Assembly: GCA_903813345.2 (NCBI GenBank)
Contig: CAIIXF020000008.1
Location: 2,363,341 to 2,427,340 of the forward strand
Reading direction: 5' to 3'
From: Owenia fusiformis
Lineage: Eukaryota; Annelida; Polychaeta; Sabellida; Oweniidae
Length of the DNA: 64,000 bases
The notes under the pieces are model-generated. The model saw only the letters and a program-made list of their open reading frames with translations, was not told where the DNA came from and ran no database searches. Positions 1-64,000 of the stretch are shown piece by piece. The translations under genes and the position numbers were made by a program. Position 1 is the first letter of the stretch. Each line of letters begins with the position of its first letter.

Positions 1-232
1 CTCGACACTGAATGTTGGAATCGGGCCAAAAATAAGGATCTTTCATATCTACAATTGACAATAACGGTACTACTACTTTCACCCCAATGCTATCGTCGAA
101 CATCTTTTTTTCGAATAATGTTACATCTCATCACTCGAATACCATTGTCGATCAGGTGCTGCTTTACTAGGCCCATTGCTATGTCAGGTGTCACATCATT
201 ACTTACAGCAACATTGTCAACGTACATATGTA
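1..232 (-). pseudogene. Decayed mobile-element protein fragment
   Basis: Read on the minus strand, about 60 codons up to the window's left edge resemble a small domain I associate with repeat-encoded proteins of invertebrates. One frame has HMYVDNVAVSNDVTPDIAMG followed by VKQHLIDNGIRVMRCNIIRK. After an in-frame stop, a shifted frame resumes with FDDSIGVKVVVPLLSIV and then DPYFWPDSNIQCR. The order (a variable segment, then 'KV-VP' and 'FWP') fits one domain broken by a single frameshift. The element continues off the left edge. The family assignment is from memory, without a search. Confidence 0.35.
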
Positions 233-361
233 TTGTATATGGATAACAAGATAATTTTTCAATTTTTCCACTTTTAATTTTTGAGCATGCGCAGTAGCGT
301 ATTACATATCGAAATATGCAACGAAATGAAAAAACGAAATCACAAATAATCGAAAAGTAAA

Positions 362-498
362 ATGGAGGGAATATTTGAAATTATCAAAAGCAAATACAAA
401 TATACCTTTGCAAACTTGAAACAACAGCAACGTTCGACATTAGAGGCGTTTATTGAGGGCAAGGACTGGAAGTCGCCATTTTCTGTAAATATCACAAG
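362..498 (+). pseudogene. Possible first exon of a RecQ-like helicase (fragment)
   Basis: An open frame starts at ATG 362 and runs 45 codons to a donor-like AAG|GTAATT at 498/499. The peptide contains LKQQQRSTLEAFIEGKDW. This resembles the Q-motif stretch that precedes the Walker A loop in RecQ-family DNA helicases, where a conserved Gln sits a few residues before an 'xxGxD' segment. No Walker A motif or downstream helicase exon could be found before FNTB begins, so this is either an isolated exon remnant or chance similarity. RecQ-like genes are multi-copy in many invertebrates and are often broken. Confidence is low. Confidence 0.25.
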
Positions 499-1305
499 GT
501 AATTTCGTTTTGCCATCAAAAGTTTAACATTTACCCAGCTTCAGACCGGAACTCAGTAATCCCACAATGCAGTAGAAACTAGTTCAGATTTCAAAAAACT
601 CACAAAAATTGGAGGCTCACACATTAAGCTGAACAGTTGCCGATACATAGCATCATTTACATACATTAATCGTTAATAACTTCGGGGAAAGTGTTTTGTC
701 AAAAAAAGTCAAGAGAAGAGGTAAGGAAACTGCCTATTTATATTTTGATTTTCTACTTGAATTACCAAGGTAACCAGGTACACGCTAAGGAATAGGTTTC
801 ATGTGTGGGGGAGTATTGGCACAAGAATGATAAAATATAAGAAAAAACGCCAATTCGACCCCACATTTATGGGGGTAATTCTGACAGATCAGCATAAAAA
901 ATCAGGAAATTAGACGTCCAATTTTCTAGTTGTATTGCAATGTGTTCCCTACAATCTCGCTTCAATCATCTGAAACTTTTATTCATAAAGATAAAAAATA
1001 TGAAGAAATAACTTCAGCTTACCGTTAATAATGCAGACACCTAAATATTTGAGAAACTGTGCAAAATATTCCAATTTTCAAGAACTGCTACCGGATTACG
1101 TTCAATTAATTGAACACATGCCAATTTATTTCTGTCCATTTTTCAAAAATATCAAGCAATATAAGTTGATTAAAAACAATTATATATTGAAATTATTTAT
1201 TTTATCCAAAATATCCAATGTTAAAATATACACGACTGTTTTCTTATATAGTTTATCTAAAAATTGGACTGTGTAAAGTCGGTACTTCCTGTTAAAAAAG
1301 TAAAA

Positions 1306-4300
1306 ATGGAAAAAGGAGATAGTGCGAACAATTGTTTTAAACAGCAGCGATACAATGACAACGCAGAGCCAACACACAGTTCAAAAGAACAGGTAACATT
1401 TATCTGAGCTAGGGTGGTTGCATTGACCGTACAGGTGCACATACACACAGTGAGTGCTCACCATAAATGGGCTTCAAGTTGAAAGCCCATGCCATAAATT
1501 AATAAATGGCATCTTGTTTTTCTATCACCATACCCAGACCATGGTGACTTGAGACTTCATACTATCCAATAATGTCTAGATCACGGACTTGAGTCAAAGT
1601 TTTCGAAACTTCCATATAATTTTACAAGGATTGGAAACAAGCAGCCAGCGCTTTGGCAGAAGGTCATGTGATCACCTCTTGGAAAATGTGTGCTCCTGTT
1701 TGATCACATGATCATATAGTGCTATTTGATTGGTCATCGTATAGACTGGTGTACATAATTCTGATCTCATCATCCATTGCCAAAACGCTGACTGGATCTT
1801 ACCAGTCACCAAAAGAAAGTCAAATGAGGCTAATACAATTACAGTTATAATTTTGAGTGATAAGATACTGAAAGACTCTTGTTAATTTAGCTGTGTAAGT
1901 TTAAGTCACCAAGATGAGCTTTTTGAATTCCTGTTTCCAATCCTTGTGAAATTATATGGAAGTAAGTTTCAAAAGAAATGTTGACTCAAGTCCGTGGTCT
2001 AAATACACATTCCTAAATTTTGTATATTTTCCATTTTGTATACTCTCAACTACTAATGTATGGTCACTTGAAAATTCTCTTCTTCTTTAACATGGGGAAT
2101 CCTCACTTCAGCAAATCCAGGTGTCATTTATTTATGGTGAGCATTATAGTTCTTTCAAAGCCATCTCTGTATTGTGGCCTTGCTCCAGCCATGAAACCAA
2201 GAGGAGGGAAACCCCAGAGCTTAGGACTGATAATAAATACCAAATGTATATGAATATGAGATACCGGTATTTAAAAAACTCTATCCATTGCATTGCTTAT
2301 GACATCCTTCCCATCATCAAAAGTTGCCTTGTATATGTTGTTCATATTTTTCAGATATCCTGTTTACACACGTATAATATTATTATCTGCTTATTTTCTT
2401 TCAGAAAAATGTTGAGGACAGCTGTGAGCTTCTGTTTGAAGAATTTGCTGCTAAGGTTAAGGTGGACATTGGGTAAGTTTATTATTTTATTTTATTTTTA
2501 TGCAAAAATTGAGGTTAAGAAAATTTTGCCATCTGTTACTTACCTTAATTGCCACGATAACAATAAATAAGAAGGAGAAGGAGAAATAAACAAGAAAATT
2601 TAAGAAATTTAACGAAAAGTTTCATTTTTCAAAACAATGAAAGAGACCTTTTTTCTTTATTAACCCAAAATCAGTGGTGTTCAATGATGGTATCTACATT
2701 TAGTTTCATATACACCATCCTTTAACATTTTTCTTTCACATCATATGAAGCAATGTATCCACTGCGCATGCTCAATTTTTCTGTATACTCATATGAAACA
2801 AAGGCTGTCTTACACATTAAGGAAATATGTGTGTTTTGTAGTGTTCCTATTCTACATAGAGACAGACATATTCCATACTTGATTAAAGGACTACGGAATC
2901 TCTCAGAGTCATATGAGGTAAGTAGAGTAAAGGATGGGGAATCCCATTGGTACTTCAATGTAATGTTCCCTTATGGAGGTGTTCAATCTTCAGAGTTACA
3001 TTTTATAATAAGTTAAAAGGTTACTGAACTTTGAAAATTGTTTCAGAAAAAGTTATTTCAGAAAGTTTTCAGTAAAGGTAACTTTTAAAAAAGATTGATG
3101 TTGGCCAAATTGATACTTTCTCAATAACAAAATATTAGATTTTCATGTCCTCAAACATTCCAAAATACATTGTGAAATGCATTATTTTTCTAACATACCA
3201 TTACCTATATTAAATTTTCTGTTGCAGTGCTTAGATGCTAGCAGGCCATGGTTGTGTTATTGGATCCTACACAGTCTTGAGCTACTGGATGTTCCCGTTC
3301 CAGAAGATCTCAAGTCACAGTAAGTTCTTTCATCCATTTTGTATCAGGTAAACAAATCTGAAAAGCTCAAAGGAACCTTCATGTTGTTTGCCTCATCCTG
3401 TGTTTGTATGTCTTACGTAGAGAGGCATTTACTCTTTTTGGCTTTTACACTCATTTATTTGAGCTCATATGTTGAGCTAAACTATTGCTATCATCCATTT
3501 GTATGGTTGTATTTACTGTAAATGTGTTCATAAAAAAAAAAAAAGTTTAAATCTTACTTACCTAAAAGCTGCATCATTTTTGTACAACATTTAGCACTTT
3601 TGTAAGTAAAATATCTTTTTTAGTTATGACTTGATCTACATTTCAAATTTCTAAATTTCAGAGTTGCTCAATTCCTTAACAAATGCCAGTGTGAGAGCGG
3701 AGGGTTTGCAGGAGGCCCAGGTCAACAAGCCCATCTGGCCCCTACCTATGCTGCTGTAAATGCTCTATGTATACTTGGCACTAAGGAGGCCTACCAGGTC
3801 ATTGACAGGTATATTCACAATGTAATATATTAAATGGTCAACAGGCCCATCTGGCCTCCACCTATGCTACTGTAAATGATCTATGTATATTAGGCACCAA
3901 GGAGGCCTACCAGGTCATTGACAGGTATATTCACAATTCAATATATTAGAATTGCCTAATAATGTGGGTCAAATGCAAATAGTACATCCATTCACCAATA
4001 TTCGTTTTGTTAGAATTATGCTTTGATTTCAGCGATTGTATATGTCTCCCTAAAAACTACAACTCATTTATAGAGTAAGTTTCTCAATTATGGTTGAATC
4101 TTGAATTTCCTTGTGTAGATACCATAAATGAGTATGTGAGAACTGTAGTGTATTAACTTATTATTCCAGGGCAAAATTATACAGCTATCTTATGGCTATG
4201 AGGAACTCAGTTGGAGCTTTCAAGATGCATGAAGGAGGTGAAGTTGATATAAGGTACTTGTACTGAATAGTACTTACTTGTACCGACTTGTACTGAATTG

Positions 4301-7300
4301 TTTATAATGTCTATAAAACAGACTAAGTTTCTGATGATTCCTTTTCCCTCAAACTAATTCGCCAATGCACAGAAGAACTGTGTCAGAATCCCATCCCCTA
4401 AGTCAGCAGCGTAACCAGGATTTTGATAGACGGTACACGATGCTGAGGACCGAGCAAAACTATTTTGCTTTAATTTTTATGTTGGTGGTTCGAGGTTGGC
4501 GTCCGGCGTCTGTAACAATTTCTTACAACTTCCTATAAACTATAAACAAATACTGTTTAGACTGACTTCAATTTTTTTCTAAATCATCTACATGTTCTCA
4601 GAAGTTCAAATCTGACTTTAGATTTGACATTTGACCTTCAATGACCTTCTCAAGGTCAAAAAGGTCTTTTTTCAACTTGCTTCACATTGACTAAATTTTT
4701 TTTCAAAATCATCTACATGTTCTCAGAAATTCAAATCTGACTTTAGATTTGACATTTGACCTTCAAATCTGACTTTAGATTTGACATTTGACCTTCAATG
4801 ACCTTCTCAAGGTCAAAAAAGGTCAAAAAGGTCTGTTTTCAACTTGCTTTAAATTGACTATTTTTTTTTTCAAAATCATCTACGTGTTCTCAGAAATTCA
4901 AATCTGACTTAAGATCTGACTTAAGATTTGACATTTGACCTTCAATGACCTTCTCAAGGTCAAAAAAGGTCAAAAAGGTCTGTTTTGAACTTGCTTCAAA
5001 TTGACTAAAAAATTTTTTCAAAATCATCTATGTGTTCTCAGGAATTCAAATCTGACTTTAGATTTGACTTAAGATTTGACATTTGACCTTCAATGACCTT
5101 CTCAAAGTCAAAAAAGGTCAAAAAGGTCTTTTTTCAACTTGCTTCAAATTGACTAAATTTTTTTTTCAAAATCATCTACATGTTCTCAGAAATTCAAATC
5201 TGACTTTAGATTTGACATTTGACCTTCAATGACCTTCTCAATGTCAAAAAAGGTCAAAAAGGTATTTTTTCATCTTGCTTCAAATTTACTTAATTTTTTT
5301 TTCAAAATCATCTACATGTTCTCAGAAATTCAAATATGACTTTAGATTTGACTTTAGATTTGACATTTGACCTTCAATGACCTTCTCAAGGTCAAAAAAG
5401 GTCAAAAAGGTCTTTTTTCAACTTGCTTCAAATTGACTAATTTTTTTTTTCAAAATCATCTACATGTTCTCAGAAATTCAAATCTGACTTTAGATTTGAC
5501 ATTTGACCTTTAATGACCTTCTCAAGGTCAAAAAAGGTCAAAAAGGTCTGTTTTCAACTTGCTTCAAATTGACCAAATTTTTTTTTCAAAATCATCTACA
5601 TCTTTTCAGAAGTTCAAATTTGACTTTACAAGTTCTCAGAAGTTCAAATCTGACTTTAGATTTGACCTTTGACCTTCAATGACCTTCTCAAGGTCAAAAA
5701 GGTCTTTTTTCAACTTGCTTCAAATCTACTTAATTTTTTTTTCAAAACCATCTACATGTTCTCAGAAGTTCAAATCTGACTTTACATTTGACCTTCAATG
5801 ACCTTCTCAATGTCAAAAAAAGTCAAAGAGGTATTTTTTCAACTTGCTTCAAATTGACGAATTTTTTTTCAAAATCATCTCCATGTTCTAAGAAGTTCAA
5901 ATCAAACCTTCTTAAGGTCAAAAGGTATTTTCCAACTTGCTTTAAATTGACCAAATTGTTTTAGGTGGTGACATTTTGTCATGTTAATGCCTTGTCTTTT
6001 TTACAACAATTTATTTTTTGCTCCATCATTTAGGTTACACAACTGCGTACCCTCGAGCATGCCTGGTTAAGTGCCTGTTAGACAATACTGTATCTAATTC
6101 CCGACCCTCCCCACATTGGGGAGCCTCACACAAACCTTTATGTGTAAAATCGTTACCTATTTTAAAGTTATAGCAAAATAAAAAATGTGAATGTTTTTTT
6201 GCTCACTCTGTGTATTGTTTTTATACTCTTATATATGTATGTTTTCCAGGGGTGCATATTGTGCAGTTAGTGCTGCCAAGCTGACCCATATAGCCACTGA
6301 AGAACTGTTTGATAAAACACCCCAGTGGATCGTCAGGTAACTCACTGTCTTATTACTAAAATATTTTATCACCATGGTGATGCAATCTAGTGATATACCA
6401 GGTATAACACACAAAGTCTTGATTGTCATTGGTTTCACCAGAGCTATCCAACCCTTCTACCCTCTCCTATTTTCAGGCATTATAAAGGCATTCATATTGT
6501 ACATGGATCAGGTAAACACTCAAACACTTACATTAGTTAAACAAAACATTTTTTGTTTCATTTTCTTGCCCTGTTACATCACCATGTTTTGCAGTTGTGC
6601 ATACATATTTTCATTTGAATATATTATGTATCATTTCAGTTGCCAAACGTATGAAGGGGGCTTTGCTGGAAGCCAAGGTATTGAAGCACATGGAGGTTAT
6701 TCATATTATTTATCATTTCAGTTGCCAAACTTATGAAGGGGGCTTTGCTGGAAGCCAAGGTATTGAAGCACATGGAGGTTATTCATTCTGTGGAATTGCA
6801 GCCCTGGTTTTGTTGAACCATCAAAGATTATGTGACACACAAAGCCTATTAGTAAGTTTTATCCATTTATATACTCTGAGGCCCAAACAATAGCAGTATA
6901 ATTCCACACTCTGAGTGGGTCAAATGAATGACAATTTTGATGTGCTTTTAATCAATCAACACACAGTGAATGTCTGGTTTGGATAGGCTGCTGATAGTTA
7001 AATCTAATACCCAAAGAGAGTGTGTTGTTATTTTTGTCATACGAGTAAGTTAGATGAAAATTTCATATCTTAAGAGAATATACGAAAACCTCTTTTTGAA
7101 ACTGCTATTTGGGGCAATACCATAAACTGTTTTCTTCTATAAATATCATCTATCTAGAATGTATAATTTCTGAAGTTGAACTGTGTTTTGGTTAAGTTTG
7201 TACATAAATTCCAGTACTCATGATTGTGAAGTATACATTGACTGTGCTGTATAGTGCGAAGTGTTATAGTAAAATGTAATGATACTAGCCGATGATTTCT

Positions 7301-10300
7301 TTGTGTACTTATAGAGATGGACAGTGAATAGGCAGATGAGCTATGAAGGAGGCTTCCAGGGGCGGACCAATAAATTGGTAGATGGCTGCTACTCATTCTG
7401 GCAAGGAGGAGCTTTCCCATTATTACATCTAGTACTTTCTGCGCAAGGTACAATGTCAGAACTTGTGCTTTGACTTTTTTAAACATCATAAAGGTTACTT
7501 AACTGGATTTAAGAGAAAATACTTGCAACTGGATATGCAAAAAGTGTCATTAAGTTCAGGAATTGAACCCGAAACCATCACATTCTACCACTTTGGCATG
7601 GTATTTAGATGGCTCAAGCAGATTTTTATACTATTAAAATGCAAATAGAAAAAACAATGCTTTGATCTCTTCTATGTAATCATTTGCCACCATGTTATTG
7701 ATGTGTAGCTTTCTGTGACCCTTTGTTTTGAAATAAGATCCTCAAAATGTTTACATGGTGAATGTTATTTACATCCTGACAATTAGGTTTGCCATTCTGC
7801 CAATAATTAGGTAAACAGCTGCATGTAAAAGAATTAAGTAAACATACAAATGTAGTGATTGTTTCATTTGATTAACTTCTTTAGTGTGCATTATTATGAG
7901 AGAAAAATCTTGCTTGTTACAGATCCTGATGCCCTGAGCACTGAGTATTGGCTCTTCAATCAAGGTATGTAAAATTCTTGCCTTTAAAATAATGAAGACA
8001 TATTTTATAAAGTTGTTTGCCATAAATAATACATTTATTCATTCAGCTGGAACAAAATTGTAAAAGAATATTCCTCTAAGTTAGTTTACTTTCATTTTGA
8101 TATCAAATTTTCGTGACACTTTTTTGACACATGTTAATTATTAATGCTATATAATTGAATATGTATGCTATCTAAGATAAAATCCAGAAGTACCCTTCAT
8201 CAGATAAGTCTTATTTGGCATGAGGCCAATGATGTCATTTTCTAAAGTCAACTTCAAAAAGATCCCCAAATCTGTCACGGACCAAGGTCTATATATGCCA
8301 TCCTCTTCCTTAACAAGGTGTCGGAGTAAATCACCTTTATGGCTGATAAGGCTTACTCTATGGTTACCCCAATCAGCTACAATAATGTTATTTCCCTCTG
8401 TGCATACTCCATGTGGAGCGTCCAGCTTGCTTTCACTCGGGCCATCATTCCCATACTGCATCTGTAAATTGCCATCTCTATTAACCACTTGGATTCTATC
8501 AAGCTTCCAATCAGATACAGCAATATTATCATTTGCATCCACAGCAATATGCTGAGGGTATCCAAATTTTGCATTGCCTTCAGTACATGCTATCTTCCTC
8601 CCATTCTGATAATCAAGATGGAATATAGATTTAGTTTCTATGTCACTTACCACAAACTCTTTTTTAGTATTAAAGGCAATTGCGCATAGCCTTTTGCAGG
8701 GTGTTTTGATATCACGCAAATGGTTTCCATCCAAGTCATAAATGCTGATTGTATCCATGCCAACTTTAGCAAAAGCAAGGTTATTGTCGCATATTTTTGT
8801 TCCTCTGTATTCTCCTTGAATAGTGTTGATCAGAAAAGAATCTTCGTAGAATTGGATGCAATTTGGTCTGACGGCAACAAGTTTTGAGGTATTTATTACA
8901 ATCAAGTCATTGGTCCATTGGTTGGTACCTTCTATTTTTTGAAGTTTTTGAATTGTTTTTTGATCTTGGGGTCTGGTGTGATACACTTGGCATTTTATCA
9001 ATATGTCCATTAATTTGTTCACTAAAAAGCTTGTCCTTAGATCCTGAGGTCCTATGATCGTAATATCCCAAATCTCTCGACAGACAGGACATGGTATTTG
9101 TTTTGCTGGCTTTTTCTTTTCAACTAATGCTTTTAAGCAAGTTAAACAGAATGAATGCTGGCATTGTAGTACTTTTGGATCTTCTAATGTTTTGAGACAT
9201 ATCTTGCATTCCAAAATGTCACTAAAGTCATCAAATTTAATATTATTATGAGATGATGCCATTATAATTAAATTTTCTGTTAATGTACATTCCTTTTAAG
9301 AGGCGAAGGCTTTTCTAAAAATCTGTTTTGCTTTCGTTTTAAACATTTGTGACTCATTGAAAATAGTTGATTACCCGACTGAACAAAATTTGATAGGGAT
9401 ATAGAGAAGCTGTACATCCGTCCATCTGTTCGTTTATTCATTTGTTCATCTGTCTCGATCTAGCAAATCAAATACTGGTTGTTGCCTTGTGGGCATAGGA
9501 CCTCTGCTCGAGAAGTAGTTTTCAATATGGCCGCTCAATTAAAAATGACAAGCAATTTTTGTAAACAGTGTAATCATTGATGAATTACATGCTAGTAAAT
9601 GGATTAAATATTTGCTGATGCCTTATGGATATAGGACTCTGATCAATAAGGAATTTTCAAGTTGGCTGCTCATTTTGAAATAGCCACTTTGGTCAAAATT
9701 GTCATAGGCTTATGTCATATGGGCAAAAGACCTCTGGAAACAATTTCCAATATGGGCATTTAATTCAAAATGGGTCCCATCTTTTCTAACAACATGCCTT
9801 AAGGACATGGGACATGCTCAAGAGGGAATTTCCAAGATGGCTACTGGATTCAAAATGGAGTCCTTATTTCGTAAAATACGGAGTTTGAGAATGAATTTAT
9901 AATATAGTGTTACGTCACATCATGTGTGTAGATTTTGCCTTGTGCTTTTTTCTCTTGAAACCCCATGTTTTTGAAAAAAGGAGACAGTACTATTTTTCTC
10001 CTTCCTGGTTATTTCTGTCATGTTATATTCAACATGTAGATTGATTTGATAGAATAGGTTTTGTTTGGTGGGATTTCCTACACTGAGAAGTTGCTGTTAT
10101 CCTTGTGGGATTATTAATACTTTCCCTCAGTAAAAAGTTAACTGGTTAAGTTGAGCAAATATTGTGCAAGTGTCAGATACTTCCCACACAAGAAATTAAA
10201 TGCCATTAAAATGCTGTGTCTAAATTCAAACAGTCATGTCTACAGGCATTGGTTCAAAGTTCAAAATGTCAATTGTATATCTTGATAGTCAATATCTTTC

Positions 10301-13300
10301 AAAAAGCAATGTCACTCTGTACCTTACTTTTAATATCTGAAAAAGACTGGGATACCCAAATATAGAATTATTTGAAGATCTAAGATGCAGATATGTCCAA
10401 ACATATTGTATGATAAAGACTGATAATGACAATGACTGATCTATATTATAATAGTGATAACACTTTGTATGTGGATCTCCCTTGGTTGCAGTTTATTTGT
10501 TCCATTTCAGAGATTTCTACTTACAGACTGTTTTTGACTGAATTTGACTGAATTTTCAATGTAGATGCAATTTAAGTTTCTTATATGTTTCAGAAGCCCT
10601 CCAGAAATACATTCTTGTATGCTGCCAGCACCATGGAGGTGGTCTCATTGACAAGCCAGGGAAGTAAGTACATTATTAATTTCGGTTTTGGTTTTGTAAA
10701 CTTATACTCAAATTGAAATGAAATTTTAAACAAATGAATATTGTGGTTTGTATTGAGGGTAGATGAATTTGCAGTTTAGTCCTCTTATCTAGAATTAAAC
10801 TCAGGAGCTTATATCCCATAAAACATGTTTCTAATTAATAATTCTCATGATAATCAACATGCATCTTTAATAGACTTTGTTTTGATTAATATAAAAAGTG
10901 TTTGATGCTATTGCCTACATGCACATGTGATCTTAAATGAAGGAAAGTAGTCTCCCATGATGCCTCGTGGCAAAGGAGGTCTTCTTAATGCTTAGTCCAA
11001 CACTTTTGAAGCATTGGATTGTTTGTAAATAATATCTGGCCATTCCTGTTTGATTAAATATATATTCATGTTGGCACAAGCCTGCACTTGCATGTACATG
11101 TATACTTTACATAGTTCGTACAATAACATATACTACTGTAGTATAACACTAAACATTTTTTGGTATCCAAAATTTTATTTATGAGCAAAATCCAATTTTT
11201 CAATTTTTCCATAGTGGGCATATATATTATATCAGCCAGGATGTAAAGCTATATTATATACTGCCCACTTGTGAAAATACAACATTTTACAAACCTGATT
11301 TATATACAATAAGCAAATCCAAGTGTGGGATAAACAGTTATACATGATTTGATTGAAAGGAGGGGGAGTTGTTTGTCGGATGAAAAGGGAGAGTTTTTTC
11401 ATGCATTTCGTTTATGTCTTTCATCTAAAAAATATCAATACACTTTAAAACATTTTTTGACTATAAGATTGCACCATATAATCCCAAAAATATTTCTCAT
11501 TTTCAAGGATCATCTATGGATTAACACCAAGGTATTTTTAATTTTCAAACTTCAGAAGGCTGGGAATCATTGATAATCAACACTTTTGAATAATAAAAAA
11601 GCTGTTTTAAATAGGTTTCATATATGCCAATAATTTCTCAAATTGTGTATACTGTACACATTCCTTAATCCCTAGAATTTTCTCATTGAGGAATTTCCCA
11701 TAGAAATCCAATGGTACAGTTTCAAGCAGATTTTGATTCATTCGACAAACAACTCCCCCTCCTTAACAGAAGTGTACTGTACCAATATATACACATTTTA
11801 TTTGAAAATCTCAGTAAATGATTTGCTAAAGTTACAAATATATTTTGCATTATCTTATTCCATAATCACAAAAAGTAAAAATAGAAGTTTGTTATTATTT
11901 TTACAGTACATATAAATGGCATCAACATCCAGTATGATGTTTCATGTCATTAAAGCAGAACAGAACTCAACATAATGGAAAACATGCACAATCCAGGGCA
12001 GTGATCTCAACAGGATTTTTTCTCAAGTGGGTGCAAAATTATCATTTTCACAATTCAGACCAAAATTGGTCGAAATTAGCCCATTTTTCATGATTTTTTT
12101 CATTTTCAAGTAGGTGCAAATCAATTTTCAGGTGGGTGCAAGCCTATTTTTAAAATCTCAGGTGGGTGCTGCGCCCACTTGCTTTAATGCTGGGGTGATC
12201 ACTGGAGGGTATATAAAAATATACAAATTGAAAATTATTTTTTGATAAATCATAAAATAATTAAATAGTTTTTTTTTTCATTTTGAATATATATCATGGT
12301 AGAAATAAGCATCTTGTTTCATCAAGCTTCCGACCTGGGAACCGACGATGAGAAATAAGATGAAATGGTAAACCTTTTAAATCATTCTATAATCAGTGTA
12401 TTTACAAGACGAATCAGTTATAGCTTGTTTGTATGTGTCTTAAATATGACACATTCACTATTCTATATTTTACATATAGTGCACTATATACGAGAAAGCA
12501 GTAATATAAAGAAATAGATTGAAGACCTTTTGTACGTTCAGCTCCTTATTTTTAAAATACCCGGTACATCAACATTTTATGTCAATATCTCCAAATACTA
12601 CTTGCATACTCCCAGCTCTTCTGTGTTCTAAACATTTTTTATTTATTTATTACTTAACGTCTATACTCAACGGTGAATTTCAAAATGTTCGTAAAATACA
12701 ATAATGCACAAATAGAATTACAGAGCTGATTCCATTCATTACAAACTGTTCAACTTGTTGCTTCACACAGTCACTACAAGTCTAGTAGAACTTGCCTGAG
12801 TATAAAATCATAATAAAACTGATCAATTAAAGTTGCAGCAAAGAATAGTGTAGAGTGTAAAACCCTTTAATGAAGCATCTCAATGTTTAGTTGCAATCTT
12901 AAGTTAATTTGGAAAAAATAATTATTTAGAGATTATTCTCAACTCGTCTCTTGTCTTTATTGCACCTTTAATCAATGATACAGTTATACTTTAGATTTTA
13001 TGATTGATATTTTATGCAAAGAATACTGAACATTTAACACAATCTATCTGGGTGAAAGTGAAAGTACTTATTATTATATGTTGTCGAAAGCCATGAAGAC
13101 TAATGGGGTATATCAGAGTACATTACATTTAAAGGGACAGCAAAGGTTGGGGAGTGTAAAATATTGGAAGCAATCACAAAACATGCCAATTTTCCTCTTA
13201 CAATCCTTATTCATTTTCCAATGTAGTAATTGAAGATTTAAAATGTAAAAATGTCCAGATTCATTGTTCTTTGAGGAGTTGAGTCTCCCTCTTCATTTTT

Positions 13301-16300
13301 ACCTTGATGACCTAAAAATCAATTATTATCCAGAAATAAAGACAGAATTGTATAACTTTTTGAAAATAGGCATGGCATGATTCATGTGAGTTAAATTATT
13401 ATGAATTTAGTAAATGTCTATAGTCTTTGTTGCCGCTTTAAGTAATATCCTGTATAGTGAATAAGAGACCATTTTGCCTTAATGTAAATTGATGTGTTTA
13501 TAGAAATGTCCACAGTCAATATGACTTCAAAATAATTTGTACTGGACTGTGTTTCATTTGATACAACCATGTACATGTACAACATTTGAAAATTAAATGA
13601 GTGCCAAAGTGAAATGAAACATACCTATTTTAAAGGGTTTTCTAGTTATATAGACAGGTTCCAATTCTAATAATTCAAGTTTTTGAGGCATTTTTTAGAA
13701 AAAGCAACAGACCTATTTTTACTCGATCAGTTTTTCAAGCTGATAAAGATATTAAAAGATGACAGCTCAACGGGGTGGTCGTGACACTGAATTTTGGCAT
13801 GTTTACCCCCCTAGGAAAATATTCTAGGGGGTACTATGAAACTAGTTCATAACTCAAAGGATATATGAGCTATTGTTCTGAGTTGTAGACCATACATTGC
13901 TAGTACATATATGAATACTAGGGGTTGATACCCTTATTGGTCTCAGAAAAATACAATAAACAGGAAAAAGATACGCAATTTTTGTCTTGCCAATTTTATA
14001 TTTGTAGCTTCAAGCAAAATATGACAGCTTTAACAGCTCATAGTAGTATTCTAAAAACATTTCCAGGCTATATGGGGTATTGTAATACATCTATTTTAGT
14101 TATGAAGTACTATTTTGTAATTTTAATATGACTTTATAGTGCCCTACCCCTGGAAAATTGAAGAAAGTGGATGTGGTGAAATTAATCATTTTGCAGCATT
14201 AAGTTAGAAACATGTATTGATAGACACCAAATCAATAAATTCATACCATCATCAAATGTTAGGTGACATTCTAATTCATTTATTACTAGAATATAGGACT
14301 TAAGATATTTTATATGTAAGTTTTCAATTTAGTACATGTATCATAATGAAATCTAGTGTAATCACATACTAGAGAGGACATTGACATAAAGTCTAAACAT
14401 TATAATCATCAATTGATCTCATTTGAGCAACTAGACTATGGTGGTCATCATGCACAAGTAATGTACTACAGTGCCCCATGTACTAGGGCACGAGTCATTT
14501 GAGCCATATATACCTAGTCCTGGTATATACCTTTACAACCCATTCAGAAGGGTCATTTACAATGTGCAAAACATGGCAAAAGTTCCCTAAAACTGTTAGT
14601 TCTCATCATCTGACCATATAGCAGAGTCCTCATTAAGCCATGATGCATCACAGCCAGATGTTAGAAAAGTAGCTAAGAATCTTTTTTATTAACCAAAGAT
14701 GACTTTCCCACCGATGTTGCATCACACTGTACTGTCAACTGTACATGTTGCTTTCAATTTTGTTTACTCTACATAGATCTGATTCTGCATTTAAATACCA
14801 AGACTTCAGTTTACTTTAACTGTCATGACTAAAGCATTTGATAGTATTTACATAATAATGTTATAAAGGAGCATGTAGGTTATCGCAAACAACTTCAGAC
14901 AATGGTCCTTTTTCCATATAGCTTTGAAATCTCGCTAAGGTCTTGTTTTTAATGCGATTTTAGGAGATCTGCATTTTTAACCATTAAAAACTAATGTTTT
15001 CTTCCATCTGATGGCATATTTGAATTCTGTGAGTAATTCTCTATCAAAACAACTTTGATATGCACTGTAATTTACCATTATTCAAATTCTAATGATTTAC
15101 TGGTTGTCTAAAAAAGGTCAGGCTAAATCCCCATTGACACAATGCTGAAAACCCTTAAAAAGTTCATTTAATCTTCCAAGGATCACGATTTTAATGTGAA
15201 ATCACAATCCACATGTCAATAAGATCATAAAGTTACATTCCAATGATGTTTTAAGTTGATCCAAATGGAATTACTTCTTAAATCAAGAAATTAAGTGACT
15301 CTGGCAATACATTTACATGTATTCTAGCCCTACCCAAGCTCTACCAATACCCACGATGCCATCTATTTTTCATTTATATGGAAAAAGGTCAATTCTAACT
15401 TGAATTATGAATATTTTCTGACCATGAACATAGGTATATCTTTTAGATCTATTCATTATCTTCAAGAAAAGTAAATATAATGATTAATCAGACCTAAGTG
15501 ATATTAAAGGGAATGGCCCAATCAACATACTTTTTACTAAAAATGATGACCTAGTTTATACCAAAGATGCAACCTTTAATTATATTGTTGAATGCATAAT
15601 TAGAATATGCTTTAAGACATGTTCTATTTCCTGAGAAGAAAAGTGGATTGCTCCAGGGACTTTAAAGACACTGAATTTGGATGACCAAAATGAACTGAAA
15701 CCAATGGATAGCATGAATTTTTTCAAAGGGGAAATAACATGGGGAACACTAATCTTAGGGGAATTCAGTTTTCGTTTCAAGAGCTATTTGATATATTAAA
15801 ATAAAGAATAGTAATGCATTAAACATTGTTAAAATGATTGCATTTTTGGTGAAAATGAGGTCAACAACTTTGAAAAAATATATTGATGGGTTGATTGCTA
15901 GTGAAATATCTCAAAGTCTGATTGACTTTATTATCCCTGTATACCTGTCTTCATGGTCAGGAAATAGTCATAATCAAAGATATAACTGTCTGAAATTGTT
16001 TGTGATAACTTACCTGAACATTTGCAGGTCAAATCAGGAGTGACACAATTTATTTCCACCAAATTTTTGACATGTCTTCAAATATATGATAGTATTTTCT
16101 TCATAAGATAGAGTGTCACTTGTGAAATTTATTGATTGACCTGAGATCGTATCATATCTTTATGACATAGATGCGAAATAGCCATATTGAACTTTAATGA
16201 ATGTTGTTTGCCACTTTTCGACAATTTCGTCAAAATTTGGGGGTTTTGGGGGAGGGGTACAATTAAGTAAAAAATTCACCTGATTCAGACTATCCTTAAA

Positions 16301-19300
16301 TGAGCACTGATTCACCCGAGAGCATAACTTTTCCAAAACATGTTAGTGTTATTTTTGGACCACTCACATTAATGTTTCGTCTAATTTTCCCTCAGAGTTT
16401 CCTTATCATTGTCTTAGGCCATATTTGTTGAGATATATGAATGTTCATTATTAAAATCTTGCCTTCCTTTGCAGTTGGAGAAGACTCGGCATTAGGTGTT
16501 ATAAGTCCCAGACCACGATAAATAAAAAATAACAACACAATGACATAGAACTGATAAACGTTTTCTCTTGTGCGTGTCAGCCATGGTCTACCAAATTAAT
16601 TGCTATTCAGTGGGAAGAAACTCATTTTTCAGTTTCCATTTTAATTTCCTGACAAATAGAGCGATCATCCCAGCATTTTTTCTATGATCTATATATTTAT
16701 GTGCCTTAGCAACTTCTGTTTTAGAGAACAATAAAACAATAGAAAAGATTACTTTACAATAATTCTAATCATCCCACATTGTAGACATATTTAGAATTAA
16801 AAATATGAAGAGAATGACAAAACCTCTTAAAACACATTTCTTAGGAAACAAATAGTGTGGTATTCTTGTTACTATGGCAACAGAGTTTTTTCTTTTTGTC
16901 ATTTTTGTCATACAGATTACCTATCATACCAGGACCAAATCCTGAAAATTTGAATTCAGTATCTTCATTAGTATCTTAGATATATAGGTTTCTTATAGTA
17001 TCCCCTGCAGATTTCATCGGAGTATAAGGAAAATGCTCTGAAGAGGGATGCCCAAGGATGCCACTTAACAGTTCTGGTATTTTTGAGGTCCCAACCCTCT
17101 ATTCATGGGAATAGTTAACCATTGTAAAGCTACTCATGGTTAACTGACAGAATTGATTGTATCTTCAACTAAGAAGTCAATAAAATGTTAAAACGAGAAG
17201 AAAACCACACCAACTTTCTTCTATTTACCAGGGGTAGGGCATTATAAAGTCATATTAAAATTACAAAATAGTACTTCATCACTATAATAGATGTATTACA
17301 ATATCAAACATAACTTGGGAATGTTGTTATAATACTAGTTGAGCTGTTAAAGTTATCATATTTTGCTTGAAGCTACAAATATAAAATAAGCAAGAAAAAA
17401 ATGACAAAAATTGCATATTTTTTCTAATTAATTGTATTTTTCCGAAACCAACAAAGATATCAACCTATGACTTTAGGATAGTATTCATCTCTGTACTAAC
17501 AATGTATGCTGTAGAACTCAGAACAATAGTTTATATATCCTTTGAGTTATGAACTAATATTATAGTACCCCCTAAGATAATTTCCTAGGGGGGTAAAAAC
17601 GCTAAAATACAGTGTCGTGACCACCCCGTTGAGCTGTCATCTTTTAATATCTTTATCAGCATGAAAAACTGATCCAGAAAAAATAGGTCTGTTGCTTTTT
17701 CTAAAAAATGCCTCAAAAAGTTTTTCCCTTGAGATATTCTGAAATTGGAACCTGTCTAATAGATTGATTACCTCACTTAAGAATATCCACTTTGTCATTG
17801 TTACTAAAGATTTTTTCTCAATGATATCAATGTTTCTAGTTGACTAGGAAAATGGAATAATGGAGGGGGATATGAGATTGAAATAAATAAAATACTTCAT
17901 CAAGTATGAGAAATCATCATGCATCATGTTCAAAGTCCAATGAATCAGAAAATTAAACATGGTGGGTTCAAATATAAGAAGAGAGTTGTTTCACTCTGTA
18001 GGATAGTTAACTCAACTCCTGAAGAGGTACCAATATGTAATCTGTATTTTCAAATACACATTAAAATGTACAAGATGATGACAGCATTCAGTCCCCCCTC
18101 CGATTAAATCATTTTACAAAAGGGGTAAAGAACTGATGATGCTCAGCTATAAGCCAATCCTTCAAATAACAATAACCTGCACTTCCCTCATTAACTATTT
18201 CCACTGTAGATATAACCAGGCTTTAACACCCATTGTGGTGTTACAGATCATTTTAAAACAGAACAAAAGTCAACACAATGCAACATACATCATCCAGGTT
18301 ACTTGTATATATAAAAGAAAACAATTCAGAAGATATTCTTCAACAATTCAGTTTGTTTAATGTTTATTGTTGTTGAATCTTGCTGTTTGTGATTTTAAGT
18401 GCAATTATCTAAAATATATTTAAGAGATGTGTGGATAATGATCTTGATGTTTGCAAATATGTTCATGATTGTAAATAAATGTCATGTTTAATATTTGTAT
18501 TTTACTTCAAAGAGTTGTCCTCTGAAATCTCCTACTAGAAGATTCCCCTCATGATCTATAGTCACTGCCATTGGGTGATACAGTCCATCATCCTTAGTGA
18601 AGAGGTGTTGTAGGAAGTTACCCTCTGAGCTGATTAAACTGACTCTATCATTCAAGAAATCAGCTACTATGATGTGCTCTCCATCAGTGCACATACCTTC
18701 TGGCCAATTCAACTCTCCTTCACCTGATCCATGAGTACCATACTGCAGCAGCTTCCTACCCTGTCTACTCACCACTGTAATACAGTTCCTCTGCCAATCA
18801 GACACAATCACATTGTTGTTGTTACTTACTGCAATGTACCGAGGCCAACCAAACAACTGAGTATCTGATGTTGTATGCAGTACTTCACCAGTGTGATAGT
18901 TTATGTGTGATATAGTCTTGGTATTCAAGTCACTTACAACTAATTTACCATCACTATTACATGCAATCCCATATAGATTAGTGAATGTTGTGGTGATGTC
19001 TCTTTCATGCTGACCATCTTGAGTGTATATGTTGATGACACCACTACCACCACCACCACTCCACCATCCACTTGTAAATGCAAGATAGTTATCAGGTGTA
19101 AGTGTGACACATCTCATCTCCTTCTGTATTGTCTTGAACAGATTCAAGTTATGGTAGATTTCAACACATTCATATCTTATGATTACTAACCTCTGTGCAT
19201 CTATTGCTACAACATCATTAATACTGTTAAGAAAAGACTGTTTGGATCCTTTTAAATCAATCTTCTTTATTTTGGGTTTTCTTAGCCTCATTGACCCAGG

Positions 19301-22300
19301 AATTCTCTGTGTAGAATAGAAACCAGTTAGAGAACTAACAGGAGGAACTGATGTGCTGTTAATTGATGTAGCTACCTGGGAGATATTACCTTGACTTGTC
19401 ACACTTTGATTTTTTCTATTTATTTGACGACTCTGATTATCTAGTCTTGTCTGACTGCTTATTATACTCTCACTATAACCCATTGCACTCTGATGGCATT
19501 TTGCAACCTGATCATTATTTCTGCTCTGATTAGCTGTTCTCTCCTGAGCATCTATCATTCTTTGATTACTCATTCTTGCCTGATCACCCATTCTACCCTG
19601 ACCACTCATTCTGTTCTGACCACTCATTATACTTTCTCCTCCTGAAATAAGCTCATCGGGCATTCTTCTTTGATTGCCAGTTCTCCCCTGATCATCCATT
19701 ATATTCTTCCCTCCCATTGCAATCCAATCACTAGTTCTCTGGTCTACCATTATATTCTGCCTTCTTGTTGCATACTGATCGCCTATTCTCCACTGGTCAC
19801 CTATTGTGTTCTGCCTTCCCAATGCAGACTGATCACCCATTATCCTTTGGTCACCCATTATATTCTGCCTCCCCATTGCAGACTGATCACCTATAATCCT
19901 TTGGTCACCCATTATATTCTGCCTTCCCATTGCAGACTGATCAACCATAACCCCTTGGCCACCCATTGTATTCTGCCTTTCCAATGCAGACTGATTACCC
20001 ATTATTCTTTGGTCACCCATTATATTCTGCCTTCCCATTGCAGACTGATCACCCATTGTCCTTTGGTCACCCATTATGTTCTGCCTTCCCATTGATGACT
20101 GATCACCAGTTATCCCCTGGCCACCCATTGTATTCTGCTCTCTCCTTGCACCTTGTCTACTTTCTATATTCTGACCAATCATTCCACTCTGATTACCAAT
20201 TACTGATTGGTAGTTCCCTGCATTTTGAATTTTGCGTTTACCTAGCAACATTCTTAGATTTTGATTTTTATCTTTTTTAGGTTGAATTGATCTGTGTATG
20301 TGGCCATCAATGTTAAGGTCTTGTTTATTTGATGGACATTGAACAGTTGTTTCACTATGGGCACTTGGGGGAATATCATAAGCCATTGGATTTTGAACAC
20401 TCATATTACTTTGGACACTCAGTGGATTTTCATAAGTCATTGGACTTTGAACACTCATATCACTTTGGACACTCGGTGGATTTTCATAAGTCATTGGACT
20501 TTGAACACTCATATCACTTTGGACACTCGGTGGATTTTCATAAGTCATTGGACTTTGAACACTCATATCACTTAGGACACTCGGTGGATTTTCATAAGCC
20601 ATTGGACTTTGAACACTCATATCACTAAGGACACTAGGCGGGTTTTCATAAGTCATTGGACTTTGAACACTCATATCACTAATGACACTCGGCGGATTTT
20701 CATAAGTCATTGGACTTTGAACACTCATATCACTTAGGACACTCGGCGGATTTTCATAAGTCATTGGACTTTGAACACTCATATCACTAAGGACACTGGG
20801 AGGGTTTTCATAAGTCATTGGACTTTGAACACTCATATCACTAATGACACTCTGCGGATTTTCATAAGTCATTGGACTTTGAACACTCATATCACTAAAG
20901 ACACTTGGTGGATTTTCATAAATCATTGGACTTTGAACACTCATATCACTAAGGACACTCGGCGGATTTTCATTAGTCATTTGACTTTGAACATTCATAT
21001 CACTAAGGACACTCGGTGGATTTTCATAAGTAACTGAGCTTTGAACATTTACATCACTTGTTGAACTACTTATATCTGGGTTTGATTGGGGCCCAAGTAC
21101 CTCTTGGTCTAAACTTGCTGATCCCCTATTATTGGAACTTCTGCTTTGACTCCCTGAAGGAGTCTGTTGATCAAGATTTGGAATCTCATGTCCTTTTAAT
21201 CTTATACAATCTTTAAGTAGTTCAATGTTGTTACCTTTGTCTTTATGGGCCTCAAGTCCAGTCAAAGCTCGGTCCCAAAATGTAACCATGTTGACATCTT
21301 CTGCATCCCTTTGTCCAATATATATGCCACGGCTACGTTGTACCTCAGCTATTCTACTCCTTGCTATATAGTTCCGAATTTTAGCACTCAACTGATTGTA
21401 CATATGCCCTGCAGCAACATCAATGTCATATATCATATGTTCTTTGTGGTGAAGACTAAGGCATGTATTACATATGATGCTATCATCAGCTTCACAATAC
21501 ATTGTTAAAGGTTTATCAGGGTGATTGTCACAGTAAGCACATACTTTTAAGTCCTTTAACTTGTTGCTTCGGAAGTCAGCCTTGAGACTAGCTGCCCCAT
21601 CTGGAGGTACCTGCCATTCTTCACGACAAGTTGGACATGGGATTTTGGTACTCCCTGAGTTGCTCAATATTAATCCTTCTACACAATGCTTACAGAAAGA
21701 GTGATGGCATGGCAGGAAACGGGGATTGGTGAGCTCTCCAAGGCATATCTTACACTCTAAAAGGTCTTCTTTGATTGAAGCGGATGCCATATCTTATGTT
21801 ATTCGAGCTGTCTTTGTTAGTATGTACTTTATTATAACAGCTTTAGTCCTTTGACACATTTACATTATTTGTAACAATAAACTGTTTATTGTCTATCCTC
21901 TGTCTGTCAAGTGACCTGGTTCTTTCACATTTCACAAGTCAAATTCTTGTTCATTTTCTCTGACATTCATGTTTCCTCATTGTCTGTTTTACTATTTAAT
22001 ATTTTTCATCTTCATGAATTTACACAGAAATATTTTTCATATTTTACGTCTATATCTAAGACTTGGTTTTCACTCTTATACCCTTCAATGTCTTTTGCTG
22101 TGGTTTGTTTCGGGTAAATGGCACAGTTTCTGCAGTCATACAACCTAAAAGTATGAAAGAGAAATGTTTAAAAGGCTGTTTGTTTCTACTCATTTATATT
22201 ATAATATACTCGTCCAGGTAGAAACAAAAATGAAACTGAACTGATCTTTCTTATAAGAATATTTGTTCATTTAATTAATATTTAACACATACTCCAAAAT

Positions 22301-25300
22301 CCATCCAATTCAAAAATCAATACTAAGTTTATGTACACGAGAATTTAGATTATCTCATGCTCTTGTCATTTAACAATCAAAACCTAAAAACCATACTAAC
22401 CAAAACTAGAAAATAACAATAAAACTCCTGACAGTTCCTTGTATGACACAGTCATACAATAAAAAGTACTTATGGGAGATATATCTTTATAATCTATCAA
22501 CACTTACCTATTTTAGGTGTGCAAATCCTTGTGTTTGTAATGGACGTTTATTTTAAAATGAAAGATCTGTTTGAGATCATGTATTGTTTTAAAGATGTTT
22601 AAGAAGTCAAGGTAATGGCAAAGTGGTGTGATAAATACAATCTTGTCAATTATTATACCTAAAAATATCTGTTAAGATGTGTTAAGATTACCCAAGTACA
22701 TATTGATCATACTTGAATAAGCTCAAAGGGCAACATTGCAGAAGAACAAAAGTGGTTATCGTGAATTTTGCATTTATGATTGTTTTTTTTGTAAACGTTT
22801 TTGTAAAAATTCCAGGATAGTCACCTGTTCAACTTGAAATTTTCACAGTTGCAAAAGCAGACAATTGCCAAGATCTGATTAAGGCATATGGGTAAATTAC
22901 TTGCTGACTGGGCATTTTGATTTTAGGAAAAACACTTATCAGATTTTCTCCAAACTCACACACATGATGGAGGATATCAAGTTCTAGAGCTGATAAGCTT
23001 TTGGGTGGCCATCTTGTTTTCTGGAGGCCATTTTGAAGGTTTTACGATGGTGTGATCTCATTCATGTCATTTGCCTTGTTAAACATTGATAATGATATAA
23101 ATAGAACCCCTCTTTTCTTTTATAATATTATTTCCAAAGTTTAAAAAATTGCTTAGAAAGTGGTTTGATTACCTCCTTAACTGAAAAAGTGTGAGTATTT
23201 AAATTCAATTTGTAACTTTTCATGATGCTTACCTGGTGTGTAATCTTTTTAACTTTGATATTTTCTTAGAATGATTGTGCCGAAGTATATTAATGGTGCA
23301 TGTTACAGATCATTAAGAATTTAAACATGTTTGGGTTATTTAGGACAAAAATTTCAGACATTGTCATTTAAGTCTACTGTACTTATAACGTCTGTGAATA
23401 TATCTTCCAGACCCAGGGACTACTACCACACCTGCTACTGTCTTAGTGGTCTGTCTGTGGCTCAACACTTCATGTCTTGTAACATTTGTATATGTATATT
23501 CCAGATCCAGGGACTACTACCACACCTGCTACTGTCTTAGTGGTCTGTCTGTGGCTCAACACTTCATGTCTTGTAACATTTGTATATGTATATTCCAGAC
23601 CCAGGGACTACTACCACACCTGCTACTGTCTTAGTGGTCTGCCTGTGGCTCAACACTTCATGTCTTGTAACATTTGTATATGTATATTCTATACCCAGGG
23701 ACTACTGCCACACCTGCTACTGTTTCAGTGGTCTGCCTGTGGCTCAACACTTCATGTCTTGTAACATTTGTATATGTATATTCCAGACCCAGGGACTACT
23801 ACCACACCTGCTACTGTCTTAGTGGTCTGCCTGTGGCTCAACACTTCATGTCTTGTAACATTTGTATATATATATTCCATACCCAGGGACTACTGCCACA
23901 CCTGCTACTGTTTCAGTGGTCTGCCTGTGGCTCAACACTTCATGTCTTGTAACATTTGTATATGTATATTCCATACCCAGGGACTACTGCCTCACCTGCT
24001 ACTGTTTCAGTGGTCTGCCTGTGGCTCAACACTTCATGTCTTGTAACATTTGTATATGTATATTCCAGACCCAGGGTCTACTACCACACCTGCTACTGTC
24101 TTAGTGGTCTGCCTGTGGCTCAACACTTCATGTCTTGTAACATTTGTATATGTATATTCCATACCCAGGGACTACTGCCACACCTGCCACTGTTTCAGTG
24201 GTCTGCCTGTGGCTCAACACTTCATGTCTTGTAACATTTGTATATGTATATTCCAGACCCAGGGACTACTACCACACCTGCCACTGTTTCAGTGGTCTGC
24301 CTGTGGCTCAACACTTCATGTCTTGTAACATTTGTATATGTATATTCCAATCCCAGGGACTACTACCACACCTGCTACTGTCTTAGTGGTCTGTCTGTGG
24401 CTCAACACTTCATGTCTTGTAACATTTGAATGTGTATATTCCAGACCCAGGGACTACTACAACACCTACTACTGTCTCAGTGGTCTGTCTGTGGCTCAAC
24501 ACTTCATGTCTTGTTACATTTGAATGTGTATATTCCAGACCCAGGGACTACTACCACACCCGCTACTGTCTTAGTGGTCTGTCTGTGGCTCAACACTACA
24601 TGTCTTGTAACATTTGAATGTGTATATTCCAGACCCAGGGACTACTACCACACCTGCCACTGTTTCAGTGGTCTGCCTGTGGCTCAACACTTCATGTCTT
24701 GTAACATTTGTATATGTATATTCCAATCCCAGGGACTACTACCACACCTGCTACTGTCTTAGTGGTCTGTCTGTGGCTCAACACTTCATGTCTTGTAACA
24801 TTTGTATATGTATATTCCAGACCCAGGGACTACTACCACACCTGCTACTGTCTTAGTGGTCTGTCTGTGGCTCAACACTTCATGTCTTGTAACATTTGTA
24901 TATGTATATTCCAGACCCAGGGACTACTACCACACTTGCTACTGTCTCAGTGGTCTGCCTGTGGCTCAACACTTCATGTCTTGTAACATTTGTATATGTA
25001 TATTCCAGACCCAGGGACTACTACCACACTTGCTACTGTCTCAGTGGTCTGTCGGTGGCCCAACACTTCATGTCTTGCAACAACTTAACTAGTAAAACTA
25101 TCATAGGGGATCCAGACAATGAATTGGTAAGATGAAACATAATATTTAAAGACTGAGAATCTAGAAATGACCATAAATGGTTCATCTATATTTACGTCTG
25201 TACACATTTCCCATTATATTTTTAAAAATTTAAGCCCAAGACTCAATGATACTTTGAATGAGAGTGACAGCATGAGTTCAAAGTCTAGGATAAAAAACAG

Positions 25301-25868
25301 TGCAATATATTGTCACATGGTAAGATTTTTTCACACATTGCAAGATTTTCTTCAGTATCAAGTAAAAGAATGCATTGATTTGTGAGGGAACCTTTTTGCA
25401 AGGGTTTTCAAGGTTTCACCTTTTGACATTTTTTTACCAGCATAAGCTCATGTCTTGCTATTACATTCTTTATGATAGATTTTATAGGTTTTCTCTCAAA
25501 TGCCAATTTTACTGAATCTAAGGTAGCCATTGATGATGTAATCTCATTAAGAAAACCTATATATGAAATACATTGTTGTGATTGGCTGGAATTTGGTATA
25601 TCCTGCCAAGCTACGTGTGACTATTTTTTGAGTATATGTATGGTCACAAAGTTTGACCATACATAACAAAAGATGGAATCTAAAATATCACTTTCTGCGA
25701 CTAGATTCCATATTTTCAAACATTGACTTTTCCGTTTTCCAGGTAGAAACACACCCAGCCTACAACATTGGTCTTGAAGCTGCTCTGAAGGCTGGCCAGT
25801 ATTTCAATGGACTACCTCATCCTCTAGCTCCAGAACATAGGCCCTTAGTGACTGAAATAGACCCTTAG
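1306..25868 (+). CDS. FNTB: Protein farnesyltransferase subunit beta, 13 coding exons
   Basis: This is the catalytic beta subunit of the cytosolic zinc enzyme that, with FNTA, attaches farnesyl to CaaX cysteines of Ras-like proteins and lamins. Exons: 1306-1392, 2405-2472, 2842-2917, 3228-3319, 3662-3808, 4170-4253, 6250-6336, 6722-6851, 7315-7447, 7923-7964, 10594-10663, 25009-25126, 25743-25868. Their lengths sum to 1260 nt (419 residues; human is 437), with GT/AG at every junction and no phase conflict. Diagnostic peptides are CLDASRPWLCYWILHSLELL, LAPTYAAVNALCILG, EAHGGYSFCG, FQGRTNKLVDGCYSFWQ (two zinc ligands, Asp and Cys) and DYYHTCYCLSGLSVAQHF (third ligand, His). Exon 1 is the least certain: its ATG opens 29 poorly conserved codons with a good Kozak-like context and correct phase. 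Intron 11 is 14.3 kb and hosts an antisense TRIM-like gene. AATAAA at 26005-26010 is a plausible poly(A) signal. Exons 5, 8 and 12 and the stop codon all lie in tandem duplications. Confidence 0.93.
1576..2003. mobile_element. Fold-back/MITE-like element in FNTB intron 1
   Basis: Two arms of about 65-70 bp face each other at 1576-1642 and 1933-2003. Both contain CACGGACTTGAGTCAA and CCATATAATTT(T/C)ACAAGGATTGG, in opposite orientation and with a few mismatches. The 290 bp between them has no open frame. This is the layout of a non-autonomous inverted-repeat DNA element. No target-site duplication was fixed. Confidence 0.7.
3721..3949 (+). repeat. 116-bp tandem duplication across the FNTB exon 5 donor
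   Basis: The last 88 nt of exon 5 and about 24 nt of the following intron (3721-3832) are repeated at 3837-3949 with roughly 90% identity. The second copy keeps the donor AG|GTATAT at 3924/3925, exactly 116 nt downstream of the proper donor at 3808/3809. Using the second donor would add 116 nt, which is not a multiple of three. Confidence 0.9.
4460..5960. repeat. Tandem array of about nine 126-167 bp units rich in AGGTCA half-sites
   Basis: This array fills most of FNTB intron 6 (4254-6249). The core TTTGACCTTCAATGACCTT recurs at about 4631, 4787, 4934, 5082, 5218, 5366, 5502, 5669 and 5787. Each unit contains the hairpin TGACCTTCTCAAGGTCA, followed by one or two further AGGTCA copies, then CAACTTGCTT, a T-run and CATCTACATGTTCTCAGAA. 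The first unit is preceded by GGCGTCTGTAACAA sequence. The same lead-in plus one unit occurs alone at 43555-43830, so the array is an expanded copy of a dispersed element. Confidence 0.9.
6626..6790 (+). repeat. 82-bp tandem duplication of the FNTB exon 8 acceptor and 5' part
   Basis: TATCATTTCAG plus the first ~65 nt of exon 8 occur twice, with acceptors at 6638-6639 and 6720-6721, exactly 82 bp apart and almost identical. The downstream copy leads into the rest of exon 8 and the donor at 6852. Splicing to the upstream acceptor would read through the second acceptor and stop after about 30 codons. Confidence 0.95.
8168..9262 (-). CDS. Intronless RING-NHL protein, C-terminus damaged
   Basis: This 364-residue gene has no intron and lies antisense within FNTB intron 10 (7965-10593). 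Residues 19-61 form a C3HC4 RING finger (Cys19, 22, 34, His36, Cys39, 42, 58, 61), which suggests an E3 ubiquitin ligase. There is no B-box or coiled coil. From about residue 120 the protein carries NHL-type beta-propeller blades, for example PQHIAVDANDNIAVSDW and PHGVCTEGNNIIVADWGNHR. The overall plan is TRIM2/3/32/71-like but shortened. The final blade breaks after RPWSVT: a different frame at about 8241-8275 encodes RFGDLFEVDFRK followed by a stop, which matches the end of the larger relative at 18488-21790. The annotated last ~40 residues therefore look like the product of a small deletion plus frameshift. The gene may be decaying or may have a new C-terminus. TTTATT at 8034-8039 is a possible antisense poly(A) signal. 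Confidence 0.8.
   Translation of the reverse strand: MASSHNNIKFDDFSDILECKICLKTLEDPKVLQCQHSFCLTCLKALVEKKKPAKQIPCPVCREIWDITIIGPQDLRTSFLVNKLMDILIKCQVYHTRPQDQKTIQKLQKIEGTNQWTNDLIVINTSKLVAVRPNCIQFYEDSFLINTIQGEYRGTKICDNNLAFAKVGMDTISIYDLDGNHLRDIKTPCKRLCAIAFNTKKEFVVSDIETKSIFHLDYQNGRKIACTEGNAKFGYPQHIAVDANDNIAVSDWKLDRIQVVNRDGNLQMQYGNDGPSESKLDAPHGVCTEGNNIIVADWGNHRVSLISHKGDLLRHLVKEEDGIYRPWSVTDLGIFLKLTLENDIIGLMPNKTYLMKGTSGFYLR
9480..9850. repeat. Diverged direct repeats in FNTB intron 10
   Basis: Four diverged copies of a motif like GCCTTRWGGRYATRGGAC, each followed by a 'TTCCAAGATGGCYRCT'-like tract, start near 9480, 9617, 9711 and 9783. Spacing is irregular (about 137, 94 and 72 bp). No coding potential was seen. 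It is probably an old tandem satellite fragment. Confidence 0.45.
10664..13650. other. Proximal part of FNTB intron 11, mostly featureless
   Basis: Non-coding AT-rich DNA. I see the fold-back element at 11357-11764 (listed separately), a 60-bp inverted repeat at about 11213-11271 with AGTGGGCA/TGCCCACT ends, and short direct repeats of CAAGTGGGTGCAAA type at 12025-12180. The open frames here are short and unconvincing. Confidence 0.6.
11357..11764. mobile_element. 408-bp element with 28-bp terminal inverted repeats
   Basis: The left end reads AAGGAGGGGGAGTTGTTTGT (continuing CGGATGAA) and the right end at 11737-11764 is its reverse complement with one mismatch. The interior is AT-rich with no gene. 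This is a MITE-like element in FNTB intron 11. Confidence 0.75.
13653..17756. mobile_element. 4.1-kb element with terminal inverted repeats over 500 bp long
   Basis: Left arm 13653-14178 and right arm about 17203-17756 are reverse complements over more than 500 bp. Both start GACAGGTTCCAATT and contain CAACGGGGTGGTCGTGAC and CCCTACCCCTGG. Both ends are flanked by TA (13651-13652 and 17757-17758), as expected for a TA target-site duplication. The 3-kb interior has no ORF above about 70 codons and no transposase motif that I could see. It is therefore a non-autonomous long-TIR element within FNTB intron 11. Confidence 0.85.
18488..21790 (-). CDS. Intronless TRIM-like RING/B-box/NHL protein with two 18-residue repeat arrays
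   Basis: This 1100-residue open frame is antisense in FNTB intron 11. Residues 13-55 are a C3HC4 RING (Cys13, 16, 28, His30, Cys33, 36, 52, 55). Residues 87-118 form a type-2 B-box (Cys87, His90, Cys99, Cys107, Cys110, His115, His118). A short, possibly helical stretch (about 125-210) replaces the usual long TRIM coiled coil. Residues ~248-480 hold 13 copies of an 18-residue unit like SVQSPMTYENPPSVLSDM. Residues ~546-730 hold a second, Gln/Met/Gly-rich array based on MGRQNIMGDQRIMGDQSA. NHL blades (about 850-1100) end the protein, with WPRYIAVSNNNNVIVSDW and WPEGMCTDGEHIIVADF clearly seen. It is a probable E3 ligase whose propeller binds RNA or protein in relatives such as TRIM71 and Brat. 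The ATG follows directly with the RING. TTTATT at 18363-18368 could be its poly(A) signal. It shares architecture with 8168-9262, so the two are probably duplicates or retrocopies of one family. Confidence 0.88.
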   Translation of the reverse strand: MASASIKEDLLECKICLGELTNPRFLPCHHSFCKHCVEGLILSNSGSTKIPCPTCREEWQVPPDGAASLKADFRSNKLKDLKVCAYCDNHPDKPLTMYCEADDSIICNTCLSLHHKEHMIYDIDVAAGHMYNQLSAKIRNYIARSRIAEVQRSRGIYIGQRDAEDVNMVTFWDRALTGLEAHKDKGNNIELLKDCIRLKGHEIPNLDQQTPSGSQSRSSNNRGSASLDQEVLGPQSNPDISSSTSDVNVQSSVTYENPPSVLSDMNVQSQMTNENPPSVLSDMSVQSPMIYENPPSVFSDMSVQSPMTYENPQSVISDMSVQSPMTYENPPSVLSDMSVQSPMTYENPPSVLSDMSVQSPMTYENPPSVISDMSVQSPMTYENPPSVLSDMSVQSPMAYENPPSVLSDMSVQSPMTYENPPSVQSDMSVQSPMTYENPPSVQSDMSVQSPMTYENPLSVQSNMSVQNPMAYDIPPSAHSETTVQCPSNKQDLNIDGHIHRSIQPKKDKNQNLRMLLGKRKIQNAGNYQSVIGNQSGMIGQNIESRQGARREQNTMGGQGITGDQSSMGRQNIMGDQRTMGDQSAMGRQNIMGDQRIMGNQSALERQNTMGGQGVMVDQSAMGRQNIMGDQRIIGDQSAMGRQNIMGDQRIMGDQSALGRQNTIGDQWRIGDQYATRRQNIMVDQRTSDWIAMGGKNIMDDQGRTGNQRRMPDELISGGESIMSGQNRMSGQGRMGDQARMSNQRMIDAQERTANQSRNNDQVAKCHQSAMGYSESIISSQTRLDNQSRQINRKNQSVTSQGNISQVATSINSTSVPPVSSLTGFYSTQRIPGSMRLRKPKIKKIDLKGSKQSFLNSINDVVAIDAQRLVIIRYECVEIYHNLNLFKTIQKEMRCVTLTPDNYLAFTSGWWSGGGGSGVINIYTQDGQHERDITTTFTNLYGIACNSDGKLVVSDLNTKTISHINYHTGEVLHTTSDTQLFGWPRYIAVSNNNNVIVSDWQRNCITVVSRQGRKLLQYGTHGSGEGELNWPEGMCTDGEHIIVADFLNDRVSLISSEGNFLQHLFTKDDGLYHPMAVTIDHEGNLLVGDFRGQLFEVKYKY
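19590..20160 (-). repeat. Second 18-bp/54-bp coding repeat array
   Basis: This array encodes the Gln/Gly/Met-rich tract of the TRIM-like gene. The base unit is six residues (MGDQxx, 18 bp). It is organised into 54-bp higher-order units (GRQNIMGDQRIMGDQSAM type) that degrade toward the NHL side. The sequence is unrelated to the neighbouring Ser/Pro array despite the identical 18-residue period. Confidence 0.9.
20345..21060 (-). repeat. 54-bp coding minisatellite, 13 units
   Basis: This lies inside the TRIM-like gene. Each 54-bp unit encodes an 18-residue Ser/Pro/Met/Tyr block. Central units differ by only a few bases. Variation is concentrated at the residue before SDM (Leu, Ile, Phe or Gln), and units degrade at both edges, the usual pattern of an array expanding from its middle. 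The antisense strand is also open because 54 is a multiple of three, but shows no protein-like features. Confidence 0.95.
21791..22920. promoter_or_regulatory. Upstream region of the TRIM-like gene, no further gene seen
   Basis: About 1.1 kb of AT-rich DNA upstream of the minus-strand start at 21790. It probably contains the promoter and any 5'UTR intron of that gene, but I cannot point to a specific element. The plus-strand open frames here (for example from 21911) look random. Confidence 0.35.
22921..23070 (-). repeat. Single inverted copy of the 145-bp GTGTGAT-family unit
   Basis: The segment carrying TATCAAGTTCTAGAGCTGAT, GTGGCCATCTTGTTTTCTGG and CGATGGTGTGATCTC is the reverse complement of the units arrayed at 28631-29509, including their terminal ATCACACCATC. 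It is a solo relative of that element within FNTB intron 11. Confidence 0.75.
23411..25080 (+). repeat. Eighteen 94-bp copies of the FNTB exon 12 acceptor and exon
   Basis: Exon-like starts after CCAG occur at 23411, 23505, 23599 and so on to 25009, exactly 17 steps of 94 bp with no indel. Each unit has about 72 nt of exon (CCCAGGGACTACTACCACAC onward, encoding RDYYHTCYCLSGLSVAQHF) and about 22 nt of acceptor tract (TTTGTATATGTATATTCCAG). Units differ by a few substitutions (CTTAG/TTTCAG, TCTGT/TGCCT). Only the last copy continues into unique exon sequence and the donor at 25126/25127. Reading from any earlier copy reaches a stop in the next copy. Confidence 0.97.
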
Positions 25869-25943
25869 TAACTGAAATAGACCCTTAGTAACTCAGCTAG
25901 CCACATTAGTTATTCAATAAGACCCTTAGTTAATGATCTAGAC
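25842..25943 (+). repeat. 20-bp tandem repeat carrying the FNTB stop codon
   Basis: CCCTTAGTRACTGAAATAGA repeats with an exact 20-bp period at 25842, 25862 and 25882, with a diverged copy at 25923. The first copy is read as CCC TTA GTG. Because 20 is not a multiple of three, the second copy is read CCT TAG, which makes the FNTB stop at 25866-25868. Confidence 0.9.
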
Positions 25944-26004
25944 TCATTACATTGTAGTTACTCAACTTGACTTGGTTCCTTGACTGGAGCCCGAATTGTC
26001 ATAA

Positions 26005-26010
26005 AATAAA
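26005..26010 (+). terminator. Candidate FNTB poly(A) signal
   Basis: A canonical AATAAA lies 137 nt downstream of the FNTB stop codon. Other AATAAA-like sites occur further on, so this is the first rather than the proven site. Confidence 0.4.
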
Positions 26011-26677
26011 ATTCATTGGTACATAATTACATGTAAGACTCTGGACGAAGCATCTAATGTACTGTAATGGGGATCTGATCGGGACTGATGTAATTTTATA
26101 TTCTAGGAGAGACTCATTGAGATACCAGGGTTCTGTACATATGGGATATTAATGTCTTGTCCACATACAAGGGTCCCACACAGTGAAACATGTGTATTGA
26201 AGGAACATTACAAGTAGAATTTTAAGCACTGTATGTCAAGCCAAAAGAAACCTTAGATATAGTTGTTTCATGATTCTGTATCAGCTTAACCTTTGTTGCT
26301 TTGCATTCCAATATAATAGAGATGCCAGTAGTGATAAATGTAATTTTAATTTAAGATTGTGATATTAATAATTCGTTATTTGATAATAATATCATTATAT
26401 CATATTTGAGTTGCATAGTGGATATACAAACTTGCATTTAAAATGTGGTTTTAAAAATTATTTTTCCACTTCAATTTTTTTTATTACGGAACACATTTCA
26501 AATGATATTTAGTATCATAATGTAAGAGTAGATGTTCACTGAATCTTCTTTCAAGTATATAGGTATCTGAGACCATCATTTTTATGCTAGTCTCAGATAG
26601 GTATCTATATTGTCTACATGTTCAATGCAATGTTAAAAGAGATACCAAGTAGACTTAGTGGTGAAACTAGTGGAATC

Positions 26678-26736
26678 TACAGGGTGTCCATAGTCCTTTT
26701 ATGATTACAATATAAAAAGACTATGAACACCCTGTA
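26678..26736. mobile_element. 59-bp hairpin MITE
   Basis: TACAGGGTGTCCATAGTC at the left and its near-perfect reverse complement GACTATGAACACCCTGTA at the right flank a 23-bp centre. TACAGGGTGT ends with terminal TA are typical of mariner-derived miniatures. A longer element with related ends lies at 60179-63311. Confidence 0.7.
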
Positions 26737-26739
26737 TAT

Positions 26740-28620
26740 CTAAATGTTGCAGTATTGCATAAAAACTGACTTTAACGATTTATCACTACCAGGAAGTGTT
26801 TATCCACTTTAAACTTTTTAATTCATTGAACAGAATCTACAGGATGTATCTTTATTATTGTTATGATGAATAATGGATGTTTGAAGAATAATCATAAAGA
26901 ATTGTGTAACTATAAAATAAGGCTGAGAGACTTGTCATCTTATAAAAAAATATTTATTTTAGTGAGTGTGTTCAAATCCTTTTCCAGTTGTAAAACAACA
27001 GAAGAGACATTTCTTTGGGGGAATAAAAAGTCATATTTTGGAAATTGAGAACCACTTTTGTGATGAGAATATAGAGCATCAGAGATGTAATCGGGAGGAT
27101 GTTGGTTTAATCCCCACCGAGGTGGAGTGACTTCATATCACATCACATCAAATGAAATAAATTTTGCAAAGGAAATTTTCAATTTTCTAAAATGTGATTT
27201 ACCATGGACAGTAAAACAATAATCATTCATATTCATGTTGTAATGAATTAATGCCATGTTACTTGATATTGTCTTGTGAAGACTATAATTAAATGTTCTT
27301 AAATAAATAAACGATGTACATGTAATAACAACAAATCTCATGTAGCCTATTCTTCAGCCAGGTATTTTGCAGGGTATATTCTTTTTCATGACACTTCAAG
27401 TGCTATGTCATCATCCTGTGCTGCCCTGTGTGGGTACAGGCGGGTAAGTATACTACATAATTCTTGTCTTGTCATAAAAATTCCAGGAAAACTACTTATC
27501 TGTTGAACTTGAAATTTTTACAAATGAAAGAACATATTAGTGCCATGATTAGGTTTAAATGATGAGGTTTTGGCCATGTTGGGTGAATTACATTGTGGCT
27601 ATTTTGTTTTTCAAGATTCCCGAAGACAGAAGTTACAATATGGTCAATACAACCCCACATTTTTATGAGTCCCTAATACCGACCTCATGCATACACACAT
27701 TGCATGGAGAAACCCAGGTTACACACATTGCATGGAGAAACCCAGGTTACACAAAATGTCTAAAAGAAACTGCAGCTTCCTGAGCATATGTACCAAAACA
27801 TTCAAATTGCAAATCAACCAATGACTTTTCTTGCGAAATGTATAGCTTATTGGTATGGGGGCTAAGTCAGGATATAGAAACAGGTGAAACAAAAATTCAG
27901 ATAGACTGCATTTCAGTTTCAGTTGAAAAAATGTTTGCATTGATCCTGTTCTGTAAAATTTTCATGAGGCAATTGCCTCGTCTGCCTCATATTTGGCTAT
28001 ACCCATGCTTACGAAGTAAACACTGTTTCACTGGAGATTTAAAGAACATGCGTGTGGCTAATTGATAGACAACAGGAAGCTTTATGCCAGATGTCACCTT
28101 ATTTTGACAGTGTAAGGAGGAATTATGAAACGAAAAAGACAAAACACATTATTTCATTGTACAAATATACATATATTTACAACTACTCTCACTTATAAGT
28201 GAAAACACAGATCACTTCTTGAACAATAAAATCAAAATTGTTCTAAATTCTAAAACTAATCAGGCCACATCAACATAAACTTAGGGTTTCAGGACCTCTT
28301 TTGAAGAGAATGTTTTGTGGAAACCTAAAAAATTAATGTTATTGGCCTATGTTCAATACATTTAAACGTCACTAAAATATGCCTTACTAACCATCTAATA
28401 GTATTACATATTGTCAATGGCTAAATGTTGAACATTTGACACCCGGTGAAATATTCTGTGAAATTTATGCCATGCTTTGTCACAGGACATCTTTAGTGCA
28501 CTAGATTGCCTTTGTAAATGCAGCTGACATATTTAGTACTCTTATTTATGTGAGAATGAGTCAAATGTTAAATCTGGGACAAATCACAATCTTCCAGCCA
28601 AGTTTAAAACAAGGCACAGG
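26740..28620. other. FNTB-MAX spacer, no gene seen
   Basis: Between the 59-bp hairpin and the satellite element I find only short random frames and one 29-bp direct duplication (CACATTGCATGGAGAAACCC type) at about 27693-27750. A diverged relative of the 22.8-kb sequence occurs near 27475-27605 (ATTCCAGGAAAACTACTTAT). Confidence 0.5.
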
Positions 28621-28631
28621 ACGTGAACGAG

Positions 28632-29509
28632 ATCACACCATCAAATAGGCATATCATGTACAGGAAATCCGATGAGCAGTTTTCCTGAAATGGCAATGAC
28701 AAGATTTTTCGAAAAACCTTAAAAATGGCCACCAGAAAACAAGATGGCCGCCCAAAAGTTAATCAGCTCTAGTACTCGATATCCTCTATCATCTGTGCGA
28801 ATTTGAAGGAAATCCGATGAGTGGTTTTCCTAAATTGGCGATGACAAGATTTTTTCGAAAAAACTTCAAATGGCCACCAGAAAACAAGATGGCTGCCACA
28901 AAGTTAATCAGCTCTAGTACTTGATATCCTCTATCATTTGTGTAAATTTGAAGGAAATCCGATGAGCGGTTTTCCTGAAATGGCGATGACAAGATTTTTC
29001 GAAAAACCTTCAAAATGGCCACCAGAAAACAAGATGGCCACCCAAAAGTTAATCAGCTCTAGTACTTGATATCCTCTATCATGTGTGTAAATTTGAAGGA
29101 AATCCGATGAGCGGATTTTCTGAAATGGCGATGACAAGATTTTTCGAAAAATCTTCAATCTTCTGGCTGCCAGAAAAATCTTCTGGCTGCCAGAAAACAA
29201 GATGGCCACCCAAAAGTTAATCAGCTCTAGTACTTGATATCCTCTATCATTTGTGGTAATTTGAAGGAAATCCAATGAGCGGTTTTCCTGAAATGGCGAT
29301 GACAAGATTTTTCGAAAAACCTTCAAAATGGCCGCCAGAAAACAAGATGGCCACCCAAAAGTTAATCAGTTCTAGTACTTCATATGCTCTATCATCTCTG
29401 CGAATTTGGAGAAAATCTGATGAGCAGTTTTCCTTAAACGGCGATGACAAAAAGCGGGACGATCACGCCCACGACCAGTATGACGACTATATCCCACCGA
29501 TGGTGTGAT
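28632..29509. mobile_element. TIR-flanked satellite element with six 145-bp units
   Basis: The outer ends are ATCACACCATC (28632-28642) and GATGGTGTGAT (29499-29509), an 11-bp terminal inverted repeat. Between them, units starting GGAAATCCGATGAGCGG lie at about 28663, 28808, 28953, 29099, 29266 and 29410. Each unit contains AAGATGGCCACC and AGCTCTAGTACTTGATATCC. A 22-bp internal duplication (CTTCTGGCTGCCAGAAAA type) enlarges the fourth unit. The open frames crossing the units are repeat artefacts. Confidence 0.85.
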
Positions 29510-29599
29510 AAAAATACAAGTCGCAATATTTAGGTAATCAAAGAGACCCAAGAGACATCTGTGGTAATCAGCTCATCATGTAATGTAAAATTAACAGAA

Positions 29600-30180
29600 A
29601 AACATATACTGTGAAACCTGTAAAGAGAAGCACCTCTAAAAGTGGAACATCTCTGTTAGTGGAACATTTTTCCAAGACCAACTGACTTAATGTTAAATGA
29701 ACCTCCAAAAGTGAAACACTTTTTAGAGGTACCAAAGGTGTTCCGCTAAGACAGGTTTAACCGTACTTATACTGGCTGGGTTGGTCTCCCACAGGTTCCC
29801 TGTACATGTATTAAGCAGTACATGTTCTTGACTACCCATTCTATCATTGCCACATTATTTCTATGGATTTGTTCTCTTGGATGCCAAGCCTGTATATCAA
29901 ACTTGTTCATTTTATATCCTTAGACAGCTATATCTTCGAATAATTGCTGTGCCTTTAAATAGACACAATTATATATGCATCTTCGATACATTCTGCTGCC
30001 TGAGTGGACGCAATACACCCTCCTAGACACCAAAGTATACCTTAGATAGGTGAATTGGTGTACACTATAAACATGTACACTTAAATATATCTTAGATACA
30101 TTCTGCTGCCTATGAGTGGACGCAGTACACCCTCCTAGACACTCAGCTATATCTTTTTTAGGTATATACTTTGCTGCCTT
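29600..30180. repeat. Short dispersed repeats downstream of MAX
   Basis: Positions 29610-29760 carry CCTGTAAAGAGAAGCACCTC-type sequence with complementary ends (AAACCTGT/ACAGGTTT), resembling pieces at 48112 and 54970. Positions 29985-30030 and 30094-30141 are a direct duplication containing GATACATTCTGCTGCC and ACACCCTCCTAGACAC. The latter probably lies in the MAX 3'UTR or just past it. Confidence 0.5.
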
Positions 30181-30292
30181 AAGATGGACACCAGGCCCAA
30201 TCTTTACCATCCAACACAGAATATTACATTATAACTCCCATTTATCGTCACATTCAGAGTCCAGCCTGAGAGATGAATTGAGGAAGTCGTTG

Positions 30293-33200
30293 TCATTTCG
30301 TTTTTTGTTTTTTCCTCGCACGTCCTTGAGGTTCGTCTTCAGAACTTTCTGAAGTTGAAATTGTCACCTCTTTGGATGTAGACTGGGCAAAACTGCTAAC
30401 GTTTTTAGTCTTTTCTAAGCCACGGACTGAAACAACAAATATTTTTTTCATAAGATAAACATAATAGATGGTAATGCTACACTTTGTCAGATTCTAATTT
30501 TTTAAATTTCATTTTAGACTGAAGTATGGATTCGCAGTGAATTCATAATCATATAACATATCTTAGATAGGTTGTGAACATTTCTGTTTTCAACTGTTTA
30601 ATTTATTGTTAATTATTGACATGGTCGTCGGTCTAAGCAATTTGGCCCAGCCGGAGGAAGCCTGACCTGAGGCCACCAGACACACCCTTACCAATAACCT
30701 TATCAGGTCAAATATGTGAAATTATATTACTGTATGACATGAGAAAGCTCACAACTGCGTCTAATTATTGACAATGTACAATTACAGCCCATTCTGACTT
30801 TTGTCCCGAACCAATTTGGCTCAGCATGACGAAGCCTGACTTGAGGGCCGCACAACCCACCCATACAACTGACCAACCTGAGCCATCAGTTGATTTATAT
30901 ATCAATTTATCCCATACTTAGACGTGTTACAGGTACATAAAGCCGGTTTGTAAAAACTTATATTTTCATCAGCGGGCAGATATAGCTTTACGTCCCGCTC
31001 CGAGCGGGCAGATATAGTATATCTGCCCGCTACGTCATAATGGAGAATACACAGACAATCGGGATCTGTTTGATGGTTTAAAAAGGGAAGGAGCATCCGC
31101 TTAATCGATCAAAAAATCGAGAAAATAAATGTGGGAATATTTGAGAGAACAGTAGAATCCGCCCACGGCCAAGAAAACAAAACTGGACATGAATATTCTA
31201 AAATATTTCCACGATTGAACAATGTGAACCAGATGACCAAGATTGGTATGGGATAAACATATTATCCTATAGTCGGTTCAGGATATTGGGATTATCCCTT
31301 GGCCAATATAATATATTTTCCCTCGGGACCTATTATATTGGCCTCGGGATAATCCCAATATCCTGAACCTCATATAGGATAATCTCTATATACACCTCTT
31401 ACCTTGATTTTCTAAAATTGAATTTTGCCTTCTAAGATCATCAATATCTTGCTGATGTGTTGTATTTTTTCGGGTCATAAACTGGATGTAGTCGGATGCC
31501 TGCTTCAGGATTTGAGCTCTTGAGGCCTGCAATTAAACAACATTCCAATATGTATCGCTGTGAAAAAAGAGGTATTAACAGTATTACCACACATTGTAAT
31601 AATATGTATTAATAGGCATCAACATGTACAATATGTACTGTAGTATTATCATTATACACTATGTATCATTGTGGATAATGTAATAAGGTGTACAATATGT
31701 ATATTGATTGTATTGAATATAATAGGGATCAACATGTGTGAGATGTACTATTAAATGTGCATTTTTGAATATTAGCAGCATGTACAGTATGTATAAACAT
31801 ATAAAATATGTAGCATTAACGTGTACAATATGTATTAACATGTACAATTCATATCAATATGCACTACAGTCAGTAAGAGTGAAGATTATGTTGAATGACA
31901 GCCTTTCAATTTTTGAACGGTGTACTCAATATATTATTCTAAGCAATCTAAGGTCAAATATATGGGAGTGGAAACCTTTAGTTAAAAGGATTAGTGAACA
32001 ATAGTACATTGTATAATCTAGTTTAACCAGCCAAGTCTAGTACACGGACAGAAATGTTTAGAAAATATATACTTTGATAAAAATATGATATACTTGACAA
32101 GATAGTACTGTACATAGAAGATATCCTACGATTTATTAGATATGTTTTAGCTATAAATGGATATGATAGCTGCACAAGTCAGATTGCAGATAGCGATATC
32201 CATGAGTGAACAAAATCATATCATGAGTAAATCATAGGATATCCTTTTTATTCCATAGTTAATGGGTGCTTGTTAAATATTTCCAATGTCTGTTTGGCAA
32301 TTATAGTAAAATTCACCTCATTTTGAATCAAGTAACAAAAATATGTTAAACATCAGGCGCCATCTCATGGTTTAATTTTAGTATTAAAATACTGGTTTTA
32401 TTCAACATGATATCTTTTGGCTATCAATTTCATAGTAACTATAGAATAACATTGAATTGTGCTTATTACAATTATAATTCATCAGTTTCAGAAAAACCTG
32501 AGTTGAGCTGTTGTCATCTACCATTATGTTTAAAGAGACTTAATTTTATTTAATGAAACCATTTTTATACTAACTTATTTTATACTCTGAATTAAATTAT
32601 TTCTTTAGTTGATATTTTCACTGTTAAGCTGTAAAATGGCAGCACTGTTAGTGATAATTTGTAAACTCCAAGTCCAATCATAAAAAAATCAGTTTATTTA
32701 TTTCCATCCAAAATTGATCAATAACATATGAACTAAATGATAATTTCTGTACCTCATAATCCATAAATTCACATCTTGCCATGCTTCAACCAGCAAAATA
32801 GAAATCTATACACAATTACAGTTTAAAAAGCCTAAATTCCATCACGTCCTGTAGCTGGTTGACAAACCTTCAGATGAATGAGCATAAGTTATTGAATGCT
32901 TGTTGGTTATATAAGGTATACAATATACAGCATCCCCTTGAGGGAGTTGAAACGGTCAGTCTCTGACCTTACTTGCCCGAGTGTTACATAATTTTACCCA
33001 AGACAATAAATAATAAATAACAATTAAATATGAAGGTAAATCCAAATTTTACATAGCATTTTTAGTTATTATGTCCATAATATTACAGCCTTTATATTTA
33101 ATTAAAAAATTGAAGTAATACTTTAGTAAACTCTTGATATAGAAAATAAAAATAATTCATATGTGAAGTATACTTCATTTAATCAATCTATTGCCAATAT

Positions 33201-35531
33201 AGTGATATCAGTTCTTGTAATATTGCCAAAGATATCTGACCTTAGACTGAGTAGCATAGAGAGTTCATAACCCCAAAAGTTGAAATTAATGTGGAAAACC
33301 TGCGATATGGTAAATTAAATATGACTTCCAACAGTTTGCACAGAGATTCATAATCTACAAATATGTCAAATAAACGAATACAAATTCAACTGAGAGACTA
33401 AAACTAAAAGACAAAATCAATAGAATTGCACCTTAGATTCTGTGTATGTAGTAAAAATATATATTAAGTACATATTAATACTGTAATGCACATGTATTAA
33501 GTATATTCATTCAGATAAGTACAAGACAACCAAGAATCAGGTCTAGATTTTCATACAAAATGGCCTCGTTTACAGACATGCATAATTGCATATAGTAACC
33601 TCATTCATTAACCACCAACAATTCATCTGCATCCTCATACTTCCAATAAAAAAATATATATACTGCACAATTACCATATGCACACACCTTTAATTAAATT
33701 ATTGATCTTGAATGAAACATGAATTTGTCTAATTAAAGTATGGTTACATATGGTATCTGATAGTACAATCACTGGAACAGGTGAAAATGATATTTAGTTA
33801 GACCTTACATTTAAAGATGGCTGGGAATACTTAGGATATATTTGACCTTCATTTTAGTGGTATCACAAGAATGATGCACAAATGAAAAAACAATGGGTAC
33901 GACCACAGACTTACAGAAATTCATGTCTACAGAGTGTCAGTATTTCATGTGAATAATATGTAGATGCATGATGCTGATCAAGATACAGTACGTGGGGTGA
34001 TCCAAAAGTCTTGGACCCCCGCCCCTCGTACAAGGGCAAAATTAAGAGATTTACCTTTTCTCCTTGCAATGATGGCACAGAATCACGAAGACTGGAAAAG
34101 CTCTCTTTAATATGGTCTCTTCTTTTTCTTTCTAAAGCATTATGATGGGCCCTCTTTTCTTCCTGTAACAAAACATGTTTAAATCAATGATAACTTTGAT
34201 CCTGCGTTTTATGACAAAAAGAAACAAGGCATTAACATGCAATTCATGTTACTGGTGTTGACATCAAAGGTATTGCCCCGAACCGTCCGTCTTCTCGCTA
34301 CAAGCAGATTGCCCCGAACCGGTCCGTCTTCTCGCTGCAAGCAGGATGAAATTCTTTGTCACAAAGTTTGGCATTTTTTATAAAATCAAACGCGCGTCAT
34401 TCAAACTCACAGGATGCAAATAGCATGTCATTTACATCATACCTTGAATGCGCATTTAGAGAGTTTTGGTCTGTTTAAAAATCTGTAAAAAATTGGGGTA
34501 CTTAAAAGCATCGGGAGGCATCATATATTTCAAATTAGACACGAGGAAGTCAATATTGAGCAAGTTATGGCTGTTTTAAATTCAAATAAAACCGTTAACC
34601 CGTACCGGTCCAGCTTTTGACCCGTACCGGTCAATTTTCGTTAGCTGCGTATACCAAGGGTGATAATCCTGGATGTCTAAGGGTCTCATCTCGTCAAACA
34701 ACAAAATGTGAAATAATGAAATAATAAGGGCAGAAAAATTAATGTCAGTTTATTGGCACAAAGTTTTAATATCATGATTTTTTATCAACACAAATACCAT
34801 AATTTCTTACCCTATCATATTACCCATAAAAACAGGGTTTGTAAATTAAATTAATTAAAGAATCTATTGATATGCAAAGAAACATTGATCCCACAGCTGT
34901 AAGGTTTGGATATTAGTTCCAGGTAATTTCAGAACCAGGGTAGTAGCCTAACGCAATGATTCGTTTTATTGGTTTGTACAATTTAGAACCTTGCCCACCC
35001 CACTTTGGATCTATGTCTTTCATAAGAAGCTACTGAATATGTCGTCAAATGTCAGACTTTTGGTCATGAAAATACAGCAATCTAGGGTGTGAAGAGTACT
35101 GTAGCAAATGCCTTAGCCTCATCTATTTATGCATTCAGTTATATATTCACATGTGCTTCTATTAGCCAATCACGTGTGTTTATTTTGATCTGCCATATTG
35201 ATTTTTGCACCCATAAAATGTCACTTATAACCCTGGGTTTGCCAATGATAAACCTTTTTAATAATAAATATAAAAAAAAATTATTCACTTTATCAGTATT
35301 TATATGTAATTTTCTTTACCTGGGTCATAAACTGGGTATTAGCACTACTGTAAAGTCCCGATCCCAGGTCATCTTCCTGAAAAAAAAAAAAATCATGAAA
35401 AATGACACATGTTGTCGAAAACTTTGATTTACTCGGCCATCCTGCAAGCTAAAACGATAATTTTAAAATGGGATTAAAGGAGCATAACTTACGTCACTCT
35501 CGATGTCAACATCTCGATCATCATCGCTCAT
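30293..35531 (-). CDS. MAX: MAX bHLH-leucine-zipper transcription factor, five coding exons
   Basis: MAX is the obligate nuclear partner of MYC, MXD and MNT proteins and binds CACGTG E-boxes. Minus-strand exons: 35493-35531, 35320-35376, 34055-34162, 31403-31526 and 30293-30426 (stop). Lengths 39+57+108+124+134 give 153 residues (human 160), with GT/AG and matching phase at each junction. Exon 1 encodes [13 protein letters not shown]. Exon 3 has the basic region and helix 1 ([19 protein letters not shown], including the His, Glu and Arg that read CACGTG). Exon 4 encodes [16 protein letters not shown], helix 2 and the zipper start. Exon 5 ends in a Ser/Glu-rich then basic tail, as in vertebrates. 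Exon 2 (19 codons, phase 0 on both sides) occupies the place of the vertebrate nine-codon exon that is alternatively spliced, so it may also be skippable. The gene faces FNTB tail to tail, as in human. Confidence 0.95.
31004..31030. repeat. Perfect 27-nt palindrome in MAX intron 4
   Basis: The arms GCGGGCAGATATA and TATATCTGCCCGC are separated by one base. A third copy of the same arm, followed by GTCCCGC, precedes it at about 30972. It stands out as GC-rich in AT-rich surroundings. Confidence 0.85.
31262..31382. repeat. Long hairpin in MAX intron 4, pre-miRNA-like
   Basis: The left arm 31275-31313 (starting GGTTCAGGATATTGGGATTA) pairs with 31331-31369 over about 39 bp with a single mismatch cluster, around a 17-nt loop. 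A second short pairing, TTATCCTATA (31262-31271) with TATAGGATAA (31373-31382), extends the stem. It could be a palindromic MITE or a small-RNA hairpin; the sequence alone does not decide. Confidence 0.75.
31530..34050. other. MAX intron 3, no gene seen
   Basis: AT-rich intron. ATGTACAATATGTATTA-like short repeats occupy 31590-31850. A 16-bp inverted repeat (AAGATATCCTACGATTTA and its partner) brackets 32114-32245. The remaining open frames look random. Confidence 0.55.
34273..34349. repeat. Tandem duplication of about 40 bp in MAX intron 2
   Basis: TTGCCCCGAACCG(G)TCCGTCTTCTCGCT is present twice in a row. Related ACCCGTACCGGTC motifs occur at 34600-34640. It is intronic and locally GC-rich. 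Confidence 0.6.
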
Positions 35532-36060
35532 TTTGGCAGTGTATTTTATCCTCAAATTACATTACTAAAAGTAAAATGTGTAAGAATGTAGGAACCAAAC
35601 AACGCCACGCGGTCACTGAACACGTGTGCAGTGGGCGTAAATTACTCCGCAGAATACCTTTAACTTTTACTCCATTATCCAAAAAATCGACTACACACCA
35701 TTTTAAGTATATGAGGAAAACACATTGAAGTATTTCAATTTAAATAGGGGAATAAAAAATATGATTAAAAGATACTAATTAAATAATATAGCACTATATC
35801 TTTGCAGAAAGGTCAATATGACCTATAAACTTTGGCCCAGAAAATCTCCATCTTAGCACAACAAGATATCACATTATTATGTCAATTTTTATCTATTATT
35901 GTTTCATTTTAAATTTAACAGGCCAAATCAAGCATTTATCTTTCTTAGTGTTGCTTTACAGAATTTTATTTTAGTTTATGCAAAACAAACCACGGTGCTA
36001 GTGTATTGATTTTATTCAGTTGACTTCATTTTAATTTCAAATTGCAAAACTGCTATGACA
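35532..36060. promoter_or_regulatory. MAX upstream region with a CACGTG E-box
   Basis: A canonical CACGTG sits at 35621-35626, 90 bp upstream of the MAX ATG (35531, minus strand), in a short stretch that is GC- and CpG-richer than its surroundings (ACGCCACGCGGTCACTG). CACGTG is the site bound by MAX heterodimers, so feedback control by the network is possible. The same interval may act divergently if the plus-strand exons at 36070 and beyond are real. Confidence 0.5.
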
Positions 36061-36158
36061 TATTATCATGTTACAGGAACAAGAAGCTCAAGGAAGCTGA
36101 TAAAGGTAGGTACATTTATTTTCTGAACTTGATCTAGCTCTGGAGTCGTTACTAATTG

Positions 36159-36947
36159 TTCGAGCCTTACCAAAAGCCAGGTAAACATTTTTCAGATATA
36201 AGATATCAACTAAGACAAGTATTAGAGAGAAGAAAGGTGAATTGACTTAAATATTCAATATTGTAGTTTTACATGATTTCTTTTTCAGAATTTTATTTCA
36301 GACTGAGATTCAGAATTGTAAATAGACTATTTGAAAGTTTGTTAATTTGATTTGAAATGTGACCTCATACTACCCTTTGCATTCGTTTGACTTCACTTCT
36401 TAAAAGAGAGCTTCGTCTTCACTCTTTCAAACTAAAATAAACCTGTGAACTCACCGCGCCAATCAGTGTTCGTCGGCCAAATTTGACCGACATTGTATAT
36501 ATGGTCATTCCTTCTGACGTCATCGTTGAGCCCGGAATTGACCAATGACATGCGCATATTAATTAGAACGCATTTGGCGTATGTTTCTTCAAGCTAGCTG
36601 ATTAGTGGAAGAAAGGTCAGCGCATTGGTCAGAAGTGATCTATTACCCAAACTGTCACCAGTACCCGTCGTGGGGGCGAGGCTACTAAACTGTAATATGG
36701 TCTCTACTAGGCAGAGTGTAGTTTGAGTGTATTTGAGTGTATTTGCAACCATCTGGTACGCCTGTGCGTACAGGATGCTACATACGCCCATGGAAGTGTC
36801 AATTGTTCTATACCATATTCACTCTTGTTTATTTTCTTCAGTCTTCGAGCCTTACCAAAAGCCAGGTAAACATTTTTCAGATATAAGATATCAACTAAGA
36901 CAAGTATTAGAGAGAAGAAAGGTGAATTGACTTAAATATTCAATATT
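36159..36947 (+). repeat. 104-bp direct duplication 685 bp apart
   Basis: The stretch containing TTCGAGCCTTACCAAAAGCC, ending in AAATATTCAATATT, occurs at 36159-36262 and again at 36844-36947, nearly identical through both exon-like and intron-like bases. The first copy lacks the CAG acceptor present before the second. A dispersed repeat (36372-36690) lies between them. Confidence 0.85.
36372..36690 (+). mobile_element. Dispersed repeat, copy 1
   Basis: This segment contains CTACCCTTTGCATTCG, CTTAAAAGAGAGCTTC, CCAATCAG and GCTGATTAGT. A copy of about 70% identity lies at 46062-46340 in the same orientation, and a fragment (TTCTTAAAAGAGAGCTTCAG) near 49340. It has no coding capacity. The family is unknown to me. 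Confidence 0.65.
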
Positions 36948-37311
36948 CAACATTTTGTTTACGTCTGTATGTCAAGTAAAACTGATCTTTGATCTTGTTT
37001 AATGGGTTACAGGCCCATCCAAAGTTGTAAGGTATTGCCTGCATTATGTGAGAATTTTTCTGTAGTCTGGCGATTAGTCTCTTTAACTAGGTGTAGAGAG
37101 ACATGTACATATTTAGATTTTTTTTAAGAAATTAAGAAATCATGCCATTGGAAAGTCCTAGAACGGTCCATCTTGCATTTATTAGTTTAGGTGGACAACT
37201 TAGTCTCACTTAGAGTCCTTCAGTTAAAATTCTAATATTCCAACTCATCATAACAAATGGAAGATTTCAAAACATAAAAAAAGTTATAATTGTAATGGTA
37301 ATAAAGTGATG

Positions 37312-37824
37312 TCAGACGCTCTACCCCTGAGCCATAAAGGCTAGCCACTACAGCTGAGACTGTAGAAGCGACTTGCTATCGAAGGTCATTACACCATCCC
37401 CCCTAGAAGACAACGTCCTGTCGTAACTGATTCACAAGGGCAATCCCACTTCTGATACCAATGTAGATGCTCTACCCCTGAGCCATAAAGGCTAGCCACT
37501 ACAGCTGAGACTGTAGTAGCGACTTGCTATCGAAGGTCATTACACCATCCCCCCCCTAAAAGACGACGTCTTGTCGTAACTGATTCACAAGGGCAATCCC
37601 ACTTCTGATACCAATGTAACGACCCTTGGGCACGTCCGTTGAGGAGCTGTAGTGTACCGAGCCAGATACTAGACTCGAAAGGGAGTGTGCTAAATTCAAT
37701 GTCCAGTGCGGGAATCGAACCCAGGAACTTCCGCTCTCAGAGTCAGACGCTCTACCCCTAAGCCATAAAGGCTAGCCACTACAGCTGAGAATGTAGTAGC
37801 GACTTGCTATCAAAGGTCATTACA
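37312..37824 (-). mobile_element. Miniature LTR retroelement (TRIM-type) with tRNA-like sequence in its LTR
   Basis: On the minus strand, a 210-bp LTR (37824 to 37615) begins TGTAATGACC and ends GGTCGTTACA. One base later comes TGGTATCAGAAGTGGGATTG, which is nearly complementary to the 3' end of leucine tRNA and fits a primer-binding site. Only 70 bp of internal DNA follows, ending in the purine tract AGGGGGGGGATGG directly before the next LTR. Further copies are a shortened LTR (37544 to 37462), a second internal part (37461 to 37394) and a truncated LTR (37393 to 37312). There is no gag or pol. Inside the LTR, TGGCTTAGGGG fits a pol III A box and GGTTCGATTCC, about 33 nt on, is a perfect B box. 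A related solo LTR is at 46471-46638. Confidence 0.8.
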
Positions 37825-39950
37825 GTATGTTATAATATGTGGGCATGTACCTTCTGACCTGTGATCAAATATCTTCTTATGCATCAGCATGTTTATATGC
37901 AATTCAATGCAACAGTTGAATAAGTTCAATTAAGTGGTTTAATTATGTAGTAACTTTTGTAAAATAACCAACACTCTCTCAAAGACATGCTGAGTTTAAT
38001 TAATATATATGTTTTATTGAAAATTTATAATAACTCAGTGTAAATGCCTGTAAAATATTTTAACTTGCTAATGAAAGAAATAATTTTTTAAATCATTTAC
38101 TGAACATTTTGGGTCATTTAGATTGAAATGCCTCGGTTTGTCAGGACAAAGATCAGAAGAATGAGACCAACAGGGTTGTGCACCCTATTTAAAAATCACA
38201 TCCCACCCTTTTGAAAAAAAAACTATTTGCACCCTGTAAAATGATGACATCTTCAGATGTTTTGACTAGTAAAGTTAGAATATTTTGAGAAAAAACTTGA
38301 AGACTCCTTAAGACAATCCATATTTTATCAAAGCAGGTTTGTATCATTGGTCAGGTATGTCTCTTACAATTTGAATTTGCCATAGTTACATTATCCTCAA
38401 ATTTAAGTAACATCCAGAAAAAAATGAAACATATGTACAATGTAACATACCTTCTTGTCTATAAATACCAATGAATGGCATCAAGATCTTATACCATAAA
38501 AACAAAGCCCACTTTGAATTAGGTAATGATTGTATTGATAACAAATAATGGCACCACTCTATAAAACACAGATACCTTTTCCCATTGGATTTCATTTCCA
38601 GGTATCCTCATAAACTACACCTGGATCTCTGCTAATATACTTTAACATGAAACCTCATCATGATATGGTGCCAATGCCATTTCCCTTTATTAAAATGCTA
38701 CTCCTTTACCTTTAAAATCCTTTTGCACACACACTGATAAAAACCAACATGATCCATCATCAGTAGTCAAATTCTGAAGAAAGTAAAACTTCTATAAGTT
38801 TATCATGTTTCTTCAGGAGGAATGATTTTCAATGGTTTTTAAATAAGGGTAATTGATTTTATTTTTGGTGCTGTATCTATCTCTCTTGAAGAATGTATAA
38901 CACCTGGTAGAGAAATCTTGATTTACATTGATAGAAATTCTAAATTCAGTAAAAGTGATATTTCAAATATTGTTTAAATTTAATGATAGAATTATGTTTT
39001 TAAAAAGTGTTTATCAACTTTGAAAATGTCACTTCTAGGTGAAGGGGATTCCCCATGTGACTCCATGTTATAAAATCACAAAAAATGAAATATATTTTCT
39101 TATATTGGACGGATAATATTTTCTTTTACTGGACACATTTTAATTTGTATAACTATCAAATACTACTGTACATAAGTATAATATGAAAATTGAACCTCTA
39201 AAACTGATGAATATTCAAATTTAAGGGAATTTTCTAATACCCAGGTATATGTTATCTGCCTGGAATTAGCCACCTGGTGGTGAAACTGGTAACTAATTCT
39301 AAGGTATATTCATTTCAGATAATTTTGGTTAATGAGAGTATGATTTTTTGCCAGTTCAATGCACTCCTTGATAGATCTCTATATTCACTCTATATATTAT
39401 AGAAGACTTAACCGCCATGACCATCCTGCAGTTATAATTAAATGAACTATTGAATTTATGATCCAGACTTACTTTTTTGTCCCATGTGAGATTCTTATCA
39501 TTCGAAGCAGGTGTTTTACCCTTGAATGAAGTATCACTGCTTCATATATCAAAACGAAAAATACTCTTAATATTGAAACAAGCAAGGAACAAAGCGTAGA
39601 GACATGAAATATAAATGCAGAATCTGGAACTGTGAAGTACTAGGGTGTTACATTCAAATTAATTAAAAGAGCATGGAATAAACATTTGAAATATGTTGTG
39701 TTTTAAGAATAGGCATTCATATTGATCATTCAGAACAGGCAAATTAAATTAATAAAAAAATAATTAGTGAATATTAATGTATGGTAGGTACGTATGTTGT
39801 TACTGTATGTCCTATACACAGCATACATTTTGGAAAATGTGCATAATAGTTTTGTGGATATAACAAGCTTTTTATTAAGAAGTAAATGAGCAAGTAAGTT
39901 TTATTGATCCATCAATAACTAAGCTAATAATAATTATTATTTAAATTATG
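37825..39950. other. MAX-FUT8 interval, no gene seen
   Basis: AT-rich DNA with only short random open frames. I saw no repeat structure of note, apart from poly-purine tracts. Confidence 0.5.
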
Positions 39951-40706
39951 TTTTCTAGGTTCGTCAGCAGATAGATAAATTAGGATGACGCTGATAGGCT
40001 GATGTCTACACGATCAGAAGGAAAAATTTTACTTCGCATATCGTCACAAGATTACAGAACAGAGTGATTAGTGTCTTTAGATACAAATTAACTCTTAAAA
40101 CCTTCACGAAAGCAAAGATAAGAGAAGAAATTGATGTGTAATCTCAGGTTGAAGACTGCTTTATCGGAGAGAGAATAATTGCATCAAGACAGATTTAAGT
40201 TTGTCACAGAAAGGCCTGAGATGTGAACTGTTAGCAGTAAATGGACTTAAACATGTAAGTATCATATTTTAGTTAATTTCTGTGCTTAATTAACTATTTC
40301 AGAACAGCTTCTTCCAACTATAGAATTATTTTGTATAAAGAGGTATGGGATTTGTTTTGTTAAGAAAAAACTGTTTTACTGTCAAAAGTGCTCATCTACA
40401 GATGTGATTGACTTACAGATGTTTTTAGTTTGCAGATGTTTTAAGCTTATACTGTATACTTACTTTCAAATGCTCGTTTATGTTGGATATTAATTGGAGT
40501 TAAAAAGAGAGAAACGTTGTGTATAAACTTGTTGCATCGTATTTACAACATGTTTTGATAAAGTTTTATTATTACTTTTATTTTAACAAGTGGAAGAAAT
40601 CCCACGGTTTTGTTGATATTTAATATGATATAAAGGTAGAATCTATAAAGCAATATTTAGTCTATCAACTATTATACAATCTGTCATGTAAAATAGATAT
40701 CTTATG

Positions 40707-41960
40707 ACCATTAAATATTATAAACCATAAAGTAAATGATGGTCATAATTTGGCATTGAAACACATGGTATAACCATGGTACGGGGTGGTAAAAAAAACG
40801 GCAACCCTAGTTTTTCCTAATATCTCTGTCATTCTAAGAAATAACTCCCTGATATTCTACACATTTGTTCATCATTCAATTTCCTACCAATCTACCATAT
40901 TTCATGACCATCAGACTGATAATCACAATAATACTGCATTTTAAGCAACATGCCCCAAAGGCCACTTTCAGGCTGTCTGAGCTGGTCTGTTATTCAAATG
41001 AATTCCATTTCCAACTTGATGCACTGGTAAACTCTAACAATTATGTATTCTTGGGGAGCCAAGCACTTGATGAAGTAGTGAAGATGCACCTTCACACAGA
41101 CAGATGCACAGTTTAGTGTGTTCTCAGAAGATATGGTCCTTTACTTTTAATGATGCTAATGGATATGCAATAACTTTCAACATCAAACTCTATTTTGTGA
41201 TTCCCATTGAGTTCTTGGGGACTTTAGGTGAACCCAGGAGAGGTGAAAGGCAGCAACAGTGGTTCCAACAAGACAGAATCATACCCCAAACACCTAATGA
41301 TGCACAATAATGGCTTTGGGACCACTTCAATGACCACATTATAAGCAGTTCAACAGACAATGAAAAGGCACCCCATTGCCCAGATATGGCCCCATTTAAT
41401 CTTTACCAGTGGGGATACCCCAAAGATAGAGTGTAGAGTAATAACGCAAGAAAGACATTTGACCTCAAAATAAAGATCACATGTGTCGTTTAGTCCATAC
41501 TTGCTGAGGAATGCAGTTATGTCATTGACAGGTTTGGAAAATGTGTGCAAGTTTGCCTACATCACGATATTGGAAAACTGAGGCACCTTGTTTAAAGTGA
41601 TGTAACATTGGGACTATCAGTCCGATGATCATGAAATAACACAGTCTAGTATGAAATTGAATGATGTACATGTGTGCCAAATATTAGGGCAAAATTTCTA
41701 AAAATGACAAAGATATAAGGAAAAATTAGGGTTGCCGTTTTTTTTTGACCACCCTGTATTTGATGGTCAAATATGATGAGATGAAATACAATAAACCATA
41801 AAATGCAATGGTGTATAATGGTGTACGATGGTCATATTGGCATTGAAACACATCGTATGACCATGGTATTTGATGGTTAAATATGACGAGACAAAATACT
41901 ATAAACCATAAGATTCAATGGTATATAATGGTCATATTGGCATGGTATATCAATGACAGA
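40707..41960. repeat. Tandem ~115-bp repeat array split by a transposon
   Basis: Units with ATAAACCATAA, ATGGTCATA, TTGGCATTGAAACACAT and TATGACCATGGTA occur at about 40707-40781, 41757-41865 and 41866-41950. The mariner-like element at 40782-41756 has inserted at the TA of CCATGGTA in the first unit. The uninterrupted sequence is visible at about 41860 (CCATGGTATTTGATGG). Confidence 0.8.
40782..41756 (+). mobile_element. Mariner/Tc1-like transposon with dead transposase
   Basis: The element is 975 bp long. Its terminal inverted repeats are CGGGGTGGTAAAAAAAACGG (left; continues CAACCCTA) and the complement at the right, CCGTTTTTTTTTGACCACCC, extending over about 50 bp. It is flanked by TA on both sides. 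The plus strand encodes broken pieces of a DDE transposase in order: NSNNYVFLGSQALDEVVKMH then DRCTV, WSFTFNDANGYAITFN, WFQQDRIIPQTPNDAQ and CPDMAPFNLYQWGYPKDRV. They correspond to the 'WFQQDGAxPH' and 'xPDLxPxDFxLWGYLKD' regions of the family. Stops and frame changes separate them, so the gene is dead. Confidence 0.88.
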
Positions 41961-43554
41961 ATAAATTGTAATAATCATCGTTTAGAACATGGTTGCTTCA
42001 TAAACTTTGTTCCAGTAAACATTCCCTATACATATATACTATTGTACATTGGTTGGCCACATCCCTTTCTAGCTTTACATGTGACTTCACAGTTTGGATG
42101 GTGATGAAATCTTAATCATCTCAAATGTAGCTTACAATTGGCTTTTCATGGAAGTCAAAATGGAAATTTAGTGTTTGCTACTGAAATACAATACATAACA
42201 TTTAATGATTTTTCTGACTTTTAAATGGATATGCTTATTCAATACTTTGTCATTAACCAGTTCTTTTAGAGCAGGGAACCATAGACTGTGAAACATTATG
42301 TAAGGTATTGTAAGTTTTGTGTAGCAACCATTGAATCAATCATGCTAATGGGTATGTGCTTTATAATTCTGTTATTATGAACTATTCACCTGTTTTAGAA
42401 TGACACGCAATCTGATTTATATATAATATGCCAAGGAGACTTGCCACATCAGCGGGGTTAACGTGTTCTGTCATACATTCTCTGGAACAGTAAATCTTTA
42501 TGGGAGTCGGATGAGTGAAATATGAAGCTTAAAGGGAATAAAGGAAATTAAGTTTGCTACTCATTATAGCTAAGCGAAGCTTATCAGCTTTCATATTATG
42601 AATTGTTGTTTTATAAGGAAATTTTGTTATTTTCTTTAAGTTAAAATCAATGAACTTGTATAAATAGAATCGATTTCCTTTTGTACATGCTGTCATTATT
42701 GAAGGATGGCTTCTTTCATTGATTGAATCGCAGAATGCATTTTTGTAAATTGATAAAATGTGTTTAAGTCATCAAAGTCTTTCTTGGATGAAGTGTTTGA
42801 CTTAACATAATTTGCTTTATCTGTATGGTAGAATCCATTCTATATGTTTTCTGGCCATGTACAAGAGTAATAATCTTCAGCAATTTACTGTACCAGCTTT
42901 TAGGTAATGAATTAGCTTATGACTGTATATTCTGTTTAGTTTTTCTGTTGTCATTGTAAATATTGTAAATTGATATCACACAAATATGAATACTAGTATT
43001 TACTGATAGAGCTAACCAGAATAAATACACATTGTATCGTAGATCTCTAATATCAAATTGAATCAAATATGTCTACCAATGGTTAATTTGGTCAAGTTTG
43101 ATCACTAAACACCGTGGTAGATTTTTACAGTAAAACTTGTATAATAAGAGAGTCAAGGAGGAGATAACAAATTCTGACCAAGAAAACGTGTTCACATTTG
43201 GAGATAGACGGAGCAGGGAGGTGTTTGGTTGAATGTGTTACTGTTGGTATACACAATTTCTAGAGTTACCGTTTATGTTTAATTAAATTAAAAGAGCAGT
43301 TCCAGAAGAGATAAGAACCTTGCATAACAGAATTTGTGAATCATAATACAGCAATTATAGCCTTTTTGTCAGTCTTCCAACCACTGCAACAACATGCTTC
43401 ATATATTTCACTGTCACTACACTAAAATATGGTAGCAGACTTGCATATAACAGGACTCTTGGGAGAATTTGTATTTTCCTGTGAATGTACTGACCACCTG
43501 TATTTTCCATGTAGAGAATAGAAGCACTAAACATTTGCATTCATTTTCCAAGTT

Positions 43555-43830
43555 ATTATGTCACCACCAAAAAGTGGTGACATATTGTTATGGTCTCCGT
43601 TTTTTGATGGCGGTTGGTGGTTGCCGATCGGCGTCTGTAACAAGTTCTTACAACTTCCAATAACTTAACAAATACTGTTTAGACTGACTTAATTTTTTCC
43701 AAAATCATCTACATGTTTTCAGAAGTTCAAATCTGACTTTATATCTAAGATTTGACCTTCAATGACCCTTTAAGGTCAAAAAGATCTTTTTTTTTAACTT
43801 ACTTCAAATTGACCAATTTTTAAAAAAAAT
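43555..43830 (+). mobile_element. Solo copy of the AGGTCA-repeat element
   Basis: It starts with the hairpin TATGTCACCACCAAAAAGTG (continuing GTGACATA; 11-bp perfect arms). It then has GGCGTCTGTAACAAGTTCTT and one unit matching the FNTB intron 6 array (CATCTACATGTTTTCAGAAG). A shorter relative with TTATGTCACCACC and CGATGTCTGTAACAA is at about 48400-48486. Confidence 0.75.
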
Positions 43831-44357
43831 CATCTGCAAGTTATCAGTTATCTTAGTGTACATTGTCGTCCTACATCCACAGGACTTCGCCCTGGCGGGA
43901 AATTTGAAATTGTGAATTAATAATGAAATTCATTCTGATACTCATCGCATCTAAAAACCTGTCTGTGCTTAGTTGCTCTGATTTTCCGTGCCAATCCCAC
44001 TGATTGAGTAGGCGGGGTGTCCCACACAATCTTAAAGTTCCCGCGAAGTTTACTCTTGTAAAAAAGTTGACGTACTTTAAAAATAATAATTTGTCAGAAC
44101 TGTTAAAAATAAGTGAATACTAAGGACTTTGCAAGGACCTTTTGCAATCAAAAATTGTTTATTACACCGTTGCTATGCAGTTTGTTGAGAATTCCTTTTG
44201 AGATGTGACGTTTAAATCATGTGTTTGTTATAACCCTTAATGAATATATTTCATTGCTTAGGGAGTAGAATCCTCATTATTTGATACCAGTCTCAATTAT
44301 TCCAATCTATTACTGCAATAGTTCATCTACAACCCGTGGATTATTTTCCATTTAGTA

Positions 44358-44822
44358 ACCACGGCTAACCATCGACAACGTACAGTGACAAAACATGCCA
44401 TGGTACACTTTAGATTTACGGTGTCAATAAATAACATATATTAACTATTACCATTACTACGTTGTAGTTTAAAGAAACATATTCTCATAAAAATATTCGA
44501 CAATCTTAGACGACAGGGGAGGAAATAATCAAAGGAAATGTGTAAAAAACAATATTTTCCAACCGACCATTTGTATGGGTAGATTGACTACGAATAAAAT
44601 CAAGCACTGTTCGAAAATCTTTTAACGTTATTAGAAAGTTAAATGTCTTCCCAAACAAATACACACAAAATCAAACATGAAATCCTTAATGTATTCCTCA
44701 GATTATTTTTTAAAACCTTCATCATTGTCTTTGCTTCAAATCAGTTAAATGGTGACACCGTACATCTAAAGTGTACGACGGTATATTTTGTCACTGTACG
44801 TTGTCGATGGTTAGGCATGGTA
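44358..44822. mobile_element. 465-bp fold-back element
   Basis: Arms of about 70 bp at 44358-44428 and 44753-44822 are inverted copies; both contain ACCATCGACAACGTACAGTG or its complement. Positions 44429-44752 hold AT-rich filler with no gene. Confidence 0.75.
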
Positions 44823-46061
44823 ACATTCAATCGGATATTGTTAATCCCTGCAGAAACATGCGATCAATTAGACCTCTTGGTTTTATATTAAGTCACAAGT
44901 CACACATCGTGATTGTCATATATGTAGCACAAAAGGAAAATAATTCAGAGAGTCTTAACATGCAAGGATGACAGATGATCGAAGAATAATCAACATATGA
45001 AAACATCAGTTTTGGAATTGAAGAGGAGTTTGCATCTATTCTGTAGAATAGGGTACTTCTAGTTGCCATAAAGTCTATAATATATGTGATTTATTTATTA
45101 ATTGATTTTCTGATTTTATCCTGGCTAATATAAAGGAAACATGAGGAACCATTAAGAAGTACATCAAGATTGTAACATTGTTATTACCAAGATCCAAGTA
45201 TAATCTTTCATTATTTCTTCTAGTAGAGCATATACAGTACAATGCTAATGACTGGAATTGTGTATTGATGAAGTCCATTAGCTGTAGTTTAGTCTGAGAG
45301 ATAAAAGAGAGTTCATTCCTTCTTTCTCTGGGGGCCAATTCAGAACTTTTATGAGTACAGTGTTAAATTGAAGATTGAACAATTTTGTGATATCAGAATT
45401 AAAAAAATAATATTTTTAATAATTTTTCAAAAATATATATTTAACCTTTTTAAGAAAGTGTCCTCATTAAATCTCACAAGAATTTATATAATTCAATTAT
45501 TAGAGCATTTCTTAAAGTTAAATCACACATTAAAATCTAGTTCTGTTTTACATATTGCTATAGTTTGGTTAAAGTATTACATCTGTAAAACTGAAGTCTT
45601 TTTATATCAATCACTTTGGGTAAATGTTTTGAAAAAATATTTATCGTTTTATTACATAATGTCAAATTGTTCTTTTAATGCTTCCATATATTTTAAATAT
45701 ATACTGGTACATAGATACTGTCATGAACGCCTGTCTTACTCTTTAATTTATTTTTCATTTATATTTTCTGATTTTCAACTCCCAGAGTTATCATGACCTG
45801 TAGTTTTTTATATGAGTGTTTCAGGATATTTCCTGCATGTTGTATTCATTAATTGCAAATTGTTGTTACTGGATGCAATGTCAATTAAGTTTTTGATTGG
45901 TAGAATATATTTTCCCGACCTAGACATCAAACAAGACTCATGAATATTCGATGATGCATTGAGAATATCGGCTGCATTGTAATTTCTCAAATAAAAGAAA
46001 TCCTTTATACGTTGATTGAAGCTTGTAATTTGACGATTTCTTCTCATTTTCATTAACAGGC

Positions 46062-46340
46062 TACCCTTTGCACTCGTTCAACTTCAGTCCTTAAAAGAGA
46101 GCTTCTTCTTCACTCTTTGAGTTTACAATAAATGTCTGATCTCACCAAGCCAATCAGAGCTTGTTGTCGAAATACGGATGACTTTCTAGATATGGTCATT
46201 TCCTCTAACATCATCACCTAGTTAATGAGCACATATTTAGCATGTATCCTACCAGTTCGCTGATTAGTTGAGAAAAGGTCAGTGTGGTAGATTGAAATGA
46301 TTTATGACCTGAGCTGTCACCTGAGCTAAGCAAAGGGGGC
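46062..46340 (+). mobile_element. Dispersed repeat, copy 2
   Basis: Same family and orientation as 36372-36690: CTACCCTTTGCACTCG, TTAAAAGAGAGCTTC, CCAATCAGAGC and CGCTGATTAGTTGAG recur in order. Confidence 0.65.
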
Positions 46341-46470
46341 TTTGTATAAAAAACCTCCTACCTCATACCCACCTACCCACGTACTTTGGACATGATCCAG
46401 TCTTTGAAGGGTTCAATTTTAAAGATCTTAGTTTATTAAATCTTAGTTTATGATGAATTATAGATGCATT

Positions 46471-46638
46471 TGTAACGACCTTTGATAGCAAGTTGCTAAT
46501 ACAGCCCAGCTGGGTTAGATTCCCACTCGGGGGCATCGAATTTAGCACACTTTCTTTCAATTTCTTTATCTGGCTGGCTGGACCTATGCTCGCAGTCGTA
46601 AGTTAGTTAATCCCCTTGGGCGCCCTCGGGTCATTACA
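46471..46638 (+). mobile_element. Solo LTR related to the miniature LTR element
   Basis: It begins TGTAACGACC, continues TTTGATAGCAAG, includes GAATTTAGCACACT and ends GGGTCATTACA, matching the LTR at 37615-37824 in order. The A-box part is deleted and the B box is degraded to GGTTAGATTCC. No internal region or partner LTR follows, so it is probably a recombination remnant. Confidence 0.7.
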
Positions 46639-46639
46639 C

Positions 46640-49600
46640 ATTACAATGCACCCATATGCCTTTATTTATGGATCTGTCATCCGTCTAGTTAAAAGTGTTC
46701 AGATTTCCAGGTTTTACATTTTGAGGATTTTTAACATGGAAATCTATGCATGTTAAATGAGATCGAGAAAAGTACTCAGATTAAGGTGTTAAGATTAGAG
46801 ATGTGGTACATATGTAAAGGAATCGAGTCTTGGGTCAAGTTGAGCCATTTCTTGGATCTTTGCTTTGCAAGTATAATCAGAGTGGCATCATAAATATTTA
46901 TGTTATCTTCAGGATCTAGAGTATCTATAATAGAATCTGTTTTTATGTTCCCACCACTAATGAAGTATAGTGAGTATTCACTATTATAGCATTTGTTTTT
47001 CTGACCAAATGATTTCTACAAACCCGTACACTACCAGACCAGCTTGGGTGTAAATATCACCATTTGCAAGTACAAAGTGTGAAAGTAAATCAAAGTTTAT
47101 TACGGATAGCCTTTCTTTGGAATTCCACAAAATATTTGTTTTATGGTAAAGAATTCATTTTATTTTATAGACATTCACAAACAACATTATGTTTGATATT
47201 TTCAATCAGTCTTCATCCAGGATTGGGCAAATTGAATCAGTCGCGATACTGACTCGATTAGTTGCCCTAAAGCTCGAGTAATTATACTGGACAAGGGTCC
47301 ATATTAGGCTAATCAGACTACTGAGTCGATGAAAATGTTGTTTTTTCATGTTTGCACAACTGTGTGTGACATCATTTTAAAGCTGATTCTTACTCTTGAT
47401 ATATGCGGGGAAGAAGTCATAGAATAATCATAGTCATAGAATAGTCATAGTCATAGAATAATCAGATGTTAGTTTTACAGATATAGAAGTATATACTTTG
47501 GTCATGGTCATGTGATTCAAAAGTTCGTCAAATGAACTTAATGTACAATTAGTACATTTTGTTAGATTTTTAATTATTTCTTTATTAAAAATTGTCTTTT
47601 ATTTTGTAACTTGCAAATCCCAAAATTGTTTGCATTTGTAATACAAATATGTTATTGCGTTTATGCAATTATAAGCAATTATTTGACATGTTTGAAAAAC
47701 TCTCACCAAAAACATTTTGTTCTCTGAAATGATTCTGTGTAGGATTAACGTCCATACTAATTGAGGTCCTAAAAGGTTTTCATGAAAGGTGAAGATCACA
47801 AGAAAAGTCGGATTTAACCAATAAACCTGGCATGGTCTTGGGATAAAAATCAAGCATGGTCATTTTTCAATTCTCATTACAGAAATATGCAAAAATCATT
47901 GCAAAGCGATTACGCAGTCATATTTGTGAATTGTTATATGCTATTACCACCTCAAAAATCAATGTATTTGACAGACTTATGACAATTTATCATTGCTCCG
48001 TTTGCATATTGAGCTGGTATTAATTCAAAAAATTGTCGATTTCCCATTCTGCCCATATTTAGCCCCCATATACCTGTCAAGAATAGGTTGAATTATATTA
48101 GCCACATACAGAAAAACCTGTAAAGTTGAACATCTCTCTATTTTGAACACCTCTTCATATGAACACCTTTTAATATGAACACTTTTTCTTATTCCCAATT
48201 TTCAAACCTCCCATTCACTCCTATGTGAATAAAATCTTAAATATGAACACCTGCTTCATAAAATATGTCTTATTCATGAGCACCAATTATTACCTAGAAT
48301 CGTATCATTTACCAGCTCCAAATGCAGTTTATAATAAATATATCTCTGGCTGTTGTTTCCCCAGTGGCTCAAAAGAGGATATCATCAAAACTTCAATCAT
48401 CTTTATGTCACCACCAGAAGTCTCTCACTCGTTTTTGTGGATGGTAGTCAATGTTCGGCAATCGATGTCTGTAACAAATGGCAGGTAGTGGCCCAATATC
48501 ATTAGAAAATATATATGAGTATGTTTATTTAGTTCTTAATTGACAATTATGAAGTAGCTATCATTATTAAGCAAAGCATAATCCATAAATGATTATTTTC
48601 CTTCTTTCCATCTAAATGATAATCTCATCTCTAGTTTTCGAGCTATAAAAATTTAATTAACTAATTAATAGAAAAGAATGTACTAAGCTGAGATATTATT
48701 TAGAATGCACTAATTCATATCCTTAAATCGTCAAGGATAATTATGGGAAATCTATTTCCTGTGTTGCTTTATTGTAAATATTACATTATCTGAAATTTTT
48801 ACAAACATCTGCAGTAAAACTTAAAAAGTGAAATACATCTGTCAGTGAAATGCTTCCAGAGATTTCAAAGCTGTTCAACTTATAGAGGTTTTACTGGTTA
48901 TAATCTGTTATAGCTGTATTGTGGAATAAGGTCTGAAGCCAAGATTGATATTTTCTAAGTTTGTCATCTTAATTTCAGTGCTAAGTTACCCAGAGTTACT
49001 TAGTCATTGTGAAAAGAATGCGTTCTTTAGAACTGTAGTCAGCAAATCCCAGAATATACTAAAGGCACTCTTGGACTGTATACAATATGTCATTTTGTCA
49101 GTTTGTAAGAAGGGTATACATGCAGTACACTAAACTTCAATCTTTAATGAAATAGGAAGATTTTGGATCTAGGGGACATTCCTTTGTTAGCTATGAGGAG
49201 CAAATCAATGGAGTTTCCCTATGGGAATAAATGAAATTAGATTAGCAGGGGGTAATAAGGAAATAACAGAATAAGTGAATATATGGGGTAATAAAATGTT
49301 GTTGTTAAATAGAGACTACATATACATGTAGTTCGATTTTCCTTCTTAAAAGAGAGCTTCAGCTGTACTAAAAACTATAGGATCAGGACCTATATATAAG
49401 GAAACTTTACATATTATTTGTCTGAGTTTGGAGATTGAGTGGTAATTATCATTCTTGAGTGCAAATTACCATTCCAGTTTAACAGGTAATAAGAACAATT
49501 CCATTTGTATTATTTAATCTCCATGGTGATTACTATCAATTGGAATTATAGCACCAGTAAGTAGATCACCAGGATTCAGTATTCTTCTCATATGAGGAGG

Positions 49601-51480
49601 ACAATTGACTCCTGCCATAATAACAGTTAACGGCATAGATAAATTAATTCAATACTTAACTCGTGTCTCTTTCAAAAATGCTAAATTTAACACTATTTTG
49701 AAAATGTTTGTAAACAATTTAGGGTTATTCTTCATGGCATTATCCTATTCTAGTACTGATATTGGAAATCCACACAAATTGCCACACCTGATCATCTTTT
49801 AACAACTGTACAAGAAGTGTATTTTTAAAATTTAAATCTCAAATAAGATAAGGTTTGTGTCAGAATGAAAGTGATTTATGGTTTTACAAAGCTAAAATGA
49901 CACACCGGCGTATCTTTTAACCTGATGCGTCATTATGGATTTGGAAAAGAATAAATCGCTTTCATTTTGACACAAATCTGGTTTCATCTGAGATTTAAAT
50001 TTAAATTTGCTTTTATGAAGTGTATTTTTAAAATTCAAATCTCAAATAAAATATGATTAGTGTCAGAATGAAATGGACAAAACAAATACTTACTTCAATT
50101 TATTCTGAATCTAAAAATACTGAATCAGAAGAATATAATAACCCAAAGGTTTTCTACGAAAATCATCAATCATCGGACACTTTCAGAAGGTGTTATGAAA
50201 TTTATTTGATTGATAGCTATAGTTTATTTGTACCATAGGGTAATTTGTCAGGGTAGGTTTAAGAAAAGTTTATGGAAATATGAATATAACATTGTCTAAA
50301 CGACCCCGAAGACCAATTCATTCTCAAGTAAACTTCTGATGAAATCGCAAGTCGTTCCCTGATTCTTCAGCAATACTTTCAAAACTGGTATATGGGTGGC
50401 ATTTTTGGGGCTCATCTTGTATAAAATGGAGTTTATGGAGACTTAAAAAATAGTCAGCGGTTAAAAACACTTAAAAGGGCTGAACGTAAAGATGAATTAT
50501 TGATATTTTGATCCAGTCACTTAAACATTTTTGATTTTGATTGTATGAGGTTTTAATGAAAATATTAATGAAAGGCAAGTTTATTTGAGTAAAGTTTGAT
50601 ATTTGTATTAAAATATGTGCTTTTTCTATAAATATGTTTTAAAACATTTCATATAGAAATTATTCATATTGGTCTTATGATTATACATACATTTAATATC
50701 TGTTATTACATGAATTGCCTTAATGTGTTTCTATTCATTAGGAATGTTTTACTCTCTAAAGACAGGTAAATTCTATTGATTCTGTAGATTTTGCATTCAT
50801 TCATAGGAGGTAGTTTTTAGTCTGTAACATTGAGTCAATGGCCACATTTGTACCGAAGTATTCTAGTTAAAGGCCCCATGAAAAGTTTGAAAATATTGTT
50901 TAATTGTGGCTATCCACAATAAATACCATCAATGGACATTGATGGTATTTATTTTTGATAATTTCACTCACTTTATACTAAATATTAATGATAATTAATT
51001 ATTTGACTTCATATATTTTATAATTTTGACTTCATATTTTTAATAATTCCTTACAATTACTGTTCTTTATATTATAATGTCATTGTTTCCATGGTTACAA
51101 CAATGAATTTGGATATATGAAGCTAAGAATGTTTTTGTTAACATATCGAGGGTGAAACTTCAGGTAATTATATCGTAACATGTGTATCATCTCATCTTGA
51201 CTGTAACCTTGGTGATGTTGCCATGGTTACATGTTTAGATAAGGCATTTGGGTTAATAAACACAGGGATACCAAAATAAGATTTGTGCTACATATAGCCC
51301 TAATCAGCAAGTTCATCATGCAAACTCTAAAATAAAGTTGCTCTTCATAATTATAGCAGGCAAAGGAATATTTAGGGTGATTAGGGCACATTTTTGTTTT
51401 CTTGTGAATTCAGTTGAAATAGACGTGCAAATTAATTTTAGATATATTCGGAAATAAAATCTCGTTATTGTTATATTGTA
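46640..51480. other. FUT8 upstream interval or leader intron
   Basis: No gene seen. It contains a short relative of the hairpin element (about 48400-48486), a fold-back element at 49818-50010 with TTTAAATCTCA(A/G)AT arms, and a perfect palindrome at 50918-50953. If 39959-40254 is a FUT8 leader exon, this whole stretch is an intron. Confidence 0.5.
50918..50953. repeat. Perfect 36-nt hairpin
   Basis: The arms AATAAATACCATCAATG and CATTGATGGTATTTATT pair over 17 bp around a two-base GA loop. There is no T-run and no gene nearby, so a terminator role is not implied. Confidence 0.85.
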
Positions 51481-51553
51481 TTTTCAGATTAGGGCTATGA
51501 CATCACAGTACAACTGATTCCTTATAAGGAGACAATCATCCAGTCGGACAACA

Positions 51554-54500
51554 ATGGCTTCTATATCGCGTGTAATACTGGGGCTCCTCCTATTTTGGAT
51601 GTTCATCCTCATGTATATGAGCTCAACATTGTTTCAATCAAATGACTTCACCGAGCGGACAGAAAGACAGCTGGCAAAAGCAATAGAAGAACTTGGAGCA
51701 CTAAAAAATCAAAACAACGAATTGAAAAATTTGGCAACAGAGTTACAGTAAGTTTCATTATCTAGATTTTATAAGATCATCAGCACTGTATTTAGAATAA
51801 TGAGGACCCCCTCCTACTTTGGGTTATCTTCTCCAGATCTACGCCCTCCCTTCTCCCTTCCCCTCCCTCCTTGTGTCCAGAGAATTGACATTGAATTGAT
51901 CTATTTTAAGACACAGTAAAACTTAATAGTATTAATAGTATGCCATTTTGATGTATCGAAGGCATTCCTCTATATAGGTTTTACTGCCCTTTTAGTGTTA
52001 AACATTTTAAAAAACATTTTGAAAAAAAAAACAAATGTAACTTTAGTTCCTACCGTGATATGAAGTTGGATCTGAGAATAACTTTTTAATTTTCAGGGGT
52101 ATTCAGTCAAAAGTCCCTTCTGGAAAAGGTCATAATTCTGCATTGGTGAAACTGCAGAATCAACTGAAGGAAGCAAATGATGAGCTAGACAGGTTAAATA
52201 AACATAAAGATGGTGTGAACATAAATATGAATCAACCAGGAAACACAGGTAGGTGGTTGCAATTACTCTGCTGTAACAAACTTCAAGGCTAACAGCTAAA
52301 TATTGCATCTTTTTTTGTAAGGCCAGTGCTTAAAGACAAATAAGAGTTCAGGGGTGGATCTGGGAACCAACAAGGGGGGCCCAAACTTCTGGTCTGAGAA
52401 AAAATGTTGGGCCCTTAAAAACAAAAAATTTTGAGGCCCATTTTCTTCAAAATTTGGCCTGAAATAAAAAATAAGGCCCATTTATGATCAAAAAGGCCCA
52501 CTTTTGTAGCCTTTAGGCCTTTTTTGGCTCAAAATTTTTTGGGCCCAATTTTTTTTTCTGGGCCCCCCCCCCCCCCCCAGATCTGCCAGTGGAGTTGATG
52601 GTCTATTACTGAAGTCCAGCTACTGCATGAAGACCAAATGTCTACAAAACTACTAAATGTATATCAGAACAAACACCAGAAATAATGTCACCTGCTCTTT
52701 GTAAGCTAAATGTATCATTATGCTATGCTAATTATGCTATAAATGAATTAATAAATTGAAATTGAATGTTCTTTGAATGTCAATGACTGAAGGCCAGTGC
52801 TTTAAAGGTGCAACAATAAGTGTAGTGAGGCCATTCAACGATCATGGACCTGTGTCAAAATATATTTAAGTTCGGTTATTTCTTTAAGACTAACATATAT
52901 TTTTATTATTTCCAAAGAAACCCTCTGGATGAACATTATTTCAGCTGATATTCCTCTTGAAACGTGGTGAATCTTTAAAATCTATAAGTCGGACTCCCTC
53001 TATAGAAGCTTTGAACTGAATTTACACTTCTTAATGCTGAAATTGATAGTTTATCCATACATTTTAAGAAAATAGGTATGTCAAAGAAGATGTTAAACCA
53101 AATGTTGCCCTGATAGCTCAGAAAAAGTAAATTTTTTCAATTTTTCCCTCTACAGGCCTTGTTGCCCCTTTAAAGTCACTGCTGTGATTAATGTTGAAAA
53201 AAGAGATAATCCATAAGTAAATGTTCACTTTAGCGAGACATGTTATCTCTTTAAATCCATTCAGCTTATCTAATGGAGTCATTAGGCTTAATGTAGATGT
53301 CAACTTGACTTCTAGACACTTTGTTTTCCAGTGCTTTACTGAGTAATTTAATTTGTACATAAGGTGTGAACTATTTTTACCATTCTTAATGACTTTCTTA
53401 TTCACTTGTCTTTCCTTTTTTCTTCAGATGGACCAACTTTGGAACATGAAAAATTACGTCGTAAAATTGAAAATGGTGTCACAGAAATATGGTATTATGT
53501 GAAATCTCAACTACAGAAAACCAAAAAGAAATCCGATAATAGTGCAGTGAAAGAAAGCATCGATGAAATCCTCCAAGATGGCACAATACAACAGAGGTTT
53601 GTATTACAACAAAAAATTGTAATTTGAAATCGTTATTAATCAGTTGACGAAGAGGCTGTTCTTAATAAATACAGGAAACCTATTGCTTTCATAACATATA
53701 ATTAGTAGGAACTTTGAATATACCTGATTATTTTAAGTTGTTCAAATAGGAAGACAAGACATTTGGTTTTGTTTTATAACAGAAAATAGGGAAGAGGCAG
53801 TTTGACATCCATTTTTTAATTGTTATATAAAATGCAATTTAGAACTAGAAATACCACATTTAATATTCTGAAGGTTAGATTCTGTCTTTAAAGGACGATT
53901 CTCGGTTTGGAGAACGAAGTTCATCAAGCTAAATGAGCATTATCCCTGCTTCGGACAAATTTAATTTTTTTTACATAATATAGATTTGAATGTTTTCTTT
54001 TGAATAGTCATAATTTAATTTGGGTAATATTTCTAGATTTTTCTCAAAACATTTTTTAGTGCAGTTCACTGATGAACTTCTTTCCCCAAATCGAGACTTG
54101 TATTTTATTAAATCGGTCTAATTGAGCGTTATCCCTGCTTCAGACCAATTTGTTATTTTTACATCTTGTAGATTTAAATGTCTTCTTTTGAATATTCATA
54201 GTTTAATTTGGGTAATATTTCTGTATTTTTCATGAAAAAAATTATTAGCCCAGGAGACTGTTCTCCAAACCGAGAATCGTCCTTTTGCTTCATCCATGAT
54301 CAATCCTCAACAACTTGCATATATCTGATCATAGAATCTGGAGAATATCCAACTTTTTTAAATAATACCAATATGTAACTCATGCCTTCATTTTCCTTTG
54401 ATCTTCTACTTACAAGCAACTACAATCTTCTCTTTCTATGACATTATGTGCAGTTAGAAGTTTAGCCAATGTTGTCTTTGGTGGAACCACCATATTTAAA

Positions 54501-55124
54501 GCTATTGTAAAACTGTGAATGCCATTTGGACACCGAATGCAACTTGGACACAGAATGCCACTTGGACACTGAATGCCACTTGGACACCGAGTGCCATTTG
54601 GACACCGAATGTCACTTGGACACCGAATTCCATTTGGACACCGAATGCCATTTGGACACCGAATTCCATTTGGACACTGAATGCCACTTGGACACAGAAT
54701 GCCATTTGGGCACCGAATGCCACTTGGACACAGAATGCCATTTGGACACCGAATGCCACTTGGACACAGAATGCCATTTGGACACTGAATGCCACTTGGA
54801 CACAGAATGCCATTTGGACACAGAATGCCATTTGGACACTGAATGCCACTTGGACACAGAATGGCATTTGGATTAGCCAAAAGTGTTCAGATAAGCAGGT
54901 GTTATGACAAAATTGGGATCAAGAAAAAGTATTCATATTCAGAGGTGTTAAAATAGGTAATCAGATAAACAGGTTTTACTGTATACTTAATCAATTTTTT
55001 TTATTTTAGGTCTATACTTACTGATCTCCTTGAGTTAAGTGAGGAGGGAGAAACAGACAAGTGGCGCCAAAGAGAGGCTGACGAGTTGAGTGAAATTGTC
55101 CAAAATCGTCTCCACTACTTACAG
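51554..55124 (+). CDS. FUT8: Alpha-1,6-fucosyltransferase, 5' half (four coding exons)
   Basis: FUT8 adds core fucose to N-glycans in the Golgi as a type II membrane enzyme. Coding exons: 51554-51747, 52097-52248, 53428-53596 and 55010-55124 (630 nt, 210 residues, correct phase throughout). The first lies on an exon whose acceptor is at 51486. Residues ~6-27 (RVILGLLLFWMFILMYMSST) are the signal anchor. The next ~90 residues form the predicted stem coiled coil. Exon 3 encodes LEHEKLRRKIENGVTEIWYY and exon 4 DKWRQREADELSEIVQNRLH, then YLQ, both very close to the vertebrate stem domain. The GT-B catalytic and SH3 parts (about residues 205-575 in human) are not found in 55125-64000. Intron 4 is therefore at least 8.9 kb and the gene is cut by the window edge. 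Confidence 0.92.
52345..52610. mobile_element. Inverted-repeat element with a C18 tract in FUT8 intron 2
   Basis: GGTGGATCTGGGAACC with GGGGGGCCC at the left faces GGGCCC, a run of about 18 C and AGATCTGCC at the right. GGCCCA/GGGCCC motifs are scattered through the interior. It resembles short non-coding invertebrate elements with G/C-run ends; the exact family is not identified. Confidence 0.5.
53890..54285. mobile_element. 396-bp MITE in FUT8 intron 3
   Basis: The left end AAAGGACGATTCTCGGTTTG (then GAGAAC) and its complement at 54258-54285 form a ~27-bp terminal inverted repeat with few mismatches. Inside, a ~100-bp segment starting GAGCATTATCCCTGCTTC is directly repeated about 190 bp downstream (GAGCGTTATCCCTGCTTC). 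No ORF. Confidence 0.8.
54525..54875. repeat. 18-bp minisatellite, about 19 units, in FUT8 intron 3
   Basis: The unit TTGGACACMGAATGCCAY repeats with an exact 18-bp period; the variable bases are GACACC/GACACA/GACACT. Because 18 is a multiple of three, five of six frames are open across the array and give repetitive peptides (HLDTEC, CPNGIL and others). None has a supporting start, splice context or flanking homology. Confidence 0.95.
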
Positions 55125-56587
55125 GTTAGTAGACTCATACATCTTTTGAAATATGACAAATTGTGTAATTTGCATAATGGTTATGGGAAAGCGGCATTAT
55201 TATTGAAATATCACATCCCTGCATGAATTAAATGTCCTGGTAGTTCAATGCACAGAGTTGAGAAAATTAGGCCTCCGACAATATGAACTACAGTCAGTTA
55301 TACATGTCTCAATTGGAACATTTCGACTCAATTATAAGGCTCATTGCTATAGTAATAAATAAAGTTGACTGCAACTGAACAAAAAGTCCTAAAACTGAAA
55401 ACCTCACAGAACTACCATTTGCAGCCGAGATTTCTTTCCGATTGTCATTTGACTGGCATGGCCAATATTGCTATACGATTACCATAAAGTTCATCTTCAG
55501 ACTATATACTTGGTCTGGAGATGAACATTATGGTAATATTATTACCAACTTGTTCCATGTCCGTCGAAAGAAGATTATTAGTGGAATCAATTGGTGCAAG
55601 GCCCCCATAGGGACCTTGCGTTTTCATACTAAAGTTCGTTTTGGAATTTTTTCTTATTGTTCTATGTATTTCAAGACATTTTAGAGACAGGGCCCTTTTT
55701 CTAAAGCCCTTTTTAGAAAAATAATTGAGATTCCAGAGGATACCCATTATTACTGCTTTTTAACACAATGTGAACAGAAAATTCAAATTTCAAACTCCTT
55801 ATCTCACTATAATTCACCAATTGAGAATGGAAATTGAGCAACCAAACTTGGCACAAAGTTGGACCCTAAGATAAGCTCTAATCTGAGCTGTTTGATCTTT
55901 TGTGAAATCATACATTTGCCTAGCAACCACATAGCAACCATCTAAAATAACACATTTTACAATATAAATCCACTTAATATATGCTAGGATGCTATAAGAC
56001 CATTACAAAAAGTCTTCTTATCCCAAAATACAACAATTCAAACATATTTACAGAAGTGACATCACCATGTTGCATAGCAACAACATGGCAACAGGTTACA
56101 ATGCCCATTTTGACATTTGAACACCATATTCCTATTATATGCTCACTTGTATGCTTTTGGATCCCTTCCACATTATTTCTTAACATACAGAAATTGTATT
56201 TAAGCATAAATGATGCAGTTATGCCTGACCATTTTCCCTAGCAACTTCCTAGCAACGGCTTAGAATAATGCTTAAATTTGCCTAGCAATGACCTAGCAAC
56301 AGCTTAAAATAGCAATGTTTCTCATAAAAATCTCACTATATATCTACTATTATGTAATATGTATGTCTTTTAATTTATAAAGCTTTGTTGCTGCACACTC
56401 AAAAATCTGTAGTCTCTTGTGTAAAGCATGATGGGACATTTGTTGTCTTATGTTTATTAAACTACAAAAGTCCTGCAATTCATGTTTCAGTTCTGAGATA
56501 AAGTAAACACAAAATATTCATCGTATTTATCCTTGTTACATTTTCAGCATTAATACCCCTAAGATAATACTCTATTTGGGTTAATTG

Positions 56588-57360
56588 CTACAATTTCCTT
56601 TGCAATTGCATAGTTTTGGTGCAGTAAAATACACCATGGCATTTGCAGTTCCCTTTGCAGTCACATTTGGTGCATCCACATTTAATTATGACTTTACATG
56701 CCTCGGATGCTTGCGACAGTATCGTCCATCTGGGTACGCCCAATCCTGATGCGCTCCTAAACCATTCCATTGGTTTAGGAATTGTTGAAGGAAGAACTGG
56801 ATCCAATATATGCCTTTGCCCCCATACATGTGCTCCTTGGAGCATGACATTATAGAGTGCTGCATCGCATGTTGGAGGTAATCTATCGGTATCCATCCGT
56901 CATGAGTGAACATGTGCCTGCGCATTTGTCTCGCTGTTTGTAGGCTGGTAAACTACGATAATGAACCTCTCAATTGTGCCCATAACTTCTGTTGTTGTTA
57001 CGGTTGATGGGCGATCTACTAGAGTCAAAAGGACACCTGTTAGATCAGTACATAAGTTCCATTGCTTGAAAACTGTCACCTTGCTCTGATGGTAAACTCC
57101 AGGCATGGTATCAGTTCCAGTATGGGTGTGGAACATTGGCAGCGCACATGATCTTTGTGGTCCTAGTGCTCTAGCAATCGCATGATCTGGAATGTAGTGA
57201 TAGGTTTTGCCTTTTGAAAATGCTACATACACCTCAATCTGTAGCTCAGAGGCACAGGCTAAGGCTATCACAATAACATTTCTGTCCCCTGATCTTATCA
57301 TAGATTTTCTTTTCCGACACCATGAGACACATGCAAAAACATATATGTAGCTGCCTCATG
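56588..57360 (-). pseudogene. Dead copy of a multi-copy invertebrate mobile-gene family, left arm
   Basis: Minus-strand pieces in order: YMFLHVSHGV, then MIRSGDRNVIVIALACASEL, FSKGKTYHYIPDHAIARALG, ALPMFHTHTGTDTMPGVYHQ, and after a frame change GGHVWGQ-like residues and a cysteine-rich tail CGCTKCDCKGNCKC. I recognise this from memory as a repeated protein of invertebrate genomes with a 'SGDTDVxVL...LGPxxxxALPMFHxxTGCDT' core and a TSO1-like CXC end. It has no settled name that I know of. Two frame changes near 57310 and 56900 show that it is broken. Confidence 0.65.
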
Positions 57361-57593
57361 ACATTGTTAATTTTTCACATTTGGATAGTAATATTCCACT
57401 GAACCCAGCATATGGGTTTATGTATCCCAGCAGGGCGTGTTCAAAATACTAGTATATAGATTTTAAATCAAGACACCATATTTTACTGATTAAATCGCTA
57501 GGTCAAGGTTATACTTGTAAAATGCTTAAAATCCTATCTGGGATTTGCTGAAACATACAAGTCATTAATTTCAAATTTTCAAGTTTTACCACT

Positions 57594-58345
57594 TTAGATG
57601 CTGAAGGATATAGGAATTGTGCAAAGAGCTCTATCTTTCAAGAAAGTCTTGCCAATTGCTTGGTAGTTTGGTGTTAGGATAGGATTTCTCAGAAACAATG
57701 ACAACAAGATAGAGTTCTTTGCAGTACTAGCAACTGTTTCAAGACATATTATGGCAGACGATAGAGTCTTTGTCTCCACCATTGAAGGAGAGTGCATCAG
57801 TAATCCTGCTAATTATGCCATAATAGTCCCTGCTCCCAGGAAGAGGCAGATACACATATGTTTTTGGATGTGTCTCATGGTGTCCGAAAAGGTTGCAGGA
57901 CATTTATGATAAGATCGGTGGAAAGTAATGTTGTGATAGCCTAATAGCCTGTGCCTCTGAGCTACAGCAGTTTCAAAACTAACACTACATTCCAATTTAT
58001 GAATTTGCTTGAGCACTAGGACCACAAAGATCATGTGCGCTGCCAATGTTCCATATCCTTACTGGAACTGAGAACCACATCTGGATTTTACCATCAAGCA
58101 ATGGAACTTATGTAATGATCTTACAGGTGCCCTTTTGACAAGAAGCACATGTATGGGGGCAGTGGTATATAGTGGATCCAGTTTTTCCTTCACCAAGCCT
58201 ATGGGGATGGTGTAGGAGCCCATCAGAATTGTGGGTGCCCAGATGGACAATATTGCCCAAGCATCCATAGCATGTTAAGTCATAATTAAATGTGGATGCA
58301 GCAAATGTGACAGCAAAGGGAACTGCTTATGCCATGGTGCATTCT
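57594..58345 (+). pseudogene. Dead copy of the same mobile-gene family, right arm
   Basis: The plus strand encodes RIGFLRNNDNKIEFFAVLAT, HIMADDRVFVSTIEGE and NPANYAIIVPAPR, then after a shift EEADTHMFLDVSHGVRKGCR and FMIRSVESNVVIA, followed by stops and weaker pieces down to CGCSKCDSKGNC-like residues near 58295. It keeps the upstream region (57594-57837) that the left arm lacks. The coding order matches the minus-strand copy. Confidence 0.65.
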
Positions 58346-59305
58346 ACTGCATCGAAATAAAAATAAAGTATTATCTTAGGGGTATCAATGCTGAAAATGT
58401 ATCAAGTGTCAATGTGATGAATCAGAACTGAAACGTGAATTGCAATTTGACATATGTAAGACAAGAAATGTCCCATCATGCTTTACACAAGAGACTAAAG
58501 ATTTTTAAGGAGCAACTATAAAGCTTTATAAATTACAAAAGACATATATATTGATTTTCTTCTAGTCATATAGTGGATATATAGTGAAATTCTTATGAGA
58601 AACATTGCTATTTTAAGATGTTGCTGGGTCGTTGCTAAGGAAATATAACCTTTATTTCAAGCCATTGCTAGGGAAAATGGTCAGACATAACTGCATCAAT
58701 ACATTTGCTATATGTTAAGAAATAATGTGGAAGAGATCCAAAAGCAGTGAACATATAATAGATATATGGTCTGCAAATGTCAAAATGGGCATTGTAACCT
58801 GTTGCCATGTTGTTTCTATGCAACATGGTGATGTCACTTCAGTAAATATGTTAAAATTGTTGTATTTTAGGATAAGAATACTTTTTTGTAATGGTCTTAT
58901 AGCATCCTAGCATATATTAAGTGGATTTATATTGTAAAATGTGTTATTTTAGGCGGTTGCTATGTGGTTGCTAGGCAAATATAAGATATCACAAAAAATA
59001 AAAGCCCTAAGATTAGAGTTTATCCTAGGATCTAACTTTGTGCCAAGTTTGGTTGCTCAACTCCCATTCTCCATTGATGAATTATAGCGAGATAAGAAGT
59101 TTGGAATTTGAATTTTCTATTAAAATTGTGTTAAAAAGCAGAAATAACAGGTATCCTCTGTAATCTCAATTATTTTTCTAAAAAGGGCTTTAGAAAAAGG
59201 GCCCTGTCTCTTAAATAACTTTAAATACATAAAACTATAAGAAAAAACTCAGAAACAAACTTTAGTATGAAAATGCAAGATCATTCACCAATTGATTCCG
59301 CTATA

Positions 59306-60178
59306 TGAAAGATTACCCAAAGTGGAACTACTTAATTTTTATACTGGTTGGGCGCTTGAAATTAATGAGTGGGGTCATCTACCAGAATACTGTCCATAAA
59401 AACAACTAATGTCAAGTACTACTGAGGGCCATGTTTTTCGAGTTTGTGCATTAAATAACCAGCCCAATAACAGTTTGGGTTACCCCAAAAGACTGTTAAG
59501 TAACAGCATCATATATTATTTATATATTTAGTTTTAGTTTTTCTGGGGATTAGCATCTAAACATGTATTTTCATCATATGGTATAATTTTGAGGACAAAT
59601 GCTGAAATCAGAAGTAATGAGATTAAATAAAAATTGAAACAATTTATTTTATGAAGAATCCTATATCCTGTAGTTCTGTAATATCAAGGAAAATTTCACT
59701 GGGAAATTTCTTATTGGGCTTATTGCTTTTAAATAGAAGAATCCTCTATTGTAAATACATTTAAAACCCCTCGCTTCATAGTCTTTCATTCCATTTGCTG
59801 TACAATATAAATGCATGGCTAATTTACTTGAGTTATTTTATTCATGTTTTTTGTTTAGTCTTGCATGCTTTAGATGTATGATGGTCTAGCATGGGAATAG
59901 GCTTCACAGGTAAATGGGTGCACCTTGTGCAAATAGTGCTGTTAACATAGTGTTTCTATGACATCAACAGATATGAATAGATGATGATGACGTTAAATGA
60001 TTTTGTGATATCATTCCTTTAAATGTCATCTTTTCATATTTGTTCTTTTGCTAACAATGGTTTACTGTTTTTATTGCTTGCATGTTGATTTGTTGAACCT
60101 AACATTAGGGTGTGAATATTAATTTTGGAAAAAACAATGTTATATTAAGTAAACTGATTATTAAGTTCTTTTTATAAC
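59306..60178. other. FUT8 intron 4 segment, no feature seen
   Basis: AT-rich intronic DNA; I found no repeat pairing, splice-bounded frame or motif worth naming. Confidence 0.5.
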
Positions 60179-63100
60179 TATAGGGTGTCCCAGAAGTAAC
60201 AAGACCAGTGTAGACGCAATGGTTTATTAATGGATGGTCCGTCAATTGACGGATGGGCCGTTCATAGAGAGATTTCCCAAATGCGCATGCCAATATAAAT
60301 ACTTCGTTTGACGTTTCATCCGTCAAATAACGGGTACCTGTAATTTGATTCATGTTCTGTCAGTTTCTGAATCGTCCGTCAATTGACGGGTGTCCTTGGT
60401 GTCCTTAATTATCTTTATTATCGCCCAGCATGGCCGAGGCCAGGGACCAGTTACAGATACTTGCGTATAGAATATTTAAACTCCAATATGTTGCAATGTT
60501 TCATCCGTACATGAGATGGACTTCACAGTTACTAGCTTGTACAGTGATAGTATTAGACATGTCAGATTATTTCTTGTTTAATAGCACGAACAATTAACTG
60601 ACTGGAATAAGACGATTCCGGGAAGACGATTCACTTGTTTAAGAAATTAACCCTGGTCTTTTGTTGGTCATTTAAATCATTATTTTATAAACCCCATTTT
60701 AGAATATATCCTTTCCATAATAAAATTTTGTATAATTTGTGTATTCACGCTGTATCAAGACGAAATTACTGCTTGGGAACCAACACAAAGTTCATTCTTG
60801 TTTTGTAGTGTTTTTCACCTAAATATATGCCAAATTTATTCAATGGACTTTAGCTATGAATGCATTCATTCCACATTTGTCATAGTCCCGGAGTCATTAT
60901 ATTTGCGTATTTATTTTAATTGATGTGAAAATGTATTTTCTAAAGGTTCCTATCGAATTCCTTCAAAATGAAAAGTTTAGATTATATTAAAATAGTAATT
61001 CTCAATGCAATCGCATGAGGCAGTGTCAATTGAAATAATTGAGATGTTGCCAATTTACTTTCTAAGTATAACATGAGTTGTGAATTTCGTAGTAAAATCT
61101 TCTAATCTGACTTATTGAAAAGCTCGTTGAATGAATTAATTCTCTTGTCTTAGTTTTTTCTTGAACAATGAAATCAAATTTATATTTGATGAGTCGGCTC
61201 ATGACTGCATTCCACTAAAATAAGAGTTCACTTCAAAATTTAACGAAATATCACAGAAAGAAGAAAAAATATCAAAATTTTCTTCGAATTTATGATGCAA
61301 ACAATGTCTTCTGCGATGTCCTTGAACAATTATATTAATTTGTTTTTATATTTAATGAGAAATATATGTTTTAAATAAATAATGATAAATAAAATAATCG
61401 AAGACGGGTCTAATTCATAATTTATGATAATGAGATACAGGCTTAGGTCAGAAGGTCAGACTTATTAGCCAATGAGAGTATCTCAAGATAGGTTTCATAA
61501 ACATGCAATTCTAGAAGCTTTAGAGGGGGTCTTTCAAGGTAGGTTTTATAAGTATGTAATTCCGCAAGATTTAGAAGGGGTCTTATGTTAATGTTTCTAT
61601 TTGCAGAAGAAAACTCGGGAGAAAACTATAGATCAATTCAATAAGTAATGGCTAAATCTATGGCCAGATGTATAGCAAATATTAAAAGAGTTTTCTAAAG
61701 CGAACATTGCATGTTATCTGATGAAACTAGTTACATTAATTTGCCAAAAAAGACATCCCATCAGGAGGGCAGGTATTGGATGTAAAAGCTTAAAATAGAT
61801 GCATCACCATCGGAGGGTGGTTTATATTGGATGTAAAAGCCAGAAATTACAGTACATCTAATTGCAAACCTTAAACCACTCACTCCCTATCAAAATTGTT
61901 TGTTTTGGTGTTTATCCTGTGTACTGCGCTTCGTCTGAACTTATTGTATATTTTGAGTTAGCTGATCAGTATAATAACTACCAATGTGAGCTAGAAGTGC
62001 ACACAAAAAGACCACTTGTCATGGTGTAAGGTTTGAAAATAGATTTACTGTAGTTTCTGCCGATCTTACATTTAATATCGTCTGGCAAACGACCAATGTC
62101 GTAATCGCTTTTGTTTTTTTCATTTCTTGCTTTGTCTGTAGATAACAAATAGAAAAATGAAAATGTAAAATGAGTCAGGGAATGATTGTTTCCCAGTCCG
62201 TAAATTAACATCAACTTTTTATTTCCTAAGATGAGGAAAATTCTAAAATTCTGCGATGATCCATGGCAGGCAGTCCATTAATACGTAGAGTACATTCCTT
62301 TCTTGGGACACAAATTTCTTACAACAGAAATACGGAAAGTTATCGTATAAAAGAAACTTTAAAGGCAATATTGACATATGATGGGGTGCAATACACATGC
62401 ATTTGGAATTAAAATAGGGAGTATGACTTCGCTTTAAATGCCGTCGCCAATGTTAGAATTAATTATATTTATATGTATTATTTATCTTTTTGATGTTACA
62501 TATTGGTCCTCGGAGCGTAACATATTGCACTATACAATATAAAATCGTTGATTCTTCCTTTTTTTATCGTGAATGAACGGTGAAGTTCTAGGCCTAAATA
62601 TAAGATTGTATTTCTTATTAAAGCGTGGAATCCTGAACTCAATGTAACTATTATTTACTAATAAACATGCGAATCATTTTTATTGCGTACACATATGTAC
62701 ATGCCAGACATACATGTATGGCTGAATTACACTCGCAAAATAATGCATGATGATGAAGAGATTTTCATGCTGGAATCAACCAGCTGTCTTTGACAGGCTG
62801 TAAAATATTTAGCACACATAGAAATGTAAAAGCACACATGGAAAACATGCGTTGTATGCAGCACATTCGTCGGATGTAATTGGTTTTTCTCCACAGCAGT
62901 AAATTAAATTCCAAGACATAAATAACTGACCCAGTCTTTTATTTTGCCGGTTTCCAATTCAAATTAACGGGTTTTCTTTATCCGTTAATTAACGGATGAT
63001 AAAAAAATTGAAACAATGATCTGTCAATTGAGGGACCATCCATTAATAAACCATTGCGTCTACACTGAAGACTGGTGCGTTGTACTATTAATCTCAAGCA

Positions 63101-63311
63101 TATTTTAGATACAAGAAATGTAGTTTATTTAATGATTCATCTATGGATAAAGGTTTTGAGCGCTGGTGTAAAGAATATAGATTTCAAAAATATCATTTTG
63201 ACTAAATTTTAAATGTTTAATGATGAAAATCAAGAGTATTCTACTCTCTTTTGTATTAAAAACATTAATATAATACCATCGCAAAATCTGTTACTTTTGG
63301 GACACTCTGTA
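60179..63311. mobile_element. Nested inverted-repeat elements in FUT8 intron 4
   Basis: The outer ends TATAGGGTGTCCCAGAAGTA and TTACTTTTGGGACACTCTGT (then A) are a mariner-like terminal pair. Inside, 60207-63065 has its own ~48-bp inverted ends, AGTGTAGACGCAATGGTTTA in both orientations, with CCGTCAATTGACGG just inward. The inner part appears inserted into the outer element close to its left end. No transposase is visible; the longest frame in the 2.8-kb interior is under 80 codons. Confidence 0.75.
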
Positions 63312-63659
63312 CATGTTTATTTGTAAAGCTTGTTTGATTCCATAACTTTTTTTCTATTTTGAATATTTTTAATGTTTATTTACATTATCTTATTCTCATC
63401 TTTCATAGATTAGAGAAAATCCTTATGTTATGTTAAACTGTTCTGGTGTTGAATAAATATCTTTTACTGATACAGTTAAACACATACATTATGAATACCA
63501 TAATAAAGCTGCAGGGGTTTCATTACTAGTAGATATAACATGTAATTTTATCTAGGTGTTTTGCAATTTTCCAATTATTTTGCTTGACAATTAATTTGTT
63601 CTTTGTTTGAAATTCTAATGAAATCTCTGTATGCAGCCAAAAACTCTGAAAAGCAAGCA

Positions 63660-64000
63660 AGGTACCACCAAGTTTCAGAGGAGCTTCCATCAAGTTTCAA
63701 AGGAGCTTATATCAGGTTTAAAAGGAGCTTCTATTCAGTTCCGAAGGAGCTTCTATCAAGTTCCAAAGGAGCTTCTATCAAGATCCAAAGGAGCTTCTAT
63801 CAAGATCCAAAGGAGCTTCTATCAAGATCCAAAGGAGCTTCTATCAAGTTCCAAAGGAGCTTCTATCAAGATCCAAAGGAGCTTCAATCAAGTTTCAAAG
63901 GAGCTTCTATTAGGTTTCAAAGGAGCTTCTATTCAGTTCCAAAGGAGCTTCTATCAAATTCCAACGGAGCTTCTATCAAGATCCAAAGGACCTTCAATCT
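63660..64000 (+). repeat. 22-bp minisatellite at the window edge
   Basis: The unit TCCAAAGGAGCTTCTATCAA plus two bases repeats about 15 times with a 22-bp period and continues off the edge. It follows an acceptor-like TGTATGCAG at 63628-63636. All three plus frames stay open because the unit lacks stops in any phase. It lies in or next to FUT8 intron 4. Confidence 0.9.

Follow-up and report, generated by a model that had tools for sequence, protein, structure and literature searches.

The FNTB gene of the annelid Owenia fusiformis carries, across the border between intron 11 and exon 12, a tandem array that is structurally an extreme mirage, the name given to minisatellite-like duplications of an intron-exon boundary in the Adh3 and globin genes of lancelets (PMC3087553), to which a further account adds TnC and PGBD5 (PMC3902484). 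The repeat unit spans the border (26 nt of the end of intron 11 and 68 nt of the start of exon 12), its 18 copies of 94 bp follow one another head to tail in minisatellite fashion with a 95% match, and the authentic exon is intact and joined to one edge copy, copy 18, through which a frame of 419 amino acids is read. What is new here is how large the array is and that borders of this kind recur in an annelid genome. We consider it quite probable that the array is a mirage grown from a border duplication, that exon definition picks the acceptor at position 25009, and that the upstream copies are near-neutral, low-level use of them as decoys ending in decay. Where acceptors have the same 60 bases ahead of them and are set apart essentially by distance from the donor, nature provides a clean test of how a 3' splice site is chosen: by proximity to the donor (exon definition) or by being the first one met from upstream (scanning).

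The FNTB gene and its 18-copy array

The window, by which we mean the whole stretch of 64,000 nt that was analyzed, contains a complete FNTB gene on the forward strand, with 13 exons, 419 codons, and a frame that is intact in all exons; its product aligns with residues 13-405 of human FNTB (E 1.5e-154). Exons 1-6 lie at 1306-1392, 2405-2472, 2842-2917, 3228-3319, 3662-3808, and 4170-4253, and exons 7-11 at 6250-6336, 6722-6851, 7315-7447, 7923-7964, and 10594-10663. The authentic exon 12, of 118 nt (25009-25126), consists of copy 18 and the remainder of the exon and is followed by the donor GT at 25127; exon 13, with the stop codon, lies at 25743-25868. About 14.3 kb of intron precede exon 12, and an intron of 616 nt follows it. 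A reading made earlier from the sequence only had placed the HTCYC segment at the start of exon 12, and the alignment to human FNTB bears this out, the segment being encoded by the last copy; we take its His to be the zinc ligand.

The array occupies 23385-25076 on the forward strand. The 18 exon starts, which the sequence-only reading had described as spaced exactly 94 bp apart, do keep an exact register (23411+94i, from 23411 to 25009), with a shift autocorrelation of 0.94 at 94 and of 0.20-0.31 at the remaining shifts within 90-98, and TRF reports 17.9 copies. Copies 1-17 provide decoy exon starts over 23411-25008. The consensus of the 26-nt intron end in the array unit is GTAACATTTGTATATGTATATTCCAG, and its acceptor AG is present in 12 of the 18 copies (decoys 1, 2, 3, 5, 8, 10, 12, 13, 14, 16, and 17, and copy 18) and lost in 6 of the 17 decoys (changed to AT in copies 4, 6, 7, and 9 and to AA in copies 11 and 15), so that the earlier claim of an acceptor in every copy stands for the former and fails for the latter. 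The same reading held that the last copy alone reaches the donor, and by contiguity the GT at 25127 does belong with copy 18 only.

Copies 5, 8, 10, and 18 share exactly the same 60 nt ahead of the acceptor, and copies 2, 3, 16, and 17, all of which have the AG, depart from them at a single position. Position, not this local sequence, must therefore discriminate among these acceptors, and, within the 60 nt, the earlier proposal of a branch point usable in the last copy alone is contradicted.

The intron end of copy 1 (ACTTATAACGTCTGTGAATATATCTTCCAG) is different from that of copies 2-18 and is presumably the ancestral one, whereas copies 2-18 have a hybrid end, TCTTGTAACATTTGTATATGTATATTCCAG, with some variants. 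The repeat junction is similar both to CTTATAAC in the intron and to CTTGCAAC in exon 12. Among the inner copies (2-17), pairs differ on average at 5.1 of 94 positions (range 0-11), and the mean difference from these inner copies is 10.4 for copy 1, which stands clearly apart, and 6.4 for copy 18, which does so only slightly; in lancelet mirages, the boundary units are described as escaping homogenization (PMC3087553; PMC3902484). Copies 3 and 5 are identical, as are copies 11 and 15, and neither pair is made of neighbors, a sign of turnover within the array.

Coding outcome of each splice choice

When exon 12 is started at any of copies 1-17 and read to the donor at 25127, a premature stop results in 17 of 17 cases, a count that includes the six decoys without AG, which are unable to be ordinary acceptors. 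For copies 11-13 the stop lies inside the copy that supplies the start, and for all others in the next one, the start at copy 17 meeting its stop in exon 12 itself; the expectation that upstream choices lead to stops was right. The intact 419-aa frame is open through copy 18 only, and the dependence of intact FNTB on the last acceptor is upheld. Skipping of exon 12 also truncates the protein.

Each of copies 1-17 also contains a candidate cryptic donor (CTT|GTAACA in 16 of them and CTT|GTTACA in copy 12), at a position where copy 18 reads CTTGCAACA. Of the 9 positions of CAG|GTAAGT, CTT|GTAACA matches 5, and the authentic donors of FNTB, 12 in number, match 5 to 8, the weakest being that of exon 9. 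The cryptic donor thus equals the weakest authentic one, making internal poison exons possible. Two neighboring copies read as one exon up to the cryptic donor make 162 nt, and for copies 3-4, 5-6, 8-9, and 16-17 this exon has an open, in-frame reading; such a cassette adds 54 residues directly ahead of the HTCYC segment.

The variation among the decoys looks neutral. Across copies 2-17, 14 of 68 columns vary in the exon part and 6 of 26 in the intron part. When the authentic reading frame is applied, 2 of the exon-part variants are synonymous and 12 nonsynonymous, against an opportunity of about 14:53, a ratio that, with such small numbers, is about as expected under neutrality. Copy 18 alone has two further changes, at exon positions 46 and 52, both of which we read as synonymous from their codons. 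The upstream copies are most likely non-coding, near-neutral debris.

Choice of the productive acceptor and rival explanations

We suggest that a founding tandem duplication arose across the border of intron 11 and exon 12, probably at the similarity between CTTATAAC and CTTGCAAC, and that repeat turnover would have carried the array to 18 copies, in a geometry that leaves the remainder of exon 12 joined to the last copy only. With the remainder of the exon and the donor within 118 nt of copy 18 alone, the exon is probably defined from the donor to the nearest acceptor: U1 at 25127 would be bridged to the nearest upstream acceptor at 25009, the 118-nt exon being recognized as a unit, and the rest of the array would be removed with the 14-kb intron. 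Some decoys, copy 17 foremost and then copy 16, may be used at a low level, their products being removed by decay. The special distal-acceptor mechanism of the earlier reading finds no support and would be unnecessary if the exon is defined in this way. Two counterpoints remain. The exons predicted from the starts of copies 17 and 16, of 212 nt and 306 nt, are also of ordinary size, and exon definition alone does not exclude these two copies; and copy 1, which retains the original intron end, is met first in an upstream scan.

A human parallel is found in intron 7 of factor VII, where the exon is followed by 37-bp repeats that vary in number and carry near-identical splice sites, and where the most upstream donor alone, the one next to the exon body, is described as normally used, oriented scanning being given as the reason (PMC6627357); a second source, PMC3778950, checked for intron 7, has nothing on these repeats. 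As far as the former account goes, factor VII and FNTB share highly homologous repeats at an exon border with near-identical splice sites. They differ in that the factor VII repeats lie on the donor side, with the first site in the transcript used, whereas the FNTB array lies on the acceptor side, with the productive site last. Since the exon-proximal acceptor of FNTB is the last in the transcript, plain 5'-to-3' scanning would choose the wrong one.

The closer likeness is to the lancelet mirages (BflGb6, BflGb9, Adh3, TnC, and PGBD5), which also repeat an intron end with an exon start, or an exon end with an intron start, in tandem, and also keep the splice signals in many, not all, of their copies. 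The FNTB array has 18 copies where the two BflGb6 haplotypes have 6 and 3 units (PMC3087553); the present case differs also in its annelid genome and in that several unrelated genes were sampled. The open-licence literature, mainly as titles and the starts of abstracts, yielded no mirages outside lancelets.

The upstream copies could instead serve regulated unproductive splicing, much like the tunable prenylation switch of the sequence-only reading: the capacity for farnesylation would be set by sending an adjustable fraction of FNTB transcripts to decay through decoy acceptors or poison exons of 68 nt. Such a role would be in keeping with the premature stop from all 17 decoy starts, with the 11 of 17 decoy acceptors that are intact, with the possible cryptic donor in every decoy, and with the presence of arrays at all three prenyltransferase-beta loci found. 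We nevertheless regard it as unlikely, because similar arrays occur at kinase and chaperonin-family loci and because the copies vary without sign of constraint, some having lost their AG. The switch is left unsupported by this shared architecture and these neutral-looking copies, and also by the lancelet genes, whose splicing is reported or suggested to be normal: RT-PCR of Adh3 and globins is said to suggest that regular splicing is undisturbed (PMC3087553), and the absence of aberrant mRNAs is stated for the Adh and TnC mirages and suggested for that of PGBD5 (PMC3902484). The copies might also be caught in the process of exonization, with pairs of them acting as a 162-nt in-frame cassette that uses the acceptor of the first and the cryptic donor of the second. 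The intron-gain model proposed for the globin mirages of lancelets is of this kind (PMC3087553), and the four open in-frame pairs would each supply 54 residues; but the cryptic donor is weak and the extra residues would come just ahead of the HTCYC segment, and we judge this reading very unlikely. Intron gain by tandem duplication brings new GT/AG pairs, as CTT|GTAACA...CAG does in FNTB, which differs in needing no new intron.

Two further explanations would take the array or the gene out of consideration altogether. Long near-identical arrays are difficult to assemble, and one lancelet mirage seems to be aberrantly assembled in the draft genome (PMC3087553), so that the FNTB array could have been misassembled or collapsed, with a true copy number that is different or small. 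This is quite improbable, given that the copies differ from one another (at up to 13 of 94 positions) and in irregular order, that the array matches a single place in the 498-Mb assembly in a search that skips very common words (seven weaker matches are confined to the downstream flank of the query), and that the same structure is present at other loci. That the locus is a pseudogene, with FNTB made elsewhere, is a suspicion raised by three border duplications within one gene, and we find it extremely unlikely: 13 of 13 exons are intact and in frame, and no further FNTB-like locus is present among the matches listed (at least 10).

Mirages at other exon borders of the genome

Two more mirages lie within FNTB itself. 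One, at 3720-3948 on the forward strand, duplicates the end of exon 5 and its donor (116 bp x 2, 104/116 identical), with a decoy donor after 3924 beyond the authentic exon at 3662-3808; the other, at 6621-6786 on the same strand, duplicates the acceptor and the start of exon 8 (82 bp x 2, 80/82 identical), with a decoy start at 6640 ahead of the authentic exon at 6722-6851. Use of the decoy results in a stop in either case.

The prenyltransferase-beta Pfam matches, at least 10 in number, fall in three places, namely FNTB and two more, and the tested exon of each of the other two best matches a geranylgeranyl beta subunit (type-2 on contig C6, type-1 on contig C10). A second FNTB locus by which transcripts could bypass the array was considered and discarded, since none appears among the matches listed. 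Both paralogues have an acceptor mirage at one exon. That of the C6 Rab geranylgeranyltransferase beta (L009 14-1181; 140-bp units, 8.4 copies by TRF) has eight acceptor sites, all CAG, of which the last is the authentic one, and a search pattern that requires the AG and one that does not find the same eight. That of the C10 type-1 geranylgeranyltransferase beta (L010 5510-6932) has 73-bp units and eight sites, one with an altered AG. Inserted DNA of about 900 bp, whose ends show a 12-bp inverted match, interrupts the C10 array, and the C10 exon starts with GTGGGT directly after the AG, so that most copies read AG|GT and resemble recursive-splicing points.

Similar structures were sought in two unrelated families, with loci identified only to Pfam family and exon edges taken as the ends of Pfam matches. 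From 144 kinase matches, the first 30 were examined for self-matches and array density only, and 60 exon regions were scored, hand-picked from the 114 that followed with the exclusion of near-complete domains, several near-identical paralogues, and further rows; border-spanning tandem duplications were found at 3 exons (4 edges) of these 60. Of six compact Cpn60/TCP-1 loci, chosen from 60 matches and comprising 37 scored exon hits, four have arrays at exon edges, and these arrays reach 5 of the 74 edges of the six loci. The pooled sample thus has arrays at 9 of 194 exon edges; one of the nine, L106 (30-bp unit), is nearly all intronic. Unit lengths show no sign of frame keeping, 3 of 14 being divisible by three (4 of 14 if the unit of L077 is taken as the 51 of TRF and not as 52). 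One kinase exon on contig C5 (L047, 325-1006) has mirages on both sides, with 3.8 copies of an 86-bp unit at the acceptor and 2 copies of a 71-bp unit at the donor, and its acceptor decoys resemble each other and encode residues that differ from those of the authentic exon. If the sampled rate (9/194 edges, hand-picked) holds, many genes of the genome give the same test of splice-site choice, and mirages would be recurrent, not a lancelet curiosity, loading introns with decoy sites and possibly with new exons.

Whether exon edges are hotspots depends on the null. The 60 kinase regions and six Cpn60/TCP-1 loci contain 22 arrays, of which 9 extend to an exon edge. Random placement of one founding unit per array predicts 2.3 (0 of 4000 draws reached 9), whereas random placement of whole arrays predicts 8.2 (P 0.43), so that the single-unit null, which represents the founding event, favors a hotspot and the whole-array null does not. 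With a tolerance of 15 bp, 5 of 14 kinase arrays are counted (1.6 expected, P 0.017), including one, L094, that lies beside an edge and not across it, and 5 of 8 Cpn60/TCP-1 arrays (1.6 expected, P 0.007). In the window, which was selected for its array, FNTB edges are reached by 3 of 11 arrays, against expectations of 0.25 for single units (P 0.003) and 0.95 for whole arrays (P 0.06). The only claim that we make from these figures is that arrays do not avoid exon edges. A stronger version is possible, if rather doubtful: tandem duplications may arise preferentially at exon-intron borders, in a manner coupled to transcription or splicing, leaving a sizeable share of genes with decoys and dependent on exon definition, of which FNTB would be the extreme. 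Were such a preference true, the genome would offer a natural collection of cases in which exon-proximal choice of 3' splice sites can be told from choice by scanning.

As to the assembly in which these loci lie, the erythrocruorin linker family, an annelid family, has three matches on contig C6, and searches run without a positive control gave no match for the GFP family or the mollusc haemocyanin domain. The assembly comprises 498.3 Mb, of which twelve contigs of 32-62 Mb total 477.5 Mb; a 505.8-Mb assembly with 12 chromosome-scale scaffolds has been described for O. fusiformis (PMC9977687).

The window holds several other repeats and reading frames. A 20-bp tandem repeat at 25837-25893 includes the FNTB stop codon, and a change in its copy number could therefore alter the C terminus. 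Two minus-strand open frames, of 1101 aa (18488-21793) and 375 aa (8168-9295), are nested antisense in FNTB introns 11 and 10, respectively; by motif, both look like RING/NHL (TRIM-like) genes, and the longer one has 54-bp tandem repeats inside its frame. Further minisatellites lie at 54517-54872 (18 bp, 19.8 copies) and 63669-63999 (22 bp, 15.0 copies).
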